The position numbers and the translations under genes are program-made. Shown here in pieces: positions 1 through 64,000 of a DNA stretch of 64,000 bases (position 1 is its first letter; each line of letters starts with the position of its first letter). Under the pieces are notes generated by a model that saw only the letters and a list, made by a program, of their open reading frames with translations, was not told the origin of the DNA and did no database searches. Origin of the DNA: a virus; IMG/VR virus record IMGVR_UViG_3300034198_009439, positions 37,736 through 101,735 of that record. One strand, given 5' to 3'.

Positions 1-2
1 GT

Positions 3-3000
3 GATAACAATCGTTGGATGTATTTGTTTAAGCAATCTACTAGCACGGTGTATGTGTATCACTTGAATTCTAATAATGTATATCAACTGGCGAATACTGC
101 TGTTATTGCTAACGCAACTGGATCAGTAATCGCTACTACCACTGATGGTCGTAAGCTAATAGCTGGTGCTCCAACGGAAGTAGTTAATGGGTTATCCGAG
201 GCTGGAGCAGTTTACATATATAGTAGAGCCGTACAGAGATTTATTTCCGACGGAACACAAACTGAATATTCGCTAGTTAACGGAGCTCCTAATAATATTG
301 CTGATGTTTATTTAAATGGAGTCTTGACTAGTGCTGTAACTGTGACTGATAACAAAATTAAATTAAACACACCCGCTCCTGCTGGTATAACAGTTTCTAT
401 AGAAACGGCAACTCTACAGCTAACACAAAGATTGGTCAGCACACAGCCAAAAATTGGAGCACGTTACGGGCACAGCATTGATACGAATCGTTGGGGGTCT
501 ACTGTAGTTGTTGGTTCTCCGTTTGACTTAAATACTGACGATATAGTTTCAAATATTGAAGGCAGCGTAGCTGTTTACATCAATGGTGCTCAGCGATACG
601 GAACAATAACACTAAATGATCCTGTTGTTAATAGCGGTGATTGGTTTTTAATAGATGGATATGTAGTAGCGTTTTCAGTCAATACTGAAAACGTCAACAC
701 CATTGCCGCGACAATCAACGATCAGACGCCCACCAACATTGTTGCCACTGCTAGCGACAATCAGATTGTCTTAACAGTGTTGGACAGTACCGCGGAAACA
801 CCATATGATATTATTGATATAGTTGCCAACTTGGGTCTACAGGAGCGTTTGCGATTAGAGCCCTATAGTTTGACTCAAACTATACTAAGTGTTAATCGCT
901 CACAAACTGCTGAGTTTGGATATGCGGTATCAATGAACGAGCGTGACGGATTGATAATTTCTGCTCCTAGAACCAATAAAGTCGGAAAAACTACTTTTGA
1001 TAAAGCTAATAGCTGTGTTGATGATTACACTACTTTTGATAATGGAGTAACTACCTTCGTTGAGAGCTTTGTCGGAGTTGGTATGGTCTATGCGTATGAG
1101 TATTTGCCTGCCTCTAACGAAAGTATTACTAATCCAGGCAAATACGTATTTGGACAATATATTGTAAGTGGAGATACCAATTATGGCTCTCAATCTAGAT
1201 TTGGACACAGCGTAAAGTATCATCAAAATATGATATTAGTCGGCGCCCCAAATTGGAGTAAAACTTTCGGAGGATTCGCAACTCTATTTACAAGTGGAGT
1301 GGACAATACTGATCCTTGTATACCGCGCAAGGTCACAACGTGGCACATTGATAAGAAACCGGTCAATCAAGTAAACATCAATAAGATTAATAATATCAAC
1401 ATATTCAATCGTTTAACAGATAAAACTTTAGACGTTCTGGACTATATAGACCCAGTACAGGGAAAAATGCTGGGAGCAGTTTCTGTTAACATAGATTTCA
1501 TTAGTTCCTATGATCCAGCTGGGTATGAGATAAATGATTTACAATGGGGACGCTCTCACGTTGGCACAGTGTGGTTAGACACTAATAATTTACGTATGTT
1601 AAATTACAATCAACAAGACGTAAATTACAATGCTAAGTATTGGGGAGTTGCTTTCCCCGGAAGTTCGGCCGACGTCTATACTTGGATAGAAAGCGCGGAC
1701 ACTCCTTTAAATTATACTGGCAGCGGATTCCCGGTAGCATACGATAAGTACGTTACATCGGCCGAGCTAAATGTGGCTTCCAACACTATAGTGGTTCGCT
1801 ATTACTTCTGGGTAAAAAATTACGATGCTATCCCTGAGGGTAAAACTCTTAGTCCACTGATTATTAGTCAATACGTATTGAATCCTCAAAGTAGTGGAAT
1901 CTCATACTTGGCTCCAATTACCACGAACATTGTTGCGCTATACAATAGCAATCAATACATCAACGATAGCACTAGTACTTTACATTTAGGTTATGGAAAT
2001 TCTATATACGATGATGGAAAGCACGTTTCTTGGAAGCTAGTTCGTAGCAACAGCGATGACTTTTTGCCTGGAATCCCAGACAAGAATAATGTTAATCCAG
2101 TCGGATTGTACTTAAAGTATTTGGACAGTTTTAGTGGAGCAGATTCCGCTGGAAATTTCGTTCCTGATATAAGATTACCAGCAATGGTAAAGTCTGGAGT
2201 CAGTTTCAGTCCGCGTCAAACAATGTTTATTGATAGAAATGTAGCGGTAAAGAACTTTATAAATTATGCTAATAATATTCTCATTCAGCATCCTGTTACT
2301 GAAACACGACCAAATTTAAGCTTTATCAACACAAATGTTACCAATACATACGACACTAGAAAATACTGGAAATATGTAAATTGGTGGGCTAGTGGTTACA
2401 ATGATCAAACCAAGGCCTTGATAGAAGTAAATCAATACGTTGATCTTATTAAGATTGGCGATTCGCAGCTAATAACTGGAATCAACGGATTAGTACTTGC
2501 TCTTAAAGATGGACTGATAGTAAAAGTAAAATCTAACTCTCAGGGACTAAGCGAGCATTATGTCTATAAGAATTCTCAATGGACTCGCATCGGGGTAGAG
2601 AATGGAACCATACAATTTTTGACTACATTATGGGAGCAAATTTATGGATGGGATACCGATTTGTGGGGAACTCAATGGGACGGAAATCCATCAAAAGAAG
2701 TTTACTGGATTATACGTTGGATAAATGAGGTTCTTTACACTGATGATCTGCTAGCGGAAAGAAATAATAGCTTGATGCTGATGTTTAATTACTCACAAAG
2801 CGAGATACTAAATGAGAAAAATTACAATCAGTGGTTAATGAAGACTAGTATGATTGACGTTAATCATACTATTAGAAAGCTATCTCCGTATAAAAAGTAT
2901 CAACGCGACAACACTGAATTCTTAAGTGGGTACTTAAACGAAATTAAACCTTTCCACGTTTACATAAAAGACTTTGTGTATGCGTATGATGGTATTGACA

Positions 3001-4604
3001 CGGCTCGCACTGATGTTACCGATTTTGATTTACCGGCTCAGTACAATAATTCACAGCGTAAATTTATAACTCCACAGTTGAGGTACAGCGGTAACGTCAA
3101 CGTTGGCGAGTATATGCCAACTTCTAATATATGGAGCGACACTGATTACGTTAAATGGTTTGAAAATTATGGACTATCGCTTTCGGAGTCAGTTAAAGAG
3201 CCAATTAAAGTTGCTACACTAGCGGAAAAAGTATTAGATACTGCGACCGCCATTAGATTATCTACGGTGTATGGACTTCAAGCAGGTGATGTAATCATTA
3301 TTGATGATGAGCAGATTCAGGTTAATAACGTAGATAGAATCAGCAATCGTGTTACTGGATTAACTCGTGGGTATAACAGCACTGTTATTAGCGAACACAA
3401 GGCTAAGTCCAATGTGTTTGTTGCCCATAGGTCTTCTTTTGTATTGGATTCTGGACGTGGATACGATTCCACTGAGGAATTAATAAGCATTACTTCGGAC
3501 ACAGTGAATTATCCAAGTCCTAGACAAGAAATTGTTTTAAGTCCCGCAGTGGCTAACACTAGAATAACTTCGATTAATACGGTAAACAGTGGCGGTGGTT
3601 ATTCGGTAGCACCAGAAATTAAATTTCTGCCCAGCAATTTGTACAAAGAGTTTTCTGGTTCTAATGTAAATGCTACCACAAATACAATTACGATTAATAA
3701 TCACGGCTTTGAAACTGGCGATAGTGTAATTTACACAAACACTAGTACGATTAACTACGGCTTAAAACACAACTCTTATTATTATGTAAGAGCAATTAAC
3801 GCCAATACTATTGCTCTGTATCAAAATTACAAACACGCTGCTGATGGTGGAACACAATTTGAACAAAAGCAGGAGCTTGACGCAAGAAGAGTTAAGCTAA
3901 AGTCGTCATCGTCAACTGTGCTAACTCGTCTATCAATAATAGCAAGAGCGCAGTTTATGTACGAGAGCTATCCAATAAGAACAATCAAAACTACTATAGC
4001 ATTTGATAGAGTTTCCTATACCGCTCGTGACGATAATGGCTGGGACAATTCATACTATTACTGGGACGTACTTCCTTGGGACGGTGAAGAGGACAGTGAC
4101 ACAGCGGCCACAAGAATTAAAAAGTACTATACTCCTACTGTTAATATGCCAGGCAAAGATTTAAGACAACTAATGTCTGGCGTTATTTATCCTAATTCTA
4201 TACTAAGCGGTATCGATTTCGCTCCAGCGATTCCAGTAACTCCTGATATTGAGATTGAGAGTCCAGTGGACGAAACTGAAACTGATATTATCGTTGACGG
4301 TGGAGATTTCATTGACGGATACGGACCAGAAGAATTAGTTTCCGGATATGTCACTGATACAGTCAACATTACTGTTACTACTGACCCAACAAAAGAGCCA
4401 GGCGGTACAGGACCAACTTGGACTCATAGAATTTTTGTAAATTACGACGGAAAAGCAAGAGCTTATTCTAATAGTAATCAAAGATTAGCTTGGCAATATC
4501 TAAAGAGATGGTGGTATGGATCGGACGGGGGCAATCCCGCTAATGCTAATACTACACTAACCGCAGATGTAACTAATACTGCTGCCACATTCTTAAAAAG
4601 CTAG
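3..4604 (+). CDS. Giant tail/baseplate-region structural protein (5' partial)
   Basis: The frame is open from the left edge, so the N-terminus lies outside the window; the first internal Met is at position 18. About 1530 residues are visible. The N-terminal half has repeated FG-GAP-like beta-propeller motifs (for example IAGAP, VVVGSPF, IISAP, ILVGAP) spaced as in integrin-like propellers. The rest is rich in Asn, Tyr and Trp, as in phage tail proteins, and the C-terminal part is rich in Thr and Pro. Its size and its position just before fibre and adhesin genes point to a baseplate or tail-fibre-network component. I cannot assign it to a specific T4 gene product. Structural role fairly sure, exact role unknown. 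Confidence 0.6.
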   Translation, partial: DNNRWMYLFKQSTSTVYVYHLNSNNVYQLANTAVIANATGSVIATTTDGRKLIAGAPTEVVNGLSEAGAVYIYSRAVQRFISDGTQTEYSLVNGAPNNIADVYLNGVLTSAVTVTDNKIKLNTPAPAGITVSIETATLQLTQRLVSTQPKIGARYGHSIDTNRWGSTVVVGSPFDLNTDDIVSNIEGSVAVYINGAQRYGTITLNDPVVNSGDWFLIDGYVVAFSVNTENVNTIAATINDQTPTNIVATASDNQIVLTVLDSTAETPYDIIDIVANLGLQERLRLEPYSLTQTILSVNRSQTAEFGYAVSMNERDGLIISAPRTNKVGKTTFDKANSCVDDYTTFDNGVTTFVESFVGVGMVYAYEYLPASNESITNPGKYVFGQYIVSGDTNYGSQSRFGHSVKYHQNMILVGAPNWSKTFGGFATLFTSGVDNTDPCIPRKVTTWHIDKKPVNQVNINKINNINIFNRLTDKTLDVLDYIDPVQGKMLGAVSVNIDFISSYDPAGYEINDLQWGRSHVGTVWLDTNNLRMLNYNQQDVNYNAKYWGVAFPGSSADVYTWIESADTPLNYTGSGFPVAYDKYVTSAELNVASNTIVVRYYFWVKNYDAIPEGKTLSPLIISQYVLNPQSSGISYLAPITTNIVALYNSNQYINDSTSTLHLGYGNSIYDDGKHVSWKLVRSNSDDFLPGIPDKNNVNPVGLYLKYLDSFSGADSAGNFVPDIRLPAMVKSGVSFSPRQTMFIDRNVAVKNFINYANNILIQHPVTETRPNLSFINTNVTNTYDTRKYWKYVNWWASGYNDQTKALIEVNQYVDLIKIGDSQLITGINGLVLALKDGLIVKVKSNSQGLSEHYVYKNSQWTRIGVENGTIQFLTTLWEQIYGWDTDLWGTQWDGNPSKEVYWIIRWINEVLYTDDLLAERNNSLMLMFNYSQSEILNEKNYNQWLMKTSMIDVNHTIRKLSPYKKYQRDNTEFLSGYLNEIKPFHVYIKDFVYAYDGIDTARTDVTDFDLPAQYNNSQRKFITPQLRYSGNVNVGEYMPTSNIWSDTDYVKWFENYGLSLSESVKEPIKVATLAEKVLDTATAIRLSTVYGLQAGDVIIIDDEQIQVNNVDRISNRVTGLTRGYNSTVISEHKAKSNVFVAHRSSFVLDSGRGYDSTEELISITSDTVNYPSPRQEIVLSPAVANTRITSINTVNSGGGYSVAPEIKFLPSNLYKEFSGSNVNATTNTITINNHGFETGDSVIYTNTSTINYGLKHNSYYYVRAINANTIALYQNYKHAADGGTQFEQKQELDARRVKLKSSSSTVLTRLSIIARAQFMYESYPIRTIKTTIAFDRVSYTARDDNGWDNSYYYWDVLPWDGEEDSDTAATRIKKYYTPTVNMPGKDLRQLMSGVIYPNSILSGIDFAPAIPVTPDIEIESPVDETETDIIVDGGDFIDGYGPEELVSGYVTDTVNITVTTDPTKEPGGTGPTWTHRIFVNYDGKARAYSNSNQRLAWQYLKRWWYGSDGGNPANANTTLTADVTNTAATFLKS

Positions 4605-4618
4605 TAATACTAATAGGC

Positions 4619-4625
4619 ATAAATA
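4619..4625 (+). promoter_or_regulatory. T4-type late promoter motif ATAAATA
   Basis: ATAAATA lies just after the stop of the giant tail protein. A late transcript would start at about the ATG at 4632, so it would probably serve the structural gene at 4778. The motif match is short; the repeated occurrence of such motifs before genes in this window is the main support. Confidence 0.4.
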
Positions 4626-4631
4626 ATTTAT

Positions 4632-4766
4632 ATGAGCACACAACCAGTTAACCCCCAACCACTCCCACCAACGACAAAAGAGCATTCCGAGTTTCAGTTG
4701 TCGAGTTTTATTAAAATTACTGATCCAAAAACTGGGCAGGTGTTGGTACAAAAACGATGTGAATAA
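4632..4766 (+). CDS. 44-residue ORF resembling the N-terminus of the next gene (possible relic)
   Basis: The ATG opens 6 nt after a late promoter motif and the frame ends in a TAA that overlaps a downstream ATG. Its C-terminal part (FIKITDPKTGQVLVQKR) closely matches the N-terminal segment SLKIYDPKNGQVFVDKK of the following 209-residue protein, after which it stops. It therefore looks like the remaining 5' end of a tandem duplicate, or a short leader peptide. No function can be assigned. Confidence 0.4.
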   Translation: MSTQPVNPQPLPPTTKEHSEFQLSSFIKITDPKTGQVLVQKRCE

Positions 4767-4777
4767 TGGAACAGAAT

Positions 4778-5395
4778 ATGAGCAATATTATTGGTTTAGA
4801 CGTTACGGGATCATTAAAAATATATGATCCCAAGAATGGTCAAGTTTTTGTGGACAAGAAAAATGCCATACATTACGAAAATATGTCCTATGCTATGGCA
4901 CTTACTTTAAGTAATCGTGGAACAGGAACTATCTATCAAATGGCATTTGGAAATGGTGGGGCCAGCGTTGATGCTACTGGAATTATTACCTATTTGCCCC
5001 CTAATGCGTCTGGGCAAAATGCCGCGCTTTACAATCAAACATACGCAAAGATAGTAGATGATACGCTGATATCTAATTTTTCTCCACTGTCTAATAAGAT
5101 GATCGTCAATCATACTACCGGCAAGATTTATACTGATGTATTGATTCAGTGTTTGTTGGATTACGAAGAGCCCTCTGGACAGGCAGCGTTTGATAACGGC
5201 ACAAACACCAATAGTGATTATGTTTTTGACGAGATAGGACTTTTGGCTAACAACGGAATAGATGCTGACGGTAACGTAACCACGAAACTACTTACTCACG
5301 TTATCTTTCACCCAATACAGAAATCACTGAACAGACAAATTCAAATTGATTACACTATCAGAATTCAAACACTGACCAATATGTTAACAATTTGA
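4778..5395 (+). CDS. Putative phage structural protein (tail region)
   Basis: A soluble protein of about 205 residues lying between tail genes. I chose the Met at 4778 because TGGAA lies 6-8 nt upstream; an ATG at 4766 in the same frame would add four residues. The N-terminal segment IYDPKNGQVFVDKKN is echoed in the short ORF just upstream. The central part (residues ~45-150) reads as a beta-rich domain with GTGTIYQMAFGNGG, and the C-terminus alternates polar and hydrophobic residues like a beta-sheet domain. Its place in the late operon suggests a baseplate or tail component. I do not recognise the family. Confidence 0.55.
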   Translation: MSNIIGLDVTGSLKIYDPKNGQVFVDKKNAIHYENMSYAMALTLSNRGTGTIYQMAFGNGGASVDATGIITYLPPNASGQNAALYNQTYAKIVDDTLISNFSPLSNKMIVNHTTGKIYTDVLIQCLLDYEEPSGQAAFDNGTNTNSDYVFDEIGLLANNGIDADGNVTTKLLTHVIFHPIQKSLNRQIQIDYTIRIQTLTNMLTI

Positions 5396-5407
5396 ATACA
5401 TAAATAC

Positions 5408-5415
5408 TATAAATA
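5408..5415 (+). promoter_or_regulatory. T4-type late promoter TATAAATA
   Basis: A perfect TATAAATA 22 nt before the ATG of the fibre gene at 5438, with a second ATAAATA at 5400-5406. The leader includes ACGAGG as a ribosome binding site. The octamer matches the consensus used by T4-type gp55 sigma factors. Confidence 0.65.
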
Positions 5416-5437
5416 GTTTAATACGAGGTTATTTAAG

Positions 5438-6334
5438 ATGCCATACAACATACAGCTAGTCAACACCAGTATAACGGTAAATGATGGATCATTGAACGGG
5501 TCAACTGGATTACAATTGCCAGGTAGAAATTTCGCTGGTTATGGACAGCCAATTAATCAGAGCTTGGTAGATTTACTACAGCATTTTGCTAGACTTCCAT
5601 CTACCGATCAGGGTCCTGATACAGCAGTCGTGGGGCAAATTTGGTTTGATAAGGGCGATCCAACTGCCACCCCTCCTCGTCCGGAATCATTAAAAGTAAA
5701 AACAGCCGCTTCTGCCAATTATGGTTGGAAAAAAATAATTACCGAAGGCAGCACTTTTAATACTAGCGAAATCACTGCTACTACTATAAACAGTGACGAT
5801 ATCATAACCGATACATTGACTAGCAGACTAGTAACTGTTAGTGGCACTCTTACTACTACTAAAATTACTACTGGATCCGCTTCTACTGCCGGAACATTAA
5901 CAGGAGACTGGACACTAACCGACGGATCTAGATTAAATGCTACATATGCGGACTTGGCTGAGCGATTTGAGGCAGACTGCGAATATGATCCAGGCACAGT
6001 AGTTGAGTTAGGCGGAGAAAAAGAAATAACAGCGGTAAAAGAAGACTGTAGCGAAACTGTATTTGGAGTAATAAGCACTAATGCTGCCTATCTAATGAAC
6101 AGTGGCGCTGGAAATAACGCAACACACCCTGCTATAGCGATTGCCGGAAGAGTCCCTGTAAAAGTACGCGGGCAAATTCGCAAGGGTGATCGATTGGTGA
6201 GCGCTGGTAATGGAGTTGCTAGAGCCGCTCGCAAGGGAGAAGCTACAGCATTCAACACTATAGGACGATCTTTAGAAAACAAAAACACAGATGCGTATGG
6301 TAGCGTTCTAGCGACAGTTACTGCTAAAATGTAA
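5438..6334 (+). CDS. Tail fibre / tail structural protein with C-terminal LAER-type domain
   Basis: 298 residues. The N-terminal part (about 1-95) contains NFAGYGQPINQSLVDLLQHF and VVGQIWFDKGD, a module seen in T4-like aquatic phage fibre proteins. The middle (about 100-165) is a Thr/Ser-rich beta-repeat stretch. The C-terminal domain starts at YADLAERFEADCEYDPGTVV and runs to the end with the pattern PVKVRGQIRKGDRLVSAG. This domain is known at the ends of many phage fibres and resembles auto-cleaving intramolecular chaperone (peptidase G2-type) domains, although I cannot point to a catalytic residue. It sits under a late promoter and is followed 13 nt later by an adhesin gene. Fibre role likely; exact attachment point unknown. 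Confidence 0.65.
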   Translation: MPYNIQLVNTSITVNDGSLNGSTGLQLPGRNFAGYGQPINQSLVDLLQHFARLPSTDQGPDTAVVGQIWFDKGDPTATPPRPESLKVKTAASANYGWKKIITEGSTFNTSEITATTINSDDIITDTLTSRLVTVSGTLTTTKITTGSASTAGTLTGDWTLTDGSRLNATYADLAERFEADCEYDPGTVVELGGEKEITAVKEDCSETVFGVISTNAAYLMNSGAGNNATHPAIAIAGRVPVKVRGQIRKGDRLVSAGNGVARAARKGEATAFNTIGRSLENKNTDAYGSVLATVTAKM

Positions 6335-6347
6335 TATGGAATAAATT

Positions 6348-8663
6348 ATGGCTTACACAGTAGGACAAACAGTACAAGCTGCTGATTATAACGGATTCAG
6401 AACGAGCGTAAACACTGCTTGGAGCGTTGGTACTGGAAACGCTGGGTACGGCCAGCCAGAGTTTACACAAGTTAATGTCGGCGACTTGATCCAAGCTAGA
6501 GCATCAACCGTTACTCCTGGAAATCCAAATAGCAATGTGCCTCCAACCTGGAGTACTACTCCGGAATGGCGATCATTGGTTAACGCAATAAATTCTATGT
6601 CCAAGCATCAAGTTGGTGGAGCCGACATAGTAACTGCCAGCAGTTTTGCTGCTAGTAATAGTTTGCCAACTTCAGCAGCATCAATCACTGGTTTGATAGC
6701 GCATTCCTCTACCGTTAGCAACGGTATTACTGCCGTAACTGGTAATCAAAGATTAAATGCCGCCGCGCAGGGCACTACGTCTACGACTGTATTAACAAAT
6801 AACGCCGGCGCTTGGTCAGACAAATTAGTGTTTACATTTGAAGTAAATTTCTCAAATGTAAATCGTCTACGCTACTACTTTAATGCTGGTGGACAGATAA
6901 GTTTAAATATGAGTCACAGCGGTTCTGGTGATGCTAACTCTTTATTCTCAAACATAGCTTCAGAAGCGGGACAAATTTATTTAAGTAGCACAAACGCATT
7001 TCCACTTACAATAGCGGGTCAAACTTACGACGGAGTTACAAAAGTTGGAGGTGTGGTCAGTAGCAGAACTACTATTAACAACTTGGGATTCTATCAATTA
7101 ACCGGTACGCCAGTTCAAATATACAAACAAACCGGTAGTAGTCCATCTACACCATATACCAGTGATAGTGCTATAACTATAACTGCTGCTCATGATGGTG
7201 CTGGAAAGTTAATCTTTGTAGTTACTTGGGACTTAATACCGAATGGAGTCTCTGTCAGTAGCGGATCAATTACTAATTTAAGTTTGCTACCGCCAAGTAC
7301 TGCGAACATTGTTGACACATGGGGCACTCCTACTGTTACAACAAACGTTGAACTAACTCAAGCACCAAACTGTATTACACCGACTGTTGGATCAGTGTCA
7401 TCGAACGCATTTAAGGCTACAGTTGCCTATAATGGAACAATCACCGTTACAAATGCTACCGATGCTAGCATAACTAGTGGTCTGCCAAGTGGAATTACGT
7501 ATACGGGTGCTGCTAATGGAAATAATTATGTTCTGACTTTAACGGGAACTCCCACTACTGGAAATCAATCATACAATATTTTGGTGACTGCTACCAATAG
7601 TGGTCTTGGATGCGTTTCTGCCACATTACCGAGTCCGGTATCTGCTGGATCAGGAACAGTAGAAGAAACACTATGCGACACTCCAGTGTCATCAGCAGCG
7701 TTTGCCGCTAACTCATTTACAGCCAACGTTGCCTATGGACCAGTTACTTGGACTGTATCTAAGGCAACCTCTGCTACACTCAGTGGATTCCCAACTGGAA
7801 TTACAGTAACTGGGCAACAAGTAGGGGCCGACTATCAATTCACAGTTAGTGGTACGCCAGGCGTATCTACTGGTGGAAGTACGTGGACCGCATTAGTAAC
7901 CGCAACTAATAATTGTGGCGGCGGTAAGACACAATCAACACTAGCTTCCACTCAAGTGGGAACAGGAACCGTAGGCGCTCTAGCAAACTGCGTGGCTCCT
8001 ACGGTGGGAACAGTAAGCGCCAATTCGTTCCAAGTTGGCGTAAGTTACACAGGCACTATTACCGTACAAAACGCCACTAGTGCTACCATAACTGGTGGTC
8101 TGCCAAGTGGAATTACTTCCAACGCAGGCGCGGCATCTGGATCAAATTACGTATTTAATTTAAGTGGTACTCCGACAAGCTCCGGAGAAGCATACGACAT
8201 TCGTGTAAATGCTACTAACTCAGGAGCTACTTGTACTACTGTAACAGTAACAAATCAACAAGCTGGTTCTGGAACGGTTATAGCTCAAGCACAATGTGCT
8301 GCCCCAGTAATTGGAGCTATAACTCCAAATCTAGCAAGCCCGCCATCATTCAAGGTTGGACAAGCATACAGCGGTACAGTTACTATCACTAACACTACGT
8401 CCACTGGTCAAGGAAATATAGGAACTGTTATAGTACCGGGAGTTACGATAACAGCGGCCAATCTTGCTGGAACCACTCTAACATATACTATATCAGGCAC
8501 CCCGACTACTACTGGGCAATATGATATATCATTTACTGCTACGAATAATTGCGGAGGAGGCTCAGCACCAACCACTACTACTAGTAGCATCGGATTAATT
8601 ACTGTATCTGCTGCCGCCGCCTGTGCGAATCCAGTAATAGCGGCTAATATAATAGAAGTGTAG
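6348..8663 (+). CDS. Large adhesin-like tail fibre protein with He_PIG/Ig-like repeats
   Basis: 771 residues. The N-terminal ~330 residues form a fibre-like domain beginning MAYTVGQTVQAADYNGFR, with Gly- and Asn-rich turns. From about residue 340 onward there are four to five repeats of roughly 90 residues with the He_PIG pattern GLPSGIT...GTPT...YNILVTATN, each preceded by a conserved Cys in C-x-x-P-x-V. Such putative immunoglobulin folds are typical of phage adhesins and bacterial surface proteins and bind carbohydrate or protein. The Cys-containing repeats and the Ala/Thr-rich composition fit a long extracellular fibre. It is followed 18 nt later by two related proteins, so the cluster probably forms the host-recognition apparatus. 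Confidence 0.65.
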   Translation: MAYTVGQTVQAADYNGFRTSVNTAWSVGTGNAGYGQPEFTQVNVGDLIQARASTVTPGNPNSNVPPTWSTTPEWRSLVNAINSMSKHQVGGADIVTASSFAASNSLPTSAASITGLIAHSSTVSNGITAVTGNQRLNAAAQGTTSTTVLTNNAGAWSDKLVFTFEVNFSNVNRLRYYFNAGGQISLNMSHSGSGDANSLFSNIASEAGQIYLSSTNAFPLTIAGQTYDGVTKVGGVVSSRTTINNLGFYQLTGTPVQIYKQTGSSPSTPYTSDSAITITAAHDGAGKLIFVVTWDLIPNGVSVSSGSITNLSLLPPSTANIVDTWGTPTVTTNVELTQAPNCITPTVGSVSSNAFKATVAYNGTITVTNATDASITSGLPSGITYTGAANGNNYVLTLTGTPTTGNQSYNILVTATNSGLGCVSATLPSPVSAGSGTVEETLCDTPVSSAAFAANSFTANVAYGPVTWTVSKATSATLSGFPTGITVTGQQVGADYQFTVSGTPGVSTGGSTWTALVTATNNCGGGKTQSTLASTQVGTGTVGALANCVAPTVGTVSANSFQVGVSYTGTITVQNATSATITGGLPSGITSNAGAASGSNYVFNLSGTPTSSGEAYDIRVNATNSGATCTTVTVTNQQAGSGTVIAQAQCAAPVIGAITPNLASPPSFKVGQAYSGTVTITNTTSTGQGNIGTVIVPGVTITAANLAGTTLTYTISGTPTTTGQYDISFTATNNCGGGSAPTTTTSSIGLITVSAAAACANPVIAANIIEV

Positions 8664-8681
8664 TATTATCAGGAATAATTT

Positions 8682-10004
8682 ATGCCATTAGTAGTAGGAC
8701 AATCATATTCTTCTTATATAGAAATAACTGGAGCAACAAGTGCCACTGTTACTAGTGGATCACTTCCCACAGGAATAACTGGCTCTCTCAATACAGGTAC
8801 CGGACGATATAATTTGTCTGGTACACCAACTGCGGCTGGTATTTATGATTTTACCATCACTGCGACTAATGAATGTGGCACCGGTGGAGCTACTGGGTCC
8901 GCTGCTATCCCCTTCACTTTAACTGTGGGCGATTTTTCTCCGCAAACTGCGCTAACTTTTTATCATACCAACACTCTCTCACTTATGGCGCGGGACCTTA
9001 ATAATCAACAGCCATTTTCTACCCGATATTTAGTAGCATCTACGTACAATTATAATGAGTGGCAAACGCAAGCAAATCAGCCATTTAATCCACTTGTTTC
9101 TGGAATATCACCGTCGGCTTTTGGATCAATTGGTGGTTCTGTGTCTACCACTGTTCTTTCTATAGGAGTCGGAATAGATGATTACGATAACAGTCCACAA
9201 GGCAATATCAAAGATTGGACTAATTTGGTGTGGGAAGGAAGTGATAGCTATTCATTCCCAAATCAAATAGTCGGAAACACTGCTCAGGAATACGGGGGCG
9301 GAGCAGGAGTGTGGAATATACAAGAGGGTCTATCAACATTTAACGGCAATACAACTGTAACTATAGCAAATGGATTGGCCGGCAGTGGAGGAATAGATCG
9401 TGCTACTATAGCACACTGTGCCTTTATTCCTGGTAACTGGAGAGCAACTACCGTGTACTCTCCCCCAGCAGCCACTCTTGTTAGCGGAAATGGAGGGTAT
9501 CCAGTATCAAGTGCTCTTGGATTGACCACTAGTGTTTCCGAAATAGCAGAATACACTGTTACGGTTCCAGCCTTTTCTTTTATTCTCGTGGCAGCCTCAA
9601 CCGCAATCTATTACTACACATTAAATGACGATACTAATCTCAAGTATCATCAATTTTTTGATATACCAGCTGGATGTGTGACCTCATATGAAAGAGTTTT
9701 TGATGATGGCGGATATAACTCTGCCCTATCGACGATAATATGTAATTTAACTGCTAGTCAAAAGACTGTAAAAGTTAAATTGCCATCAACTATTAGTTAT
9801 AACGACGTTGATTTTGAAGGAAACCCGACCACTGGAACCGTGAGTCAAACACTAGGAAAGCAATGCGGCATATTTGTTTTTGAACCTATGACTCAGTTTA
9901 ATACAGTAATTTCCAAACCGACTTCTGCTCCAACTTGGCCTGGAGGCGGTGGTGGAGGCGGAGGCGGAGGTGGAGGAATCACTTACCCAGTATCTAATCA
10001 GTAA
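8682..10004 (+). CDS. Adhesin-like tail protein, He_PIG domain plus C-terminal polyglycine
   Basis: 440 residues. The first ~85 residues form one He_PIG-like domain and are nearly identical to the N-terminus of the next gene, at the DNA level as well, which shows a duplication. Residues ~95-410 form a separate beta-rich domain of unknown family. The C-terminus carries an uninterrupted run of about 12 glycines at roughly residues 421-432, followed by only eight residues. Glycine-rich loops are known in the receptor-binding tips of T4-like adhesins, so this may be a fibre tip. The start at 8682 is shared in sequence with its paralogue. Confidence 0.6.
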   Translation: MPLVVGQSYSSYIEITGATSATVTSGSLPTGITGSLNTGTGRYNLSGTPTAAGIYDFTITATNECGTGGATGSAAIPFTLTVGDFSPQTALTFYHTNTLSLMARDLNNQQPFSTRYLVASTYNYNEWQTQANQPFNPLVSGISPSAFGSIGGSVSTTVLSIGVGIDDYDNSPQGNIKDWTNLVWEGSDSYSFPNQIVGNTAQEYGGGAGVWNIQEGLSTFNGNTTVTIANGLAGSGGIDRATIAHCAFIPGNWRATTVYSPPAATLVSGNGGYPVSSALGLTTSVSEIAEYTVTVPAFSFILVAASTAIYYYTLNDDTNLKYHQFFDIPAGCVTSYERVFDDGGYNSALSTIICNLTASQKTVKVKLPSTISYNDVDFEGNPTTGTVSQTLGKQCGIFVFEPMTQFNTVISKPTSAPTWPGGGGGGGGGGGGITYPVSNQ

Positions 10005-10010
10005 CACATT

Positions 10011-11669
10011 ATGCCATTAGTAGTAGGACAATCATACAATGCTTATATAGAAATAACTGGAGCTACAAGCGCTAGTATTACTAGTGGCGCATTACCGGGT
10101 GGATTAGTTGGATCGTACAACGCCGGCACTAGTAGATTTACTATAACAGGCACGCCAGAGACAGCCGCAACCTATAATTTTACTATCACCGCCATTAACG
10201 CTTGCGGATCAGGTGGATCCGATGGAAGTTTCGTCAGAGATTATTCTTTAACTGTAGCCTCCCCGCCTGCTATGTCTGCTAGTATAGGCATTCCAACTCC
10301 TCAATATGTCAACGAAGGAGATGTAGTTGTATTCACTTACACTATAACAAATCGTCAAAATCAAAACGTATATTGGAGAGTAGAGGCCACGTCCCCAACA
10401 TCATCCGCGGCGATTACCTCTGATGATTTTTCTACTCCAAGTAGCGGAGTTATTAATACCGACTCTGGCAATATTACATTAACTATTAGCAGTGATTTAA
10501 CAACAGAAAACTTTGAACGATTCCGTCTTGTTTTTTATACAAATGGGACCTACACGGATTTATTAACACTTTCTACTTTCGTGGAAATCGTTGACACATC
10601 AGTTACTCCACCGTCTACTTGTGCCACTCCAACTCTAGTATCAAACATTACTCCAAGTGCTGCCACTCAGGGAACTTATACTGGAACTATACAATTATCA
10701 AACACAAGCAGTGTTGGAGTAACTTTAAATAGTCCGCCAGATTGGTCTGTTGCGTCATACGATAAAGCCACTGGAACATTAACTATTAGTGGACCATCCA
10801 GTCCGGGCTCATATAGTGTTAGCATTAACGCAATTAATAATGAAATTCCAGCAGGCTGTAATACTACTGAAATTGTTTCAATAAACGCCGGCAGCGTTAC
10901 GATTTGTAACGAAGCAACATCGGCAACTCAAACAGTAACTGGGTCATTAACTGGCACCACAGTGTGGGGCTCAAATCCTTACACTCAAGATTCTGACTTT
11001 GCTGTAGCCGCTGTTCACGCTGGGTTGGTGGCACCAGGCGCCACCGCTACTATAACTAAAACTTTTGTTGGGTACTTACAAAATTATTCAGGCACCACAG
11101 CCAATGGAGTCACAACCACAAACTGGACTACTGGATGGTGTGGCGTTCAAATTTCTCTAGCATCTGGAGGCGGTGGAGGTTCCACCTGTTTTGCTTATGG
11201 AACAAAAATACTAATGAGTGATGGTACGTCAAAGAATATTGAAGACTTACAAGAAAACGATATTATAAAAACAGTAAGCATAGCTGATTTAGATACACAA
11301 GAGACTGCGTGGGAATACTGGAGTTCAAACTCATTCGTTACTAGCAATGCCACGGCCACAGTCAAGAGCATATATGTACACACCGCAACACACTACTATA
11401 ACATCAATAATGGATTATTGAAGGTAACAGATAGCCATCCAATATTAGTAGAAAAAAATGGAATTTATAGATTCAAGCGCGTGGACTCACTAACAACCGA
11501 AGATCGTCTATTCAACGTCAACGACGGATGGATACCAATTAATTCCATTCAAATTATTAATGAACAGTTAGCCACTATAAATATAGATGTTGAAGAGCAA
11601 GACACTTACTTTGCTAATGGAATTCTTGTACACAATAAGAACGAAGAAAATCAACAATCAAATCAATAA
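10011..11669 (+). CDS. Adhesin-like tail protein with C-terminal Hint (intein-like, BIL) domain
   Basis: 552 residues. Residues 1-85 duplicate the He_PIG domain of the upstream gene. Residues ~90-200 are a Calx-beta-like domain (NEGDVVVFTYTITN) and ~205-380 hold further Ig-like units. A short Gly run is followed by Cys393, which opens a Hint domain of about 150 residues: CFAYGTKILMSDG (block A), TDSHPIL (block B with Thr-x-x-His) and FANGILVHN at the end (blocks F/G). The residue after the final Asn542 is Lys, not Ser, Thr or Cys, so normal splicing is not expected. That is the pattern of bacterial intein-like domains, which cleave or ligate. Only ten residues follow. A subtilisin-like protease gene starts 6 nt later. 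Autoprocessing is an inference. Confidence 0.72.
   Translation: MPLVVGQSYNAYIEITGATSASITSGALPGGLVGSYNAGTSRFTITGTPETAATYNFTITAINACGSGGSDGSFVRDYSLTVASPPAMSASIGIPTPQYVNEGDVVVFTYTITNRQNQNVYWRVEATSPTSSAAITSDDFSTPSSGVINTDSGNITLTISSDLTTENFERFRLVFYTNGTYTDLLTLSTFVEIVDTSVTPPSTCATPTLVSNITPSAATQGTYTGTIQLSNTSSVGVTLNSPPDWSVASYDKATGTLTISGPSSPGSYSVSINAINNEIPAGCNTTEIVSINAGSVTICNEATSATQTVTGSLTGTTVWGSNPYTQDSDFAVAAVHAGLVAPGATATITKTFVGYLQNYSGTTANGVTTTNWTTGWCGVQISLASGGGGGSTCFAYGTKILMSDGTSKNIEDLQENDIIKTVSIADLDTQETAWEYWSSNSFVTSNATATVKSIYVHTATHYYNINNGLLKVTDSHPILVEKNGIYRFKRVDSLTTEDRLFNVNDGWIPINSIQIINEQLATINIDVEEQDTYFANGILVHNKNEENQQSNQ
11187..11636 (+). other. Hint/BIL domain coding segment
   Basis: This segment encodes residues 393-542 of the adhesin, from the nucleophilic Cys to the terminal His-Asn pair. 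It follows directly after a Gly-rich linker. The absence of a +1 Cys, Ser or Thr separates it from a canonical intein. Confidence 0.7.
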
Positions 11670-11674
11670 CGATT

Positions 11675-13096
11675 ATGAAATACATAATATCTTTTATCAA
11701 AAATACAACTGACGAACACGTTGAACAGTATATGTTGGCGAATAATATTCAAGTTTTAGAACACTTGAAAAATTTAGATCACATTTACTTAACAGAGACT
11801 GACACAGTGCCCCCTCCAGACAACAATGTAGACTACATTGTTGAAAGTGAGCTAACAAAAATTACATTGGTATCCAATAATTGTGCTAGCATACAAACAG
11901 AAACTGATGAAAATTGGTGGAAACTGTCTACGTTGAATATTGATGAGTTTGATAGCACTGGAGTGTATCATTGTAAAAATGTAACTCCTGTTAATGTTTA
12001 TGTAATGGATAGTGGACTAAATCACTCACACAGCGAATTCTCGGGAATAAACGTGGAAAATGTTTATACTTATGATGAATCCTACAGTGATGAGAGTGGT
12101 CACGGCACCGCGGTATCGTCGCTAATAGCAGGCAATACGCTAAGCTTGGCTAATGTAAATCTTAAAGTTGTGAAAGTACTTGGTACAAAGGATACTTATC
12201 TAGTTGATTTATTGCGTGGATTAGACGCTATTATTGGATCAGCAGTCAACAGCGAATACATTTCCATAGTAAACATTAGCTGGGTCATGCCAAAGTTTAC
12301 ATTCTTTGAAAATCAACTTGAAAAGCTGTTTGATAAAAATATTTTAGTAGTCTGCGCGGCTGGAAATGCTGATATGGATATAGCGTTTGTTAGTCCCGCT
12401 TCAATGAATAACGCAATTTGCGTAGGCGCATATGATGAATATTTTAGACCCTGTAATTATTCGGACTATACTGGAGAACTATCAACAATATCTAGTTGGA
12501 GTAATTACGGATCAATAAATGTCTGGGCGCCAGGCTCAAACATAAAAGTGGCTAATATTGCTGACCAATATTCAATAGCTGGCGGAACATCTTTGGCATC
12601 TGCTATACACGCGGCTAGCGTTGCTTACGCACTTGGAAATTATTACAATATGGGTTCAGTTCCACTACGTAGCAACTTTAACTTCTATATGAGCGTGGTG
12701 TCTACCTTATCTGGCGTCAATTCCGGATTAATTGATTTTAGACACAGTTATGGACAATATAGTAATATTTCTACTGCTAGAACTAGCTTGGTCAAATCAC
12801 AAGTAAATCAATCAACTGACGTACTTATGGCACCAAATTCTTCTAATTTCTCTGTTAAAAATAATGGCGTGACTTTTGTAAAATGTATTCTCACCTCTTC
12901 TATAAAAGATGTAAGCATATCTGGATTGCCAGATGGACTATCTCTTACTGACGGTTGGATAATAGGAAAACCAACAATAGAATTTCCAGAGGACGAATCG
13001 GTAAAACAGTTAAATTTTGATTGTGTAATACAGTTCACTGTTATGAATCAAACGGAACCACAATCATTGCCAATTAAAGTTATTGTTAGAAGGTAA
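11675..13096 (+). CDS. Subtilisin-like serine protease (peptidase S8)
   Basis: 473 residues. The N-terminal ~65 residues resemble an I9-type inhibitor propeptide (MKYIISFIKN...TKITL). The catalytic residues are all visible: Asp112 in VMDSG, His143 in SGHGTAVSSLIAG, Asn231 (oxyanion hole) in CAAGN and Ser306 in GGTSLAS. The spacing is that of a subtilase of ordinary length. The last ~90 residues look like another Ig-like domain (ISGLPDGLSLTDG) similar to those of the fibre proteins, which suggests it docks onto or is built into the tail. There is no signal peptide. It starts 6 nt after the Hint-bearing adhesin and is probably co-translated. Possible targets are tail-protein maturation or host surface proteins; neither can be decided here. 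Confidence 0.85.
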   Translation: MKYIISFIKNTTDEHVEQYMLANNIQVLEHLKNLDHIYLTETDTVPPPDNNVDYIVESELTKITLVSNNCASIQTETDENWWKLSTLNIDEFDSTGVYHCKNVTPVNVYVMDSGLNHSHSEFSGINVENVYTYDESYSDESGHGTAVSSLIAGNTLSLANVNLKVVKVLGTKDTYLVDLLRGLDAIIGSAVNSEYISIVNISWVMPKFTFFENQLEKLFDKNILVVCAAGNADMDIAFVSPASMNNAICVGAYDEYFRPCNYSDYTGELSTISSWSNYGSINVWAPGSNIKVANIADQYSIAGGTSLASAIHAASVAYALGNYYNMGSVPLRSNFNFYMSVVSTLSGVNSGLIDFRHSYGQYSNISTARTSLVKSQVNQSTDVLMAPNSSNFSVKNNGVTFVKCILTSSIKDVSISGLPDGLSLTDGWIIGKPTIEFPEDESVKQLNFDCVIQFTVMNQTEPQSLPIKVIVRR

Positions 13097-13100
13097 TAAA

Positions 13101-13412
13101 ATGAAATTTTTGGAAAGATTACAGCAACGAAAGCAGGACATAGCAAATAAGGTACAAGATGCTACCGATTTTGTGATAAAAGAAACAACTCAAGTAGCCA
13201 CTATGGTTACCAATACTGTGGTAGATGCGATCAAAGAAAACATAATTGATCCGATCATAGAAACCGATCAAGAAATTGTAGATAAAAGATTCAATACTTG
13301 TCTAGCGTGTGATAAGTTTAATCACAGTTCACAGCGCTGTAACGAATGTGGATGCTTCATGCAGGTAAAAACAAAATTTAAGCACGTTACTTGCCCGCTT
13401 AATAAGTGGTAA
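13101..13412 (+). CDS. Small protein with C-terminal four-cysteine zinc ribbon
   Basis: 103 residues. I chose the ATG at 13101 because AGAAGG lies upstream; a TTG at 13083 is less likely. Residues ~1-65 are a predicted amphipathic helix (KVQDATDFVIKETTQ...). The C-terminal ~40 residues hold CLACDKF...CNECGCFM...TCPLNKW, a C-x2-C...C-x2-C zinc ribbon ending in the CP-x-x-KW signature that is common in T4-like aquatic phages. It closes the tail operon, 4 nt after the protease. Function unknown; a structural or scaffolding role is possible. Confidence 0.65.
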   Translation: MKFLERLQQRKQDIANKVQDATDFVIKETTQVATMVTNTVVDAIKENIIDPIIETDQEIVDKRFNTCLACDKFNHSSQRCNECGCFMQVKTKFKHVTCPLNKW

Positions 13413-13426
13413 TTTGCTCAAAACGC

Positions 13427-13455
13427 TTGATTTTTATAGCTCAGTAGCGTACTAT
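13427..13455 (+). promoter_or_regulatory. Sigma70-like promoter
   Basis: TTGATT at 13427-13432 and TACTAT at 13450-13455 are separated by 17 bp. The element lies in the 50-nt gap after the tail operon and before the next small gene. Confidence 0.4.
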
Positions 13456-13462
13456 ATCGTTT

Positions 13463-13645
13463 ATGAACGACGATACTCTTTTTGATTTCAGCAATTTACC
13501 TCCAAAAAAGAAAAAGAATGTTGTAGACGATGTACGCAACATTCTTATAGTTGAATTTCCTGGCGACAAAGCTGGAGAACAACGTGCGAAACAATTGTTT
13601 GAAGAATTGCGTGATCGTGGTTACACATTAAAGATAATGACATGA
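13463..13645 (+). CDS. Hypothetical 60-residue protein
   Basis: A short basic-acidic protein with a KKKKN cluster near residue 15 and a C-terminal alpha/beta segment (ILIVEFPGDKAGEQRAKQLF). Its stop overlaps the start of the ABC-ATPase gene as ATGA, so the two are translationally coupled. Family not recognised. Confidence 0.6.
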   Translation: MNDDTLFDFSNLPPKKKKNVVDDVRNILIVEFPGDKAGEQRAKQLFEELRDRGYTLKIMT

Positions 13646-14763
13646 ACAATTCAAGAACATTTGAAGTAACGCTAAAGACTGACGCGCCCAATGATTTCTA
13701 TTGTATCAAGGCTGCGAACAGCGTTGACTTGGATATAGAGAAGAAGTTAACTCATCACTTAAAGGTCACTGCTGACATAGATTCCGACTACAACATAGGG
13801 TTGATCATAGGCAACAGTGGTAGTGGTAAGACAACACTAGCCAAGCACATCTGGGGCGACGAGTGCTTTGACACACTGCTAGACAAAGATCGTGCGATAA
13901 TTAGTCAATTTGATGATAGTTATGGCTATGATGAACGAGTTCAATTTTTGAGCGGCGTTGGTCTAGCAAGTCCAACGTGCTGGATCGCACCAGCAAAGAC
14001 GCTATCCAACGGTCAACAAGCACGAGCCGAGATAGCACTACAGATGGCTCGCACTGACGGTAAGTTTACTGTTATAGATGAGTGGACAAGTGTAGTAGAC
14101 AGAACAGTTGCCAAGGCAATGAGTCACGCTATTCAAAAGCATGCTCGTAAAACTGGCAAAACAATTGTGTTGTTAAGTTGTCACTATGATGTAGTTGAGT
14201 GGTTGAATCCAGATTGGATCATTGACTGTAATCTACAAGAGTATACTGACCGGAGGTCACTTTGTCGAGGGTTTACCAGATCCGAGCAACTTGTTTTTGG
14301 GATTAGACAGCTTACCGACTCAAAAAGTTGGGGTGTCTTTAGCAAATATCACTATTTAACTGATACACTTCCTCCGGGAAAGACCTTAATGTTTGGTCTG
14401 TTTCACGAAGACACGCAGATAGGATTTATTGCGTACTCAAATTACGTGATGTGGAAGCAAGAGCATAAAGACAAGGGTTTGCCAATGGTCATGCATGCCA
14501 ACCGAATAGTAGTACATCCAGATTACTGCGGGTTTGGTCTTGGAGGAAAATTAACTGATATTACTGCTGACTATCTACAGAACACACTCGGATATGATGT
14601 TCAAATCAAACTAAGTAGTGTCAGTATGGCTAATCTGCTAAAGCGTAATACACGCTGGGAGTTACGTGACGTTAGCAGAAACGTCAACAACATCTGGGGT
14701 AATCATAAAGGCAGAACTGGTCGCATAGACGTTAAGACATACTCATTTAAATTTTTAGGATAA
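13642..14763 (+). CDS. ABC-type ATPase fused to a GNAT acetyltransferase
   Basis: 373 residues. The N-terminal ~205 residues are an ABC nucleotide-binding domain: Walker A GNSGSGKT at residues 57-64, signature LSNGQ at 121-125, Walker B FTVIDE at 142-147, and a His-switch candidate in LLSCHYD. The C-terminal ~170 residues are GNAT-like, with the acetyl-CoA loop region IVVHPDYCGFGLGGKLTD at roughly 292-309. There are no membrane segments, so this is not a transporter. GNAT-fold enzymes of the Mom type modify DNA bases in some phages, and an ABC-GNAT fusion could act on DNA or RNA, but that is inference. It is coupled to the 60-residue gene upstream. Confidence 0.75.
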   Translation: MNNSRTFEVTLKTDAPNDFYCIKAANSVDLDIEKKLTHHLKVTADIDSDYNIGLIIGNSGSGKTTLAKHIWGDECFDTLLDKDRAIISQFDDSYGYDERVQFLSGVGLASPTCWIAPAKTLSNGQQARAEIALQMARTDGKFTVIDEWTSVVDRTVAKAMSHAIQKHARKTGKTIVLLSCHYDVVEWLNPDWIIDCNLQEYTDRRSLCRGFTRSEQLVFGIRQLTDSKSWGVFSKYHYLTDTLPPGKTLMFGLFHEDTQIGFIAYSNYVMWKQEHKDKGLPMVMHANRIVVHPDYCGFGLGGKLTDITADYLQNTLGYDVQIKLSSVSMANLLKRNTRWELRDVSRNVNNIWGNHKGRTGRIDVKTYSFKFLG

Positions 14764-14768
14764 TTATT

Positions 14769-14909
14769 GTGGACTTTTTATTCTTTTTAGTTGTTGCGGT
14801 ATCAATAATTGCTATAGTTGGTAGTATGATATACTTATTGATTAACCCAGAACAGGATGATATTGATGAAATCATTACAAAAAACACTGCTGATATTGTT
14901 GATCGCTAA
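14769..14909 (+). CDS. Small single-pass membrane protein
   Basis: 46 residues from a GTG start. The N-terminal ~25 residues are strongly hydrophobic (FLFFLVVAVSIIAIVG...IYLLI), followed by an acidic tail (PEQDDIDEII). It overlaps the next membrane-protein gene by more than 40 nt in another frame, an arrangement seen in holin or spanin pairs. No family recognised. Confidence 0.5.
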   Translation: MDFLFFLVVAVSIIAIVGSMIYLLINPEQDDIDEIITKNTADIVDR

Positions 14910-15045
14910 TCTACTGGTACTACTACTAGTAATAGTATTCGGAATCAAATTCAGTTCCGATATACACGTACAATGTACAAGTTGGGTTGAAATTCAGGGC
15001 ACAAACTCATTGTACAAAGAACGTATGTGTAACGTCGCTCAATAA
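14866..15045 (+). CDS. Small membrane protein with periplasmic tail
   Basis: 59 residues. The start at 14866 is preferred over 14857 because AGGA lies 8 nt upstream of it. An N-terminal hydrophobic segment (LLILLIANLLVLLLVIVFG) is followed by about 30 polar residues with two Cys, suggesting an N-in, C-out protein with a possible disulphide in the periplasm. It overlaps the preceding membrane gene. A lysis-related role is possible but unproven. Confidence 0.5.
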   Translation: MKSLQKTLLILLIANLLVLLLVIVFGIKFSSDIHVQCTSWVEIQGTNSLYKERMCNVAQ

Positions 15046-15098
15046 GTACGCACATTTAATCACAGTGACTCTCTTAAATACTATTTTAAGGAGCCACT

Positions 15099-15467
15099 AT
15101 GATTAAAAAAATATTAGTGGCGTTCCTATTCTGCTTAGCAAGCACCATAGCCAACGCCAACGCATTCAAAGTAAATAGAGAATTAGCGTGTAACACACTA
15201 TCCGAGATAGCAAAAATTCTAAATGAGTTTGATGAAAAGTATGTTTGGCAAGGAAAAAATTCTCAAAAATTGCAGACAATGTTGGTAGTCAATACTAAAT
15301 CTCAAACCTGGACTTTAGTTATGACTGATGGTCAATTGGCTTGCGTGCTTGATTCTGGCGAAGGATTTCTGTTGCCAGGGCAATCAGAAAAAAAATCTGA
15401 AGTAAAACCACAAGCAGACAAGAAAAAAGATTCTAAGAATTTAGTTGATATTAACTTTGTTCAGTAG
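15099..15467 (+). CDS. Secreted/periplasmic protein with signal peptide
   Basis: 122 residues with a clear signal peptide (MIKKILVAFLFCLASTIANANA, cleavage after the ANA at about residue 22). The mature part is small and contains two Cys (ELACNTL and QLACVLDSG) that may pair. The last ~30 residues are Lys-rich (KKSEVKPQADKKKDSK). A strong AAGGAG ribosome binding site precedes the ATG. Its 3' end overlaps the 3' end of the convergent minus-strand lipoprotein gene by 17 nt. Family not recognised. Confidence 0.6.
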   Translation: MIKKILVAFLFCLASTIANANAFKVNRELACNTLSEIAKILNEFDEKYVWQGKNSQKLQTMLVVNTKSQTWTLVMTDGQLACVLDSGEGFLLPGQSEKKSEVKPQADKKKDSKNLVDINFVQ

Positions 15468-16290
15468 AACGTTTACGATTTTTATAAGCCCACAGTAATA
15501 GCGGTAGTACTATAGTACTGACAATCCACTGCCAGTACTTGCTAAACCACGCAACGATAATTTGTGTGGCGGTAATTTCTATCTCTACGGTTTTCTTAAA
15601 TGTTTTTATTTGATACTCGGTTTCTTCATGATCTAGTTTTATAATAGCCACTATACCAACATCTATTTTATGTTTGCCAACTGACTTTGGTTTAAGTGTC
15701 CATAACCAGGTTGTATTATCGGTTCTATTTAAAATTTGACGTTCTGGGGTTACAGCTTTTACTTCAAAGTCGGGAGCTGTTAATGTGACTGCCACAGTTC
15801 TAGTAACAAACACAGGAGCAGCAAATTGCTTACCACTCTCACTTAAATCAAGTGCTAACTTGTTGGCTTCTTTTACTAAACTTATTAATAATTCAACACG
15901 AACATCGTCGGTTATGTTAGCCTGCTCCGGGATGCTAAGTGCCGTGTTTGCGTTTAGTAATTGCTTTTTGAATTCATCATCATAGTCTATTGATGGTGTT
16001 ATGACAGTAGGTATTTTTGGTTGATTCTTTTTTGAAGCCAGTACTAATCGTTCTCTATTGTTTATTTTTGGTTCTGTTACCGTCGGCGATGATGTCATCG
16101 GTGCTGGTGGCGGTGGGGGTAGAATCAATACTGTTGTCCTTGAAGGATTCGTCATAGCGGGAGCAGCGGCTGTAACTGGCTCAGAAATCTTTTCTTCTAC
16201 TGCTGAATACTCGGTGATTGTCGCTCTTTCGTACTGAGCGCAGCTTGCTACAGCCAGTGATATTCCAATTGCCAGTAGTAATAGTTTCAT
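15451..16290 (-). CDS. Lipoprotein with C-terminal transmembrane anchor (u-spanin-like candidate)
   Basis: 279 residues, one of only two minus-strand genes here. The N-terminus is a lipoprotein signal with lipobox VASC (Cys17). A Pro/Thr-rich linker with a PPPPPAP run follows (residues ~45-70). Residues ~150-245 form a beta-sandwich-like domain with the pattern WLWTLKPKSVGKH, which I recall from bacterial envelope proteins. A membrane segment (WQWIVSTIVLPLLLWAY) and a short basic tail close the protein. An outer-membrane lipid anchor plus an inner-membrane C-terminal anchor is the topology of unimolecular spanins such as T1 gp11, though this protein is longer. On the minus strand, AATAAATA lies about 25 nt upstream, a possible late promoter. 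Topology clear; lysis role inferred. Confidence 0.6.
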   Translation of the reverse strand: MKLLLLAIGISLAVASCAQYERATITEYSAVEEKISEPVTAAAPAMTNPSRTTVLILPPPPPAPMTSSPTVTEPKINNRERLVLASKKNQPKIPTVITPSIDYDDEFKKQLLNANTALSIPEQANITDDVRVELLISLVKEANKLALDLSESGKQFAAPVFVTRTVAVTLTAPDFEVKAVTPERQILNRTDNTTWLWTLKPKSVGKHKIDVGIVAIIKLDHEETEYQIKTFKKTVEIEITATQIIVAWFSKYWQWIVSTIVLPLLLWAYKNRKRSTEQS

Positions 16291-16366
16291 CGTCTTGCCT
16301 ATTCTATGTTGTATTTATTGTTAAAGATGATATTCTAAATGATTGAAATTAGAATAAATATTCACT

Positions 16367-16459
16367 ATGATTGAAGTTTGTTTAATATTTGTTCTGATCG
16401 CTGTCATAGTTTGGTTTGACGATTACTATTATAAGCAATACTATTTTGCTAGTAGATAA
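16367..16459 (+). CDS. 30-residue hydrophobic peptide ORF
   Basis: ATG to TAA encodes one hydrophobic segment (VCLIFVLIAVIVWF) followed by a Tyr-rich tail. It lies in the 230-nt gap between divergently placed genes. No strong ribosome binding site is visible, so it may not be expressed. Confidence 0.3.
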   Translation: MIEVCLIFVLIAVIVWFDDYYYKQYYFASR

Positions 16460-16520
16460 CATGTCATCAATGACGAAATTGGTATAAAATTTAACTTTAA
16501 TACGTTAATGGAGAACAATT

Positions 16521-16934
16521 ATGGAAATATTAGCTGTGATTCTTGCTTTTTTACAAGTCGCTGATATAGCAATGAAAGTAAAAAGTGCTATTACAAGCGA
16601 CGGCCAGGAAAATAAAAACAAGATTGCCGATCTTTTTGATGAGATTGGTAATTTAATGTCCGAAGTTGCCGATGATTTAACAAATAATATATATCCGCAC
16701 GATAAATGTGCCAAGATGGCGGGTTTATTACACAAGTTTAAAACTGCTCTAACTGGAAAATTAGATGATTCTGATATTACTAGATTGGAAGATATATTGG
16801 ATCGTGCCAGTAGAGTTGAACAATTGTTTGGTGATTTGAATAGATGTTCACCTGAAAATAAACATCAACAATTATTGATTCTACGTCAATCTGCTGGAAC
16901 ATTTAACGCTGAAGCACTACTGCTAAGAATATAA
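16521..16934 (+). CDS. Hypothetical helical protein
   Basis: 137 residues preceded by GGAG 8-11 nt upstream of the ATG. The N-terminus is mildly hydrophobic (EILAVILAFLQVADIAM) and the rest is predicted mostly helical with heptad-like spacing (LEDILDRASRVEQLFGDL). No catalytic motif is seen. It is a single gene followed by a late promoter, so it sits at the boundary between the lysis-type region and the internal-protein block. Family not recognised. Confidence 0.6.
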   Translation: MEILAVILAFLQVADIAMKVKSAITSDGQENKNKIADLFDEIGNLMSEVADDLTNNIYPHDKCAKMAGLLHKFKTALTGKLDDSDITRLEDILDRASRVEQLFGDLNRCSPENKHQQLLILRQSAGTFNAEALLLRI

Positions 16935-16939
16935 TTTTG

Positions 16940-16946
16940 ATAAATA
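16940..16946 (+). promoter_or_regulatory. T4-type late promoter motif ATAAATA
   Basis: GATAAATAC lies 22 nt before the ATG at 16969 and opens the long accessory operon of mosaic proteins. Confidence 0.5.
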
Positions 16947-16968
16947 CTTTATATTTTTGGAAAATAAA

Positions 16969-18555
16969 ATGTCGGACATAAGAAAACTAATAGACTTACT
17001 AAGTGAGTCAAGCGTTGGGGCCACTGCCAGTGGTAATGTTGCCACTGTTGAGCAGTCTGCGTTTACTCAATCTCGTTCTACCGCAGTAGAAGCTTCACCT
17101 GTGCTAGAGTATGGCAACTGGGAAAATAGCGCACTGTCTACTAGTAAAAAGTTAAAGAAGACTCGTACTAAAGCAAGCAAGCTTGTAAAGAGCATTTACG
17201 GCGAAGATGCGATTGTTAAAGAGTCAAAGAGTGATGTGGCGGAAGCAAAATCTCCGGCAGAATTTATTGGACAGATGAAAAAGTTGACCAGCACAGAACA
17301 ACAATTCAACGTCGGTGATTGGGTAACTATTGATCCTAATGAAACCAGTGGGTACGCAAGTAGTGGAATGACAGGACGCATAGTTGAATTATACACCGAC
17401 GAAGGTGAACAAATGGCCAAAATTGATGTTGGCGGAGGCGGTGGTGTGCAAACAAAAATGAAAACTTATGGAGGCACATTTGGGCCACCAGGCACCACGA
17501 TAGGCCTAGGTAAAGGTGTTCGTAGTTATGGCACATATACCGTGGTTCCAACCTCAATCCTGCAAAAAGATGATCCACAAGGTGTGGCGGAAGGCTTAGC
17601 CGAAGCAATTGCGAGTGGTAATTATAGCGTAGGACTAGAGGATATTGGCAAACGAGTAACAGTTAATGGCGATACTGGAGGCAAGACTGGTTATGTGCTT
17701 GTGAGTATTAGATATTCACCACGTGGATTGGACGCAGAAATAGTTGATCGCAAAAACGGCAGTACTGGCTGGTACAACTTGACTGATATTTCAAAGTCAA
17801 ATGATCAACATTTAGGCGAGCAAGGTGTGGCGGAAGGCTCCTTAAATGAGATTGGCTATTCAGACAAATTGGGCAATCTAAATGTATCAGACTCTGAAAT
17901 TATTGCCTCTGCTACACAAGTTGGAACAATAAGTCAGAAACCTGTGATGAAGTATGAAAAGCACAATACTACATTGTTCTTTTTTTCCGATGATGAAAAA
18001 ATTTCAGCTTTGATATTATTAGTTGACGGAAATAAATTACGAGCAATTAAAAATTTCTCTGGACAAGCTGGGCAGATTTATGCTCTGATAAATTATATCG
18101 TAAACATTGACAATAGAAGATTAGTTATAACATCAGACGAGCCATTGACCAAGGAAGGGTTCAACTGGATTGCGAGATTAATCAAAGAGCCGACAGGGAT
18201 AAAAGTATCAACTTTAGATGGAGCATCGGTTGATGTTAAAACATTACACAACGAATGGCTAAAATCTAAATCAACTCGGGGAACCGAATCTGGAGAAACT
18301 GGTTTAGTCATCAGCGAATCATCACAAAAATGGAAAAATAAACTACAAGAAAATGAAACAAGATTAATTCCACATCATTATTTTAATGTTACGAGTAAAT
18401 CCAGAGAACAAGATGTGGCGGAAGAGCAGATTGACGAAGTTGCTGGTGCTCAAAAATGCTGGTCAGGTCATCGTAAAGTAGGCACTCAACCCGGCACTGG
18501 AAAAAATGCCGGTCAGCCAGTCAATAAATGTAAAAAGATATCCAAGTCTAAGTAA
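16969..18555 (+). CDS. Mosaic internal-protein candidate with VAEG linkers and C-terminal zinc motif
   Basis: 528 residues. I use the ATG at 16969; an in-frame TTG at 16957 is unlikely. The N-terminus (MSDIRKLIDLLSES) is amphipathic and resembles the starts of its neighbours. Residues ~105-195 read as an SH3-like barrel (NVGDWVTIDPNE...GRIVELYTDEGE), as do ~215-280. A module of about 175 residues (from EIGYSDKLG to IPHHYF) recurs in the genes at 23099 and 24427. The C-terminus (CWSGHRKVGTQPGTGKNAG...NKC) is a short Cys-containing motif. Modules are separated by QGVAEG (17578), QGVAEGSLNE (17821) and QDVAEEQIDE (18409). I suspect these are proteolytic processing sites for a capsid protease. 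Function unknown. Confidence 0.6.
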   Translation: MSDIRKLIDLLSESSVGATASGNVATVEQSAFTQSRSTAVEASPVLEYGNWENSALSTSKKLKKTRTKASKLVKSIYGEDAIVKESKSDVAEAKSPAEFIGQMKKLTSTEQQFNVGDWVTIDPNETSGYASSGMTGRIVELYTDEGEQMAKIDVGGGGGVQTKMKTYGGTFGPPGTTIGLGKGVRSYGTYTVVPTSILQKDDPQGVAEGLAEAIASGNYSVGLEDIGKRVTVNGDTGGKTGYVLVSIRYSPRGLDAEIVDRKNGSTGWYNLTDISKSNDQHLGEQGVAEGSLNEIGYSDKLGNLNVSDSEIIASATQVGTISQKPVMKYEKHNTTLFFFSDDEKISALILLVDGNKLRAIKNFSGQAGQIYALINYIVNIDNRRLVITSDEPLTKEGFNWIARLIKEPTGIKVSTLDGASVDVKTLHNEWLKSKSTRGTESGETGLVISESSQKWKNKLQENETRLIPHHYFNVTSKSREQDVAEEQIDEVAGAQKCWSGHRKVGTQPGTGKNAGQPVNKCKKISKSK

Positions 18556-19700
18556 TGAAAGCACACGAAATTGTTTCAGAAAGTTGGAGCGAAAAATACA
18601 AACGCTCCATTGACTGCTCTCGTCCCAAAGGTTTCTCTCAACGCGCACACTGTCAAGGTCGTAAGAAAAAAGTAAAAGAAGATATTCCGGTAAATTTAGT
18701 ATTCAACAGTATAGAACTGTCAGAATCTAGCATATCAACATACGCAAAACACTATTACTCAGCGCATCAAATTGAACAATCGCATGTGAAATTTACTTCT
18801 AATGTAAAACTTTTAGGAAAAAATAAATTAGCAGAATCAAAAGAAAATTCAGAAATAAAATCGTTTATAGACGCTATTAATCAACTTGATACTGTAAAAA
18901 AAATAAAAATAGGTGATAAATTTTCTGTATTGGCGTTTGAAATCAGATTTGCCTGGAGAGAAATTGATGCTATGGGATTCATAGAGTCAAAGACAGTATC
19001 AGATATAAACCTCAACGATAACGGAACTATTAACTACGTCATGTTTACTGATGGAGATCGTTATCCTAGACATGTTCAAGCAACTTACAATAATAAACTC
19101 GTAATACACACTGCGTATTTTAATAATTCTCAAGAGGCTAAAAAAGCACTGACATTTTTGGTGTTAAATGTTCCGGATAATTGGGGCTTGGACATTTCGG
19201 AAATAAAAGATGCTGACGGTGTAAATGAGACAAAAGATTCAAGTACGCTTCAAGATGATTTGATTTACATAATTTATATTAATAATCAACCAGTTGTAAG
19301 ACATACTTCTAAAGAAGATGTCGAGCGCGATGTTGCTGTCGTACTAAAAAAGTATCCAACGACAAAAATTGAAATACGAACCAAATCAAAAAATTCAGTA
19401 GAAGAAGATAACAACGGGTTGTCACCAACTACAAAAATGTTTCTTGAAAAAGAACAGATATTATCGACGCTAAATCGCAAACAGCACACAACGGAAGCAC
19501 TTAATTCAGATAATAGACTTCCAGATATTCCAACGACTACAACGTACATACTGTACAAGAATGTTGGAAATGAGTGGAATCCAGTTGCTAGATACCCAAC
19601 TGAAGAACAGGCACGTGACGCTGGTCGCGAAATGGCTCAAGAACTTGGCGGAAAATATCGGGTAAAACAAGTAGAGTACCCGACTACAAAATACGAATGA
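18555..19700 (+). CDS. Mosaic internal-protein candidate with N-terminal Cys/His motif
   Basis: 381 residues. The start MKAHEIVSESWSEKYK fits the M-K/R-x-x-E-I/F pattern of nearby genes. It is followed by DCSRPKGFSQRAHCQGRKKK, a short Cys/His basic motif that may bind zinc or DNA. Residues ~45-210 form a domain with no recognised motif. The region around DADGVNETKDSS resembles the processing-type linkers of neighbours. Residues ~310-381 hold TTTTYILYKNVGNEWNPVA and EEQARDAGREMAQELGGKYRVK, a small alpha/beta domain. The gene overlaps the preceding stop by one base (TAATG). Family not recognised. Confidence 0.55.
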   Translation: MKAHEIVSESWSEKYKRSIDCSRPKGFSQRAHCQGRKKKVKEDIPVNLVFNSIELSESSISTYAKHYYSAHQIEQSHVKFTSNVKLLGKNKLAESKENSEIKSFIDAINQLDTVKKIKIGDKFSVLAFEIRFAWREIDAMGFIESKTVSDINLNDNGTINYVMFTDGDRYPRHVQATYNNKLVIHTAYFNNSQEAKKALTFLVLNVPDNWGLDISEIKDADGVNETKDSSTLQDDLIYIIYINNQPVVRHTSKEDVERDVAVVLKKYPTTKIEIRTKSKNSVEEDNNGLSPTTKMFLEKEQILSTLNRKQHTTEALNSDNRLPDIPTTTTYILYKNVGNEWNPVARYPTEEQARDAGREMAQELGGKYRVKQVEYPTTKYE

Positions 19701-19708
19701 GGTAAATC

Positions 19709-20149
19709 ATGTTAGCAGACGAACTAAAAAAACTACTGGGCACTACCTTTGTGTTGTACACAAAAGTGCATGGCTTCCACTTTAATGTAGAAGGCCCTGA
19801 CTTCCCACAATATCATCAACTACTTGGAGATATTTACGAAGACATTTATTCATCTATAGATAAGATAGGCGAATACATACGCACACTAGACAGTTACACG
19901 CCCGGCAGTTTAGCCCGTATGCTAGAACTCAGTGTCATACAAGAGCAGCCAAAGATACCACGTGCTGAGTTGATGTTTGCTGAACTTATCGAGAACAACA
20001 CGGACTACATTTGCCTGTTGAACGAATGCTTCAAGTGTGCAGACGAAGAGAATCAACAAGGTATAGCAGACTTCATTGCTGGGCGTCTAGATGCTATGAA
20101 CAAACATCAGTGGATGATGAAGGCTATAATGAAGCGTCAGCGGGCGTGA
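19709..20149 (+). CDS. dps: Dps-like ferritin-family protein
   Basis: 146 residues, near the usual ~150-165 for Dps but with almost no N-terminal tail. The motif KVHGFHFNVEGPDFPQYHQLLGDIYEDIYSSIDKIGE is the Dps helix A-B signature; the His, Asp and Glu residues correspond to the inter-subunit ferroxidase ligands. Dps proteins form dodecamers that oxidise iron and coat DNA against peroxide damage. In a phage it may protect phage DNA or host nucleic acid. It starts 9 nt after the previous gene, with GAGGT upstream. A second, broken copy of its C-terminus follows at 20157-20273. Confidence 0.8.
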   Translation: MLADELKKLLGTTFVLYTKVHGFHFNVEGPDFPQYHQLLGDIYEDIYSSIDKIGEYIRTLDSYTPGSLARMLELSVIQEQPKIPRAELMFAELIENNTDYICLLNECFKCADEENQQGIADFIAGRLDAMNKHQWMMKAIMKRQRA

Positions 20150-20156
20150 TAGATCA

Positions 20157-20273
20157 TGCGTATACAAGAAAGAAAGACAAGAAGGCATTGCCAACTTCTT
20201 AGCAGAAAGATTAGAAGCAATGAACAAGCACGCCTGGATGATGCGCAGCATACTTAAAAAAGAACGAGCATGA
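20157..20273 (+). pseudogene. Relic of a second dps C-terminus
   Basis: In the frame ending at the TGA of 20271-20273 the sequence encodes RQEGIANFLAERLEAMNKHA and then WMMRSILKKERA. This matches the last 32 residues of the intact Dps (QQGIADFIAGRLDAMNKHQ, then WMMKAIMKRQRA). There is no start codon in this frame and the upstream part of the gene is missing. The relic sits directly between the intact dps and the kinase gene, and its final bases overlap the next ATG. It marks a tandem duplication with deletion, or recombination between two dps alleles. Confidence 0.75.
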
Positions 20274-21292
20274 AAATAGTTGAGTTACTAGAGAACATTA
20301 ATGTAACAGAGGGTGTACATGACCCTGCCATATTCAAAGTGGTGTTCATCATAGGCGGCCCTGGTAGCGGTAAGAGTAGAGTGGCGCATATGCTAGCTTT
20401 AAAATCGTTGGGATTTGTAAGCGTCAATAGTGATGAAGCGTTCTCTCATTTGTTGAAAAAGTCTGGGTTGAATTTAAAGATGCCTCCAGAAGAAGAGGCT
20501 CAACGCAGTAGCGTTCGTGCTAGAGCTAAAGAGATCACTGCTAACAAGATGCAGCTAGCGCTTGATGGGCGTCTTGGTATAGTAATTGACGGCACGGGCG
20601 AAGACTACAGAAAGATAGAGGGCATACACGCTAACTTAAGTGAGATGGGCTACGAGAGTTTCTTGGTAGTGGTCTATGCTAATCTAGAGACTGCCAAGCG
20701 TAGAAATGCTGCCAGAGAGCGCAGCGTACCCGAACATGTTGTTGAGAAGAAGTGGTACGGCGTTCAACAGAACTTGGACAACTTTTTGACGATGTTTGAC
20801 AATAGTGTAATCATTGACAATAATGGTACCGTATCTGATTTGACTCCACAGACCGAGCATGCTTACAAGATGATAGCGCGATGGTCACGAGTCAAATCTA
20901 GCTCACCCGAGGCGCAAAATTGGATCAATGATCAACTTGGTAACGACGATGACGATGATGTTGAAGACGATGATGTTGAAGACGATGATGTTGAAGATGA
21001 AGACATTCCAGAGCCTGAAGACGAAGTTACAGATGAGCCAGTGAAAGAGGGCTATTACAAAAATAAAGTCATAGCACAGCAAGAGTTAATGAATAAGCAA
21101 ACTGGTCAGTGGCCTACAGTTGATAATGCTGTTAGTCAAATAAAACCTAAATTTTGGAATGTAGAGATAAACGGCAAAATTTGGAAAAAATGGCGTGAAC
21201 CTGTTAAGATTCCAGATAGTAGAATAGATCGTGTTATTGATTCCATTCGTGGTCCGCAAGATGTAGTTAAAAAAATACCGGCAAAATCATGA
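20270..21292 (+). CDS. P-loop kinase (zeta-toxin/AAA_33-like) with acidic repeat tail
   Basis: 340 residues. The start MKIVELLENINVTEG fits the shared N-terminal peptide and includes a VTEG processing-like motif at residues 12-15. The kinase domain has Walker A GGPGSGKS at 29-36, an Asp after a beta strand in NSDEAF, and IVIDGTG as a Walker B-like strand; RRNAARERSVPEHVV fits the lid. It probably phosphorylates a nucleotide, nucleic-acid end or sugar nucleotide. Residues ~226-262 are an acidic linker with three DDVED repeats. The C-terminal ~80 residues (KEGYYKNKVIAQQEL...) form a separate small domain. Substrate unknown. Confidence 0.7.
   Translation: MKIVELLENINVTEGVHDPAIFKVVFIIGGPGSGKSRVAHMLALKSLGFVSVNSDEAFSHLLKKSGLNLKMPPEEEAQRSSVRARAKEITANKMQLALDGRLGIVIDGTGEDYRKIEGIHANLSEMGYESFLVVVYANLETAKRRNAARERSVPEHVVEKKWYGVQQNLDNFLTMFDNSVIIDNNGTVSDLTPQTEHAYKMIARWSRVKSSSPEAQNWINDQLGNDDDDDVEDDDVEDDDVEDEDIPEPEDEVTDEPVKEGYYKNKVIAQQELMNKQTGQWPTVDNAVSQIKPKFWNVEINGKIWKKWREPVKIPDSRIDRVIDSIRGPQDVVKKIPAKS
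20951..20995 (+). repeat. Three tandem 15-bp repeats encoding an acidic DDVED tract
   Basis: The unit GACGATGATGTTGAA occurs three times without change and continues into a degenerate fourth copy. It encodes the acidic linker of the P-loop kinase and is a likely site of slippage. Confidence 0.85.
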
Positions 21293-21708
21293 CTAATTGG
21301 ATGGAATACGTCAAGGCAAGTTATGACTTGATTATGTTGGCTCAGCAACGAGCGTCTACTGAGTTAGACTATGATGTTGGCGCCTTTGTTGTTCATACAT
21401 TTGCCAAGTATATGACCACCACTATTAGAACAGAAGAGCCAGTCGCAATCAAATTATTGACCGCTGTAAACAGTACTGGTGAATTGCGCAAACAACGCCT
21501 GATAGAAGTATCTGAAGAGTGCATGTTGATTGACGGACTTGAATTAAACAAGTCTCGTTGGGTAAGCAATGACTACTATCAGAACATTGGTATCATCGCA
21601 CTAGAGCATCGTGCATATAGTGAGCGTCCCCCAGAGTTACTTTACGATAGAATCGCTCAACAATTCAAAGACATTTCCAGAGTATTACATGCTGTAAGAT
21701 TAGTATAA
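21289..21708 (+). CDS. Hypothetical protein
   Basis: 139 residues, overlapping the kinase stop as ATGA. It is predicted mostly helical, with one central beta-like stretch (IKLLTAVNSTGELRKQRLIEVSEECML). No metal site or P-loop is seen. It lacks the N-terminal peptide shared by its neighbours, so it may work in the cytoplasm as a partner of the kinase. Family not recognised. Confidence 0.55.
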   Translation: MTNWMEYVKASYDLIMLAQQRASTELDYDVGAFVVHTFAKYMTTTIRTEEPVAIKLLTAVNSTGELRKQRLIEVSEECMLIDGLELNKSRWVSNDYYQNIGIIALEHRAYSERPPELLYDRIAQQFKDISRVLHAVRLV

Positions 21709-21711
21709 ATA
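21704..21711 (+). promoter_or_regulatory. T4-type late promoter TATAAATA
   Basis: A perfect TATAAATA overlaps the stop of the preceding gene and lies only 8 nt before the ATG at 21720. A transcript starting at the usual distance would have an extremely short leader. Confidence 0.55.
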
Positions 21712-21719
21712 CTAACAGC

Positions 21720-23102
21720 ATGAATATATTTGAAGTTATTGCTGGCAAAACTATTACTCTAAATCGCCTATACGGAGGAAATTTTCCTGATCGTTACGAA
21801 GATTTTTGGGATCATGTTCGTTCGCATGAGCTTGATAAAGAATTGCCAGTTAGAGTTCTACCAGCGTTTAATTTAAAATTACTATTGACTAGTCAATATC
21901 GTAAAGAAGATATTGATGAAGTGTCAGAACTATTAAATGATGGACAGCGAGATATTATCAATCGCTATCAGAAGGACCCACAACTCAGCAGTAAGATAAT
22001 AGTACTGTCTGGCAATAGAATTGTGGATGGCAATCATCGTGCTCTAGCCGCCGCGCTTAACAATGTAAGTATTAATTATGTTGATCTAGCAGACTTGGAT
22101 GAACAAGATGTGACTGAAGATTCTCTAAATGAAGTCAGCAAAGACTGGCGCGAAAGAAGTTCAGCGGAAGATAAGATAGGAAAGATAGCGTCCAGCCGCG
22201 AAAGATCGGATCAATTTACGATTGACGACATAAATGAAGTAAAAAGACTGATCAAAATTACAGGGCGCGCCTCAGTTATTTACGGAGGCAAAGAATATAA
22301 TAGGCTAGGAACAGCGGGCGGTATTTTAGATCATATGATTCATAACTATAGATTGAATCAAGCAAAATCTGGAGCAATGCCACAATTTACTGGAGTCGCA
22401 GCCAATGCTCGTGATATGGCCCGACAAATAGCAATGCAGACTAATGGAGATTATAATCAAAAATATGCCAGAGTATGGACTACTGGATACGGACAGAGAT
22501 ATAAAGACCCATCTGACTTTGTTGAATATAAAACTGAAGAAGACTATGATAGTGCCTGGGACTGGGTACAAAGCAAGGGCAAAAAAGTTTACTACTATGA
22601 TAATTTCAAGCATCTAAACACTGCTATAAAAATTGGAAGATATATAGTTGAGCCAGCTTCAGTTACCAGAGGTGTGTTTAGTGGTAATCCAGAAACAACA
22701 CATCAACTTAGTGTAAGAACGGCAGCAGTGATAAATCAAGCAGTTAGAAGACAAGCGGATATATCAGATCAACAAGCAATGGCACTCAAAGATATTGCTG
22801 CTACTAAAAACGCAAACGCTTTAGAAGGACTTAAACTTTTAATGAGTGTTCTTAAAGGTGAAGAAGACATTAAGAGTGTTATTGATAACTCTAAAAAGTT
22901 AGATCCCAAAGACAAGGCAAAGTTGGATGCCATAATTGCCGGCGCCAAAAATTTTAAAGAACCCGATCAAGATATAGCGGAAGCACGAAAGAAAAAGCGT
23001 AAACGCAAAGTGAATCGTACACCAAGAAGCATAACCACTGGATGGTGGGGTGGCTTTTACGGTGATAATAGTTCAGACGGCGAAGGTGGGGGTGGAGAGT
23101 GA
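21720..23102 (+). CDS. ParB-like domain protein, mosaic internal-protein candidate
   Basis: 460 residues. The N-terminus MNIFEVIAGKT loosely fits the shared leader. Residues ~40-120 form a ParB/Srx-like domain with IVLSGNRIVDGNHRALAAAL; the D-G-N-H-R at 103-107 is the ParB box 2 signature (CTP/nucleic-acid binding or nuclease). A QDVTEDSLNE linker follows at nt 22104-22133. Residues ~160-420 form a second, mostly helical region of unknown family. The C-terminus is very basic (KKKRKRKV) and ends in a Gly/Trp-rich tail. It is probably an ejected or DNA-associated protein; chromosome partitioning is unlikely in this context. Confidence 0.6.
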   Translation: MNIFEVIAGKTITLNRLYGGNFPDRYEDFWDHVRSHELDKELPVRVLPAFNLKLLLTSQYRKEDIDEVSELLNDGQRDIINRYQKDPQLSSKIIVLSGNRIVDGNHRALAAALNNVSINYVDLADLDEQDVTEDSLNEVSKDWRERSSAEDKIGKIASSRERSDQFTIDDINEVKRLIKITGRASVIYGGKEYNRLGTAGGILDHMIHNYRLNQAKSGAMPQFTGVAANARDMARQIAMQTNGDYNQKYARVWTTGYGQRYKDPSDFVEYKTEEDYDSAWDWVQSKGKKVYYYDNFKHLNTAIKIGRYIVEPASVTRGVFSGNPETTHQLSVRTAAVINQAVRRQADISDQQAMALKDIAATKNANALEGLKLLMSVLKGEEDIKSVIDNSKKLDPKDKAKLDAIIAGAKNFKEPDQDIAEARKKKRKRKVNRTPRSITTGWWGGFYGDNSSDGEGGGGE

Positions 23103-24430
23103 GAGCAAGTGAATTCACTAAGCAAGATGTGGCGGAAGGCTCGTATAGAGAAGGCGGTAGTATTACACACGATGGAGTAGAATATGATTTTGATAGGGTA
23201 ATGAGCATAGCAGAAAAATTGCCTACTAAGACTTGTTCTGTTGATAAACTCTCTTGGATACTCAAATACGATACTCCGAACAAAGAGCGTCTTGAACGTG
23301 CTGACATAACAGTTCCGTTAATAGTCACAAAGAGTTCTAATGGCAAATTAGCAGCAATAGATGGTTTACATAGATTGGCAAAAGCAGTTAGAGATAATGT
23401 AAAGACGTTGCCAGTGAAATATGTAAGTCCAAAGATGTTGCCATCAGCAAAAATCAGCAAGCAAGGCGTGACGGAGAGCATTCAACATAATTCACAAGAC
23501 CTAAAAGATGTGGCAGAATGGATGAGTACTACGTCTGACAAACTCAATATCGTAGTAAAGCAAGAACCAATTGAAAAGTTCATCAAACAAATTCGTGAGA
23601 TGTATGGCACTTACGATGAATTTCCAGAAGATGAAGAACGTACTAATCGTATTTTGAAGTTATTGAAGCGTGGTGCTAAACCACTACCTATGTATGTAGA
23701 AGCCAATGATCCAGACTTATTTGTTATGGAAGGTAGACATAGAATGGTGGCATTCTGGTTAGCAGGTATGAAAACTATTCCAGTTGCGTATGTTAGTGTA
23801 AAAGATAAGCAAGATGTGACGGAAGATAATGTGGTCAATGAAATTGATTATGCTTCAACACTAGCAAATCTTTCTATGTCTGATCAACAACTTATAAAAT
23901 CTTCATCTGTCGTGGGTACAATTGGATCTAGAGAAGTGTTTTTATTTACACAGGGAAATTCTAGAATTTATTTCTTTAAAGATAATGACGCTATAGACGC
24001 ATTAGTCTATCTATTCAAAAATCGTTTGCTAGGCATTAAGAATTATTCACGTAACAAAGGCTTGGTTTATAATTTATTACAGTACATTGTAAATATGAAT
24101 CGTGAGTCAATTAAACTAACGGAGATAGATAAACTAACTCCTGATGGAATACAGTGGATATTGCGACAAATTAAAACTTCAAGTGATTTTGTGATTACGG
24201 ATCAACGAGGAAATAAAATAGATTCGTCTAATCTATATGATGAATGGGAATTAGCAAGAACTTCTGGAAAACATGGATCAACTGAAATAGTAATTGCCCC
24301 ATCTGACAATAGAAAAAACATCAGAGAAAATGAATCGCGACTGATGCCCATGGATATTTGGGGAGCAACATTAAAAACTACTTCATCTAATGTTGTTGAT
24401 ATTAATACGTTATTAGAGATGACATCATGA
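23099..24430 (+). CDS. Double ParB-like protein with shared ~170-residue module
   Basis: 443 residues from a GTG that overlaps the previous stop. The N-terminus MRASEFTKQDVAEGS joins the shared leader to a VAEG motif. The first ParB-like domain (~70-110) has AAIDGLHRLAKAV with DGLHR at 88-92. The second (~150-228) has LFVMEGRHRMVAFWLAG with EGRHR at 211-215. Linkers KQGVTES (nt 23459) and KQDVTEDNVVNE (nt 23807) separate the modules. The last ~190 residues, starting EIDYASTLANLSMS, are homologous to modules in the genes at 16969 and 24427. Function unknown; nucleotide or DNA binding is the best guess from the ParB signatures. Confidence 0.6.
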   Translation: MRASEFTKQDVAEGSYREGGSITHDGVEYDFDRVMSIAEKLPTKTCSVDKLSWILKYDTPNKERLERADITVPLIVTKSSNGKLAAIDGLHRLAKAVRDNVKTLPVKYVSPKMLPSAKISKQGVTESIQHNSQDLKDVAEWMSTTSDKLNIVVKQEPIEKFIKQIREMYGTYDEFPEDEERTNRILKLLKRGAKPLPMYVEANDPDLFVMEGRHRMVAFWLAGMKTIPVAYVSVKDKQDVTEDNVVNEIDYASTLANLSMSDQQLIKSSSVVGTIGSREVFLFTQGNSRIYFFKDNDAIDALVYLFKNRLLGIKNYSRNKGLVYNLLQYIVNMNRESIKLTEIDKLTPDGIQWILRQIKTSSDFVITDQRGNKIDSSNLYDEWELARTSGKHGSTEIVIAPSDNRKNIRENESRLMPMDIWGATLKTTSSNVVDINTLLEMTS

Positions 24431-26904
24431 GATTAAAAGAATTTATCAATAAACATCATGTAACGGAAGACTCATTGAATGAGTTTTCTATCAATCGCGG
24501 AGATGGAGACGATGACGATGATAATAATCGAGGCCCGGGATTAACTCGTCAAGAATTTAAGAATGCTCTAAAACTTGCTCTAGGGTATGATATGAATGGA
24601 GTAAATGTGTCTACTTTTGAAGGCGGCATGCTCAGAGTTGAGGTAAATGGTGAACGACGAATAGTTCCATGTAATAAATTAGGCGTCAAGGATGCTGCTA
24701 ATTTTATAAAAAGAATAAAAAACCAAGGTGTGACAGAAGGCTCATTGAATGAATTAGCACCAAGTTCAGGTGGTCGCGATGATATACTAAAAACTTTGGC
24801 CGCACAATGGCTTCATGGTGATATAGCCAGTGGTGATTTGAGTAGTGATACTCAATCACAAGAACAAGTCGAGCGCAGATTAGAAAAAGGTATTGTCTGT
24901 CCAGATGGTGCGAAGCGTAAACTTTATATTGACTACAGTGATGATTATGAGGGTGTTGTAATTTACAGTGACGATGATTGGAGTATTACTTATAAGCAGG
25001 ATGACTTGAGTGAATCTAAACAAGGTGTGTCGGAAAACGGCGTTAAGGCTGATATAGAAGAATACTCTTTAAAAGAAATAGATTATTCTTCTGAATTAGA
25101 TTCTACAAATTTTTCGCACAGCAAAGTTATAAAACTTGGAGTAGTTGATGGTCAAATAGACGGGCATGATGTTATGAAAGCATCGTCTGGTGATCAAACA
25201 GTATATTTTTTACTATCTAATGATAGTAAAGTATCAGCCTTTTTAGGTTTTAAAAATGGATACTTGAAGAACATTAAAAACTTTAGTGGTGCTTCTGGAT
25301 TAATCAGTGCGTTGGTGGGTTATGTGGTTCATATTAAAAAAGAAAAGATAAAAATATCTCCAGATGAGCCTATGACTGAATCTGGCATCAAATGGTTATC
25401 TAAGCTAATTAAACAGCCACGTGGATTAACTATAACAAATCAGCGCGGTGAGTCAGTTGATGCAGAAGCGTTAAAACAAGAATGGTCAAACGCAAAAAAC
25501 ACTGGAGCTGCGGGCACTACTGGTATTACTATTAACGAAAATTTTTCGTTTGGTAATAAAATAAGACTTAACGAAGAGTCAAGAAAACAAGACTCTATAC
25601 TTATGCCACATAATTTTTACATAAGTCGGAAAGAGGTGGCGGAAGACTCATTGAATGAGTTCGCCACTAGCGGCGACGATGACAATAGACCACAGCGTCC
25701 GATGTTATTAGCAGATGTTGCCAAAATAATCAAGGCAAAATTAGGTCCAGGTTGGACTATGGAACATGTTGGTAGAACTGAACAGCCAGGATACAAATTC
25801 ATTCCAACAGATAAGACAAAACACGGAATGGCTAAGATTTGGTGCTTAGTAGATTGGGATAAGGTGGGTGAATATCCAACTTACAATACAATACTGTATT
25901 CATTCCAGAATGAAAATGGTAGACTGATGGCTCATGGTCGACACACAGAACGAGCAAAATCTAAAACCGTTTCCAACGCATTAGTGACAGCGCAAACACT
26001 ACTTGGAAATACTGATGGAGCATTAAAAGATTCGGTGACAGAAGACACAGTTGACGAAATGACACTCAAAACCTATAAGACTATGGGTGACTTTAGTAAG
26101 CCAGGACCATTCAAAGACCCAGATTACAAATTAGTCACACATCCAGTTCACATACAGAAGGTAACAGATTTCTTTCAACGCGTTCCACACGATTTTCGTT
26201 TCTTCATGAGCAATCTTCCCGGTATGAGAAAGTATCAAGAAAGTGGCGAGAAAACTCCGCAAGAAATACAACAAATGTTTGGCGAAAAAATAGCCAGAGA
26301 AATTCTGCAAGATACTGAAGATGCTATTACTGTTATTTATATTGGAAATTACGGTCAGAATAAGGTAATGATGTCTCCGCATACTATGGCACATCGTGTT
26401 GGTCATGCTATTACTGCCGCTGGTAGATACGAACGTAGCAAAGTAATTCCGGAATGGACTGAATTATACAATCATTTTTTCAATCAACTTAAAAAAATAG
26501 TAGTAGACTGCTATCAACGACCAGAATCTAACAGATATGATTACTTTACCACTAGACAACAAAGTGTCGATATGGAAGCAAAATATATGGCACTAATGTA
26601 TCAGATTGGGACCCTAAAGAGTAGTCGTGAGCGTAATCTAAATAACACATACGAATTCTTGTATGAAATGTTAGCGCAATATATTAGAACAGGCAAAGTA
26701 ACTCTAAATCCATTGCCAATCAGCGCTGGTTACGGTCGTCTAGTTGGTTGGAAGACAAAATCATTTCAAAAGTATATACGCATAAATTCCGAATGTAGTG
26801 ATGAGCTTTATCGCACTGAAGTTACACAACGATTAGCAAGAGATATGGGAATATTATTCGGGCAAGTATTAGGTGGTTGTGTTGGTAAAATATTTGTGAT
26901 GTAA
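24427..26904 (+). CDS. Large multi-module internal-protein candidate with five processing-type linkers
   Basis: 825 residues, ATGA overlap with the previous gene. The N-terminus MRLKEFINKHHVTEDSLNEF matches the shared leader and already contains a linker motif. Further linkers are NQGVTEGSLNE (24721), KQGVSENG (25018), KEVAEDSLNE (25630) and DSVTEDTVDE (26029). Modules in order: an acidic small domain (~20-95), a domain with DDYEGVVIYSDDDW (~105-195), the ~175-residue module shared with two other genes (~215-400), a small alpha/beta domain (~415-530), and a C-terminal domain of about 285 residues. The last contains SPHTMAHRVGHAI and YEFLYEMLAQYI, which could be a degenerate His/Glu metal site. 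No enzyme can be named with confidence. Confidence 0.6.
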   Translation: MRLKEFINKHHVTEDSLNEFSINRGDGDDDDDNNRGPGLTRQEFKNALKLALGYDMNGVNVSTFEGGMLRVEVNGERRIVPCNKLGVKDAANFIKRIKNQGVTEGSLNELAPSSGGRDDILKTLAAQWLHGDIASGDLSSDTQSQEQVERRLEKGIVCPDGAKRKLYIDYSDDYEGVVIYSDDDWSITYKQDDLSESKQGVSENGVKADIEEYSLKEIDYSSELDSTNFSHSKVIKLGVVDGQIDGHDVMKASSGDQTVYFLLSNDSKVSAFLGFKNGYLKNIKNFSGASGLISALVGYVVHIKKEKIKISPDEPMTESGIKWLSKLIKQPRGLTITNQRGESVDAEALKQEWSNAKNTGAAGTTGITINENFSFGNKIRLNEESRKQDSILMPHNFYISRKEVAEDSLNEFATSGDDDNRPQRPMLLADVAKIIKAKLGPGWTMEHVGRTEQPGYKFIPTDKTKHGMAKIWCLVDWDKVGEYPTYNTILYSFQNENGRLMAHGRHTERAKSKTVSNALVTAQTLLGNTDGALKDSVTEDTVDEMTLKTYKTMGDFSKPGPFKDPDYKLVTHPVHIQKVTDFFQRVPHDFRFFMSNLPGMRKYQESGEKTPQEIQQMFGEKIAREILQDTEDAITVIYIGNYGQNKVMMSPHTMAHRVGHAITAAGRYERSKVIPEWTELYNHFFNQLKKIVVDCYQRPESNRYDYFTTRQQSVDMEAKYMALMYQIGTLKSSRERNLNNTYEFLYEMLAQYIRTGKVTLNPLPISAGYGRLVGWKTKSFQKYIRINSECSDELYRTEVTQRLARDMGILFGQVLGGCVGKIFVM

Positions 26905-26923
26905 CTCAATCACGCTTTATAGA

Positions 26924-26930
26924 CTAAATA
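26924..26930 (+). promoter_or_regulatory. T4-type late promoter motif CTAAATA
   Basis: CTAAATA lies exactly 6 nt before the ATG at 26937, with CATATT between. The same arrangement, TAAATACATATTATG, occurs before the gene at 41535. No ribosome binding site fits between motif and ATG. Confidence 0.5.
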
Positions 26931-26936
26931 CATATT

Positions 26937-29474
26937 ATGAGTTTAAATTTTGACGATCAATTATCTATAACTGAAGCAGAAATGTCCCCCAGTGCATTTA
27001 GCGGAGCATTACAGCAGGGTGAAGTTGATCGCGTGCTTGTTGGGTTTGAATTTGAATTCTGCATGCCTAAGAGCAAAATTAAAGAACTCACTGCGTCTAC
27101 AACTACTACCACTACTTCAACTGAAGAAGAAATATTTCAACAATTACGACGAACAAATTTGTTACACTATACTCCATACGGCAGTATTAATCTAGCTAAT
27201 TTTAATAAATGTTTTAAAGTAAAGCCTGGATTTAAATATCCTACTCTTGGTATGGGATTGCGTGGCTATATAGATGCCACGATTGATAAGTGTATTAAAA
27301 TATTCTATGAAATTCCGGAAGAAGAGCGAGCTAGAATTTCTAAAGTGGCTCTTAAGAAATTACGAGAACAGGGCGCAGCACAAATGCTTAATGTAGGTAC
27401 TTTTTGTGTTATTAGCGCGGCAAAATTATTAAGATATAAAACAGATCAGATAGCTTATCTAAGATATTTTTGCCAGGAAGCATCGCGAGAGCGTACTATC
27501 CCCATGCAATGGAGTAACTCTAAGTATAAAAAAATTATAGATTTAATTTATGGTCGTTTAATAACTTATAAATTTTTATTATATTTTATTACTGGAGCAT
27601 CTCAAGAAAGAATCGTACAAAATCCACAAGATTATTTAGATATAGTATCAATTGACGCTGCCAACAACATCTTATCTGTCAGTGAGCGTGCTACTGGTAG
27701 TTCATATATGGATTATGCTAAAGCTGTTTCAAAACTATGTCAGAGTTATGTTAAAAAGACGCCAATAATATTCATTCGTCGTCATGAAAGACCAAAAAAT
27801 CTAGTAGATTGGTATATTGAGCCTGATGGTAGTGTTATACCCACTGATTCTGAACAGGGAGGAGAATTAGTTAGTCCGCCGTTTAGGCCTGCTGTTGCCA
27901 TGGATATGTTAAAACAGTTTTACGCCATGTCTGTAGAGGGACAATTTAATGTAAGCAAAGCTAGAAAAACTGGACTACATATAAATGTCAGCATACCTAA
28001 GAAAATTGATTTGTTAAAGTTGGCAATATTTACAGCCGATGATCGTATTTTGACTCAATTTGATAGACAGAATTATGACTACGCTGTCAATGTAATGAAC
28101 AGTTTAAAACAATCTTTATCTAGTAATACTAAATTAAAAAACGACGCTAGAGTTGATAGTGATAAGGTATTGTCACGGATTGAATCTATTGCCAAAGGAA
28201 TAATGAAAGATCACACTGCCAGTATCAGTTCTGAAAACAAAAACTATATTAGTTTTCGCAGCGTTGGATTTGATTATTTAAGCCCCGGGCAGTTTAAACA
28301 TGTTGTAGATGCTGTTGGACGATTTGTTCGCGCTATAATTATTGCCAGCGACCCAGACGCATATCGTTCTGAGTATCTAAAGAAATTACAAGACTTGCTT
28401 GAAACTAATATACCAAAAAAAGAAAATCTGACAACTTCAGAATTAATAAATCTGTATCGTAATATAAAACAAAATGGTATACCAGCAATCAAAACAATAG
28501 CATATCTTACTAAAAATAATAAAAAAGCAGCAAATAAAATAGATTATTTTGGAAGCATGCTTCTTCATCTTTCTGGTTTAACCCAGCGATCTTATAAACC
28601 TAAAGAAATAATTAATACTCCAGTAAGAAATGCCACTGACGAAGAAAAGAACTTATTAACGACTACTATTACCGCCAGCAATAAACCGGCAAACATCAAT
28701 GCCACTGTTGATAAAATTAATGATCCAGTCGCAACTATAAAAACTGTAACGCTAACTGCTTCAAAAAACCCAGAAATATTAATCAAAATTATTAATATGG
28801 CTGATTCAGTAGTTAAATTACAACAAACAATGACAATGACTTACTACACTGGTGTAGAGTATCTAGGATATGGTGGTTGGGGATTAGTACAACCAACTAG
28901 AATACCCATAACAGATGATCCAGCAACTACCGATATATTAAAATACTTGAAGAGACAAATAGAAAAATCAAAAGAAACGACAAAAAAACTTAATTTACCA
29001 GAAATGATTCAAGAAGAATTAGATGTAAATAAGATTTATTACTTTGCGTATGGTATGTTGACCGACGAGAGCAAAATGAAACACTTGAACGCCAAGAAAA
29101 TAGGCAGAGCAGTACTATCTGATTTTAAATTGGAATTATTACAGCATGCTAATATCGTCAAAGAATCTGGATCAAAAGTTGTGGGTGTACTTTGGGAAAT
29201 AGATAAAGACGCACAAGATGTCTTGGATCAGATTGAGGGTTATCCAGTATATTACAATAGAATAGTAGCATCAGTAAAAACAGATACTGATGTGGTAGAT
29301 GCCGAAGTTTATATTATGACCGATCAATCTCGCAAACATTCATATGAACACGGATATCCTACTCAGAGATACGTAGATGACATAGTTCGTGGATATCGTG
29401 CCGCACGAATTAATATAAATCAGCTAATCACTGCTCTAAATGAATTAAACAGTAGACTTGACGATGAAAAGTAA
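26937..29474 (+). CDS. Amidoligase fused to a gamma-glutamylcyclotransferase-like domain
   Basis: 845 residues. The N-terminal two thirds carry the amidoligase_2 (ATP-grasp/glutamine-synthetase-like) motifs: VGFEFEF at ~35-41, WYIEPDGSVIP and GGELVSPPF near 300-325, and TGLHINVSI near 345. From about residue 699 the sequence KIYYFAYGMLTDES opens a GGCT-like domain, with VVGVLWEIDKDAQDVLDQIEG as the usual second block and a conserved acid in the loop. In the literature these two families are linked in peptide amide-bond formation and cleavage, so the pair may add and remove amino acids from a protein or peptidoglycan peptide. The N-terminus SITEAEMSP is a possible processing site. A second amidoligase is at 43930. 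Substrate unknown. Confidence 0.75.
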   Translation: MSLNFDDQLSITEAEMSPSAFSGALQQGEVDRVLVGFEFEFCMPKSKIKELTASTTTTTTSTEEEIFQQLRRTNLLHYTPYGSINLANFNKCFKVKPGFKYPTLGMGLRGYIDATIDKCIKIFYEIPEEERARISKVALKKLREQGAAQMLNVGTFCVISAAKLLRYKTDQIAYLRYFCQEASRERTIPMQWSNSKYKKIIDLIYGRLITYKFLLYFITGASQERIVQNPQDYLDIVSIDAANNILSVSERATGSSYMDYAKAVSKLCQSYVKKTPIIFIRRHERPKNLVDWYIEPDGSVIPTDSEQGGELVSPPFRPAVAMDMLKQFYAMSVEGQFNVSKARKTGLHINVSIPKKIDLLKLAIFTADDRILTQFDRQNYDYAVNVMNSLKQSLSSNTKLKNDARVDSDKVLSRIESIAKGIMKDHTASISSENKNYISFRSVGFDYLSPGQFKHVVDAVGRFVRAIIIASDPDAYRSEYLKKLQDLLETNIPKKENLTTSELINLYRNIKQNGIPAIKTIAYLTKNNKKAANKIDYFGSMLLHLSGLTQRSYKPKEIINTPVRNATDEEKNLLTTTITASNKPANINATVDKINDPVATIKTVTLTASKNPEILIKIINMADSVVKLQQTMTMTYYTGVEYLGYGGWGLVQPTRIPITDDPATTDILKYLKRQIEKSKETTKKLNLPEMIQEELDVNKIYYFAYGMLTDESKMKHLNAKKIGRAVLSDFKLELLQHANIVKESGSKVVGVLWEIDKDAQDVLDQIEGYPVYYNRIVASVKTDTDVVDAEVYIMTDQSRKHSYEHGYPTQRYVDDIVRGYRAARININQLITALNELNSRLDDEK

Positions 29475-30228
29475 TGAATTTTTATCGGAATCTCAAGCAG
29501 GATTACCCGATGACTTACAAAAAATACTGTCCGAAAAGGGATACCGTTATATAAATGCGGGCGCTGAACATACTGTATGGTTGGGTCCAGATGGATTCGT
29601 ATATAAGATAATGCCTCCCAGATTTATCAAAGAAGAAACCGCAAAAAAATTACAAATGGGCAGTAAACGCCCAGAAGATGTGTATGTGACTAAAGCTCAA
29701 CAATGCTTTATTGATTGGGTTGAATACTGTCAAAATCATCCCAATAATAAATTTCTACCATTCTTTGATGATTGGAAACCATATATACATGAGTTCGTAA
29801 GAGACAATAAAAAGTATTACTACTTCTATATTCAATGTAGAACCGAACGATTATTCCCATTACACGATTGGAAAAAACTTACCTGGGCAGATACTGATTT
29901 AATTACTGGAGAAATTGATTGGGGTCAAGCACTTAGTGAGATAGCATATGATATTGCCTATGGTATGTCAAAACAAGGTTTTATTAAAAGATTGAAGAAT
30001 GGTGCTGCTAGACAGGGAACATATCAAGTCGTTAGTCATATGGGAGATCAGCGAACACTAACACTGTTTTATGATACCATTACTGATTTGATTCGTATTG
30101 CCACTAATAAAGGATACAGACTTGATTTACACAGTGATAACTTTATGTTGGGCAGTGATGGACATATAGTTATTAATGACCCATTCTTTATTAGATACGC
30201 ACCCGAAAACGATATGTATAGCAGTTAA
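29464..30228 (+). CDS. Protein-kinase-like protein
   Basis: 254 residues. I chose the ATG at 29464, inside the end of the amidoligase gene. The N-terminus MKSNEFLSESQAG matches the shared leader. The kinase fold is suggested by INAGAEHTVWLGPDGFVYKI (glycine-loop-like, with Lys48 as the beta-3 lysine), RLDLHSDNFML (Asp221 and Asn226, catalytic loop spacing D-x4-N) and VINDPF (Asp239 in the DFG place). It is shorter than most Ser/Thr kinases but close to phage and aminoglycoside-type kinases. T4-like phages are known to deliver or express enzymes that modify host proteins. Activity inferred; target unknown. Confidence 0.6.
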   Translation: MKSNEFLSESQAGLPDDLQKILSEKGYRYINAGAEHTVWLGPDGFVYKIMPPRFIKEETAKKLQMGSKRPEDVYVTKAQQCFIDWVEYCQNHPNNKFLPFFDDWKPYIHEFVRDNKKYYYFYIQCRTERLFPLHDWKKLTWADTDLITGEIDWGQALSEIAYDIAYGMSKQGFIKRLKNGAARQGTYQVVSHMGDQRTLTLFYDTITDLIRIATNKGYRLDLHSDNFMLGSDGHIVINDPFFIRYAPENDMYSS

Positions 30229-30230
30229 GA

Positions 30231-30237
30231 GTAAATA
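30231..30237 (+). promoter_or_regulatory. Possible late promoter GTAAATA
   Basis: GTAAATACT lies 19 nt before the ATG at 30257 in the short gap after the kinase-like gene. It differs from the consensus at the first base. Confidence 0.3.
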
Positions 30238-30256
30238 CTAATGAAATAATTTAATC

Positions 30257-31696
30257 ATGCGCGCACGAGAAATACTAACAGAAACCGTTGAAGAGCAACA
30301 AAACATTGTAACAATGGCTAAAAACATAATTAAATGGCACTCAGAAAAAATAGGCGATATGTCGTCTCTATTAAAAAATAGAAATAATATATCCTCTCAA
30401 TTATACAATGAATCAGAAGATGATGATATTTCAGACGACGAATTACTTTCAATAATGAATCGTGCTAGGAACAAAGCCAAGAAATCAGGAATTGATGATA
30501 TTGATATCTCAGACGACGAATTACTCGCCATTATGAACAAAAATAAAATGGCGAAGTTTGATTATGATAATTGGTTAAACAGGCCTATACGTCTAATTGA
30601 TGTAGTCGGTTCTGGCCCGTGGACGCCAACTGTTAACGATTGGTTAAGCACAAATCCTACAATAATATTTGCCACAGAAGACAATTCTTCTTTGAAAATT
30701 AGAAAGGACGCATTACAAAAATTTTGGGGATGGTGGGATTCTACGCTTAATCATATTGTTATTAACTGCGCGATGCGGCGACCGGTTTCTTCTTATCTAT
30801 CGACGATTGTTCATGAGCTTCAACACGGGTTGGATTATTATAAGTCTAATTCTCTTGCAGGACAACGCTCTCTTGCAGGACGAGGTGGATCAGCAACACG
30901 AGCCAAACAAGAAAAAGAGGACATCTCAACTATAATAGCGGCATTCAAAAACGCAATAGATAGAATTCCAAGTTCCGGGCTTTACATCAAAGATATTATT
31001 ACTTCAGACTCGTTACAATCAACAATCTTTAAAAATCTTGTAAATGATCCCGAGATTGCTTCTATGAAAATAGAATCGCCAGAGAGTGAATACTCAGATG
31101 AAATGCAGGCGGATCGTTATCTTGATCTTGATATTGATAACAAGTCCGGTACGTATCTAATGTTTTACTGGGTAATTGAAGCGTTGCTAATTGGTTCAAC
31201 TAAAGATTTTCTAACAAAACTAGAAAATACTTTAAATGAATATCGTAATTCATACTATAAACCTAGAGCCGGCTATAGTAACGCAGTAAAACAAGGCTCT
31301 CTTGAATTAGATAAAAACCGCAGCGAATATCTGAGTAAAAATCATGAAATAAATGCCAGAATTTCTCAAGCATTTCACGCTATTATTGAACGTCTAACTC
31401 AACAAAATTTTAAAGGTTATTCAAAAAATAAAAAAACAGCAGAACTACAGCAGAAAGAAATATCCAACGTTGTTAACGCAGTTTATAGTAGTTACCATAT
31501 TAATGGTAGTTTATTTCCGGAACGAATTCGCGAAGAAAGACTTAGACGATTACAAAGAAGACTTCAGCAGTATATATTGGCTCATTTTCCGGAAAATAGT
31601 AACATCATTCCTAAGGCCATCATTCCGCGACGTAATGATGACGTTAGAAAATTACTCTCGCTATTAGGCCCAGAAGGTTTAAAAAATATAAAATAA
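30257..31696 (+). CDS. Zinc metallopeptidase-like protein (HELQH)
   Basis: 479 residues. The leader MRAREILTETVEEQQ matches the shared N-terminal pattern. Residues ~57-96 hold a duplicated acidic segment (ISDDELLSIMN and ISDDELLAIMN). The zincin site is STIVHELQHGLDY, His186-Glu187-x-x-His190. A candidate third ligand is in EYSDEMQADRYLD near residue 283, typical of gluzincin-like glutamates. A short IIF and NHIVINC strand precedes the site as in metallopeptidases. The C-terminal ~180 residues are helical and basic (RRLQRRLQQY). If it is packaged and injected it could act on host envelope or cytoplasmic proteins. Metal site clear, substrate unknown. Confidence 0.65.
   Translation: MRAREILTETVEEQQNIVTMAKNIIKWHSEKIGDMSSLLKNRNNISSQLYNESEDDDISDDELLSIMNRARNKAKKSGIDDIDISDDELLAIMNKNKMAKFDYDNWLNRPIRLIDVVGSGPWTPTVNDWLSTNPTIIFATEDNSSLKIRKDALQKFWGWWDSTLNHIVINCAMRRPVSSYLSTIVHELQHGLDYYKSNSLAGQRSLAGRGGSATRAKQEKEDISTIIAAFKNAIDRIPSSGLYIKDIITSDSLQSTIFKNLVNDPEIASMKIESPESEYSDEMQADRYLDLDIDNKSGTYLMFYWVIEALLIGSTKDFLTKLENTLNEYRNSYYKPRAGYSNAVKQGSLELDKNRSEYLSKNHEINARISQAFHAIIERLTQQNFKGYSKNKKTAELQQKEISNVVNAVYSSYHINGSLFPERIREERLRRLQRRLQQYILAHFPENSNIIPKAIIPRRNDDVRKLLSLLGPEGLKNIK
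30428..30543 (+). repeat. Two direct repeats encoding ISDDELL-type acidic segments
   Basis: ATTTCAGACGACGAATTACT and ATCTCAGACGACGAATTACT recur about 75 nt apart inside the metallopeptidase gene. They encode ISDDELLSIMN and ISDDELLAIMN. Confidence 0.6.
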
Positions 31697-31697
31697 T

Positions 31698-32204
31698 ATG
31701 AAAATATCCGACTTTCGCATACACAGTACTGATAAATTGGACAGCATTCTCGCGAAATGCTGCGAGATGATTTTGACAAAACAACGAGAGGGCTCGGAAT
31801 ATTGGGGAATGGTTGGTGCTTGTGTATTGGACATGGAGAATCGCGCTGTATATGGTGTTAATCACGCTATGGACGATGGTAAACGCAAACACGCAGAACG
31901 AGCGGCAATTGATAATTACCGAGAAAAGTACGGTGACAATTTGGAACACTGTATTATTATCACTACTCTTAGTCCCTGTAGTGAACCATTAGACGAACGC
32001 TGGGGCGATAGTTGTACCGACTTGATAAATGAAATTGGAATACATAAAGTCTATTGCGGATACAAAGATCCAAGTCAAGATCATAGCGAAACTTATCTAC
32101 ACAAACACTTTCATGTCAAGTGTACTCGCAACCAAAAGTTGAACGAACTGTGTAAACGGTTTGCCGACACCTTTTTGAATTCGGATGACACCGATCACAG
32201 TTGA
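31698..32204 (+). CDS. Zinc-dependent nucleoside/nucleotide-type deaminase
   Basis: 168 residues. It begins MKISDFRIHSTDK, again close to the shared leader, and starts 2 nt after the metallopeptidase stop. The deaminase core is KHAERAAI (His65-Ala-Glu67) and SPCSEPLDERWGDSC (Cys94 and Cys106). The usual spacing is Pro-Cys-x-x-Cys, whereas here 11 residues separate the two Cys, as in some divergent deaminase subfamilies. It could act on a pyrimidine nucleotide, a pterin-type base or a nucleic acid. Fold assignment good, substrate unknown. Confidence 0.7.
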   Translation: MKISDFRIHSTDKLDSILAKCCEMILTKQREGSEYWGMVGACVLDMENRAVYGVNHAMDDGKRKHAERAAIDNYREKYGDNLEHCIIITTLSPCSEPLDERWGDSCTDLINEIGIHKVYCGYKDPSQDHSETYLHKHFHVKCTRNQKLNELCKRFADTFLNSDDTDHS

Positions 32205-32219
32205 TCAAGCCAAAATAAG

Positions 32220-32247
32220 TTGACATTTAGCGCAGGTGTAGTAAGAT
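32220..32247 (+). promoter_or_regulatory. Sigma70-like promoter
   Basis: TTGACA at 32220-32225 and TAAGAT at 32242-32247 with a 16-bp spacer, followed by a strong AAGGAG ribosome binding site and the ATG at 32273. The sequence AATAAG precedes the TTGACA here and at two other promoters in the window. Confidence 0.5.
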
Positions 32248-32272
32248 AGATAATCTACTACAAGGAGTAATA

Positions 32273-32554
32273 ATGTCTGATACTGAAAATTTTGATACCC
32301 CAGTTACATTTAGCGGCGACCAAAAGAAGAAGCTAACTCAAATCATTAACGAAGGCTGCCAGGTGTTACACGAGGTTGAGACACTGAATGAAGGGTTGAA
32401 TGAAACCATTAAAGCAATTGCCGAAGAGATGAATATCAAATCATCGGTCTTGAAGAAAGCAATCAAGATCGCTCATCGTGCTGAGTTTCACAAAACACAA
32501 AAAGAACAAGAACTGCTAGAAACCATTCTGACAACTGTTGGAAAAACACTATGA
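32273..32554 (+). CDS. Small helical protein, possibly DsbA-like DNA-binding protein
   Basis: 93 residues, directly upstream of the DNA polymerase operon. The organisation (LTQIINEGCQVLHEVETLNEGLNETIKAIAEEMNIKSSVLKKAIKIAHRA) resembles T4 DsbA, an 89-residue double-stranded DNA-binding protein linked to late transcription. The similarity is in length, helix pattern and the ...LNE...I..IA.E motif, not in clear sequence identity. It overlaps the next gene as ATGA. Confidence 0.5.
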   Translation: MSDTENFDTPVTFSGDQKKKLTQIINEGCQVLHEVETLNEGLNETIKAIAEEMNIKSSVLKKAIKIAHRAEFHKTQKEQELLETILTTVGKTL

Positions 32555-32814
32555 GTGATTCAATGTCTGCTCATCGCGACGATCTTCGTGAGTGGAATGA
32601 ATTTTGTGAAAAAACTAAAATTCCACTTAGTTGGAGAGTCTATAGTCCGGACTCAATGTGGGCAAGAAGATTTCATAATGAACGTGGGTTAGTGGGACGA
32701 GAATTAATGTTGGCTGTAAAGCAAGAACTAGAAACTATAGCTCTTAAACAGAAACACGCCACTCAGCAACAAGAGCTTAAGCAGTTAATTGAATTGGAAA
32801 AGAAGTATCAATGA
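32551..32814 (+). CDS. Hypothetical small charged protein
   Basis: 87 residues, translationally coupled to both neighbours by ATGA overlaps. The C-terminal half is a long charged helix (LKQKHATQQQELKQLIELEKK) that could form a coiled coil. Its position just before DNA polymerase suggests a replication-linked role. Family not recognised. Confidence 0.6.
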   Translation: MSDSMSAHRDDLREWNEFCEKTKIPLSWRVYSPDSMWARRFHNERGLVGRELMLAVKQELETIALKQKHATQQQELKQLIELEKKYQ

Positions 32815-34427
32815 GTTATGTGGATGCCATCTTCGACAGAGAGCGTGATACAATTCACGTTGTAGAACGTTCGCCCACCGGCAAACGTGTATATCAGCAG
32901 TATCCTGCCAATTATGTTTTTTATTATGATGACCCCAAGGGCAAGCATCGTAGTGTAAATCTTGATCCAGTCAGCAGATTCAGCAGTCGCAAGCGCGGTG
33001 AGTTCATGAAAGAACTCAAGATTCACAGTGGCAAGCGTACATATGAAAGCGATTTGAATCCAATATTCAGATGCTTGGCTGACAATTATTTGGACGCAGA
33101 GTCTCCGCGACTACATATCTGCGTTTTTGACATTGAAACAGACTTCAATCCTGATCGTGGATTCGCTCCTACTACTGATCCATTCAACCCAGTAACCGCA
33201 ATCTCGTTGTACTTGGATTGGTTGGGACAGTTAATAACACTGTGTATTCCGCCAAAACATATGTCGCAGGAAACTGCTGCTGAAATAGCAGGTCAGTTTG
33301 ATAACACTTTTGTGTTTGAAAATGAAACTGATATGTTCAATGTGTTTTTTGAGTTGATTGATGACGCTGATGTACTAACTGGCTGGAACAGTAGTGGATA
33401 CGATATTCCCTATATGGTCAATCGTGTTACTCGTGTAATGAGTAAGGATGATACACGCAGATTCTGTTTGCTAAATCAACTGCCAAAGCTACGCAAGTAT
33501 GTTATGTTTGATCAAGAACAGGAAACGTATGATCTAAGTGGTCGCATTCATATGGACTACTTGGAGCTATACAAGAAGTATAACTATGAAAGTCGTCATA
33601 GTTATAAGCTTGATTTCATTGGTGAAATGGAAGTAGGAGAGAAGAAAGTTCAGTATGAAGGAACTCTAGATCAACTGTACAACAAAGATTGGCGCAAGTT
33701 CTTAGAGTACAATCGTCAAGACACACTGTTGCTATTCAAGATTCATGACAAGCTAAAGTTCTTGGATCTTGCCAATAGCATCGCGCATCAAAATACCGTA
33801 TTGCTACAAACTGTCATGGGCAGTGTGGCAATGATTGAACAAGCCGTTATTAATGAAGCTCACGCTCGTGGGTTAGTAGTACCAGACAAAAGGAAAGTAA
33901 ATGAAGACACAGAACCAAAAGCAGCCGGTGCCTATGTTGCTACGCCCAAGCGGGGCATGCACGAGTGGATCGCGGCGGTTGACATCAACAGTCTCTACCC
34001 ATCAGCTATCCGCGCTCTTAACATGGCCCCGGAAACCATTATTGGGCAACTCAGACCAACACTCACAGACAAGTACATCAGTGACAAAACATCTGCTGGC
34101 GTAGAATTCGCACACGCGTGGGAAGGTTTGTTCGGCACACTGGAATACACTAGTGTGATGAATCAAGAGCGTGGCACTATGATTACCATTGATTGGGAGC
34201 GTGGTGGCAGTGAAACTGCCAGTGCGGCTGAGATTTGGAAGCTAATCTTTGACAGCAATCAACCCTGGATGATCAGTGCCAACGGAACAATATTCACTTA
34301 TGAGCGAGAGGGTATCATTCCTGGTCTACTCACCAAGTGGTACACTGAGCGTAAAGAAATTCAAAAGCAACTCAAAGAGGCCTCAAGCGTTATTTATGGA
34401 ATTGAATTGCCAAAAGACATGTTATGA
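32811..34427 (+). CDS. 43: Family B DNA polymerase, N-terminal fragment (exonuclease and palm motif A)
   Basis: 538 residues, first part of a T4 gp43-type polymerase broken into three reading frames. The 3'-5' exonuclease motifs are Exo I VFDIETDF (Asp107, Glu109), Exo II TGWNSSGYDIPYMVNR and Exo III EYNRQDTLLL. Polymerase motif A is AAVDINSLYPSAIRALN near residue 395. The frame ends at LPKDML, just after the fingers start (WYTERKEIQKQLKE), where an antisense homing endonuclease gene has been inserted. No intein-like sequence is present at this end, so this fragment probably works as a separate subunit with the product of the other two fragments. Split gp43 genes are known in some T4-like phages. 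Confidence 0.9.
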   Translation: MSYVDAIFDRERDTIHVVERSPTGKRVYQQYPANYVFYYDDPKGKHRSVNLDPVSRFSSRKRGEFMKELKIHSGKRTYESDLNPIFRCLADNYLDAESPRLHICVFDIETDFNPDRGFAPTTDPFNPVTAISLYLDWLGQLITLCIPPKHMSQETAAEIAGQFDNTFVFENETDMFNVFFELIDDADVLTGWNSSGYDIPYMVNRVTRVMSKDDTRRFCLLNQLPKLRKYVMFDQEQETYDLSGRIHMDYLELYKKYNYESRHSYKLDFIGEMEVGEKKVQYEGTLDQLYNKDWRKFLEYNRQDTLLLFKIHDKLKFLDLANSIAHQNTVLLQTVMGSVAMIEQAVINEAHARGLVVPDKRKVNEDTEPKAAGAYVATPKRGMHEWIAAVDINSLYPSAIRALNMAPETIIGQLRPTLTDKYISDKTSAGVEFAHAWEGLFGTLEYTSVMNQERGTMITIDWERGGSETASAAEIWKLIFDSNQPWMISANGTIFTYEREGIIPGLLTKWYTERKEIQKQLKEASSVIYGIELPKDML

Positions 34428-35291
34428 CTTCAATCTTCTTCTGATAACTTCATCACTCCATTGATTGATTGTATTAGAATCTTCAAAGATTAGATTGAAG
34501 TTTAGCTCAGTGTCGCTAAGTCTTAGTATGTTATAACCTAACTCTCTTGCAGAATTAGTTTTTAACAAGTCTCTGTTTATTTGTTTTGGTTTAGAATGCC
34601 AGAACTCGCCGTCAACTTCTATTAATAGATTCAATGATGGAATATAAAAATCAAAAACCCATGAGCATTTTTCTGCGACTACTATGAATTGTGAAATATA
34701 TTCAATATTATTTTTCAATAAAAACTCAGCGCATTCAAGTTCTATAGAGGTGAATGATGATTTAGTTTTGTTGGTTGAAAGATACGCTGATCTTTTCAGG
34801 GAGCGATTCATTCTCTGTTCGTTCGTTAAATTTAGAAGACGACCTTTATTATGATGTCCATTTTTACCATTTGAGTTTCCCATCATGAGCTTTGATCTTG
34901 CCAAGCGTTGTTCTACTGTCCATTTTGGCGGTCTCCATCCGTTTTCCAAACGAGCCTTCATGTTTTCTTTTGATATTTCTGCCATATTTATTTTGTATTC
35001 TTCGGTATGTGACCCCCATGATTTACCTGTTCTTGATTCCGAAAGTTTCTTTTTGTGCTCTTCGGATTTTGGTCTGTCAGTCAGAGCAATAATAACCTTG
35101 TTTTTACTTTCTTCATTATGCATGGGATTAGCTTCGCGAAATGCTTTGCCGTATGAGTGTCTTAGCTCTGAGCTAATAGTCTCTGCGTCTGGATAAAGTG
35201 ATGAATATTCTGTGGTAGTCAAATCATGTGTGTTGAGATGAGTTCCAGTAATTCTTTTAAAAAGTTTTTTACAAATTTCACAAGTTATCAT
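34422..35291 (-). CDS. Homing endonuclease (NUMOD3 plus Vsr/EDxHD-type), antisense in the polymerase gene
   Basis: 289 residues on the minus strand between polymerase fragments one and two; its 3' end overlaps the first fragment by 6 nt. The N-terminus CEICKKLF...THLNTH is a Cys2-His2-like zinc finger. The middle has a NUMOD3-type DNA-binding motif (KSEEHKKKLSESRTGKSWG). The C-terminal ~100 residues resemble very-short-patch-repair-like nucleases of the EDxHD homing family: FDFYIPSLNLLIEVDGEFWH, then ARELGYNILRLSDTEL. CTAAATA on the minus strand about 10 nt upstream could be its own late promoter. It would spread itself into uninterrupted polymerase genes. Confidence 0.8.
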   Translation of the reverse strand: MITCEICKKLFKRITGTHLNTHDLTTTEYSSLYPDAETISSELRHSYGKAFREANPMHNEESKNKVIIALTDRPKSEEHKKKLSESRTGKSWGSHTEEYKINMAEISKENMKARLENGWRPPKWTVEQRLARSKLMMGNSNGKNGHHNKGRLLNLTNEQRMNRSLKRSAYLSTNKTKSSFTSIELECAEFLLKNNIEYISQFIVVAEKCSWVFDFYIPSLNLLIEVDGEFWHSKPKQINRDLLKTNSARELGYNILRLSDTELNFNLIFEDSNTINQWSDEVIRRRLKS

Positions 35292-35332
35292 TTTTAATTC
35301 TTATTTAGTAAAGCTCCATAAATATATTTATC

Positions 35333-36061
35333 ATGAATCTACAAAATTTTAATTTATCCACGGTTAAGAATTTCATAGACGCTAGAGACACAAATGGTCT
35401 AAAAACATATATCTCTGAGTTCGGCCTAGAAATTAGAGAAGGTAAAATTTTGCCAATGACAGAACATTTAGCAGCATGGCAAAATTTACACGATTTTTAT
35501 GACAAGCGTCAGTTAGTTCGTAAGATTTTATTAAATTCGGCATACGGTGCCCTTCTCAATACACACATGCGATTCTACGACATTCGTATTGGTCAGAGTA
35601 CTACGCTCAATGGTCGTCAAATCGTCAAGCACATGAGTGCTCACTTGAATGAGCAAATTGCTGGTGAATACGATCACAACGGAGAAGCAATCGTGTACGG
35701 GGATAGTGTAACCGCGGACACGATCATTCGTACTGATACAGGATCTATTACTATCGAGAAACTATTCAATATGTCATTAGAAAAATGTATCAGTGATGAT
35801 AAAGAATATGGGGTATGGAATGATGCAAAGGTGCTGGGGTTCAACTCAGAAACTATGGAGCCTATAACAGCAAAAATTTCATATGTCATGAGACATAAAA
35901 CAAAGAAAAAATTATATAGAATTACCACCGAAAACGGTAAACAAGTAACGGTCACCGAAGATCACAGTCTAATTGTAGATAGAGATGGATTTTTAGTTGA
36001 ATGTAAACCTACCGATATTAGAGACACTGACTTAATCATCACTTTTGATCCTTCTGCATAA
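35333..36061 (+). CDS. 43: DNA polymerase middle fragment fused to split-intein N-half
   Basis: 242 residues. Residues ~1-124 continue the polymerase: motif B KRQLVRKILLNSAYGALLN and the strand ending IVYGD. At nt 35705, Ser1 opens the N-terminal half of an intein (118 residues: SVTADTIIRTDTG as block A, VTVTEDHSLIV as block B with the Thr-x-x-His pattern). It stops without a C-terminal half. The matching half starts at 37026. Trans-splicing would rebuild YGD-TDS, the catalytic motif C. ATAAATA lies 8 nt before the ATG. Insertion at the YGD/TDS site is a known hot spot for polymerase inteins. Confidence 0.85.
   Translation: MNLQNFNLSTVKNFIDARDTNGLKTYISEFGLEIREGKILPMTEHLAAWQNLHDFYDKRQLVRKILLNSAYGALLNTHMRFYDIRIGQSTTLNGRQIVKHMSAHLNEQIAGEYDHNGEAIVYGDSVTADTIIRTDTGSITIEKLFNMSLEKCISDDKEYGVWNDAKVLGFNSETMEPITAKISYVMRHKTKKKLYRITTENGKQVTVTEDHSLIVDRDGFLVECKPTDIRDTDLIITFDPSA
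35705..36061 (+). other. Split intein, N-terminal half
   Basis: Runs from the Ser codon after Tyr-Gly-Asp to the stop codon and contains Hint blocks A and B. It is separated from the C-half by a homing endonuclease gene of about 960 nt. Confidence 0.8.
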
Positions 36062-36064
36062 ATA
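36058..36064 (+). promoter_or_regulatory. Possible late promoter ATAAATA
   Basis: Overlaps the stop of the intein N-half and lies 26 nt before the homing endonuclease ATG at 36091. Confidence 0.35.
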
Positions 36065-36090
36065 ATCTATGGAGATAGAAGTATCAGCAT

Positions 36091-37050
36091 ATGATTAAAT
36101 GTTTAGAATGCGGATTTGAGTCCAGCAGACTTCAATGGACTCATTTCAAATATAAGTGTACCGGACGTTTTCAAAATGGAACGGAATATTTGAAGGCGTA
36201 TCCGCATGCAAAAGTAGTTGATACTGAGTTGGCTTCTAAAACTACACTAACAAAATCAAAATTCATTGAAAAATATGGTGAAAAAGAAGGAATTGAAAAA
36301 TGGGATGCTTATAGAAATAAGCAAGCGTACTCAAATTCCTTTGAGTACAAACAACAAAAATATGGGTGGACTCAACAGCAATTTGATGAATATAACTCAA
36401 ATAGAGCGGTGACGTTAGAAAAGTGTATCCAGCGACACGGAGAGAACGAGGGCGTTCATGTATGGAATGAATATGTTCAAAAGCAAGCATATACAAAAAC
36501 GCAAGCATACTTTATTGAGAAATATGGAGAAAAAATAGGAACAGAAAAATTTTCTCAAGTAAATTTTCTGAAAAGTGCAGCCGTAAATCCCAAAACTATG
36601 GCAGAGGTAAAAAACATATCGGTTGACGACGCTGTTGATATTATTCTTAACAGAAAGAATATGTTCAGATATACGTCAAATCTAGAAAAGGAATTTGTAG
36701 AGAAACTAGAACATCGCATTGGCCCAATGCAACATACGAGCGTCAATAAACCATATGGAAAATGGTCAACGTTGCTGAATTCATACGTGGTATTTGATGT
36801 AAAACATAATGATTGTGTGATAGAATTCAACGGAGATTACTGGCATTGTAATCCAAAGTTATACGAATCGATTGATACTGGCCCTGGAAATAAAACAGCT
36901 CAAGAAATTTGGGATAGGGATGCTAAAAAAATTCAAACAGCGAGAAATCTTGGATTTAGAGTACTGACTGTGTGGGAATCAGATTACATAAAGAACAAAC
37001 AAAAAATTATAGAAGAGGTGATTGAATGGATGCTGAATGGACAAAAGTAA
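36091..37050 (+). CDS. Homing endonuclease (Vsr/EDxHD-type) between split-intein halves
   Basis: 319 residues. The N-terminus CLECGFE...TH is a short zinc-finger-like motif similar to that of the antisense endonuclease. Three repeats follow (FIEKYGEKEGIEKWDAYRNK, CIQRHGENEGVHVWNEYVQK, FIEKYGEKIGTEKF), likely DNA-binding modules. The nuclease domain has CVIEFNGDYWHCNP, IWDRDAKK and LGFRVLTVWE. The gene sits exactly between the two intein halves and overlaps the start of the C-half by 25 nt. This layout matches the fractured-gene arrangement described for split inteins in uncultured phages. Confidence 0.85.
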   Translation: MIKCLECGFESSRLQWTHFKYKCTGRFQNGTEYLKAYPHAKVVDTELASKTTLTKSKFIEKYGEKEGIEKWDAYRNKQAYSNSFEYKQQKYGWTQQQFDEYNSNRAVTLEKCIQRHGENEGVHVWNEYVQKQAYTKTQAYFIEKYGEKIGTEKFSQVNFLKSAAVNPKTMAEVKNISVDDAVDIILNRKNMFRYTSNLEKEFVEKLEHRIGPMQHTSVNKPYGKWSTLLNSYVVFDVKHNDCVIEFNGDYWHCNPKLYESIDTGPGNKTAQEIWDRDAKKIQTARNLGFRVLTVWESDYIKNKQKIIEEVIEWMLNGQK

Positions 37051-37151
37051 GTAAAATTGAATGCTTGGGTGAAGTAGATGACTATGTGTATGATATAAGC
37101 ATAGAGAATCAAGACCCATTCTTTTTTGCCAATGATATTTTGGTTCATAAT
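37026..37151 (+). other. Split intein, C-terminal half
   Basis: Encodes 42 residues ending FANDILVHN, with the terminal His-Asn pair needed for Asn cyclisation. The next residue is Thr, a usable +1 nucleophile, so splicing is expected to be active. Confidence 0.8.
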
Positions 37152-38015
37152 ACAGATAGCTGCTATTTCAGTGCATATCCTACTCTCAAGCAGGATATTG
37201 ACAGCCGCAAGATTGAGTGGAATAAAGACGTAGCTATTCAGTTATACGATCAAATAGCAGAGAATACCAATGCCAGTTTCCCACAGTTTATGGAACGAGC
37301 GTTTCACTGTCCACGAAAGAATGGCGCTATTATCAAAGCCGGGCGTGAATTGGTAGCTGATCGTGGAATCTTTATGACCAAGAAGCGCTATGCTGTTAAC
37401 ATCTATGACAAAGAGGGTAAGCGACTAGACGTTAACGGTAAACGTGGTAAGATCAAGGCTATGGGTCTTGATCTAAAACGCGCAGACACTCCAAAATACA
37501 TACAAAACTTTTTGTTTGATATTTTGGAAGATGTACTCGCTGGCGTCAGTCGCGTCGAGATTGTCGAGAAAATTAAAGCATTCAAAATAAATCTGGAACA
37601 ACAGCCTGCTTGGACAAAGGGCAGTCCCAAGGGAGTTAATAAGCTAACCTGGTATGGCGAACAGCAAGAAAAGGCTGATAAAAAAATCAATATGCCAGGG
37701 CACGTTCGCGCTAGTTTAAATTGGAATTACTTGAGAACTTTGAACAATGATACGTACAGTCAAAAAATAGTTGACGGTATGAAAATCGTAGTATGTAAGT
37801 TAAAAGATAATTTACTAGGAATGACCAGTATTGCGTATCCAACTGATGAGCTAAGACTGCCTTCTTGGTTCTTGGAACTTCCTTTTGATGATCGTGGTAT
37901 GGTTCAAACTCTTATTGATGAAAAGATAGAAAATTTATTGGGAGTGTTAAAGTGGAACATATCCAAAGACATTAATACCAGTAGCACTTTTAATTCATTA
38001 TTTACATTTTCTTAA
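37026..38015 (+). CDS. 43: Split-intein C-half fused to DNA polymerase C-terminal fragment
   Basis: 329 residues. The first 42 are the intein C-half. The C-extein starts at TDSCYFSAYP, which completes polymerase motif C (YGD-TDS). Downstream come the KKRYAVNIYD (KKRY) motif and the thumb region with WTKGSPKGVNKLT, as in T4-type gp43. Exteins of the three fragments sum to about 950 residues, close to the T4 polymerase (898). Together with the middle fragment it should yield one polypeptide after trans-splicing, which then pairs with the N-terminal fragment. Confidence 0.87.
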   Translation: MDAEWTKVSKIECLGEVDDYVYDISIENQDPFFFANDILVHNTDSCYFSAYPTLKQDIDSRKIEWNKDVAIQLYDQIAENTNASFPQFMERAFHCPRKNGAIIKAGRELVADRGIFMTKKRYAVNIYDKEGKRLDVNGKRGKIKAMGLDLKRADTPKYIQNFLFDILEDVLAGVSRVEIVEKIKAFKINLEQQPAWTKGSPKGVNKLTWYGEQQEKADKKINMPGHVRASLNWNYLRTLNNDTYSQKIVDGMKIVVCKLKDNLLGMTSIAYPTDELRLPSWFLELPFDDRGMVQTLIDEKIENLLGVLKWNISKDINTSSTFNSLFTFS

Positions 38016-38032
38016 TTTGGCAACATAAGCTA

Positions 38033-38062
38033 TTGACATTCTCTATATTAAAGAATTAGAAT
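38033..38062 (+). promoter_or_regulatory. Sigma70-like promoter for the clamp gene
   Basis: TTGACA at 38033-38038 and TTAGAA at 38057-38062 with an 18-bp spacer, followed by an AAGGA ribosome binding site. It allows clamp expression independent of the fractured polymerase operon. Confidence 0.45.
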
Positions 38063-38083
38063 TACACAACACAAGGAAAAATT

Positions 38084-38812
38084 ATGCGTGATTACTTAGA
38101 TGATATTATTCAACACACTTGTAGCCTAGGCAACATTGATTTAATCAAAATCGTTGGCGATCAAAAAGAAACTCTGATCAAATCTATCACTGAAGATAGG
38201 TTTGTAATACTGAACGGTAAGTTTAAAATCCCCAATACTCAATTTGCGGGTGTATTTGGTATGCCTAACTTGACAAAACTAAAAACAATTTTGGGGTTTG
38301 ACGAGTACGACGAACACGCTACTATTCAAATGACACATCAGCAACAAAATGGAATCGCGATTCCTGCTGCTATTCACTTTGAAACCAAAAACAACGACTT
38401 CATCAACGATTATCGTTTAATGGGTCAAGCAATCGTAGAAGATAAAATTCGCGATGTAAAGTTTCAGGGCGCTACTTGGAGCGTTGACTTTGAGCCAAAA
38501 GTAGCAAGTGTAATTAGGCTTAAGAAGCAAGCGCAAGCTAATAGTGAAGAAACGCTGTTCACAGTAAAAACCGAAAATGGTAATCTAAAGCTGTTTTTTG
38601 GTAATATGAGCACTCATAGTGGTAACTTTATTTTTGAAAGCAATGTTTCCGGGGCTTTAAATCGCAGCTGGCAGTGGCCCATTCGTCCGTTTCTATCAAT
38701 ACTGGATTTGCTAGGCGACAAGCGAGTTTATATTAGCGATCAGGGTGCCATGAGAATCACCGTTGATAGCGGCTTAATTGATTACGAATATTTGCTACCA
38801 GCACAGGCTTAA
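38084..38812 (+). CDS. 45: Sliding clamp (T4 gp45-like)
   Basis: 242 residues, close to T4 gp45 (228). The C-terminal part (SWQWPIRPFLSILDLLGDKRVYISDQGAMRITVDSGLIDYEYLLPA) has the layout of the gp45/PCNA fold, with the final strand ending in a Leu-Pro-Ala motif. The clamp tethers the polymerase to DNA and, in T4, also links late transcription by gp55 to replication. It lies right after the polymerase. No clamp-loader genes are in this window. Confidence 0.75.
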   Translation: MRDYLDDIIQHTCSLGNIDLIKIVGDQKETLIKSITEDRFVILNGKFKIPNTQFAGVFGMPNLTKLKTILGFDEYDEHATIQMTHQQQNGIAIPAAIHFETKNNDFINDYRLMGQAIVEDKIRDVKFQGATWSVDFEPKVASVIRLKKQAQANSEETLFTVKTENGNLKLFFGNMSTHSGNFIFESNVSGALNRSWQWPIRPFLSILDLLGDKRVYISDQGAMRITVDSGLIDYEYLLPAQA

Positions 38813-38815
38813 CAA

Positions 38816-39172
38816 ATGATTAAAAATATTCAATCCACGAGTAATCATCTTGCGATCAATACTAATCCTGCTTCGTATGTATCAGCCAATCCTAACTCTG
38901 GCGCACTGAGATTTAATACTATCACTCAAACACTTGAAGTATTTGATGGATATAATTGGATATCTTTTTCGTCATACACAACGATTGATCTAACTGTCAC
39001 AGCACAATCTGCTATAGATTGGGCAATTAAAAAGATGACTCGTGAGCAAGAATATGCTATACTAGCATCACAATACAGTTCTGTACAAGACGCTCTTGAC
39101 AATTTGGTCAAGGCACAAGAGCGTCTTGATATCATTGTAGCCTTGACCAAAAAAGAGGAAAGTCATGCTTGA
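38816..39172 (+). CDS. Hypothetical protein with a structural-type motif
   Basis: 118 residues, starting 3 nt after the clamp gene. The segment GALRFNTITQTLEVFDGYNWISF resembles motifs in phage fibre and head-decoration proteins. The C-terminal half is a helical region (YAILASQYSSVQDALDNLVKAQERL) with coiled-coil character. It overlaps the next gene by 8 nt. A virion role is likely, but the position is unusual. Confidence 0.55.
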   Translation: MIKNIQSTSNHLAINTNPASYVSANPNSGALRFNTITQTLEVFDGYNWISFSSYTTIDLTVTAQSAIDWAIKKMTREQEYAILASQYSSVQDALDNLVKAQERLDIIVALTKKEESHA

Positions 39173-39383
39173 AAATCGTATTAAACATTTAGAGCAAATT
39201 CATCGCGATCTTGATAATAAAATCACTGATCTAGATAAAAATCATCCGCACGTTGATGAAACTCATCTTCACGAGATGAAAAAACAACGTCTCTCTGTTA
39301 GAGATGAGTTGAGTAATCTGCGCCGCAAGCTATTTGAAATGACCAGTGGTCGTGAAACTGAAAACTGGGCAGATGAACGATAA
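39165..39383 (+). CDS. DUF465/YdcH-like small helical protein
   Basis: 72 residues. The pattern LEQIHRDLDNKITDLDKNHPHVDETHLHEMKKQRLSVRDELSNL fits the DUF465 helical-hairpin family (LE..H..LD..I..L......L..LKK..L...DE). Function of the family is unknown. Confidence 0.6.
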   Translation: MLENRIKHLEQIHRDLDNKITDLDKNHPHVDETHLHEMKKQRLSVRDELSNLRRKLFEMTSGRETENWADER

Positions 39384-39747
39384 CACTATTATGTTTGAAG
39401 CTAACAGAAAAGCGGCTAATTACGAGCGCACAATTAGAGTTTTGCGCAGTAGCAGACGCAGCGTATCAGTGTCTCATAAACTAGACAACGTTGATGTTTT
39501 TGTTAAGATTGAATCAAAGAGCAATGATCAATTTGACTTTGACGATATAAAGAAAACAATCAATACAGTGTTTAACGAATTAGACTTTTCAGTAGCTACA
39601 ATAATGGAACGAACTGACGCTCTGTTTGTTTTGCTTAGCGAACAATACCATGACAATAAAATTAGCATCACCGTCACTGATAATGATGGGTGCGGACTAA
39701 CGACCAACTATTACAACAGTATCCCTCAACAACTTATTAAGATTTAA
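39373..39747 (+). CDS. Hypothetical protein
   Basis: 124 residues; start chosen at 39373, which overlaps the DUF465 gene by 11 nt. Beta-rich in the first half (VSVSHKLDNVDVFVKIES) and followed by a C-terminal segment with GCGLTTNYYN. Family not recognised. Confidence 0.55.
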   Translation: MNDNTIMFEANRKAANYERTIRVLRSSRRSVSVSHKLDNVDVFVKIESKSNDQFDFDDIKKTINTVFNELDFSVATIMERTDALFVLLSEQYHDNKISITVTDNDGCGLTTNYYNSIPQQLIKI

Positions 39748-39757
39748 AGGAAAAAAT

Positions 39758-39967
39758 ATGATCAATCAACTAAGCAAGATTTTTGAAGACCTAGAAAAGT
39801 ACCGTGATTTTTGCGTAGAATACGGATATCGTTTTGACGAATCCACTCTTTACAATATGCGTAATTATGCTTTTCAGCAATTTATGAAATACTCGGGCGG
39901 AAAGCACGCCAAAAATATGTGGGCAGAAGACGCCAAGCGATACGAAAGTGCGTTAAACAGCTTCTAA
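39758..39967 (+). CDS. Hypothetical small protein
   Basis: 69 residues preceded by AAAGGA. Helical, with conserved-looking aromatic residues (YRDFCVEYGYRFDESTLYNMRNYAF). Part of the run of small genes downstream of the clamp. Family not recognised. Confidence 0.55.
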   Translation: MINQLSKIFEDLEKYRDFCVEYGYRFDESTLYNMRNYAFQQFMKYSGGKHAKNMWAEDAKRYESALNSF

Positions 39968-39968
39968 C

Positions 39969-40232
39969 ATGTCAATCGTCGCAGAATTTCCTGCGAAGAA
40001 GCTTGAGCCCTGGCACGCTATGTTCCGGGGCTCAGTTGCTGATTCAGTAACAGTAATGAAAGCCGCCCGAAATTATGGAAAACATATTGTTGACTGTGGT
40101 TACGCCAAACAATTCAAGATCATTGGGTTAGATCATGAAGACATAGTTATCGTTCACTGTATTCCTCACACTGATTCTATAAATTTATTGGATTATTGGA
40201 AACAAGTTGAAATTGACACAAATACGGTTTAA
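39969..40232 (+). CDS. Hypothetical small protein
   Basis: 87 residues, starting 2 nt after the previous stop. A mixed alpha/beta pattern (VMKAARNYGKHIVDCGYAKQ, IVIVHCIPH). Family not recognised. Confidence 0.5.
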   Translation: MSIVAEFPAKKLEPWHAMFRGSVADSVTVMKAARNYGKHIVDCGYAKQFKIIGLDHEDIVIVHCIPHTDSINLLDYWKQVEIDTNTV

Positions 40233-40262
40233 TGATACTATACAACACACAAACAACTACAC

Positions 40263-41297
40263 ATGGCTTCTATGATCAAACGACTTGGATTTGCGTGCAA
40301 ATGGATTGATCGTCCAGATCAATGCGATGGCATCAAACCAAAAGATGACTGTGCCAAGTACAATACTGGCACTACTACTCGCGCCTGGATGAATCGTCAA
40401 TCACGATCAACTGCCGAGGACAAACTGTGGACTCTGATGAAAGCCAATATTGAGTCAGTGCGTTTGCTGGTAGATAGAGTTAGTAAGTTGGACCCAGCAT
40501 TGCGTATGGTTCGTTTGTCATCGGAAATTTTGCCGCTGTACACTGAGCAAGATTGGAAATATTTCTATCGTCAATCTGATGTTGTTGCTTATATGGAGCG
40601 ACACTTTGCTGTCATTGGTGAAATTGCCAGACAGCATAATGTTCGTTTGAGTTTTCACCCTGGACAATTTACAGTACTGGCTTCCGAGAATCCAGAGATT
40701 GTTAACAACAGTGTTGAGGAGTTTGAGTATCACGCTGATATGATGCGTATGATGGGCTACGGAAAAACCTTCCAAGACTTTAAAGTCAACGTCCACATCA
40801 GTGGTAGGCTCGGCCCGCAGGGCATCAGAATGGCTTACTCCCGTCTCAGTCCAGAAGCAAGAAACTGTATCACCATTGAGAACGAGGAAAACAGTTGGGG
40901 ATTGGATGACTGCCTCACGCTAGGTGATCTACTGCCAATCGTGTTGGATATTCATCATCATTTTTGTCGTGAAGGTGAATACATTGAAGCAAATGATTCT
41001 CGCATTCAAAGAGTTATTGATAGTTGGCGTGGGGTGCGTCCTGTTATTCACTACAGTCAATCTAGAGAAGAGTATCTGGTTGGACACTCAACTGATGTAC
41101 GTCCTGATCGTAATTCCTTGATTTCCGTCGGCATCGGCAAACAAAAGCTACGAGCGCACAGTGATTTCTATCACAATAATGCTTGTAATGATTGGGCACT
41201 TACACACTGGGACTGGGCTGACATGATGTGCGAGTCAAAAGCAAAATGCTTAGCGAGCTTCAAACTACATGAATATGCTAAGTCTAAAGGACTATGA
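40263..41297 (+). CDS. uvdE: UV damage endonuclease (UvdE family)
   Basis: 344 residues, TIM-barrel type. Characteristic segments are KRLGFACKW at the start, MVRLSSEILPLY, VRLSFHPGQFTVLASE, NVHISGR, ITIENEENSWGLDD, VLDIHHHFC and VIHYSQSR; the His, Glu and Asp residues in these strands are the metal ligands of the family. UvdE nicks DNA 5' of UV photoproducts. In T4 this task is done by the unrelated DenV glycosylase, so this phage uses another repair route. No good ribosome binding site is seen; a second Met four codons in is possible. Confidence 0.88.
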   Translation: MASMIKRLGFACKWIDRPDQCDGIKPKDDCAKYNTGTTTRAWMNRQSRSTAEDKLWTLMKANIESVRLLVDRVSKLDPALRMVRLSSEILPLYTEQDWKYFYRQSDVVAYMERHFAVIGEIARQHNVRLSFHPGQFTVLASENPEIVNNSVEEFEYHADMMRMMGYGKTFQDFKVNVHISGRLGPQGIRMAYSRLSPEARNCITIENEENSWGLDDCLTLGDLLPIVLDIHHHFCREGEYIEANDSRIQRVIDSWRGVRPVIHYSQSREEYLVGHSTDVRPDRNSLISVGIGKQKLRAHSDFYHNNACNDWALTHWDWADMMCESKAKCLASFKLHEYAKSKGL

Positions 41298-41329
41298 CAG
41301 AGTACGAAACAATGTGATATGGAGAGAGT

Positions 41330-41521
41330 ATGTGGCGTGGTACTATTGATTGGCGTTATAGATTTTGTTGGTTCCCAAAACGATGCGCTATCACGGGAAA
41401 ACAATTATGGCTTAAAATGGCATACTGTGGATATCGTATGATCACTGAACCAGATAACCCCATAGTAGAATATTGTTGGCATGACGCTGACGAACATTTG
41501 ATTTGGTTGCTTAAGAACTAA
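41330..41521 (+). CDS. Hypothetical small Trp/Cys-rich protein
   Basis: 63 residues with a clear GGAGAG ribosome binding site. The sequence RYRFCWFPKRCAITGKQLWLKMAYCGYRM and HDADEHLIWLL is rich in aromatic residues and has three Cys. The pattern suggests a conserved phage gene rather than chance coding, but I cannot name the family. Confidence 0.55.
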   Translation: MWRGTIDWRYRFCWFPKRCAITGKQLWLKMAYCGYRMITEPDNPIVEYCWHDADEHLIWLLKN

Positions 41522-41528
41522 ATAAATA
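41518..41528 (+). promoter_or_regulatory. Late promoter motifs CTAAATA/ATAAATA
   Basis: CTAAATA and ATAAATA overlap and end 6 nt before the ATG at 41535. The spacing equals that at 26937. Confidence 0.5.
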
Positions 41529-41534
41529 CATATT

Positions 41535-41993
41535 ATGTTTGACAAGATTAAAAATTTATTTAAATCAAAGCCGGGTGATACACCAATCACTGCTCCGGTA
41601 GCATCTGACCAGCCCAAGAAACAACGAAAGCCCAGAGTAAAGAAAACTGAGCAGCAGATGACTGCTAAACAACTGGCCACTCAAAATGGGGAGCCATATA
41701 TTTCAATATTAAAAGTAGATGTTGACCCGTCAAACATAAACAGTGGTAGCTTTGAGCTAGATTGGAATGATAAATTTGTATTGAATTTAGTTCGGGCCGG
41801 CTACAAAATTCGCGAAGACGATACAGACAACGACATTGTTGATCGTTGGTTTCAAACCGTGTGTAGAAACATAGCACTTGAAGTGTATGAGCAGAAAGAA
41901 GCCGACTTGACTACTAGACCAAAATCAGCAAATTCTGATATTCGTCACGTACAAAGAAAAGACATTGGAAATAATCGCAGCGAAATAAGTTGA
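41535..41993 (+). CDS. Hypothetical protein with basic N-terminus
   Basis: 152 residues. Residues 1-50 are basic (KKQRKPRVKK), then a compact alpha/beta region follows (YISILKVDVDPSNINSGSFELDWNDKFVLNLVRAGY). It is under its own late-type promoter, so a virion or packaging-linked role is possible. Family not recognised. Confidence 0.55.
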   Translation: MFDKIKNLFKSKPGDTPITAPVASDQPKKQRKPRVKKTEQQMTAKQLATQNGEPYISILKVDVDPSNINSGSFELDWNDKFVLNLVRAGYKIREDDTDNDIVDRWFQTVCRNIALEVYEQKEADLTTRPKSANSDIRHVQRKDIGNNRSEIS

Positions 41994-42018
41994 CAACAAA
42001 TCATTTTTAAGATAATAT
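41990..42018 (+). promoter_or_regulatory. Sigma70-like promoter for the exonuclease gene
   Basis: TTGACA at 41990-41995 and TAATAT at 42013-42018 with a 17-bp spacer, in an AT-rich stretch between two genes. AATAAG immediately precedes the TTGACA. Confidence 0.45.
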
Positions 42019-42045
42019 ACTATATTATCAGTCAATTAAGTCACT

Positions 42046-43089
42046 ATGAAATACATTATCGTAGACTCTGCCAATCTGTTCTTTAAGAGTAGACACGTTG
42101 CCAGTAAACAATCAACTGACTGGGAACGAATTGGCAAGGCAATTGAGTTGACGCTTAGTAGTGTCAACCGTCTAGTTCGTAAGTTTAGTGATGGGCAGCC
42201 TACGCATGTAGTATTTGCTCTTGAGGGTCGCAGTTGGCGCAAGGATTTTTACAAGCCATACAAGGCTAATCGTGTTGTAGCAAAACAGGCACTGACAGAA
42301 GCCGAACTCAAGCAAGATGAAATGTACTGGACTGCGTATGAGAAATTTACGCAATTCTTGATTGAGCAAACAAATACCAGTGTGCTTCGTTGTCCTACTG
42401 CTGAAGCAGATGACATTATTGCCAGATTCATTCATCTACATCCCAATGATGAGCACTATATTGTCAGTAGTGATGGTGACTTTTATCAATTGATTGCGCC
42501 GAATGTTAAGCAATACAATAGTCTCAATGGAATGTTGATCACTGATAATGGTATATTTGATGATCGTGGTCGCAGTGTAGCATTTACTCTTGACAGCAAG
42601 AGTAAGATTAAGATTGGAAAACCAAGTGCTGATTTTGTGACACCCGAAAATTGGGTAGAGTACGGACTATTCTTGAAGTGTATTCGCGGAGACACTGGTG
42701 ACAATGTATTCAGTGCTTATCCCGGAGTGCGAGAAAAGGGATCAAAAAGCAAGCCTGGATTGAAGGAAGCTTTTGATGATCGCACTAGTCGTGGATTCGC
42801 GTGGAACAATCTAATGCTACAGCGTTGGACCGATCATAATGATGAAGAACACAAAGTATTGAATGACTATGAACGCAATCGTCGATTGATTGATTTGCGC
42901 TATCAGCCTCAAGAAGTAAAAGACGCAGTGGATGAGTCCGTTAAGACTGGTCTGAAAAAGACAAAGATTAGTAATGTAGGTATTTACTTTATGAAATTTT
43001 GCGGCAAGTTTGAACTGATCACTATCAGTGATAGTCCTGATAGTTATGCTCGTTGGCTGAACAATTCGTATACTGGTGTTCTAGTATGA
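42046..43089 (+). CDS. rnh: RNase H / 5'-3' exonuclease (T4 Rnh, FEN family)
   Basis: 347 residues (T4 Rnh has 305). Metal-binding motifs of the PIN/FEN fold are visible: IIVDSANLFF at residues 4-13, ALEGRSWRKDFYKPYKANR, AEADDIIARF, IVSSDGDFYQLI, and the H3TH region GDTGDNVFSAYPG. It removes Okazaki-fragment primers with the polymerase and ligase encoded nearby. Codon use is typical of the core genes. Confidence 0.85.
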   Translation: MKYIIVDSANLFFKSRHVASKQSTDWERIGKAIELTLSSVNRLVRKFSDGQPTHVVFALEGRSWRKDFYKPYKANRVVAKQALTEAELKQDEMYWTAYEKFTQFLIEQTNTSVLRCPTAEADDIIARFIHLHPNDEHYIVSSDGDFYQLIAPNVKQYNSLNGMLITDNGIFDDRGRSVAFTLDSKSKIKIGKPSADFVTPENWVEYGLFLKCIRGDTGDNVFSAYPGVREKGSKSKPGLKEAFDDRTSRGFAWNNLMLQRWTDHNDEEHKVLNDYERNRRLIDLRYQPQEVKDAVDESVKTGLKKTKISNVGIYFMKFCGKFELITISDSPDSYARWLNNSYTGVLV

Positions 43090-43112
43090 TGATTTATTAA
43101 AAGAGAAGGAAA

Positions 43113-43259
43113 ATGAAACTTATTTTTGACGATTATGATGGTTATTGGGTTTGGGTTAACGATGAGGACGAGCAAGATGAACTCAGTCCGCAGTTTGACG
43201 ATCAGCACGATGCCATTCAATGGCAACAACGAATGAAGAAGATTTTTACAGGACGCTAG
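43113..43259 (+). CDS. Small acidic protein, paralogue of the gene at 43767
   Basis: 48 residues with an AAGGA site 5 nt upstream. Pattern YWVWVNDEDEQDELSPQFDD...DAIQWQQR recurs in the 46-residue protein at 43767 (VWVWVDEQTQKEISPHFDY...DALLWKQR). Function unknown. Confidence 0.55.
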   Translation: MKLIFDDYDGYWVWVNDEDEQDELSPQFDDQHDAIQWQQRMKKIFTGR

Positions 43260-43260
43260 C

Positions 43261-43560
43261 ATGCTGAACTTTAAGTTCATTGGTTGGTGTCATGATCCAA
43301 AAAACAATCATGACAAAGTTTGGGGCGTAATTCGCTTGGACGATGACCATCTGTTTGGGAAAGTATTGATTTTTTGGGGTCGTCGTGGTAAGAAATTACA
43401 AACCAAAATTGATAAGAATAGCATTAAACTAAGTGGGTTAATTCTTAACAAAGAATACCGGGGCTACAAGAGTATTAATGCAAAACGATTAGACGAAGTT
43501 TATCCAGAGTTTCACAATGATTTGGAAAAAACTGCCATGTGGGCTATGTTAGCGTCATGA
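43261..43560 (+). CDS. WGR-like domain protein
   Basis: 99 residues. The segments VWGVIRLDDDHLFGKVLIFWGRRGKKLQTK and NKEYRGYKSI fit the WGR domain (aromatic, Gly-Arg-x-Gly and a later Lys...GY). WGR domains often bind nucleic acid and occur in small phage proteins. It lies between the two related small acidic genes, 1 nt after the first. Confidence 0.55.
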   Translation: MLNFKFIGWCHDPKNNHDKVWGVIRLDDDHLFGKVLIFWGRRGKKLQTKIDKNSIKLSGLILNKEYRGYKSINAKRLDEVYPEFHNDLEKTAMWAMLAS

Positions 43561-43763
43561 ATCATAATTTTGAACGACTTCTTACTGACACGGCAGTTAA
43601 ATATCGGTCTTACGACCGTCGTTGGAAGTGGGATGCTGAGCCAGAAAAGCTAGAACGATATTCTCAAGAATTGGTGAGAGAGTTCATAAAAATAGCATGG
43701 CGAAATGGAGCATCATCCGAAGTTATCATGGCTGTACAACGACATTTTCATGTTATGAGGTAA
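43557..43763 (+). CDS. Hypothetical small basic protein
   Basis: 68 residues from the ATG at 43557, ATGA overlap with the WGR-like gene. Helical and basic (RRWKWDAEPEKLERYSQELVREFIKIAWRNGAS). Family not recognised. Confidence 0.55.
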   Translation: MNHNFERLLTDTAVKYRSYDRRWKWDAEPEKLERYSQELVREFIKIAWRNGASSEVIMAVQRHFHVMR

Positions 43764-43766
43764 ATC

Positions 43767-43907
43767 ATGTTCTTAAAAGAAGACATTCACAATCAAGTGT
43801 GGGTATGGGTTGACGAACAGACTCAAAAGGAAATTAGTCCGCATTTTGATTATGAAGAAGATGCACTGCTGTGGAAGCAACGACTAGAAGACTCGCAGCA
43901 TAAATAA
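43767..43907 (+). CDS. Small acidic protein, paralogue of the gene at 43113
   Basis: 46 residues, starting 3 nt after the previous stop with GAGGT upstream. Shares the W-V-W-V, I/L-S-P-x-F-D and D-A-x-x-W-x-x-R pattern with the 48-residue protein encoded about 650 nt upstream. ATAAATA overlaps its 3' end. Confidence 0.55.
   Translation: MFLKEDIHNQVWVWVDEQTQKEISPHFDYEEDALLWKQRLEDSQHK
43900..43906 (+). promoter_or_regulatory. T4-type late promoter motif ATAAATA
   Basis: Overlaps the end of the small acidic gene, 23 nt before the second amidoligase ATG. Confidence 0.4.
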
Positions 43908-43926
43908 ATCAGTGCTTCACTGATTT
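43906..43926 (+). promoter_or_regulatory. 9-bp hairpin directly upstream of the amidoligase ATG
   Basis: AAATCAGTG and CACTGATTT form a perfect stem with a 3-nt loop (CTT). It overlaps the likely late transcription start and the place where a ribosome binding site should be. No U-run follows, so it is not a standard terminator. Confidence 0.5.
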
Positions 43927-43929
43927 AAT

Positions 43930-46206
43930 ATGAGATATAAAGACTTTTACACAGAATTAGTTAATGAAATTACGATGAAACCTCGCGCTTTTGATAAGTT
44001 TATCAAGAGCGATGTATCTGCGGGCATCAAATGTGGATTTGAGGCTGAGCTATACTATCCCAATATGGTAAGATCATCTGGTTACGATGATCAGCAGCCC
44101 AATTATGATTATGACAGACCAGCCAAAAGTATAGAGTCAGTATGTGATTTTTTTTATGATAGTGACTACAATAGCAGAGATGTCATACAAAAATTACGAA
44201 ATCAATTAAATAACGGTTACGAAGATTGGCTAGACAACATCATATCAGAACAGTGGATTGAGCAGCGTGAAGAACTAATAAAGACAAAACTTATAGACGA
44301 CAAACTGTGGATCTTAAAAGATGCGATAACTAACGCTCTTGACGATATGGGTTTATCTCGTACTCAAATAGCAAATGCGTTTGCTGCCAAATCAAACCGA
44401 GATTATGCTGAACAAATGGGAAATGAAAAGCAGTTAGAATTATTTCAAGATGATAACGACTACAAAAGATATGTAGAAGCCGAAGAAACTGCTGAACAAG
44501 ATTTACAAGATGAAGTAGAACGCAGTGTTCGCCGTCAAGATCATACTTATCAAACAGTATACGACGAATTTACAGATGACATCAGAACCGGTTATGAATA
44601 CGATGAGGAAGAATACTTAAAATCTTTACGCATTGGGTACATGAGCGATGTGCCAAATGTATTTCAATACATATCATGGGGTTATTACACTGAAGAATCT
44701 GATGATGTTGATAGAGAAACTGGATTCAGTGAGGCCGCTGCTGAGGAATTGGCAGAAGAATTAAAAAAATACATTCCTGATCTGTTGATTGACGGGAAAT
44801 CTGAGCCAATAATAGTGAAAGTATCAGATCGCTATAAAACGATACCAAGACATTATGATGGAATGACTCCAAATTTATGGATTATTGAGCCTGATGCATC
44901 ATTGGATGAAAGAAACCGTGATAGTGACATGGGTGCTGAAATAATTGCCCCACCTATACCAATAGATCAACTGGAACGAGTACTTACTCAATTTTGGAAA
45001 TTTGCTCGGGCACATAGAGCATACAGTCATGAGTCAACTGGGTTTCATATAAATGTAAGTATGCCAAATATTACAACTTCAAACATAGATTATTTGAAGT
45101 TGGCTCTATTGCTGGGTGATGAGTATGTGGCAAAACAATTTGACAGATTTGAGGAAGAGGCATCCACATACTGCCGAAATAGTTTAGGTAAAATAAAGTC
45201 TGAATACAGACTTATGAACATACCAGAAATGTTAGTTAAGTTGAAAGATGACTTAGAAAATAGTGCCGCTCAAGCAATTCTAAGAACAAAACACGGAGCA
45301 GAAAAGAAAAGTAGTATTCATCTAAAACAGAACTATATAGAATTTCGCAGTCCGGGTGGAGAGGACTACTTCTCTTCAGATCCAAAATCGTTTACTGAAT
45401 CTCTAAAAAAGATTACAAACACTGCCAAGCGATTTGCTTACGCTACTTATGTTGCTTCACAGCCACAATTAGAGCGTAATGAATACGCAAAGAAATTAAC
45501 GGCTCTGCTAACTAGTTTATCTACTGGCAGAAAACCAACTGTAAAATACTATGATCCAAAATTGCCAGATAATGCTAAACAACCAACTGTCTTTGTTGAT
45601 AAACCACAGCCTGGATTCAAACAGGTGGTTATACCAATTTCATCTGATTATGACAAAGATTTAGTCAATATATTTACTCGCTTTGCTGTTGGAGAGTTGC
45701 CACGGGCCGCACTAAAGAGTTTTGTAAAACAAGCACAACTTACTAGATCACTTGAGCCACTACATCGTCCATTTAGTAAATCTGCTGGAACTCAAACTCA
45801 GCCAACAAATGAATATTATTGGTGGAAAGTAGAATCTACAAGTAAACAACATGCTATTGAAGTAGTAGCGAAAAACAAAGCAGAAGCCATAAAAACTGCC
45901 GCAGAAGAGTGGGGCGTTACTACAGAACACGAAATGATAGTGGGCGCTACAGCTCAACCATTAAGAAAATACGAAGAACTAACAGCCACACACCCAGCAA
46001 GCTATTATAGTGCTATTATTCCAGCACATGATGAAACTGGAAACTGGGAAGTTTTTAACAGAATTAGTAATCATTCTTTGTATAGATTTAACGCTGATAA
46101 TTATGATGATGCTGCTCAGATAAGTCGTTCCTGGGCCAGAAGAAATAATATTACCCCTGATGTTGCCTCCGAATTTTCTATTCGTCAAGTATCGCAACAA
46201 AATTAA
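43930..46206 (+). CDS. Second amidoligase-type protein
   Basis: 758 residues. It begins MRYKDFYTELVNEIT, again with the M-R-x-x-D-F leader. Amidoligase motifs are GFEAELYYPN at ~37-46, LWIIEPDASLDER and GAEIIAPPIP near 317-340, TGFHINVSMPN near 375, and IEFRSPGGEDYF near 475. The arrangement parallels the first ~600 residues of the protein at 26937, but the GGCT domain is absent. Instead it ends with about 150 residues made of two small repeats (YYWWKVESTSKQHAIEVVAK and NHSLYRFNADNYDDAAQISR). It probably forms amide bonds between an amino group and a carboxylate; substrate unknown. A long acidic helical insert occupies ~115-290. Confidence 0.7.
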   Translation: MRYKDFYTELVNEITMKPRAFDKFIKSDVSAGIKCGFEAELYYPNMVRSSGYDDQQPNYDYDRPAKSIESVCDFFYDSDYNSRDVIQKLRNQLNNGYEDWLDNIISEQWIEQREELIKTKLIDDKLWILKDAITNALDDMGLSRTQIANAFAAKSNRDYAEQMGNEKQLELFQDDNDYKRYVEAEETAEQDLQDEVERSVRRQDHTYQTVYDEFTDDIRTGYEYDEEEYLKSLRIGYMSDVPNVFQYISWGYYTEESDDVDRETGFSEAAAEELAEELKKYIPDLLIDGKSEPIIVKVSDRYKTIPRHYDGMTPNLWIIEPDASLDERNRDSDMGAEIIAPPIPIDQLERVLTQFWKFARAHRAYSHESTGFHINVSMPNITTSNIDYLKLALLLGDEYVAKQFDRFEEEASTYCRNSLGKIKSEYRLMNIPEMLVKLKDDLENSAAQAILRTKHGAEKKSSIHLKQNYIEFRSPGGEDYFSSDPKSFTESLKKITNTAKRFAYATYVASQPQLERNEYAKKLTALLTSLSTGRKPTVKYYDPKLPDNAKQPTVFVDKPQPGFKQVVIPISSDYDKDLVNIFTRFAVGELPRAALKSFVKQAQLTRSLEPLHRPFSKSAGTQTQPTNEYYWWKVESTSKQHAIEVVAKNKAEAIKTAAEEWGVTTEHEMIVGATAQPLRKYEELTATHPASYYSAIIPAHDETGNWEVFNRISNHSLYRFNADNYDDAAQISRSWARRNNITPDVASEFSIRQVSQQN

Positions 46207-46228
46207 TTTCTCTATCTTTTCAATTCAC

Positions 46229-46257
46229 TTGACTAATTTAATTAGTTAGTGTATCAT
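46229..46257 (+). promoter_or_regulatory. Sigma70 promoter
   Basis: TTGACT at 46229-46234 and TATCAT at 46252-46257 with a 17-bp spacer, upstream of the small membrane-protein gene and the band-7 gene. Confidence 0.65.
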
Positions 46258-46286
46258 CTTTACTTGAAAAGTAAAATGGAGATTTT

Positions 46287-46463
46287 ATGTTTAAAATGAT
46301 TTTGGCTTTTGTATTACTATTTGCTGCATTCTTTATTGGTATTACCGCACTCACAAAAACGTCTAAATCGGATAAACGTGAGTTGCTAAAAATCGCAGGG
46401 TATAGTATAGTATGTTCTCTGCTGACATTTGTTGTGTTGACATTAATTGTTCTACTATTTTGA
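46287..46463 (+). CDS. Small two-pass membrane protein
   Basis: 58 residues with GGAG upstream. Two hydrophobic segments (ILAFVLLFAAFFIGITAL and YSIVCSLLTFVVLTLIVLLF) flank a short basic loop. It lies 10 nt before the lipoprotein-type band-7 gene and shares its promoter, so the two may act together in the inner membrane. Confidence 0.55.
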   Translation: MFKMILAFVLLFAAFFIGITALTKTSKSDKRELLKIAGYSIVCSLLTFVVLTLIVLLF

Positions 46464-46473
46464 AAGGTAAATC

Positions 46474-47277
46474 ATGAAGCGTGTTTTTTCTCTTGGTATC
46501 GTTGCCGCTGCTGTTATTGCTGCTGGATGCACTCGTATTGAAAGTGGCGAAGTTGGCGTGAGAATTGATTTCTCAAAACAGATCAAGCCCGGTGAACTAC
46601 AACCTGGCTCATTCAATCAGACTCTGATCGGCGATGTTCTTACGTTCCCAGTCAAGGATGTGGCAGTCGCAGTAGATAATATGACTCCACTGGCTAAGGA
46701 CAATTCAACAATGAAGGACGTTGATATGACCGTTATCTACAGTATCAACCCTAATCAGGTCAGTGAACTGTACACCTCAAAGAATCAGAGTTTTCATGCC
46801 AAGAGCAAGGAAGACACTCTGCTGATGTACAACTATGTCTATCAGGCTGCTCGTAATGGTCTGTATAAGGCTACCCGTGAATTCGAAGCACTGGACATGA
46901 ACGACAATCGTAGTGCCATTGAAGGCAAGATTCGTGAAGCGATGGTAGCAACTCTGGCAAGCGAAAAGCTGGATGGTAGCATCACTATTCAACAAGTTCT
47001 GGTTCGTCAGATGACGCCTGCTGATTCGGTTGTTGCCAGTGCTAATGATCTGGTTCGTAGCAAGAATGAACTTCGTCAAAAGGAAGTAGAAGTCAAGACT
47101 GCTGAAGCCGAAAGTCGTCGTATGGCTGCACTGGCCTCTCAAGGTGGTCAGAGTATTGCTTACATGAACGCTCAGACTGAGCAGATGAAGGCACAGGCTA
47201 TGCTTGAAGCTGCTAAGAAGGGTTCACTAATGATGGTACCAGTTGGCACTACGCCGATGGTCCATGTAGGCAAGTAA
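46474..47277 (+). CDS. SPFH/band-7 (prohibitin-like) lipoprotein
   Basis: 267 residues. The N-terminus is a lipoprotein signal (VAAAVIAAGC, Cys19). The body is a band-7 domain: ESGEVGVRIDF, VKDVAVAVDN, MKDVDMTVIYSINPNQVSELY, and a C-terminal coiled-coil arm rich in Ala, Glu and Lys (EVEVKTAEAESRRMAALASQG...AMLEAAKK). SPFH proteins assemble large membrane rings and regulate membrane proteases. The codon use is more GC-rich than that of the neighbours, which suggests acquisition from a bacterial genome. It could modify host membrane protein turnover during infection. Confidence 0.75.
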   Translation: MKRVFSLGIVAAAVIAAGCTRIESGEVGVRIDFSKQIKPGELQPGSFNQTLIGDVLTFPVKDVAVAVDNMTPLAKDNSTMKDVDMTVIYSINPNQVSELYTSKNQSFHAKSKEDTLLMYNYVYQAARNGLYKATREFEALDMNDNRSAIEGKIREAMVATLASEKLDGSITIQQVLVRQMTPADSVVASANDLVRSKNELRQKEVEVKTAEAESRRMAALASQGGQSIAYMNAQTEQMKAQAMLEAAKKGSLMMVPVGTTPMVHVGK

Positions 47278-47306
47278 TATTCAGCTATTTTAAATAGGAA
47301 GTCGCT

Positions 47307-47531
47307 GTGTCTGGAATTAATTACCAACTGCGTTGGTTGATTCGTAAGACGGGAAATCGTCTTCAGAATGATTATGGTTACTACTATGAAGAAACTATTC
47401 GCGTCTTGCAATATCGTGTATACTATGATGCAACTATTTACGCGGCTATTGCGTCAAACGGCGACTTTCTAAAGCAGATGGTGTGGAGTGAATGGCAGGA
47501 TGTTCCTGAGGTAGAAGATGTTAAAATTTAA
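47307..47531 (+). CDS. Hypothetical small protein
   Basis: 74 residues from a GTG with AGGAAG upstream. Tyr-rich (YGYYYEETIRVLQYRVYYDATIY) and ending in an acidic EVEDV tail. It overlaps the next gene. Family not recognised. Confidence 0.55.
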   Translation: MSGINYQLRWLIRKTGNRLQNDYGYYYEETIRVLQYRVYYDATIYAAIASNGDFLKQMVWSEWQDVPEVEDVKI

Positions 47532-47811
47532 TTGTGTATTACATAATCTTTGGGCTAAAGAGAACTTTGATTCACTCTGGAACAAATCTGGAAGTTTTAC
47601 TAAAAATAAACATTGGGAAATTGAACTTACAAAATACAGCAATTACTTTTTAGGCATCAGACTCGACACCTGCTGGCGTGGTCGCGATCATGCTGGATTT
47701 TCGGTAGAATTGATGTTGCTTGGTTATTGTTTTCATGTTAACATCTACGATAGTAGACATTGGGACTACGAAAATAATTGTTGGGAAATTTACACAGGAG
47801 AAAACGAATGA
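47518..47811 (+). CDS. Hypothetical protein
   Basis: 97 residues. Aromatic-rich beta pattern (HWEIELTKYSNYFLGIRLDTCWRGRDHAGFSVELMLLGYCF). It overlaps both neighbours (14 nt, ATGA). Family not recognised. Confidence 0.55.
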   Translation: MLKFNCVLHNLWAKENFDSLWNKSGSFTKNKHWEIELTKYSNYFLGIRLDTCWRGRDHAGFSVELMLLGYCFHVNIYDSRHWDYENNCWEIYTGENE

Positions 47812-48332
47812 TTACCATGCGTGATTTTATGGAAGTTATTAACTATCGTATTACTGAAGGAAGTGAATACGGCTGGCAGTGCTATGGACCTAATGCTCAT
47901 TCACTTGATAGTTGGAATGGAGATAACGATGAAGGTTACAGTGCTGGCATTGTTTTTGACACGGTAACACAGGTTGTTTATGAATTGGACGTATGCGACT
48001 ATAAGAACAATCGCGCTTATCGTTGGATTCATCCAGAATTTCGCGAAGAATACGTCAAACACTCGGAATGTAATGATACTCCTATGGATCAAGCCTGGGA
48101 TGATGTGTGCTATACTGACTTGGATGTACGTGAAGACATTCTAAGCAAGGCAGAGGCAATCGTAAAGGGACTAGATTATGACACACGTGTGTCGGTTCCG
48201 CTTGAGTTGGAAGATGATGTTATTCTTGCCGCCGCACTAGAGGCTCATAAGATGGACATCACTCTTAATGATTATATTCAACGAGTGTTGGCTTACCATG
48301 CAGAAGAAGTCTCTAATAAGAGGAACACATGA
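47808..48332 (+). CDS. Acidic hypothetical protein with C-terminal helix-type domain
   Basis: 174 residues from the ATG at 47808 with AGGAG upstream. The N-terminal ~120 residues are acidic and aromatic (GWQCYGPNAHSLDSWNGDND...AYRWIHPEF). The C-terminal ~40 (LELEDDVILAAALEAHKMDITLNDYIQRVLAYHAE) match the AHxxDITLNxxI pattern of ribbon-helix-helix-like phage proteins. It may bind DNA or a host protein. Confidence 0.55.
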   Translation: MITMRDFMEVINYRITEGSEYGWQCYGPNAHSLDSWNGDNDEGYSAGIVFDTVTQVVYELDVCDYKNNRAYRWIHPEFREEYVKHSECNDTPMDQAWDDVCYTDLDVREDILSKAEAIVKGLDYDTRVSVPLELEDDVILAAALEAHKMDITLNDYIQRVLAYHAEEVSNKRNT

Positions 48333-48526
48333 CTAATTTAATTGACGACCTAATTAATGATGCTGGGTTCAGTAGCACTTACGAGCGAGACAGACTTAAA
48401 AAGTTGTGTCAGCTATCTGCTCTTTACTGTGTAAGTGTCATGCTTACTGTAGAAGACAAAACCAAGTGTATTGCTGAGATTATCTCTTCTTTTAATATTG
48501 AGTTTGATAATGAACAAGATGAATGA
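48329..48526 (+). CDS. Hypothetical small protein
   Basis: 65 residues, ATGA overlap with the preceding gene. Helical (IDDLINDAGFSSTYERDRLKKLCQLSALYC). Family not recognised. Confidence 0.5.
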   Translation: MTNLIDDLINDAGFSSTYERDRLKKLCQLSALYCVSVMLTVEDKTKCIAEIISSFNIEFDNEQDE

Positions 48527-48752
48527 GTACTTTGCCAACAATCGTTATAAGCACACTTATAATTTGGGTGATCGTGTGCGAGGTGTATGGGGGAAAATTC
48601 CCTTTACTGGAACTGTAATGATTGATACTCTAGTGGATGAGTATGATGGGCCCTACATTATCGTTCATAGCGATTTGCCTATCAAAGACGAAAATGGACT
48701 TGTTCGTACTATGATTAAACTCACTCATTCCGATATTACACAGGTGCTTTAA
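48510..48752 (+). CDS. Small SH3-like phage protein
   Basis: 80 residues from 48510 (a Met at 48519 is an alternative). The pattern YNLGDRVRGVWGKIPFTGTV, DGPYIIVHSDLPI and LTHSDITQVL is a small beta-barrel seen in many phages, with an IPFTGTV signature. It overlaps the preceding gene by 17 nt and the next by one base (TAATG). Function unknown. Confidence 0.6.
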   Translation: MNKMNEYFANNRYKHTYNLGDRVRGVWGKIPFTGTVMIDTLVDEYDGPYIIVHSDLPIKDENGLVRTMIKLTHSDITQVL

Positions 48753-49195
48753 TGACATTAGTTGCTAAACCGCTCGTAACAGACAAGCTCTGGATACTAC
48801 TACACGGCCACAAAAAAGTTGGTAACGTGACCGCACAAGATGACGGGTATGTTGTAAACATTGGCAAAGCCGAAACGAAGTTTTCAAGTACTGATACGAT
48901 TGAACAATTCACTAAGATTGAGTTTGAACGACCGTCAAAAAAACTAACTGAGCAGAATCCTTTATTTAATATTTGGCCAACTAATGGTAAACCATACAAT
49001 AGTATGCTTGACATTAAGAAAAAAATTCATTTGTATACCAAGACATCCGATAGTCGATGTTATTACGCAAGTGGGTGGTATCGTTTAAAGATTAATGACA
49101 CGTGGCAAACTCAGTTTTGTCCTAAGTATATCTTTATTCAGCGATATGAGTACTCTGGTCCTTATATGACACAAGAACAGGCAGAATTGGCATAA
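48752..49195 (+). CDS. Hypothetical protein
   Basis: 147 residues. Two halves: VTAQDDGYVVNIGKAETKFSSTDTIEQF, and a C-terminal segment SDSRCYYASGWYRLKINDTW, then QTQFCPKYIFIQRYEYSGPY, which looks well conserved. The first base overlaps the stop of the preceding gene. Family not recognised. Confidence 0.55.
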   Translation: MTLVAKPLVTDKLWILLHGHKKVGNVTAQDDGYVVNIGKAETKFSSTDTIEQFTKIEFERPSKKLTEQNPLFNIWPTNGKPYNSMLDIKKKIHLYTKTSDSRCYYASGWYRLKINDTWQTQFCPKYIFIQRYEYSGPYMTQEQAELA

Positions 49196-49198
49196 ATA
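49192..49198 (+). promoter_or_regulatory. T4-type late promoter motif ATAAATA
   Basis: Overlaps the previous stop codon and lies 5 nt before the ATG at 49204, another case with almost no leader. Confidence 0.45.
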
Positions 49199-49203
49199 TA
49201 TGA

Positions 49204-49410
49204 ATGATAAACATAAAAAAATTTATTGATAAAGTATCAACAATTGACGCGCGATCATCGCGAGATGTAGTGCTTACTCTCAGCGAGGCTAGAATGCTTC
49301 GCGACGAAATAGCAAAATTATTAGTGGACAGACTGGAGTCTATTCAACGAAACTCGTCACTCTCTTCGGAAGAAGTAACGCAAGTAGAAATTGTGGGAGG
49401 AAAATGGTGA
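49204..49410 (+). CDS. Hypothetical small helical protein
   Basis: 68 residues, predicted helical throughout (FIDKVSTIDARSSRDVVLTLSEARMLRDEIAKLL). It starts a three-gene run with the next two ORFs. Family not recognised. Confidence 0.5.
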   Translation: MINIKKFIDKVSTIDARSSRDVVLTLSEARMLRDEIAKLLVDRLESIQRNSSLSSEEVTQVEIVGGKW

Positions 49411-49703
49411 TGAGTAGAGTTCAGCCAAAAATACTAATGGAAATAGTTGATAAAAAAACATATAAGTGCGATCAAGTTGTAGAGGCTGCTGGAATATGGG
49501 CGGTGTTTTTGGACGATCAGCCCATTAATTTAAAAAATCAGCATTATTTAGACAGTAACAGTGTTCCGAAATATAAAAAGACCAGTTTTAGTAATCCAGG
49601 ACACGCCAGAAATTTGTGTAGAAAGCTAAACGCACAGTTCAAAACTGATAGATTCACGGTAGTACTGCTAAATCAGGGAACAAAAGTATACCCGGACGAT
49701 TGA
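49410..49703 (+). CDS. Hypothetical protein
   Basis: 97 residues. The ATG at 49410 is at a good distance from GGGAGG; an ATG at 49404 is too close. The segment NPGHARNLCRKLNAQFKTDRFTVV is a likely nucleic-acid-binding or structural element. Family not recognised. Confidence 0.5.
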   Translation: MSRVQPKILMEIVDKKTYKCDQVVEAAGIWAVFLDDQPINLKNQHYLDSNSVPKYKKTSFSNPGHARNLCRKLNAQFKTDRFTVVLLNQGTKVYPDD

Positions 49704-49704
49704 T

Positions 49705-50094
49705 GTGAGTGAGTTTGTCAAAAATAGAAACGCAATAACTAGAAAAATTCTAGGCATTGTAATGCCGGATTATTCCGACGAGATGCTAGACAACTCATTA
49801 CTTACTTGGTGGGTAAATATTCGTAGCACTGGGGGACTCGGACTCACTGATGTAGGCTATCAAGCCTTTACTAAAGCTGATTTGGAAAATTATACATTTT
49901 TCATAGATAAAGCAACTCCGTCATTACATATCTACGCTGTAGAAATAGATAGAAAAATTCCTAGCCCATACTATCTTAGATATATAAAAAGAGATAGATA
50001 CATAACAGTTTATGATACTCGTGTGGCAACTATGATTCAACTATACGGCAGTGTACACGACTACATAAGTAAATTGGAGAACTTATATGAGTAG
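49705..50094 (+). CDS. Hypothetical protein
   Basis: 129 residues from a GTG just after the previous stop. Contains LLTWWVNIRSTGGLGLTDVGYQAF and KIPSPYYLRYIKRDRYITVYD, the second half being beta-rich and aromatic. Overlaps the next gene by 8 nt. Family not recognised. Confidence 0.5.
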   Translation: MSEFVKNRNAITRKILGIVMPDYSDEMLDNSLLTWWVNIRSTGGLGLTDVGYQAFTKADLENYTFFIDKATPSLHIYAVEIDRKIPSPYYLRYIKRDRYITVYDTRVATMIQLYGSVHDYISKLENLYE

Positions 50095-50257
50095 CACTAA
50101 AAATCACAATCCCTTTATACGCATGGCACAAGAGGCAAAAGAAGCACAGAACGACAATGTTTTACCAAAGACTGGTAAACCAACAATAAATACACGTGTA
50201 CCAAAGCCAACAAAAGGATTTGGAAACAAAATAATTAAGAAAACTGGAAGAGCATAA
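50087..50257 (+). CDS. Small basic protein
   Basis: 56 residues, basic (KPTINTRVPKPTKGFGNKIIKKTGRA) after a helical start with HNPFIRMAQEAKEAQ. GGAGA lies upstream. The end, rich in Gly and Lys, suggests nucleic-acid or virion contact. Family not recognised. Confidence 0.5.
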   Translation: MSSTKNHNPFIRMAQEAKEAQNDNVLPKTGKPTINTRVPKPTKGFGNKIIKKTGRA

Positions 50258-50288
50258 TAACAATATAACCAAAAGTTGTATTCTTATA

Positions 50289-50317
50289 TTGACTTTCATG
50301 CGTTATATAAATATAAT
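50289..50317 (+). promoter_or_regulatory. Overlapping sigma70 and late promoter motifs
   Basis: TTGACT at 50289-50294 and TATAAT at 50312-50317 with 17 bp between. TATAAATA at 50306-50313 overlaps the same region, so the secreted-protein gene at 50345 may be transcribed both early and late. Confidence 0.6.
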
Positions 50318-50344
50318 ACTAACACTTATAGAAAGAGGTATAAA

Positions 50345-50524
50345 ATGAAGAAACTAATCACTATCGCAGCACTTGCTTTCGCAGGCTCTGTATTCGCTCA
50401 AGCACCCGCATCTGCCCCAGCACCAGCAAAGGCAGCTTCAGCTCCAAAGAAGGAAGTAAAGAAGGTCGAGAAGAAGGATGCTAAGCCAGCTGAAAAGAAG
50501 GCTAGCGAGCCAGCAAAGAAGTAA
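50345..50524 (+). CDS. Secreted Ala/Pro/Lys-rich protein
   Basis: 59 residues, with GAGGT upstream. A signal peptide (MKKLITIAALAFAGSVFAQA, cleavage after AQA) is followed by a low-complexity tail of Ala, Pro, Lys and Glu (KKEVKKVEKKDAKPAEKK). After cleavage a highly basic peptide of about 38 residues would enter the periplasm. Codon use is unlike its neighbours. It is flanked by its own promoter and a strong terminator, so it is a single-gene unit. Confidence 0.6.
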   Translation: MKKLITIAALAFAGSVFAQAPASAPAPAKAASAPKKEVKKVEKKDAKPAEKKASEPAKK

Positions 50525-50540
50525 AAATTTTTTATTTCTA

Positions 50541-50572
50541 TAAAAGGGAGACTTTTGTCTCCCTTTTATTTT
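50541..50572 (+). terminator. Rho-independent terminator
   Basis: TAAAAGGGAGAC and GTCTCCCTTTTA form a perfect 12-bp stem with a TTTT loop, followed by TTTTT. It ends the secreted-protein unit. Confidence 0.85.
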
Positions 50573-50574
50573 TG

Positions 50575-50582
50575 TATAAATA
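50575..50582 (+). promoter_or_regulatory. T4-type late promoter TATAAATA
   Basis: A perfect TATAAATA directly after the terminator, 40 nt before the ATG at 50623. Confidence 0.55.
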
Positions 50583-50622
50583 CATATGACAGAATACTGT
50601 CATCACACACACAGGAAAATTT

Positions 50623-50793
50623 ATGTTAGCTTTACACAACTTACTATTAGGTATCAAAGCCTTTTTCAATTCGCCTAGTTACGGCGAAATCTTAGAACAC
50701 TACATAGTCTCTAAACACCCAAAGGACAGTTCTGATATTGATCGTCTAACCATTGAATGGCAGCGCGATCAAATGAGAGGACGTATACTATGA
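50623..50793 (+). CDS. Hypothetical small protein
   Basis: 56 residues with AGGAAA upstream. The first half is hydrophobic (LALHNLLLGIKAFFNSP) and the second is charged (DRLTIEWQRDQMRGRIL). It overlaps the next short gene as ATGA. Family not recognised. Confidence 0.5.
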   Translation: MLALHNLLLGIKAFFNSPSYGEILEHYIVSKHPKDSSDIDRLTIEWQRDQMRGRIL

Positions 50794-50885
50794 AGTTCTT
50801 AGTTAGTCTATGGGAAGCACTCTTAGAGTGGTCAGAAGAAATAAACGAATACCGTCGCAAGAACTGTATTCGAAACATGTACTAA
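50790..50885 (+). CDS. 31-residue small protein
   Basis: A short amphipathic sequence (MKFLVSLWEALLEWSEEINE then YRRKNC) coupled by ATGA to the preceding gene. Its Trp/Glu helix could insert at a membrane surface. Expression likely from coupling; function unknown. Confidence 0.4.
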   Translation: MKFLVSLWEALLEWSEEINEYRRKNCIRNMY

Positions 50886-50896
50886 GGAGAATACAA

Positions 50897-50965
50897 ATGT
50901 TAAATTGGCAACCAATGACGGATGAGGATTGGCAGTGGGTCAATTACGGCACATTACCAAAATAA
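50897..50965 (+). CDS. 22-residue peptide ORF
   Basis: Preceded by an excellent AAGGAGA ribosome binding site at the right distance. Encodes a Trp-rich acidic peptide (MTDEDWQWVNYG). Could be a leader peptide or a small effector. Confidence 0.4.
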   Translation: MLNWQPMTDEDWQWVNYGTLPK

Positions 50966-50966
50966 G

Positions 50967-50995
50967 TTGACATCTTACTATAAACGATGTATATT
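50967..50995 (+). promoter_or_regulatory. Strong sigma70 promoter
   Basis: TTGACA at 50967-50972 and TATATT at 50990-50995 with a 17-bp spacer, preceded by AATAAG. A strong AAGGAG ribosome binding site and ATG at 51029 follow. Confidence 0.7.
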
Positions 50996-51028
50996 ACACA
51001 GACACTTACACATATAAAGGAGATACAA

Positions 51029-51322
51029 ATGTCTAAAAATCAAAACACAGAATCTTTTATGTCACAGCTACCAAAGATGCCAGAACTAAAGGTTTCAAAA
51101 ACCGGATACGAGATTCGTTCTGATGTTCTTGCTATGGCAAAGGACTTGGTTCAATCAGAATACAGTATGAAATTTCACGGCTGGGAACTAAGTTCAACTC
51201 GTGACGAAAAGACTGGGCAAATCGTCAACGCGGTGAATATGCCAGAGTTTCCCGGACTAGACAAAGTACTAGAAACCGCGGAAAAGATGTACGCATTTAT
51301 CAACGCTACCACACGCAAGTAA
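51029..51322 (+). CDS. Hypothetical conserved-looking protein
   Basis: 97 residues from the ATG at 51029. Contains GYEIRSDVLAMAKDLVQSEY and a C-terminal helix (LDKVLETAEKMYAFINATTRK). It stands alone between a strong promoter and a terminator, so it is probably abundant early. Family not recognised. Confidence 0.6.
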   Translation: MSKNQNTESFMSQLPKMPELKVSKTGYEIRSDVLAMAKDLVQSEYSMKFHGWELSSTRDEKTGQIVNAVNMPEFPGLDKVLETAEKMYAFINATTRK

Positions 51323-51344
51323 GTATTAAATTCTAGTAGAGAAC

Positions 51345-51373
51345 AGTGGGAGCTAAACTGCTCCCACTATTTT
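51345..51373 (+). terminator. Rho-independent terminator
   Basis: AGTGGGAGC and GCTCCCACT form a 9-bp stem with a 6-nt loop, followed by ATTTTA. It overlaps the start region of the next gene at 51374. Confidence 0.75.
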
Positions 51374-51664
51374 ATGACTGAACTATTTTATAACACATTA
51401 AAATGGATACGTGAGGATTACCGTAGTAATCCAGTTCGCTGTGTTCTTGAAGTATTTGCCTGGGCACTTAGTATAGGGTGCAGTGCTACTATGGCAATAA
51501 CTGTTCCTCATCCGCCATTCTTGATCCTGTATCCACTTTTTATTATTCAGTGTGCTATCTTTGCCTGGGCAGCCTGGACCAGACGCAGTAGTGGAATGTT
51601 GGCAAACTATGGACTATTGGTGACTATTGATAGTATAGCCTTGTTTAGATTGTTGGTTCAATAA
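51374..51664 (+). CDS. Small multi-pass membrane protein
   Basis: 96 residues. Three hydrophobic segments: VLEVFAWALSIGCSATMAI, FLILYPLFIIQCAIFAWAAW and MLANYGLLVTIDSIALFRLL. The first 20 residues are charged (LKWIREDYRSNPVR). Similar proteins occur in T4-like aquatic phages, as far as I recall, without known function. The start follows the terminator stem by only 1-6 nt, so it probably depends on readthrough or is poorly expressed. Confidence 0.6.
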   Translation: MTELFYNTLKWIREDYRSNPVRCVLEVFAWALSIGCSATMAITVPHPPFLILYPLFIIQCAIFAWAAWTRRSSGMLANYGLLVTIDSIALFRLLVQ

Positions 51665-51665
51665 T

Positions 51666-51693
51666 TTGACAAAAAATCAAAAACGTCTATAAT
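51666..51693 (+). promoter_or_regulatory. Sigma70 promoter
   Basis: TTGACA at 51666-51671 and TATAAT at 51688-51693 with a 16-bp spacer; both hexamers match consensus. TTGAGG precedes the ATG at 51727. Confidence 0.7.
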
Positions 51694-51726
51694 AGAAACA
51701 TAACTTAAATAATTTTGAGGTGAAAC

Positions 51727-52125
51727 ATGCCGTGTCGTGATTATGGTAGCGATGACTATGATTTTTCTGATAGACAATTGGGAATTCTAAAGCGCCAAGC
51801 AGAGGAAGAGATTCTTAAAGAGCGTGCCGATATGCTGGCTCGTATTGCCTGCCGCGCACTTGAAGCCATTGAGGCTGGTGGCGGCACTTACAGTCATCTT
51901 CTTGAAACCGTCATTCAAGACAAGGAGACTGCTGATTGGTGGGTAAAGCATAAGGAACAGGATAAAAAGCAACGTCTGATTCGTCTTAAAGAAGAACTAA
52001 AAAAGAAAGAACAGGATGAGTTAAAAAAACGTGCCTATGCTAAATTGACTGAAGAAGAAAGACAATTGTTTGGTTTGAATAAAAAGAAAGCAGATAAGCA
52101 AAATGGAACAAGAAGTTACTACTGA
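51727..52125 (+). CDS. Hypothetical coiled-coil protein
   Basis: 132 residues. A helical, charged protein (LKRQAEEEILKERADMLARIACRALEAIE) with ADWWVKHKEQDKKQ and YAKLTEEERQLFGL. The last two motifs are similar in spacing to RKWWGQILKH and YERLLPEERRALGI in the next protein, so the pair is paralogous. The C-terminus overlaps the next gene by 23 nt. Function unknown. Confidence 0.6.
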   Translation: MPCRDYGSDDYDFSDRQLGILKRQAEEEILKERADMLARIACRALEAIEAGGGTYSHLLETVIQDKETADWWVKHKEQDKKQRLIRLKEELKKKEQDELKKRAYAKLTEEERQLFGLNKKKADKQNGTRSYY

Positions 52126-52456
52126 GCTGCCAGACGAACTAGTTGAAGAACTAGAGGCAGTTATCAAACAAGATTCTATGAGAGAATCACGTGCCACACG
52201 CATCATGCTGGAATTGGTAAAATGCCAACGCGCTGATTTTCTACTACTGCGTGACGATGATGTCCGTAAGTGGTGGGGGCAAATTCTAAAACACGTAGAA
52301 ACTACTATTTCCGAAAGAAAGCGAAGATGGAACGAATATACAGTCAAAGTCGCGGCATATGAACGTCTGTTGCCAGAAGAACGCCGCGCTCTGGGAATTC
52401 GTAAGCCATCAAAACCACAAGGCAAAAATCCATTTGACAATAAATCGGTTAGGTGA
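52103..52456 (+). CDS. Hypothetical coiled-coil protein, paralogue of its neighbour
   Basis: 117 residues. Shares the x-x-WW-x6-K...R and L...EER-x-x-LG pattern with the protein just upstream. Highly charged, likely helical. It ends inside the first repeated promoter cassette. Function unknown. Confidence 0.55.
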   Translation: MEQEVTTELPDELVEELEAVIKQDSMRESRATRIMLELVKCQRADFLLLRDDDVRKWWGQILKHVETTISERKRRWNEYTVKVAAYERLLPEERRALGIRKPSKPQGKNPFDNKSVR

Positions 52457-52462
52457 TATACT
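52434..52462 (+). promoter_or_regulatory. Repeated promoter cassette, copy 1
   Basis: TTGACA-17-TATACT with a TG extended -10 (TGATATACT), followed by GTATTCACTGAGTTA, then AAAGGAG and the ATG at 52494. One of five closely similar copies. Confidence 0.85.
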
Positions 52463-52493
52463 GTATTCACTGAGTTAAACAAAGGAGTAAGAA

Positions 52494-52892
52494 ATGGGAA
52501 CACGCAGCACTATCGCACTTGAGTACGCAGACGGTACCGTTGGTCAAGTTTATTGCCACTGGGACGGCTACTTGGATCACAACGGCATGATCCTGGACAT
52601 CAACTACACAGACCCGTTCAAAGTGCGTGAGCTGTTGGACCGTGGTGATATGAGTACGCTGGATACCTCTGTTAGCGGCTGCGACTTCTATTCTAATCGC
52701 GGTGATTACGTGCCGCAGCGTATGTATAAGGACTTCGCTGAATATCAGAGTCAAGCATCAATGGAGGAATACGACTATATCCTGCGTCAAATCGATGGCA
52801 AAGCCGTATGGTTTGTGCGTAGTTACGCAACCCACGATGATTGGGTCACTCTGGAGAAGGCTTTTGTGGCGGAAAAGGAGTACACAGAATGA
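52494..52892 (+). CDS. Conserved phage protein of unknown function
   Basis: 132 residues. The N-terminus MGTRSTIALEYADGTVGQVYCHWDGYLDHNG is a pattern seen in proteins of many unrelated phages. The rest is acidic and aromatic. It is led by promoter cassette 1 and uses GC-richer codons than the 16-46 kb region. No enzymatic motif is recognised. Confidence 0.65.
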   Translation: MGTRSTIALEYADGTVGQVYCHWDGYLDHNGMILDINYTDPFKVRELLDRGDMSTLDTSVSGCDFYSNRGDYVPQRMYKDFAEYQSQASMEEYDYILRQIDGKAVWFVRSYATHDDWVTLEKAFVAEKEYTE

Positions 52893-53080
52893 TCAAGGTT
52901 GTAACGAATAATTTGGGAAGCGGTGATTGGACTACGGTTCTGGGTCACTGCGGTGAAGTCCTGTTCGAGGGGCATAAAGCAGGCCCGCAAGACATTGTAG
53001 ACATCTTGAACAGTCTACTGGATTGCGGTGCGACACTGGTGGAAGTCACTGACGAACAAATGGAAGAACAGTATCCCTGA
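52889..53080 (+). CDS. Hypothetical small protein
   Basis: 63 residues from the ATG at 52889, coupled by ATGA to the previous gene, with AAAGGAG upstream. A small alpha/beta pattern (WTTVLGHCGEVLFEGHKAGPQDIVDILNSL). Family not recognised. Confidence 0.55.
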   Translation: MIKVVTNNLGSGDWTTVLGHCGEVLFEGHKAGPQDIVDILNSLLDCGATLVEVTDEQMEEQYP

Positions 53081-53082
53081 AT

Positions 53083-53111
53083 TTGACAATAAATCCAATT
53101 CCTGATATACT
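53083..53111 (+). promoter_or_regulatory. Repeated promoter cassette, copy 2
   Basis: TTGACA-17-TATACT, 2 nt after the previous stop, continuing into GTATTCAAGTTAGAAAACAG and GGAGCA, nearly identical to copies 4 and 5. Confidence 0.85.
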
Positions 53112-53140
53112 GTATTCAAGTTAGAAAACAGGAGCAAACG

Positions 53141-53290
53141 ATGTTTCAAGACTGGCTCTACCAAGACATGACGGACTTTGAAAGTGCCTTGGAATACGAA
53201 CGTGAGCATCCTAGTTGGCAGTGTGAGTGGGATCAGCGTATGGCTAATGAGTTTCCTGTGTTTGTTACTGATTTGGGAGTTGAAGAATGA
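53141..53290 (+). CDS. Hypothetical small protein
   Basis: 49 residues, acidic and aromatic (WLYQDMTDFESALEYEREHPSW). The ribosome binding site AGGAGC belongs to the promoter cassette. It overlaps the next gene as ATGA. Family not recognised. Confidence 0.5.
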   Translation: MFQDWLYQDMTDFESALEYEREHPSWQCEWDQRMANEFPVFVTDLGVEE

Positions 53291-53553
53291 ACGAACGAAT
53301 TCAAGAACTTGCTGACAGGCTGTGGCGTATTCATCCTAAGGATATTGATGCTATGGGATTAAAAACTCGCAAAGAGTTTTATGAACAAGAATTGAAAAAG
53401 TTTGCCGAGTTGTTGATTCGGGAATGTATCACACAATGTGAAAATGTTGGTGAAATTGCTGAACAAACGAATCACGGTGAGATGGCTCGTAAGACTAAGG
53501 CAACATCTAATGGTTGTGCCCAAATGATAAAGTGGCGTTTTGGACTTGAATGA
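53287..53553 (+). CDS. MNERI-family small protein, copy 1
   Basis: 88 residues. The pattern MNERIQELADR...LKKFAELLIRECITQCE is shared with the proteins at 56973 and 57203. The family is common in phage genomes as short early proteins of unknown function. Here it is translationally coupled to the preceding gene. Confidence 0.6.
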   Translation: MNERIQELADRLWRIHPKDIDAMGLKTRKEFYEQELKKFAELLIRECITQCENVGEIAEQTNHGEMARKTKATSNGCAQMIKWRFGLE

Positions 53554-53560
53554 CCGAAAT

Positions 53561-53589
53561 TTGACAATAAATACGTTTCCTGATATACT
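53561..53589 (+). promoter_or_regulatory. Repeated promoter cassette, copy 3
   Basis: TTGACA-17-TATACT with the same GTATTCACTGAGTTA leader as copy 1, then GGAGTAAACG and the ATG at 53623. Confidence 0.85.
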
Positions 53590-53622
53590 GTATTCACTGA
53601 GTTAGACAACGGAGTAAACGAA

Positions 53623-54108
53623 ATGAACTGCGCACCCACTCTCACTGCCGAAGAATTCAAGCAAATCCACAATGGTCTGTGCGACCTCAGGCATGCGATT
53701 GACCGTCTCGACGGCGTGTTGGCCCCTGATGTTTTCAAACTCCTTACTAAGGCTAAGGAACAAATTTCTGTTGGTTTGGTCGGTGCTTACGAACAGGATA
53801 CTCGTTCGTTTGATAGCAAGCATAGTCATTATGGATCTGTGCAGAAGGATCTGGGTCTGGATGCCATCTGGTCTCTGTACGAAATTGATGACCTGAACAA
53901 GCCGCATTCGTTCGAAGGTGTGACCAAGGTTGTGTATCGTAACCACTGGGGTCGTAAGTCGGTGTCGTGCACGATTAATGGCAATACCTGGGCTTCACTG
54001 TATGTGGCTGCTAATGCTTGCATCCGTGATAGCAGCGACAATCACCATGTCTTCATTGAGGATTTCACCAAGGAAGATGATACTCTGATTTTGTCGACCG
54101 GTTCTTGA
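53623..54108 (+). CDS. Hypothetical protein
   Basis: 161 residues, GC-richer codons. N-terminal helices (LTAEEFKQIHNGLCDLRHAIDRL) and a C-terminal beta-like half (SFEGVTKVVYRNHWGRKSVSC). Driven by cassette 3 and followed 2 nt later by an L7/L12-like gene. Family not recognised. Confidence 0.55.
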   Translation: MNCAPTLTAEEFKQIHNGLCDLRHAIDRLDGVLAPDVFKLLTKAKEQISVGLVGAYEQDTRSFDSKHSHYGSVQKDLGLDAIWSLYEIDDLNKPHSFEGVTKVVYRNHWGRKSVSCTINGNTWASLYVAANACIRDSSDNHHVFIEDFTKEDDTLILSTGS

Positions 54109-54110
54109 TA

Positions 54111-54518
54111 ATGTCTGAACTTTCACGCGACCAAAAACGAGAACTCACGGACTCTGGCTTGATGTTTCTTCGTGCTGTAGGTAATATCTACGGTAGTGAA
54201 CGTGCCTTGGAAATGTGGCACACTATCGCCGATACAATTAACTCTGATTTGAAGGGTTGGACGTTTGAGGCTATGTTGCTTGGTCGTATGGAGTCCTCTA
54301 TCGTTATCCAATATCTTGGTATGCATGTCAATAAAATTGCCATCATCAAGGCAATTCGTACATGGGATAGGCGTGGTCTTGGATTGAAGGAAGCTAAGGA
54401 CATGCTAGACGAATTGATGGAACGCGGGAAAGAAATCACACTAGAGGTAAGTTACAATAGAGTGAATCACGCAGCCGAAGAATTTAGGAATCTAGGATGT
54501 AAAGGATTAGGGTTATGA
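54111..54518 (+). CDS. Protein with ribosomal L7/L12 C-terminal-like domain
   Basis: 135 residues from the ATG at 54111. The C-terminal ~65 residues (KIAIIKAIRTWDRRGLGLKEAKDMLDEL...ITLEVSYNRVNHAAEEFRNLGCKGL) fit the bL12 C-terminal fold: I-K-x-I-R, G-L-G-L-K-E-A-K-D, and a late helix before the last strand. The N-terminal ~70 residues are a separate helical domain (GLMFLRAVGNIYGSERALEMW). In bacteria the L12 C-terminal domain recruits translation factors; phage copies have been reported in the literature. It might interact with EF-Tu or EF-G, or use the fold for another purpose. Confidence 0.65.
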   Translation: MSELSRDQKRELTDSGLMFLRAVGNIYGSERALEMWHTIADTINSDLKGWTFEAMLLGRMESSIVIQYLGMHVNKIAIIKAIRTWDRRGLGLKEAKDMLDELMERGKEITLEVSYNRVNHAAEEFRNLGCKGLGL

Positions 54519-55213
54519 ATTCAATATTTGTTGATTTAGATTACAAGGTTAAACAAAAAGAATTAATTTCTACAGAAATTGATTCATTAGTGCTTAGTGT
54601 TGCTTATTATCGGTATAGAACTGATTCTAGAAATTACTACATTGAAAATTTCTATGACGCTAAAATTGTGTCTAGCGTCACTGATGAAGATTATTCTACT
54701 GCTCGTCGCATTCGTGAGTACTATAGTAAAAAAATAATGTGGTGGAAACTTAGCGGAAAACATCTATCAAAATTTCGCAGTGACTTGGCAGAATTCTTGT
54801 CAGAAGATAATTCTCGCTCTTTTGACAAGAGCATTTGTGGTTTAATTTGGAAATTGCCAGAATTTTATTTTTATGATGTTGAGTTAGATCGGCTGTTTGA
54901 GTCACAACAGAATTATACTGTAATTGAGTCAGAAGTCCAAAATTCTGAGTTTACAGTTAAATTTTTGACAAAGCTGTCTAGAAAGACACGATTCAACGAT
55001 GTGATCAAATATTGGTTTATAAACAAAGACGGAGTAATTGTCAATTTTACAATTGATCGTAAAAACATATTGTTGCCGATGTTTGAATCTATCGTGACTA
55101 GTGGAAAATTTTTAAAATTGACGGCCAAGTCAGCGAAAGTCGCAACTTACGACAGTAATCAGTATTGGAACATTACTGCTCTGAATTCTGTGTGTTTTGA
55201 CTCTTGTCAATAA
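54515..55213 (+). CDS. Hypothetical protein
   Basis: 232 residues, ATGA overlap. AT-rich codons again, unlike the two genes upstream. Contains IREYYSKKIMWWKLSGKHLSKFRSD and a C-terminal domain of about 80 residues with LTAKSAKVATYDSNQYWN. No known motif. Promoter-like elements for the next gene lie in its last bases. Confidence 0.5.
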   Translation: MNSIFVDLDYKVKQKELISTEIDSLVLSVAYYRYRTDSRNYYIENFYDAKIVSSVTDEDYSTARRIREYYSKKIMWWKLSGKHLSKFRSDLAEFLSEDNSRSFDKSICGLIWKLPEFYFYDVELDRLFESQQNYTVIESEVQNSEFTVKFLTKLSRKTRFNDVIKYWFINKDGVIVNFTIDRKNILLPMFESIVTSGKFLKLTAKSAKVATYDSNQYWNITALNSVCFDSCQ

Positions 55214-55232
55214 ATACATCTTCTGCTATAAT
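55204..55232 (+). promoter_or_regulatory. Sigma70 extended -10 promoter
   Basis: TTGTCA at 55204-55209 and TATAAT at 55227-55232 with a 17-bp spacer, preceded by a TG (TGCTATAAT). Confidence 0.65.
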
Positions 55233-55250
55233 GTCAAACTATTGAGACAA

Positions 55251-55439
55251 ATGGATACTTGTATGAAGCGAGAAGTAATTTCTTTCACTGCTGCTAAGCC
55301 TCGTGATATCATTGCGCGTGATATGATGGATCGCAATGGCCCATTTAAAGCCAAAGTGGAGTGCGATCAACGAAAGTATCGTCGCAATCAAAAGCATCGG
55401 AAAAACTTTTCGGATTATTCAGATCGGTTTTATCGTTAA
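55251..55439 (+). CDS. Small basic protein
   Basis: 62 residues from ATG 55251 (an alternative Met lies at 55263). Basic and Arg/Lys-rich (CDQRKYRRNQKHRKNF), with DIIARDMMDRNGPFK. A likely nucleic-acid-binding or host-interacting protein. Family not recognised. Confidence 0.5.
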   Translation: MDTCMKREVISFTAAKPRDIIARDMMDRNGPFKAKVECDQRKYRRNQKHRKNFSDYSDRFYR

Positions 55440-55456
55440 TCTGTACAAAAAAACTC

Positions 55457-55485
55457 TTGACCTAAATTAGAAAATAGGTTATAAT
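55457..55485 (+). promoter_or_regulatory. Sigma70 promoter of the structured-leader gene
   Basis: TTGACC at 55457-55462 and TATAAT at 55480-55485 with a 17-bp spacer. The transcript would start just before the leader hairpin. Confidence 0.7.
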
Positions 55486-55497
55486 AGAATCTTCAAC

Positions 55498-55549
55498 AGA
55501 ACAATACGAATTGCCCGAGTTTGTATTGTTCTATTCAATAATCATCGGG
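55498..55549 (+). promoter_or_regulatory. 5' leader with hairpin and possible pseudoknot
   Basis: AGAACAATAC (55498-55507) and GTATTGTTCT (55523-55532) form a perfect 10-bp stem with a 15-nt loop. The loop contains CCCGA (55514-55518), complementary to UCGGG (55545-55549) downstream, giving an H-type pseudoknot. The second stem lies next to the ribosome binding site AAGGA (about 55555) of the gene at 55567. In T4, gene 32 uses a leader pseudoknot for autoregulation; the downstream gene here is not gp32. Confidence 0.6.
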
Positions 55550-55566
55550 AAATAAGGAAATGTAAA

Positions 55567-56052
55567 ATGGCTACTCTTAACACTCTGTGGACTTGTGTCG
55601 GTATTACTAAGCATGTTGGCTCTAATGGCAAGGAAGTTGTCAAGGTTCGTTGTGGCGTGGATCTCGCTCGTCGCATCAAATCCAGTCAATCTGCTTCCTA
55701 TGTAAAGAGCAAGGGTGAAAAGTTGAAGGAAGTTCGCACGGACTTTGTATCGCTTCCTACTCCTATGCTGCGTTTGGACGCACTAAAGTTTGCGCTGGCT
55801 GCCCCAGACTTTCAGTCACCCAGCGATCAAGCACTGATTCAGGACGCCATTGATAGTCGCGTGCCGAAGCAGCCTCGCGAGAAGGCAAAGGCTGAAAAGA
55901 CTGTCAAGGTTCGTGCTTCTAAGAACACATCGCCTAGTCTTGATAGCATCAAGGCTCGCGTTCGCAAGACCAAGACAACGGTAGAGGATGTTCTTTCTGC
56001 TGTCGCAAGTGAGAAAATCTCGTCTGAGACTGAATCAGTATCCGCAGAATAA
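55567..56052 (+). CDS. Basic protein behind a structured leader
   Basis: 161 residues. The first ~85 residues are an alpha/beta region (TLWTCVGITKHVGSNGKEVVKVRCGVDLARRI). The rest is Lys/Arg-rich (REKAKAEKTVKVRASKNTSPSL...ARVRKTKTT) with an acidic Ser/Glu tail, a composition like histone-like or RNA-binding tails. GC-rich, uniform codons suggest strong expression. The pseudoknot leader suggests that its own translation is controlled, perhaps by autogenous binding. Family not recognised. Confidence 0.6.
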   Translation: MATLNTLWTCVGITKHVGSNGKEVVKVRCGVDLARRIKSSQSASYVKSKGEKLKEVRTDFVSLPTPMLRLDALKFALAAPDFQSPSDQALIQDAIDSRVPKQPREKAKAEKTVKVRASKNTSPSLDSIKARVRKTKTTVEDVLSAVASEKISSETESVSAE

Positions 56053-56064
56053 TCGGTATCTAGC

Positions 56065-56301
56065 ATGAGTAGACTTTCCTCGGTTGGTCGTCAGTGGGTC
56101 AATTTTGACCCAGCAAACAAGAATCATCGTAGTTGGTATGCGAAATTTGAACGCAATAAAACGTGGGGCGGCTGTCCAGTGAGATTTGTTGTTAGTGACG
56201 ATCACGGGGATGTACTTAGCATGATTCGCGCACAACTGACTCAGTACTATATCGGCAGAGAATTTGATTTGAGTCGGCTTGACAATAAATCCGAATCCTG
56301 A
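56065..56301 (+). CDS. Hypothetical small protein
   Basis: 78 residues, with few features beyond NHRSWYAKFERNKTWGGCP and a helix (SMIRAQLTQYYIGREF). Its 3' end runs through promoter cassette 4. Family not recognised. Confidence 0.5.
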   Translation: MSRLSSVGRQWVNFDPANKNHRSWYAKFERNKTWGGCPVRFVVSDDHGDVLSMIRAQLTQYYIGREFDLSRLDNKSES

Positions 56302-56307
56302 TATACT
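56279..56307 (+). promoter_or_regulatory. Repeated promoter cassette, copy 4
   Basis: TTGACA-17-TATACT, inside the 3' end of the preceding gene. Its sequence from -35 through GTATTCAAGTTAGAAAACAG is identical to copy 5. Confidence 0.85.
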
Positions 56308-56336
56308 GTATTCAAGTTAGAAAACAGGAGCAATTG

Positions 56337-56501
56337 ATGAGCACTTTCGTTTTTAGAAGCCCGCAAAGCGAGGTTCGTGTCACTGTGATTGCTGCCGATC
56401 ATGCCCGTGCTACACAGGAGTTGGTACAGCGTCTTGAGCACCTTGAACAGATGGGCATCGTGATCAGCCCTGAAGATTTTGAATTGGTAAGTGCCTACTA
56501 A
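56337..56501 (+). CDS. Hypothetical small protein
   Basis: 54 residues. Alternating beta then helix (FVFRSPQSEVRVTVIAADHA, ATQELVQRLEHLEQM). AGGAGC from the cassette serves as the ribosome binding site. Too short for a longer domain. Family not recognised. Confidence 0.5.
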   Translation: MSTFVFRSPQSEVRVTVIAADHARATQELVQRLEHLEQMGIVISPEDFELVSAY

Positions 56502-56511
56502 GGAGTACACG

Positions 56512-56682
56512 ATGAAAACCTGGGAAATCTGTGTAGAGGATGGACCACATCAATGCTTTTATGTAGAGGCACAGGCCCGCACTCTTGATGAGGCTATCCA
56601 CAAAGTTCGGAGTGATATGAAAAAGCAGAAGCCTTGGCTTCATATCCTGATTAGTCACGCCGCCTGTAGAGAAATCAAATAA
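56512..56682 (+). CDS. Hypothetical small protein
   Basis: 56 residues from the ATG at 56512, after AAGGAG. Contains EDGPHQCFYVEAQARTLDEA and a helical end. A small alpha/beta protein. Family not recognised. Confidence 0.5.
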   Translation: MKTWEICVEDGPHQCFYVEAQARTLDEAIHKVRSDMKKQKPWLHILISHAACREIK

Positions 56683-56690
56683 CCTTCCAC

Positions 56691-56719
56691 TTGACAATAA
56701 ATCCGAATCCTGATATACT
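56691..56719 (+). promoter_or_regulatory. Repeated promoter cassette, copy 5
   Basis: TTGACA-17-TATACT and the same 5' leader as copy 4, followed by AGGAGCACAAG and the ATG at 56749. Confidence 0.85.
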
Positions 56720-56748
56720 GTATTCAAGTTAGAAAACAGGAGCACAAG

Positions 56749-56973
56749 ATGAAGGTCACAATCAATCCGTTCCAAACTCGTCAAATCGGTAGCAACATTG
56801 TTGAGGTGTGGGTTGGTACTCCGGGCGAGGCAGAAAGCGAATTTGTCTGCTCCGTTGGTATCAACCTCGTGCCCCAACTGATTGCCACACTGCGGAAGAT
56901 TGAGGGCAAGCGAAAGCCTATTGATCCCCGAGATAAACTGATCAAGTCTGTGGATATCATTGGAGATAGATAA
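56749..56973 (+). CDS. Hypothetical small protein
   Basis: 74 residues with GC-rich codons. A beta-rich start (QIGSNIVEVWVGTPGEAESE) and a helix at the end. Starts a coupled run of small genes (stop/start overlap TAATG). Family not recognised. Confidence 0.5.
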   Translation: MKVTINPFQTRQIGSNIVEVWVGTPGEAESEFVCSVGINLVPQLIATLRKIEGKRKPIDPRDKLIKSVDIIGDR

Positions 56974-57206
56974 TGAACGAACGAATCTTTGAACTGGCCA
57001 ACAAGGCTGGATTTGAAAATGGGCATCAGGATCGCAACGGCAATTCATTATCAGGTGAATTAGAAAAGTTCGCCGAGTTGTTGATTCGGGAATGTATCGA
57101 ACAATGCGAAAAGCAAGAGTATGACTACTGGCGTGCTCCGGAAGATCAAGAATTCACGCCGCAGGATTGTGCTGATGCGCTTGCTCGACATTTTGGAGTG
57201 AAATGA
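56973..57206 (+). CDS. MNERI-family small protein, copy 2
   Basis: 77 residues, coupled to the previous gene. MNERIFELANKAGFENGH...LEKFAELLIRECIEQCE matches copy 1 almost exactly in the second block. Function unknown. Confidence 0.6.
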   Translation: MNERIFELANKAGFENGHQDRNGNSLSGELEKFAELLIRECIEQCEKQEYDYWRAPEDQEFTPQDCADALARHFGVK

Positions 57207-57475
57207 TGATGGAACGAATTAAAGAACTTGCCGAGCAGGCTGGTATGACCGACGATAAGTTTGGTATGTTCTTTGCCAAAGACAAGCACGATGAAGACGG
57301 TGTTGACTTGGAAAAGTTCGCTCGGTTGATTGCCAAAGAATGTGCGGTTTTGGCTATGACCGAACACCATAGCACCAGTCCTGCTGAATACGAGGAGATG
57401 GAGCCATACGAGCAAGGCTGCGATGATACTGCTAGTGCCATCAGCGGCAAGATCCGTAGAATTTTCGGAGTTTAA
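57203..57475 (+). CDS. MNERI-family small protein, copy 3
   Basis: 90 residues; three consecutive Met codons make the exact start uncertain. MERIKELAEQAGM...LEKFARLIAKECAVLAM is the more diverged copy. The C-terminal half is acidic. Function unknown. Confidence 0.55.
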   Translation: MMMERIKELAEQAGMTDDKFGMFFAKDKHDEDGVDLEKFARLIAKECAVLAMTEHHSTSPAEYEEMEPYEQGCDDTASAISGKIRRIFGV

Positions 57476-57477
57476 GA

Positions 57478-57663
57478 ATGAAAGCAGAATTTGAAATGAC
57501 CTTGTTTGATGACGAGGAAACAGCAAAGAACTTGCCAATCCTGAATCGTCTCGAAGCATTGTTTGATCACTCTAAAAACAATTTGCCCGAAGAATACTTT
57601 TGGTTCAGCGACACTTTGCCGGTGGGTTCTCGGGTAAAAATTACATTTGAGGTAATAGAATGA
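57478..57663 (+). CDS. Hypothetical small acidic protein
   Basis: 61 residues. Acidic (MTLFDDEETAKNLPILNRLEALF), ending in a beta strand (GSRVKITFEVIE). Overlaps the next gene as ATGA. Family not recognised. Confidence 0.5.
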   Translation: MKAEFEMTLFDDEETAKNLPILNRLEALFDHSKNNLPEEYFWFSDTLPVGSRVKITFEVIE

Positions 57664-57875
57664 TGCGTCTAGGAGCCTACGAACGAATCGCCCAAACTCT
57701 GCTGCGTGGTCAGCCCAAGCCCCAACGGTTTGCCCGTGTTTGGGAAGGTAGGCTGCTCACCGGTACAAAGAGTCTGCACCGTACCCCACAGAGCCGTCGT
57801 TGGCGAATGTTTTGGCGACTCAAGAGTCAGCGGCAGACCTCTGTTGAATTCTACTGGCAATCAAAGTCCCAGTAG
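57660..57875 (+). CDS. Small Arg-rich basic protein
   Basis: 71 residues, strongly basic (RGQPKPQRFARVWEGRLL, TPQSRRWRMFWRLKSQR). Likely binds nucleic acid or a charged surface. Family not recognised. Confidence 0.5.
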   Translation: MMRLGAYERIAQTLLRGQPKPQRFARVWEGRLLTGTKSLHRTPQSRRWRMFWRLKSQRQTSVEFYWQSKSQ

Positions 57876-57880
57876 TTGAC

Positions 57881-57909
57881 TTGACTAATAATAAAAAATA
57901 AACTATACT
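57881..57909 (+). promoter_or_regulatory. Sigma70 promoter for the RNA ligase gene
   Basis: TTGACT at 57881-57886 and TATACT at 57904-57909 with 17 bp between; a second TTGACT overlaps at 57876. Confidence 0.65.
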
Positions 57910-57941
57910 ATAACATCTCAATAAACAGTTTGGAATAACTT

Positions 57942-58976
57942 ATGTACAAGAACGGTGAACGCATGATGGCTTGGATTGCCAAAATTGCTGAAGTGTCTGA
58001 TATCCCGAATGCTGATTCTATTTGCGCCTATCGTGTTGGTGGGTGGTGGGTAGTAGATAAGAAGAATGCCTACAATGTGGGTGATCTTTGCGTTTATGTA
58101 TCCATCGATTCCTGGGTACCAACCGAACTGGCACCGTTCCTGAGCAAGGGCAATGAACCTCGTGAATACAATGGGGTCAAGGGTGAACGTCTGCGAACTG
58201 TGAAGTTGCGCGGAACTACCTCACAAGGCTTGCTGCTACCACGGTTGGTTGTGCTTGACAAGGTAGGCGAGATCGCTGAAGCCCAAGATGTGACCGAACT
58301 TCTTGGCATTCAAAAGTGGGAAGCACCTGTCCCGGCTCAGTTGGCTGGTCAAGTGCGCGGTGTCTTTCCTGCGTGGGGTAAAAAGACTGATGCTGAACGG
58401 TGCCAAAACTTGACAAGTGAAATCAAGCGGGCATATGATGAAGAGGTTCAATTTGAAATCACGATCAAGCTGGACGGCACTTCTATGTCTGCTGGGGTAG
58501 GACCAGACGGAGAATTCTGTGTATGCTCACGAAATCTTTCATTGAAGTTGGATCAAATTGGCAATACTTACGTTGATGTTGCCAAGATGTATGATCTTGA
58601 GACTAAAATGAAAGGTCTTGGGCGACCATTGATGATTTCTGGCGAAATCATCGGTGAAGGAATCCAGAAGAACCAAGAAAAAATCAAAGGGCAAGATTTT
58701 TACGTGTTCAATATCTGGGATCCGATTCGAGGTGAGTATCTTTCTATGGCTGAGCGTAAGCAAATTGTTACGATTCTAGGTCTAAAGCACACTCCGGTGA
58801 TGCATGAATCGGTCACTCTACGCGAACTCGGATTGGACACTGTTGAAAAGATTCTGAAGTTTGCAGAGGGCCCGTCATTGAACGCCGTATCCCGAGAAGG
58901 AGTGGTATTCAAGTCGGTGGATGGAAAGTTTATGTTCAAGGCTGTGAGTAACGCATGGCTAGTGAAAAATGAATAA
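57942..58976 (+). CDS. RNA ligase (Rnl/DRB0094-like family)
   Basis: 344 residues. An N-terminal OB-like domain (AWIAKIAEVSDIPNADSI...VYVSIDSWVPTELAPF) precedes the nucleotidyltransferase domain. Motif I is FEITIKLDGTS with catalytic Lys176; GEIIGEGIQ and EGVVFKS are motifs III and IV; KFMFKAVSNAWLVKNE gives motif V. The OB domain at the N-terminus and the length fit the DRB0094-type RNA ligases rather than T4 Rnl1. It could seal RNA breaks made by host defence nucleases, for example in tRNA. It stands alone between a promoter and a terminator. GC-rich codons. Confidence 0.75.
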   Translation: MYKNGERMMAWIAKIAEVSDIPNADSICAYRVGGWWVVDKKNAYNVGDLCVYVSIDSWVPTELAPFLSKGNEPREYNGVKGERLRTVKLRGTTSQGLLLPRLVVLDKVGEIAEAQDVTELLGIQKWEAPVPAQLAGQVRGVFPAWGKKTDAERCQNLTSEIKRAYDEEVQFEITIKLDGTSMSAGVGPDGEFCVCSRNLSLKLDQIGNTYVDVAKMYDLETKMKGLGRPLMISGEIIGEGIQKNQEKIKGQDFYVFNIWDPIRGEYLSMAERKQIVTILGLKHTPVMHESVTLRELGLDTVEKILKFAEGPSLNAVSREGVVFKSVDGKFMFKAVSNAWLVKNE

Positions 58977-59006
58977 TACAAAAGACTGATTAATCAGTCT
59001 TTTGTA
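58977..59006 (+). terminator. Palindromic rho-independent terminator
   Basis: TACAAAAGACTGA, loop TTAA, TCAGTCTTTTGTA form a perfect 13-bp stem with an internal T run. It ends the RNA ligase gene. A late promoter TATAAATA begins at 59005. Confidence 0.75.
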
Positions 59007-59012
59007 TAAATA
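59005..59012 (+). promoter_or_regulatory. T4-type late promoter TATAAATA
   Basis: TATAAATA directly after the terminator, 18 nt before the homing endonuclease ATG at 59031; GGGAG follows as the ribosome binding site. Confidence 0.6.
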
Positions 59013-59030
59013 CGTTGTGGGAGAATATAT

Positions 59031-60041
59031 ATGATATTATGTCCGCAATGTAATCATTCGTCAATATCCGTGAAAGCATTTAGAAGTCACGTAGCAAAAT
59101 CACATAAGGATCTTTCTGAATTACAATCCGAGGAGATGTGTGTTTATACGATTCACGGTAAAGAGTTAGTTGATAAGATCGTTCAACAGTATGTTGATGA
59201 GCACTTCGCAATTACATCTCTACCTATTCCAATTTCAAAGTACATTACATTAATTGGTAAAAAACGTTCAGCGTCAGAGGAAAAGAAAACTAAAAGATAT
59301 AAAGCTAAAATATCCGCGACTCTAGCTGAAAGATATGGTGAAGGAATAATAAATCCGAGTCAAATTCAAGCAGTTAAAGAAGCGGTAAAATCAACAAACA
59401 TTAAAAAGCATGGTTCGTATGAAAAATATCTAGAGATAAAAAATAAAGAATTAAGCGAGGGATATAAAAGTTATATACAAAATGATGTTCTAAAAAAAGA
59501 CAGAACCTTAAAAGCGGAAAAAACATGCTTGGAAAGATACGGTCATAAAAACTTTGGGGCGGGCAAAAAGGCAAAAGACAAGAGAATAAAAACAATGTCT
59601 GAAATTATTGCCAATTGGGATTATGAAGAGAGACTTTCAAGAACAAATAATGCCAGAAACGCAGTAACTCATCGTGGAGGCTTCTCATCAAATCCAGAAA
59701 AAAGAGTCAGAGTAGCACTCGTCATTCTTGATATTGAATATATTCCAAACATTTTTCTACTCAACTATAGTTGGGACATGTTGATTGAAAACAAAATATT
59801 AATTGAGGTACAAGGAACAATGTGGCACGCTCATCCGTCAAAATATAAAGCAGATGATTTAATTATGAACAAGATACCGGCTCAGACTATATGGGATAAA
59901 GATCAGAGAAAACGAGAAATTGCAGAACACAACGGATACAAAGTTGTATACATTTGGGAACACGAAATAGATAAGCTGTCAGATTTTGAAATAATTGATT
60001 TCGTATCCGAGAGACTTAAATCAGTCAAAAATAACACTTGA
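59031..60041 (+). CDS. Free-standing homing endonuclease (Vsr/EDxHD-type)
   Basis: 336 residues. The N-terminus CPQCNHS...SHVAKSH is a zinc-finger-like motif as in the two polymerase-linked endonucleases. The middle is basic and helical with short repeats (KISATLAERYGEG, KHGSYEKYLEIKN, CLERYGHKNFG). The nuclease domain has NYSWDMLIENKILIEVQGTMWH, IWDKDQRKREIAEHNGY and VVYIWEHEI. Unlike the other two it interrupts no recognisable gene, lying between the RNA ligase and a small gene. It has its own late promoter. Confidence 0.78.
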   Translation: MILCPQCNHSSISVKAFRSHVAKSHKDLSELQSEEMCVYTIHGKELVDKIVQQYVDEHFAITSLPIPISKYITLIGKKRSASEEKKTKRYKAKISATLAERYGEGIINPSQIQAVKEAVKSTNIKKHGSYEKYLEIKNKELSEGYKSYIQNDVLKKDRTLKAEKTCLERYGHKNFGAGKKAKDKRIKTMSEIIANWDYEERLSRTNNARNAVTHRGGFSSNPEKRVRVALVILDIEYIPNIFLLNYSWDMLIENKILIEVQGTMWHAHPSKYKADDLIMNKIPAQTIWDKDQRKREIAEHNGYKVVYIWEHEIDKLSDFEIIDFVSERLKSVKNNT

Positions 60042-60066
60042 CAATAATACTTTGCTTGTGTATCAT
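60038..60066 (+). promoter_or_regulatory. Sigma70 promoter
   Basis: TTGACA at 60038-60043 and TATCAT at 60061-60066 with a 17-bp spacer, overlapping the end of the homing endonuclease. Confidence 0.65.
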
Positions 60067-60082
60067 ATAAAGTCTCAAACAA

Positions 60083-60098
60083 GTTCCTGTTGCGGAAC
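60083..60098 (+). promoter_or_regulatory. Leader hairpin
   Basis: GTTCC and GGAAC form a 5-bp stem with loop TGTTGC in the 60-nt leader before the ATG at 60128. Possibly a stability element. Confidence 0.4.
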
Positions 60099-60127
60099 GG
60101 TGATTAATTTTTACAAGGAGAAATGAA

Positions 60128-60349
60128 ATGGAAAACGAAGTGCGTGAAGTAAATGGTTACGTTCAGAATGAACAAGGCAAGTGGGTTCTAACTGAGGCTG
60201 CTAAGGCAGAATCATTGGCACTGTATTACAGTGGCCGACTGGCATATGATCGGGAAGACACTCGTCATGCTATTGGTCGTTATAATTCAGTAGGAGAGAT
60301 TATTCCCTTTCAACCTTGGCCTTCTAAGACTGTAAGTGCTTCTGAGTAA
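60128..60349 (+). CDS. Hypothetical small protein
   Basis: 73 residues with AAGGAG upstream. Contains GYVQNEQGKWVLTEAAKAES and a DREDTRHAIGRYN segment. Starts the operon that leads to DNA ligase. Family not recognised. Confidence 0.55.
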   Translation: MENEVREVNGYVQNEQGKWVLTEAAKAESLALYYSGRLAYDREDTRHAIGRYNSVGEIIPFQPWPSKTVSASE

Positions 60350-60352
60350 AAC

Positions 60353-60700
60353 ATGAGTGGATATAATCTGCTAACAAAAATTCGCCGTCTTGAGGCTATT
60401 TGTGATAAAATGGGATTTATGTTATGTCATAGTAAACACGGATATCATCGTGAATTCGGTGATGTGATTGCCATCAAACCCAAGGATCAGGATAGTCTTC
60501 CGATCTACAGTCGTGACGCTGAACTTTTTGTTGGTACATTTGATCAACTTGAAATTTGGTTACAGGGTTTAATTTGGGCACGTGACTATGATCGTATGGT
60601 ATTTGGTAGTAAGCATGAATCAAATCGCGAACGTAAAGAACAAGATGTAAGAAATAAAAAATTAGTTAAAATTCTAACAGATGGAGCACAAGATGACTGA
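60353..60700 (+). CDS. Hypothetical protein
   Basis: 115 residues. MGFMLCHSKHGYHREFGDVIAIKPKDQDSLPIYSRDAELFVG looks like a compact alpha/beta domain, followed by WLQGLIWARDYDRMVFG. Overlaps the next gene by 8 nt. Family not recognised. Confidence 0.55.
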   Translation: MSGYNLLTKIRRLEAICDKMGFMLCHSKHGYHREFGDVIAIKPKDQDSLPIYSRDAELFVGTFDQLEIWLQGLIWARDYDRMVFGSKHESNRERKEQDVRNKKLVKILTDGAQDD

Positions 60701-61094
60701 CACAATGCCAACAGGAACCATTACAGAATGGACTGATACACAATGGGATAATTTCTCATATTGGTTAGAAAATCTGTTGCGTGAGGAAGTAGTTGAGATT
60801 GTGTTTACAAAAACAGATGGCTCTCAGCGTGTGATGAATTGTACTAAGAAAAATAGTGTAATTACTGAAGGCGTAAAACTTCTAGAACAAAAGCAAGCCG
60901 CTGAAAATACAGATGAAATTCAATCTCTCAAATCAAAACGTAAGATTCCGACCAAAGTAGGGAATATTACGGTTTGGGATATTGATGCTGGCGACTGGCG
61001 TAGTTTTCGTATCCGCAGTCTTACCAATATTCTCACGCTAATTTTGAAATATGATTATCGTGAGAATCATAATTTATATGAGGTAGTTTTCTAA
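60693..61094 (+). CDS. WYL_2 / Sm-like SH3 barrel protein
   Basis: 133 residues from the ATG at 60693, with GGAG upstream. The pattern EVVEIVFTKTDGSQRVMNCTK...ITVWDIDAGDWRSFRIRSLTNI matches the WYL_2 (DUF2693) Sm-like barrel found in T4-like phages, whose function is unknown. The acidic N-terminus has WTDTQWDNFSYWLENLL. It overlaps the next gene by one base (TAATG). Confidence 0.6.
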   Translation: MTDTMPTGTITEWTDTQWDNFSYWLENLLREEVVEIVFTKTDGSQRVMNCTKKNSVITEGVKLLEQKQAAENTDEIQSLKSKRKIPTKVGNITVWDIDAGDWRSFRIRSLTNILTLILKYDYRENHNLYEVVF

Positions 61095-61744
61095 TGAGAT
61101 CAGAACTAGATAAACAACTATGTGAAAAGTATCCCAAGATTTTTAAAGACAGGTACGCTGATATGCGTACTACTGCCATGTGCTGGGGTTTCGAACACGG
61201 TAGTGGTTGGTTTAACATTATCGACCTTCTTTGCGGACAAATTCAAGGCCATATCGATTGGCGTAGAAAACAGAGGGCCAGAGATTTAGTGTTCAACAGA
61301 GCACTAAAACGAGCACTTGCTGGAGATAAAGATAGTCTAATCAAATACTTTTCTTACAAGGGAAAAGTTAGTGACTATACAATGAAATCTGTTGAGGATT
61401 CGATTAAAGAGGGCACTTATCGAGATGTTCCTGAAAAAATTTATCAAGTAGTTGCTAGTCAGATTAAAGAAAAGTTTGGCACACTGAGATTTTATTATAA
61501 CGGTGGTGATGAATATATTCACGGTCTTGTTGCTATGGCCGAGACGATGAGTGCTCGTACTTGCGAATCGTGTGGTGCTCCTGCTAAATCAACTAACAAC
61601 GGTTGGATCACTACCATGTGTCAACCTTGTATTGATTCTAGAGAAGAACGTAGACAACAAGCACTTGACGAATATAATGCTAAACACGAAGATGTTTATC
61701 AAAAAATGAAAGATGATACTCATCGTCCAGAAGGAGTTGACTAA
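61094..61744 (+). CDS. Zinc-ribbon phage protein of unknown function
   Basis: 216 residues. C-terminal C-x2-C...C-x2-C motif (CESCGAPAK...TTMCQPC) preceded by IKEKFGTLRFYYNGGDEYIHG. This combination is a recurring phage protein of unknown role. The N-terminal ~110 residues are helical and basic (RRKQRARDLVFNRALKRAL). Confidence 0.6.
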   Translation: MRSELDKQLCEKYPKIFKDRYADMRTTAMCWGFEHGSGWFNIIDLLCGQIQGHIDWRRKQRARDLVFNRALKRALAGDKDSLIKYFSYKGKVSDYTMKSVEDSIKEGTYRDVPEKIYQVVASQIKEKFGTLRFYYNGGDEYIHGLVAMAETMSARTCESCGAPAKSTNNGWITTMCQPCIDSREERRQQALDEYNAKHEDVYQKMKDDTHRPEGVD

Positions 61745-61765
61745 TATTCAATCATAGTGTATACT
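61737..61765 (+). promoter_or_regulatory. Sigma70 promoter for the DNA ligase
   Basis: TTGACT at 61737-61742 and TATACT at 61760-61765 with a 17-bp spacer; the TTGACT includes the stop of the preceding gene. An AAGGA ribosome binding site precedes the ligase ATG at 61791. Confidence 0.65.
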
Positions 61766-61790
61766 ATCATCTATTGAATAAAGGAATTAT

Positions 61791-63113
61791 ATGTCCGCAA
61801 TCTGGATCAAAAATCTCAATGAGTCCGATAGTCGTCTACACAAAGAAGATGTGCTGCGCAAGGTTCTAAGCGCCGCCACATTGGGTGATTACGATAGTCA
61901 AGTGTTCTTGGGTCTAGTCAACGCAACTTACAATCCCATGATTACTTGGGGTATTAAACAAGTTTACGATACGACAGGGATCATTGATGCAGAAAATCCT
62001 TGGAATGAATTTAACGATCTACTGAATCAACTACGGCTACGTAAACTTACTGGTAATGCTGCACGTGATGCTATTGCAGCTATGAGTCTACGTTTTAACA
62101 GTGATGATTGGAATCTATTCTGTGCTGCTGTACTTCGTAAGGATTTACGCGCGGGCATTAGTGACAAGACTATCAACAAAGTCTGTAAAGGCACAAAATA
62201 TGAAGTGCCTGTATTTAGTTGTCAACTTGCTACAAGTTGTGAAGATCGTCCAGAAATGAGTGGAGTAAAACGGCTTGAGCCCAAGCTTGATGGCGTTCGT
62301 GTGCTTATGATGTGTATTATTGGACAAGATAGCACAATAGTTACTAGCTACAGTCGTAATGGTAAGATTTTTGAAAACTTTAGTCACATTGAGCTAGAAC
62401 TTGAAGATGTGATTCATCGTATTGCTGGACTTAGCGGACATACAAGCTTTATTTTGGACGGAGAAGTAGTTGGTAACTCGTTTCAAGAGTTGATGCGTCA
62501 AGCGCGACGTAAGGAAAACGCACAAGCTGATGATAGTGTATTTCACGTGTTTGACTTTATTCCACTAGATGATTTCGTTCGTGGAAGTTGTAATATTCCA
62601 CTCAAGCGACGATTGATGATTCTGGAAAAGATTCGCGGCGTTCTAGGTCAGCTTTCTTCTGTTGCTTTGCTTCCTAGTATTGAAGTAAATCTAGACACTG
62701 CTCTTGGTAGAGAACAGTTGGATCGCTACGCAAATGATCAAGTCAGTGCTGGATTTGAGGGCATCATGGTCAAAAATCTTGATGCTCCATATGAGTGTAA
62801 GCGTAATACGTTTTGGTTGAAATGGAAGCCGGTAATTACAGTTGATTTGGAGATTGTGAGTGTTGAAGAAGGCACTGGTCGTAATGCTGGTAGGCTAGGA
62901 GCACTAGTGTGTTCCGGTGTAGACAACGATAAATCTATCACAGTAAACGTTGGTAGTGGGTTTAGTGACGCTGATCGTGACAACTACTGGGTTAACGCTA
63001 GTGTTGTTATTGGCCGCACTGCTGAAATTATGTGTGATGCTATTACTCAAAACCAAAACGGAACATACTCACTTCGTTTCCCGCGTTTCGTTAGATTTCG
63101 CGAGGACAAATGA
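61791..63113 (+). CDS. 30: ATP-dependent DNA ligase (T4 gp30-like)
   Basis: 440 residues (T4 gp30 has 487). Motif I is RLEPKLDGVRV with catalytic Lys165; FILDGEVVG is motif III; GFEGIMVKN is motif IV; TFWLKWKP is motif V. An N-terminal helical DNA-binding region (~1-150) and a C-terminal OB domain complete the layout. It joins Okazaki fragments after RNase H has removed primers. Expressed from its own sigma70-type promoter. Coupled to the next gene by ATGA. Confidence 0.9.
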   Translation: MSAIWIKNLNESDSRLHKEDVLRKVLSAATLGDYDSQVFLGLVNATYNPMITWGIKQVYDTTGIIDAENPWNEFNDLLNQLRLRKLTGNAARDAIAAMSLRFNSDDWNLFCAAVLRKDLRAGISDKTINKVCKGTKYEVPVFSCQLATSCEDRPEMSGVKRLEPKLDGVRVLMMCIIGQDSTIVTSYSRNGKIFENFSHIELELEDVIHRIAGLSGHTSFILDGEVVGNSFQELMRQARRKENAQADDSVFHVFDFIPLDDFVRGSCNIPLKRRLMILEKIRGVLGQLSSVALLPSIEVNLDTALGREQLDRYANDQVSAGFEGIMVKNLDAPYECKRNTFWLKWKPVITVDLEIVSVEEGTGRNAGRLGALVCSGVDNDKSITVNVGSGFSDADRDNYWVNASVVIGRTAEIMCDAITQNQNGTYSLRFPRFVRFREDK

Positions 63114-63361
63114 AAATAAAATCAGCAAATGGTCTAACTGGGTGTCTAATCTACTGTGCCGATCAAGTGTATAGGATAAGAATCTACGCTGATGGTGGTG
63201 ACTTCATAGACTACGACATTCAGCACAACGATCTGCTCTTCACTATATGCGATGAAGACGCATATCTATACAGCAATAATGATCGCTTTTGGATAGATCA
63301 CTCTACAGAAACTCTTGGACTTAACAATGAAAATAGCCATAGCGTCGGATCTTCATCTTGA
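63110..63361 (+). CDS. Hypothetical small protein
   Basis: 83 residues, ATGA overlap with the ligase. Beta-rich (CLIYCADQVYRIRIYADGGDFIDYDI) with an acidic Asp/Asn tail. Its last 35 nt overlap the start of the next gene. Family not recognised. Confidence 0.55.
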   Translation: MKIKSANGLTGCLIYCADQVYRIRIYADGGDFIDYDIQHNDLLFTICDEDAYLYSNNDRFWIDHSTETLGLNNENSHSVGSSS

Positions 63362-64000
63362 GATGGCGGATCTAAATCTTCAAAACACTGAAAACGCAGA
63401 TGTATTGATTTTGGCCGGCGATATCTTGGTTGCTAACGATCTACATGACCACCCAAAGCCAGAAACACCATATCCACCTGGCATCATCAAAACACTAGGT
63501 AGTCGCCAGCGTAAGGCACAGGAGTACCGTGACTTCATCAGTAGATGTGCATTTGAGTTTCCGCATGTGATTGCGATTGCAGGCAATCATGAGTTCTATC
63601 ATGGCAAGTGGATTCAAAGTGTCCAAACTTTACGTGATGAGTATGGAATGTATCCTAATGTGCATTTCCTTGAACGTGACATCTTCACATTAGATGATGT
63701 TACTTTTGTAGGGGGTACATTGTGGACGGACATGAACAACTATGACCCACTTACATTACATGCAGTCAGTGATATGATGAACGATTATCGCATGATTAGG
63801 CATGATGGATTAGGTTATACTAAACTACGTCCTGCACATACGGTTCTAAGGCATCGTGATACATTGAGCTACTTCAAAACGGTAATCGATGATCGTAAGG
63901 ATAGTAAGATTGTGGTGGTAAGTCACATGGCTCCATCTTACCAAAGTATCCACGAAAATTATCGTAATGATAAAATAATGAATGGCGCCTATTACACTGA
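63327..64000 (+). CDS. Calcineurin-like metallophosphoesterase (3' partial)
   Basis: The frame opens at an ATG at 63327 and is still open at the right edge, about 224 residues in. Metallophosphoesterase motifs are IASDLHLEM (Asp-x-His), ILAGDI (Gly-Asp), IAGNHEFYHG (Gly-Asn-His-Glu) and VVVSHMAP (a His ligand). These coordinate the di-metal centre that cleaves phosphoesters. In phages such enzymes may act on nucleic acid ends or nucleotides; T4 gp46/47-type nucleases are longer. Exact substrate unknown. Confidence 0.8.
   Translation, partial: MKIAIASDLHLEMADLNLQNTENADVLILAGDILVANDLHDHPKPETPYPPGIIKTLGSRQRKAQEYRDFISRCAFEFPHVIAIAGNHEFYHGKWIQSVQTLRDEYGMYPNVHFLERDIFTLDDVTFVGGTLWTDMNNYDPLTLHAVSDMMNDYRMIRHDGLGYTKLRPAHTVLRHRDTLSYFKTVIDDRKDSKIVVVSHMAPSYQSIHENYRNDKIMNGAYYT

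What the first reader, a model, noticed from the sequence alone, without database searches (positions are those of the whole stretch)
16969..31696. A set of mosaic proteins with a shared N-terminal leader: candidate capsid-packaged, injected protein arsenal
Seen: at least eight genes start with a short peptide of the form M-K/R-x-x-E/D-F/I/L: MKAHEIVSES (18555), MKIVELLENINVTEG (20270), MRASEFTKQDVAEG (23099), MRLKEFINKHHVTED (24427), MKSNEFLSES (29464), MRAREILTET (30257), MKISDF (31698), MRYKDFYTEL (43930). Known: T4 internal proteins and Alt carry a ~10-residue N-terminal capsid-targeting sequence with a similar M-K-x-x-x-E-F look, cut after Glu by the gp21 protease. Inference: these proteins (kinase-like, ParB-like, zincin, amidoligase and others) may be packaged in the head and ejected into the host.
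Basis: partly seen in the sequence, partly recalled or inferred. Interest (0 to 1): 0.85.

Follow-up and report, generated by a model that had tools for sequence, protein, structure and literature searches.

The report
Phage polyproteins cut inside the capsid
A T4-like phage and many uncultured relatives appear to load their heads with a large set of mix-and-match enzymes, tagged for packaging by a short leader and often strung together as polyproteins with repeated protease-cut sites, which would then be injected into the host with the DNA.

Summary
Exactly the eight listed genes of 89 start M[KR]xx[ED][FILVY]; shuffling gives 0.4 on average, never more than 4. The genome has a T4-type head module with a gp21-family (S77) prohead protease. 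A profile trained only on leaders from uncultured relatives ranks T4's packaged IPIII and IPII first and second among 252 T4 genes. In published virion mass spectrometry of cyanophage S-CREM2, several non-structural virion proteins (kinase, SAM hydrolase, cytidylyltransferase) carry such leaders. Four of these proteins also contain internal VxE sites ([KE]Q[GD]V[AT]E|[GD]S), encoded by a dispersed ~20-bp DNA repeat. Its 17-bp core occurs in at least 120 IMG/VR stretches, 163 of 163 copies in the QGVAEG frame; the reversed pattern occurs nowhere. Homologous modules start just after and end just before these sites, and one module can follow an N-terminal leader in one protein and an internal site in another. 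Best reading: head-packaged, protease-processed effector polyproteins, assembled by module exchange at the sites. Packaging and cleavage in this phage remain undemonstrated. New variant of a known kind.

The parts
16940..16947 (+). late-promoter-like ATAAATAC, 22 bp before ORF 16969
   Evidence: 10 of 15 copies of the motif in the record lie within 60 bp upstream of a gene start, 0.39 expected
16969..18555 (+). polyprotein 1 (528 aa): leader MSDIRKLIDLLSE|SSVGATASGNVATVE, then sites DVAE|A, GVAE|G, GVAE|G, DVAE|E giving about five modules; one GNAT-like domain; last module a basic Cys peptide (KCWSGHRKVGTQPGTGKNAGQPVNKC)
   Evidence: leader mirrors the MCP site QLLAE|SSAGTTVAGNIATLN
17578..17595 (+). 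internal cut-like site QGVAE|G (exact 17-bp DNA core)
17821..17838 (+). internal cut-like site QGVAE|G (exact 17-bp DNA core)
18409..18426 (+). internal cut-like site QDVAE|E
18555..19700 (+). leader protein MKAHEIVSE|SWSEKYKRSIDCSRPKGFSQRAHC...; the mature start is a small basic Cys module shared with many relatives
   Evidence: PSSM 9.9 bits; same module after MRAKEFISE|, MKLSEIIIE|, MRSSEFVFE| and after internal QGVAE in relatives
20270..21292 (+). P-loop kinase (zeta-toxin/polynucleotide-kinase-like) with leader MKIVELLENINVTE|G
   Evidence: PF06414 4e-14, PF13671 5e-13; leader
21705..21712 (+). late-promoter-like (T)ATAAATAC, 8 bp before ORF 21720
21720..23102 (+). polyprotein 2 (460 aa): no clear leader (MNIFEVIAG); sites QDVTE|D (22104) and QDIAE|A (about 22968); basic C-terminal peptide
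   Evidence: N-terminal module homologous to an internal part of L104
22104..22121 (+). internal cut-like site QDVTE|D
23099..24430 (+). polyprotein 3 (443 aa, GTG start): MRASEFTKQDVAE|G, two ParB/Srx-like modules, GNAT-like domain copy 2
   Evidence: ParB-like part lies inside the L049 polyprotein (PF02195 there)
23123..23140 (+). leader/site QDVAE|G
23462..23479 (+). internal cut-like site QGVTE|S
23810..23827 (+). internal cut-like site QDVTE|D
24427..26904 (+). polyprotein 4 (825 aa): MRLKEFINKHHVTE|D, about five modules, GNAT-like domain copy 3, C-terminal module that is a stand-alone leader protein (MRATEFITE|) in L037
24724..24741 (+). internal cut-like site QGVTE|G
25021..25038 (+). 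internal cut-like site QGVSE|N
25630..25647 (+). internal cut-like site KEVAE|D
26035..26049 (+). internal cut-like site VTE|D before the C-terminal module
   Evidence: repeat family D3
26937..29474 (+). amidoligase-like protein (by inspection) with a C-terminal gamma-glutamyl cyclotransferase domain; weak leader SITE|A
   Evidence: PF06094 6.6e-14
29464..30228 (+). protein-kinase-like protein with leader MKSNEFLSE|S
   Evidence: PSSM 12.7 bits; phrog_15752, T7 gp0.7-type kinase, 9e-5
30257..31696 (+). zincin-like candidate (HELQHGLDY) with leader MRAREILTE|T
   Evidence: PSSM 13.9 bits, best of the record; HExxH seen by inspection only
31698..32204 (+). deaminase-like protein with leader head MKISDF but no cut-like site
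   Evidence: phrog_174 1e-5; homologues start MRASDF, MKLSDF
43930..46206 (+). second amidoligase-like protein, leader MRYKDFYTE|L, ATAAATA 24 bp upstream
   Evidence: homologue lies inside the L108 polyprotein

Best explanation
Genes at about 16.9-31.7 kb and at 43.9 kb encode proteins that are made late, drawn into the prohead by a T4-IP-like N-terminal capsid-targeting leader, and cut after Glu by the phage's own gp21-family protease during head maturation. Several are polyproteins: internal VxE|[GDSEA] sites divide them into single-domain products of about 40-420 aa (GNAT-like, ParB-like, small basic Cys peptides), packaged from one targeting leader. The products would enter the next host with the DNA. 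The sites are encoded by a dispersed ~20-bp DNA repeat that is also where modules are joined and exchanged between phages. Shown by sequence: leader, protease, sites, module boundaries, interchangeability of leader and site, late-promoter-like motifs. Shown by others in a distant cultured relative: leader-bearing and homologous proteins in virions. Inferred: cleavage at internal sites, packaging here, injection, anti-host function.
For: S77 protease, gp23-type MCP, scaffold and portal in the record. Eight leader heads in 89 genes vs 0.4 expected. Metagenome-trained leader profile puts T4 IPIII and IPII 1st and 2nd of 252 T4 genes, Alt 4th, gp24 5th (ipII/ipIII annotation; Alt and gp24 identified by position and length from my knowledge). 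MCPs of the record and of six relatives carry LxE|[SN] with AG(A/T)T.AGN[IV]ATLN after it, matched by ORF 16969 and by relatives' leaders (...ESASGGGTSAGSVASV, QIVENTTAGSVATVAQ). S77 is present in all six other records with a complete T4-type head cluster; the remaining records lack MCP and protease alike and, except one cut at its portal gene, the portal too. 17-bp site core: at least 120 IMG/VR stretches, 163/163 in frame, reversed pattern 0. With sites masked, homology blocks start just after 185 real vs 54 pseudo-sites and end just before 174 vs 50. The same module follows a leader in one protein and QGVAE in another (MRSSEFVFE|KWSEKYKSSINCSHP vs QGVAE/EWSQKYKSSINCSHP; 24427 C-terminal module vs MRATEFITE| in L037). 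S-CREM2 virion MS: MKDFDSFLEE, MKRFDAFLTE, MKNFSSFLTE, MKDLHSFLTE leaders; profile score of at least 2 in 5/26 non-structural virion proteins vs 2/166 undetected, p 5.5e-4; six of seven S-CREM2 homologues of site-bearing proteins are in the virion, p 8e-4. Late-promoter-like motif before 16969 and 21720.
Against: No virion proteome exists for this phage and no cut at a VxE site has been observed. T4 gp21 prefers L/I at P3 (PMC9026906) while the internal sites have V. Most non-structural S-CREM2 virion proteins lack a recognisable leader; a rank test over all of them is not significant (p 0.20), and the authors warn that co-purifying proteins cannot be excluded. Polyprotein 2 has no clear leader, and the block also holds leaderless genes (Dps-like 19709, 21289). 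DNA-level conservation of the site exceeds what a protease needs.
Confidence: 0.72

Rival explanations
1. The leaders are real capsid-targeting sequences, but the internal VxE repeats are only flexible linkers between domains of intact multidomain ('polyvalent') proteins; modules shuffle there because linkers tolerate joints, and nothing is cut.
For: Polyvalent phage proteins with 2-15 domains, some delivered intact, are known (PMC5512222). V rather than L/I at P3.
Against: Linkers need not keep an invariant Glu at P1 and a small residue after it. The internal motif is interchangeable with the leader's cut end before the same module, and in leaders such as MRASEFTKQDVAE|G it is itself the leader's end.
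Confidence: 0.17
2. The ~20-bp repeat is primarily a selfish or recombinogenic DNA element (like the in-frame palindromic repeats of Rickettsia, from my knowledge) that inserts into permissive coding sequence; the encoded peptide is incidental.
For: Codon choice at sites is nearly fixed: about 74% of extra sites are nucleotide-exact against 0.5% expected from codon usage, and GCG is 8% of Ala codons elsewhere; conservation extends to flanking wobble bases.
Against: Only 5 of 285 sites look like insertions into an otherwise continuous homologue. All copies lie in one frame. Diverged copies in the window keep VxE while the DNA differs. Non-repeat LxE sites play the same role at leaders.
Confidence: 0.07
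3. The proteins are ordinary late or host-takeover enzymes; leader similarity reflects common descent of N-termini, not targeting.
For: No direct packaging data for this phage.
Against: Leader shared by unrelated families (kinase, deaminase, amidoligase-like, Cys peptides); T4 and S-CREM2 controls.
Confidence: 0.04

Closest known systems
T4 internal proteins IPI-III and Alt with the capsid targeting sequence, cut by gp21
   Same: M[KR]...[ED]F[IL]xE| leader of about 10 residues, LxE|small cut site, S77 protease, late expression, diverse cargo
   Different: T4 has four such proteins, none a polyprotein; here there are many, several with repeated internal sites encoded by a DNA repeat
Polyvalent proteins of phages and conjugative elements (Iyer et al. 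2017, PMC5512222)
   Same: Multidomain proteins combining ParB-like, zincin and other effector domains, predicted to be delivered with DNA
   Different: Their processing was attributed to built-in metallopeptidase domains; the passages read do not describe repeated prohead-protease-type sites between modules or a shared targeting leader
phiKZ/SPN3US ejection (inner body) proteins cut by gp175/gp245
   Same: Head-packaged proteins cut after Glu by a gp21-related protease, multiple cuts per protein
   Different: There the multiple cuts remove long N-terminal propeptides (PMC10052503); here the fragments between cuts look like separate, interchangeable modules
Phage P1 DarA/DdrB head-internal antirestriction proteins
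   Same: Processed, head-packaged anti-host proteins
   Different: No shared leader or repeated internal site known to me
Cyanophage virion-associated kinases, cytidylyltransferases and SAM hydrolase (S-CREM2, PMC10665884)
   Same: Similar leaders, shared modules (gp160, gp137), T4-type protease
   Different: No exact copy of the DNA repeat; the authors left open how they enter virions

Membership tests
T4-type capsid-targeted internal proteins | gp21-family (S77) prohead protease in the same genome | tested here: met
   PF03420 7e-28, phrog_207 1.7e-59; GEVDHP and SSRG motifs present
T4-type capsid-targeted internal proteins | N-terminal ~10-residue leader with conserved targeting head | tested here: met
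   8 of 89 genes vs 0.4 expected; the profile also recovers T4 IPII and IPIII
T4-type capsid-targeted internal proteins | LxE| or IxE| cut motif ending the leader | tested here: met
   Met for 30257 (LTE), 29464 (LSE) and 16969 (LSE); V at P3 in 18555 (VSE), 20270, 23099, 24427; Y at P3 in 43930; absent in 31698
T4-type capsid-targeted internal proteins | Presence in virions and cleavage there | not testable with these tools
   Indirect only: S-CREM2 virion MS
T4-type capsid-targeted internal proteins | Late transcription | tested here: inconclusive
   ATAAATAC motif before 16969 and 21720; sequence evidence only, no expression data
Polyvalent proteins | Several unrelated effector domains in one polypeptide encoded with a head/packaging system | tested here: met
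   23099 and 24427 combine ParB-like, GNAT-like and other modules, though domain assignments are weak
Polyvalent proteins | Embedded metallopeptidase or other hallmark polyvalent domain | tested here: inconclusive
   No Pfam match above cut-off in the four polyproteins; ParB-like phrog hits are weak; zincin-like HExxH only in separate gene 30257, by inspection
Viral polyproteins cut by a virus protease | Repeated cut-like sites at module boundaries | tested here: met
   Boundary test 185 vs 54 and 174 vs 50
Viral polyproteins cut by a virus protease | Demonstrated cleavage | not testable with these tools
   Needs a protease assay or virion N-terminomics

The most novel reading that the evidence does not exclude
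A widespread, so far uncultured lineage of T4-like phages builds its injected arsenal as prohead-protease-processed polyproteins, using a ~20-bp DNA cassette that both encodes the cut site and serves as the recombination joint by which effector modules are swapped between phages: a combinatorial, integron-like system for injected proteins.
Probability: 0.4. Interest if true: 0.93.

Novelty: new variant of a known kind. Interest (0 to 1): 0.84.

Why it matters
If right, one leader profile plus one site motif turn large numbers of unannotated genes in environmental T4-like phages into a defined set of proteins that enter the cell at the first moment of infection, the natural place to look for anti-defence and host-takeover enzymes. 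It would also show phages using polyprotein processing to deliver several effectors per targeting signal, and a protease site doubling as a module-exchange joint. The leader offers an explanation for enzymes found without explanation in cyanophage virion proteomes. It is testable at once in S-CREM2-type cyanophages and with recombinant protease.

Tried and rejected
Chance or composition: shuffles and reversed DNA pattern. In-frame selfish insertion: 5 of 285 sites. Site present in bacterial genomes: 26 isolated hits to the 18-mer in 257 Gb, all in GC-rich DNA, one per ORF apart from one ORF with two, about what chance gives. Site in cultured phages: no convincing match in INPHARED, none in S-CREM2. 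Records without S77: checked for MCP and portal; these are absent too, or cut at the contig end. The whole-set rank test in S-CREM2 was not significant (p 0.20); only the high-scoring tail is enriched. The T4-like regex was written after seeing S-CREM2 N-termini, so I rely on the profile trained only on metagenome contigs (same 217 genes). DNA polymerases in the site-bearing set (loose regex) were excluded from the homology count. Structure of the 24427 C-terminal module failed (pLDDT 32); no inference drawn. GNAT-like assignment of the repeated domain is weak (pLDDT 73; PDB E 9e-3, TM 0.36; BFVD NAT_SF E 5e-5). PADLOC gave nothing useful. tblastn of 24427 in INPHARED: no match. Homologue scan of the kinase: none. 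No paper describing such sites was found in the open library, which lacks most subscription papers and preprints.
Full report
Context. The window is bases 37736-101735 of a 101,735-base virus record. The part left of the window holds a T4-type head module on the minus strand: gp23-type capsid protein, scaffold, S77 (gp21-family) protease and portal. T4-like baseplate genes follow (recognised from sequence, not searched). The capsid protein's closest cultured relatives are mostly jumbo T4-like phages (Phosso, PA5oct, 121Q group; 64-67% identity).

Observation. All eight N-termini exist as stated. The pattern M[KR]xx[ED][FILVY] picks exactly these eight out of 89 gene starts; shuffles give 0.4 on average, 4 at most. 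Three (18555, 29464, 30257) are complete T4-like leaders. Three (20270, 23099, 24427) join the leader head to a VxE site. 43930 is plausible. 31698 has the head only.

Leader validation. ORFs in 120 IMG/VR loci that carry the internal-site DNA core were scanned. A strict leader motif occurs in 24/108 site-bearing and 70/782 other ORFs against 0.5 and 3.5 in shuffles. A position-specific profile from 76 distinct leaders of those contigs, never shown T4, gives T4 IPIII and IPII the two highest scores among 252 T4 genes. Alt is fourth and gp24 fifth, both known gp21 substrates (ipII and ipIII annotated, the others identified by position and length from my knowledge). In the window's own record the same profile ranks 30257, 29464 and 18555 first to third.

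Virion evidence from a relative. Table 3 of PMC10665884 lists 52 virion proteins of the T4-like cyanophage S-CREM2, including its own prohead protease. Non-structural ones start MKDFDSFLEE (SAM hydrolase), MKRFDAFLTE (kinase), MKNFSSFLTE (cytidylyltransferase), MKDLHSFLTE, MQTFSMFFSE. A profile score of at least 2 bits is found in 5/26 non-structural virion proteins against 2/166 undetected ones (p 5.5e-4). Of the five, gp17 and gp13 rest on a single MS peptide each, and gp156 scores on a short MKKLISE. The rank test over all proteins is not significant. Independently, of seven S-CREM2 proteins homologous to site-bearing metagenome proteins (two DNA polymerase hits excluded), six are in the virion (p 8e-4). 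They include gp160, which holds the CWPGYEKKGTKK..NNC and CYHKVKARYDVWPSAYASGALVKCRKKG modules; the second is also in polyprotein P0001 of L058, and both are in P-SSM2 and Bellamy proteins. The authors warn of possible co-purification.

Internal sites. ORFs 16969, 21720, 23099 and 24427 contain [QK][GDE]V[ATS]E|[GDSEN] at module joints, as a DNA repeat family. All 163 copies encode QGVAEG in the long frame (median 593 codons, against 28 and 17 in the other frames). ORFs carry up to eight sites, often 50-150 residues apart.

Sites are module boundaries. With real sites and an equal number of random pseudo-sites masked, homology blocks start within 15 residues after 185 real against 54 pseudo-sites and end just before 174 against 50. 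The opposite sides show no excess (12 vs 12, 7 vs 13). Only 62/365 real sites are spanned by an alignment against 167/365 pseudo-sites. Leader and internal site are interchangeable. MRSSEFVFE|KWSEKYKSSINCSHP corresponds to QGVAE/EWSQKYKSSINCSHP. MRATEFIVE|NSIPTIGINVR corresponds to QGVAEGSS/NNIPTIGINVR (92% over 120 aa). Of 234 mature-start modules found internally elsewhere, 56 have a strict site at the joint against 14.7 expected. The last module of window ORF 24427 is a separate gene with leader MRATEFITE| in L037.

Protease association. S77 occurs in six of 29 long site-bearing records. Exactly those six among the 17 tested have the gp23-type capsid protein, and they plus one record cut at its portal gene have the portal. 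So no record with a complete head cluster lacks the protease. Two large records (343 and 262 kb) lack the whole cluster; whether they are fragments or use another head is open. Capsid proteins of the record and of six relatives show LxE|[SN]..AG.T.AGN[IV]ATLN, echoed after the cut in ORF 16969 and in relatives' first polyproteins. T4 gp21 cuts after L/I-x-E, and the IPIII leader's first ten residues suffice for targeting (PMC9026906).

DNA-level signal. Besides about one ascertained copy per locus, extra QGVAEG sites are nucleotide-exact about 43 to 15, where background codons predict 0.5%. Conservation spills into flanking wobble positions. Only 5 of 285 sites look like insertions. I infer that the repeat spreads and is kept uniform by recombination at module joints; whether an enzyme acts on it is unknown. 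The core is essentially absent from GTDB genomes and cultured phages.

Cargo. Zeta-toxin/PNK-like kinase (20270), ParB-like modules (23099), GGCT fused to an amidoligase-like protein (26937), protein-kinase-like 29464, a zincin-like candidate (30257, by inspection), and a domain present three times (16969, 23099, 24427; 34-39% identity to the first copy) whose model is weakly GNAT-like. Relatives add GH19, ParB_N, GNAT and many unknown modules.

Timing. ATAAATAC lies 4-49 bp upstream of ten gene starts (0.39 expected), including 16969 and 21720.

Conclusion. A T4-type capsid-targeted arsenal is well supported (about 0.8). Prohead-protease cutting at the internal sites is probable (about 0.7) but unproven; the joint statement gets 0.72. 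The polyprotein organisation with a DNA-encoded site cassette is, as far as I could find, undescribed.

Noticed in passing
window 32811-38015: Family-B DNA polymerase is fractured: one piece ends at 34427 beside an opposite-strand endonuclease-like ORF (34422-35291); a second break lies within the YGD/TDS active-site motif, with intein-like halves (35333-36061 and 37026-38015) flanking a free-standing endonuclease-like ORF (36091-37050). Resembles the 'fractured gene' split-intein arrangement.
   Followed up: no
window 10011-11669: Putative tail/adhesin protein ends in a HINT-like autoprocessing domain (CFAYGTKILMSDGTSKNIEDL ... NGILVHN), followed by a subtilisin-like protease ORF (11675-13096).
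   Followed up: no
window 19709-20149: Dps-like protein without leader, conserved beside leader genes in many relatives (L092, L037, L012, L020, L091, L086, L008).
   Followed up: partly
IMG/VR loci L004-L123: At the site repeat the codons are almost fixed (Ala GCG 8% elsewhere), and conservation extends to [GA]AG before and C after the core: more than protein selection needs.
   Followed up: partly
window 20950-21007: In-frame 15-bp tandem repeat (DDDVE) in the kinase ORF 20270.
   Followed up: no
G011 (343 kb, holds L044) and G018 (262 kb, holds L080): Large site-bearing records with no gp23-type capsid, portal or S77 match: fragments of very large genomes, or a different head type.
   Followed up: partly
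L137 (P-SSM2 PSSM2_123), L138 (Bellamy gp123): Cultured cyanophage proteins beside neck/terminase genes are strings of the same small Cys modules, with LxE-like joints (e.g. ELDE|KCWKGY, DIEE|GKKDACY).
   Followed up: partly
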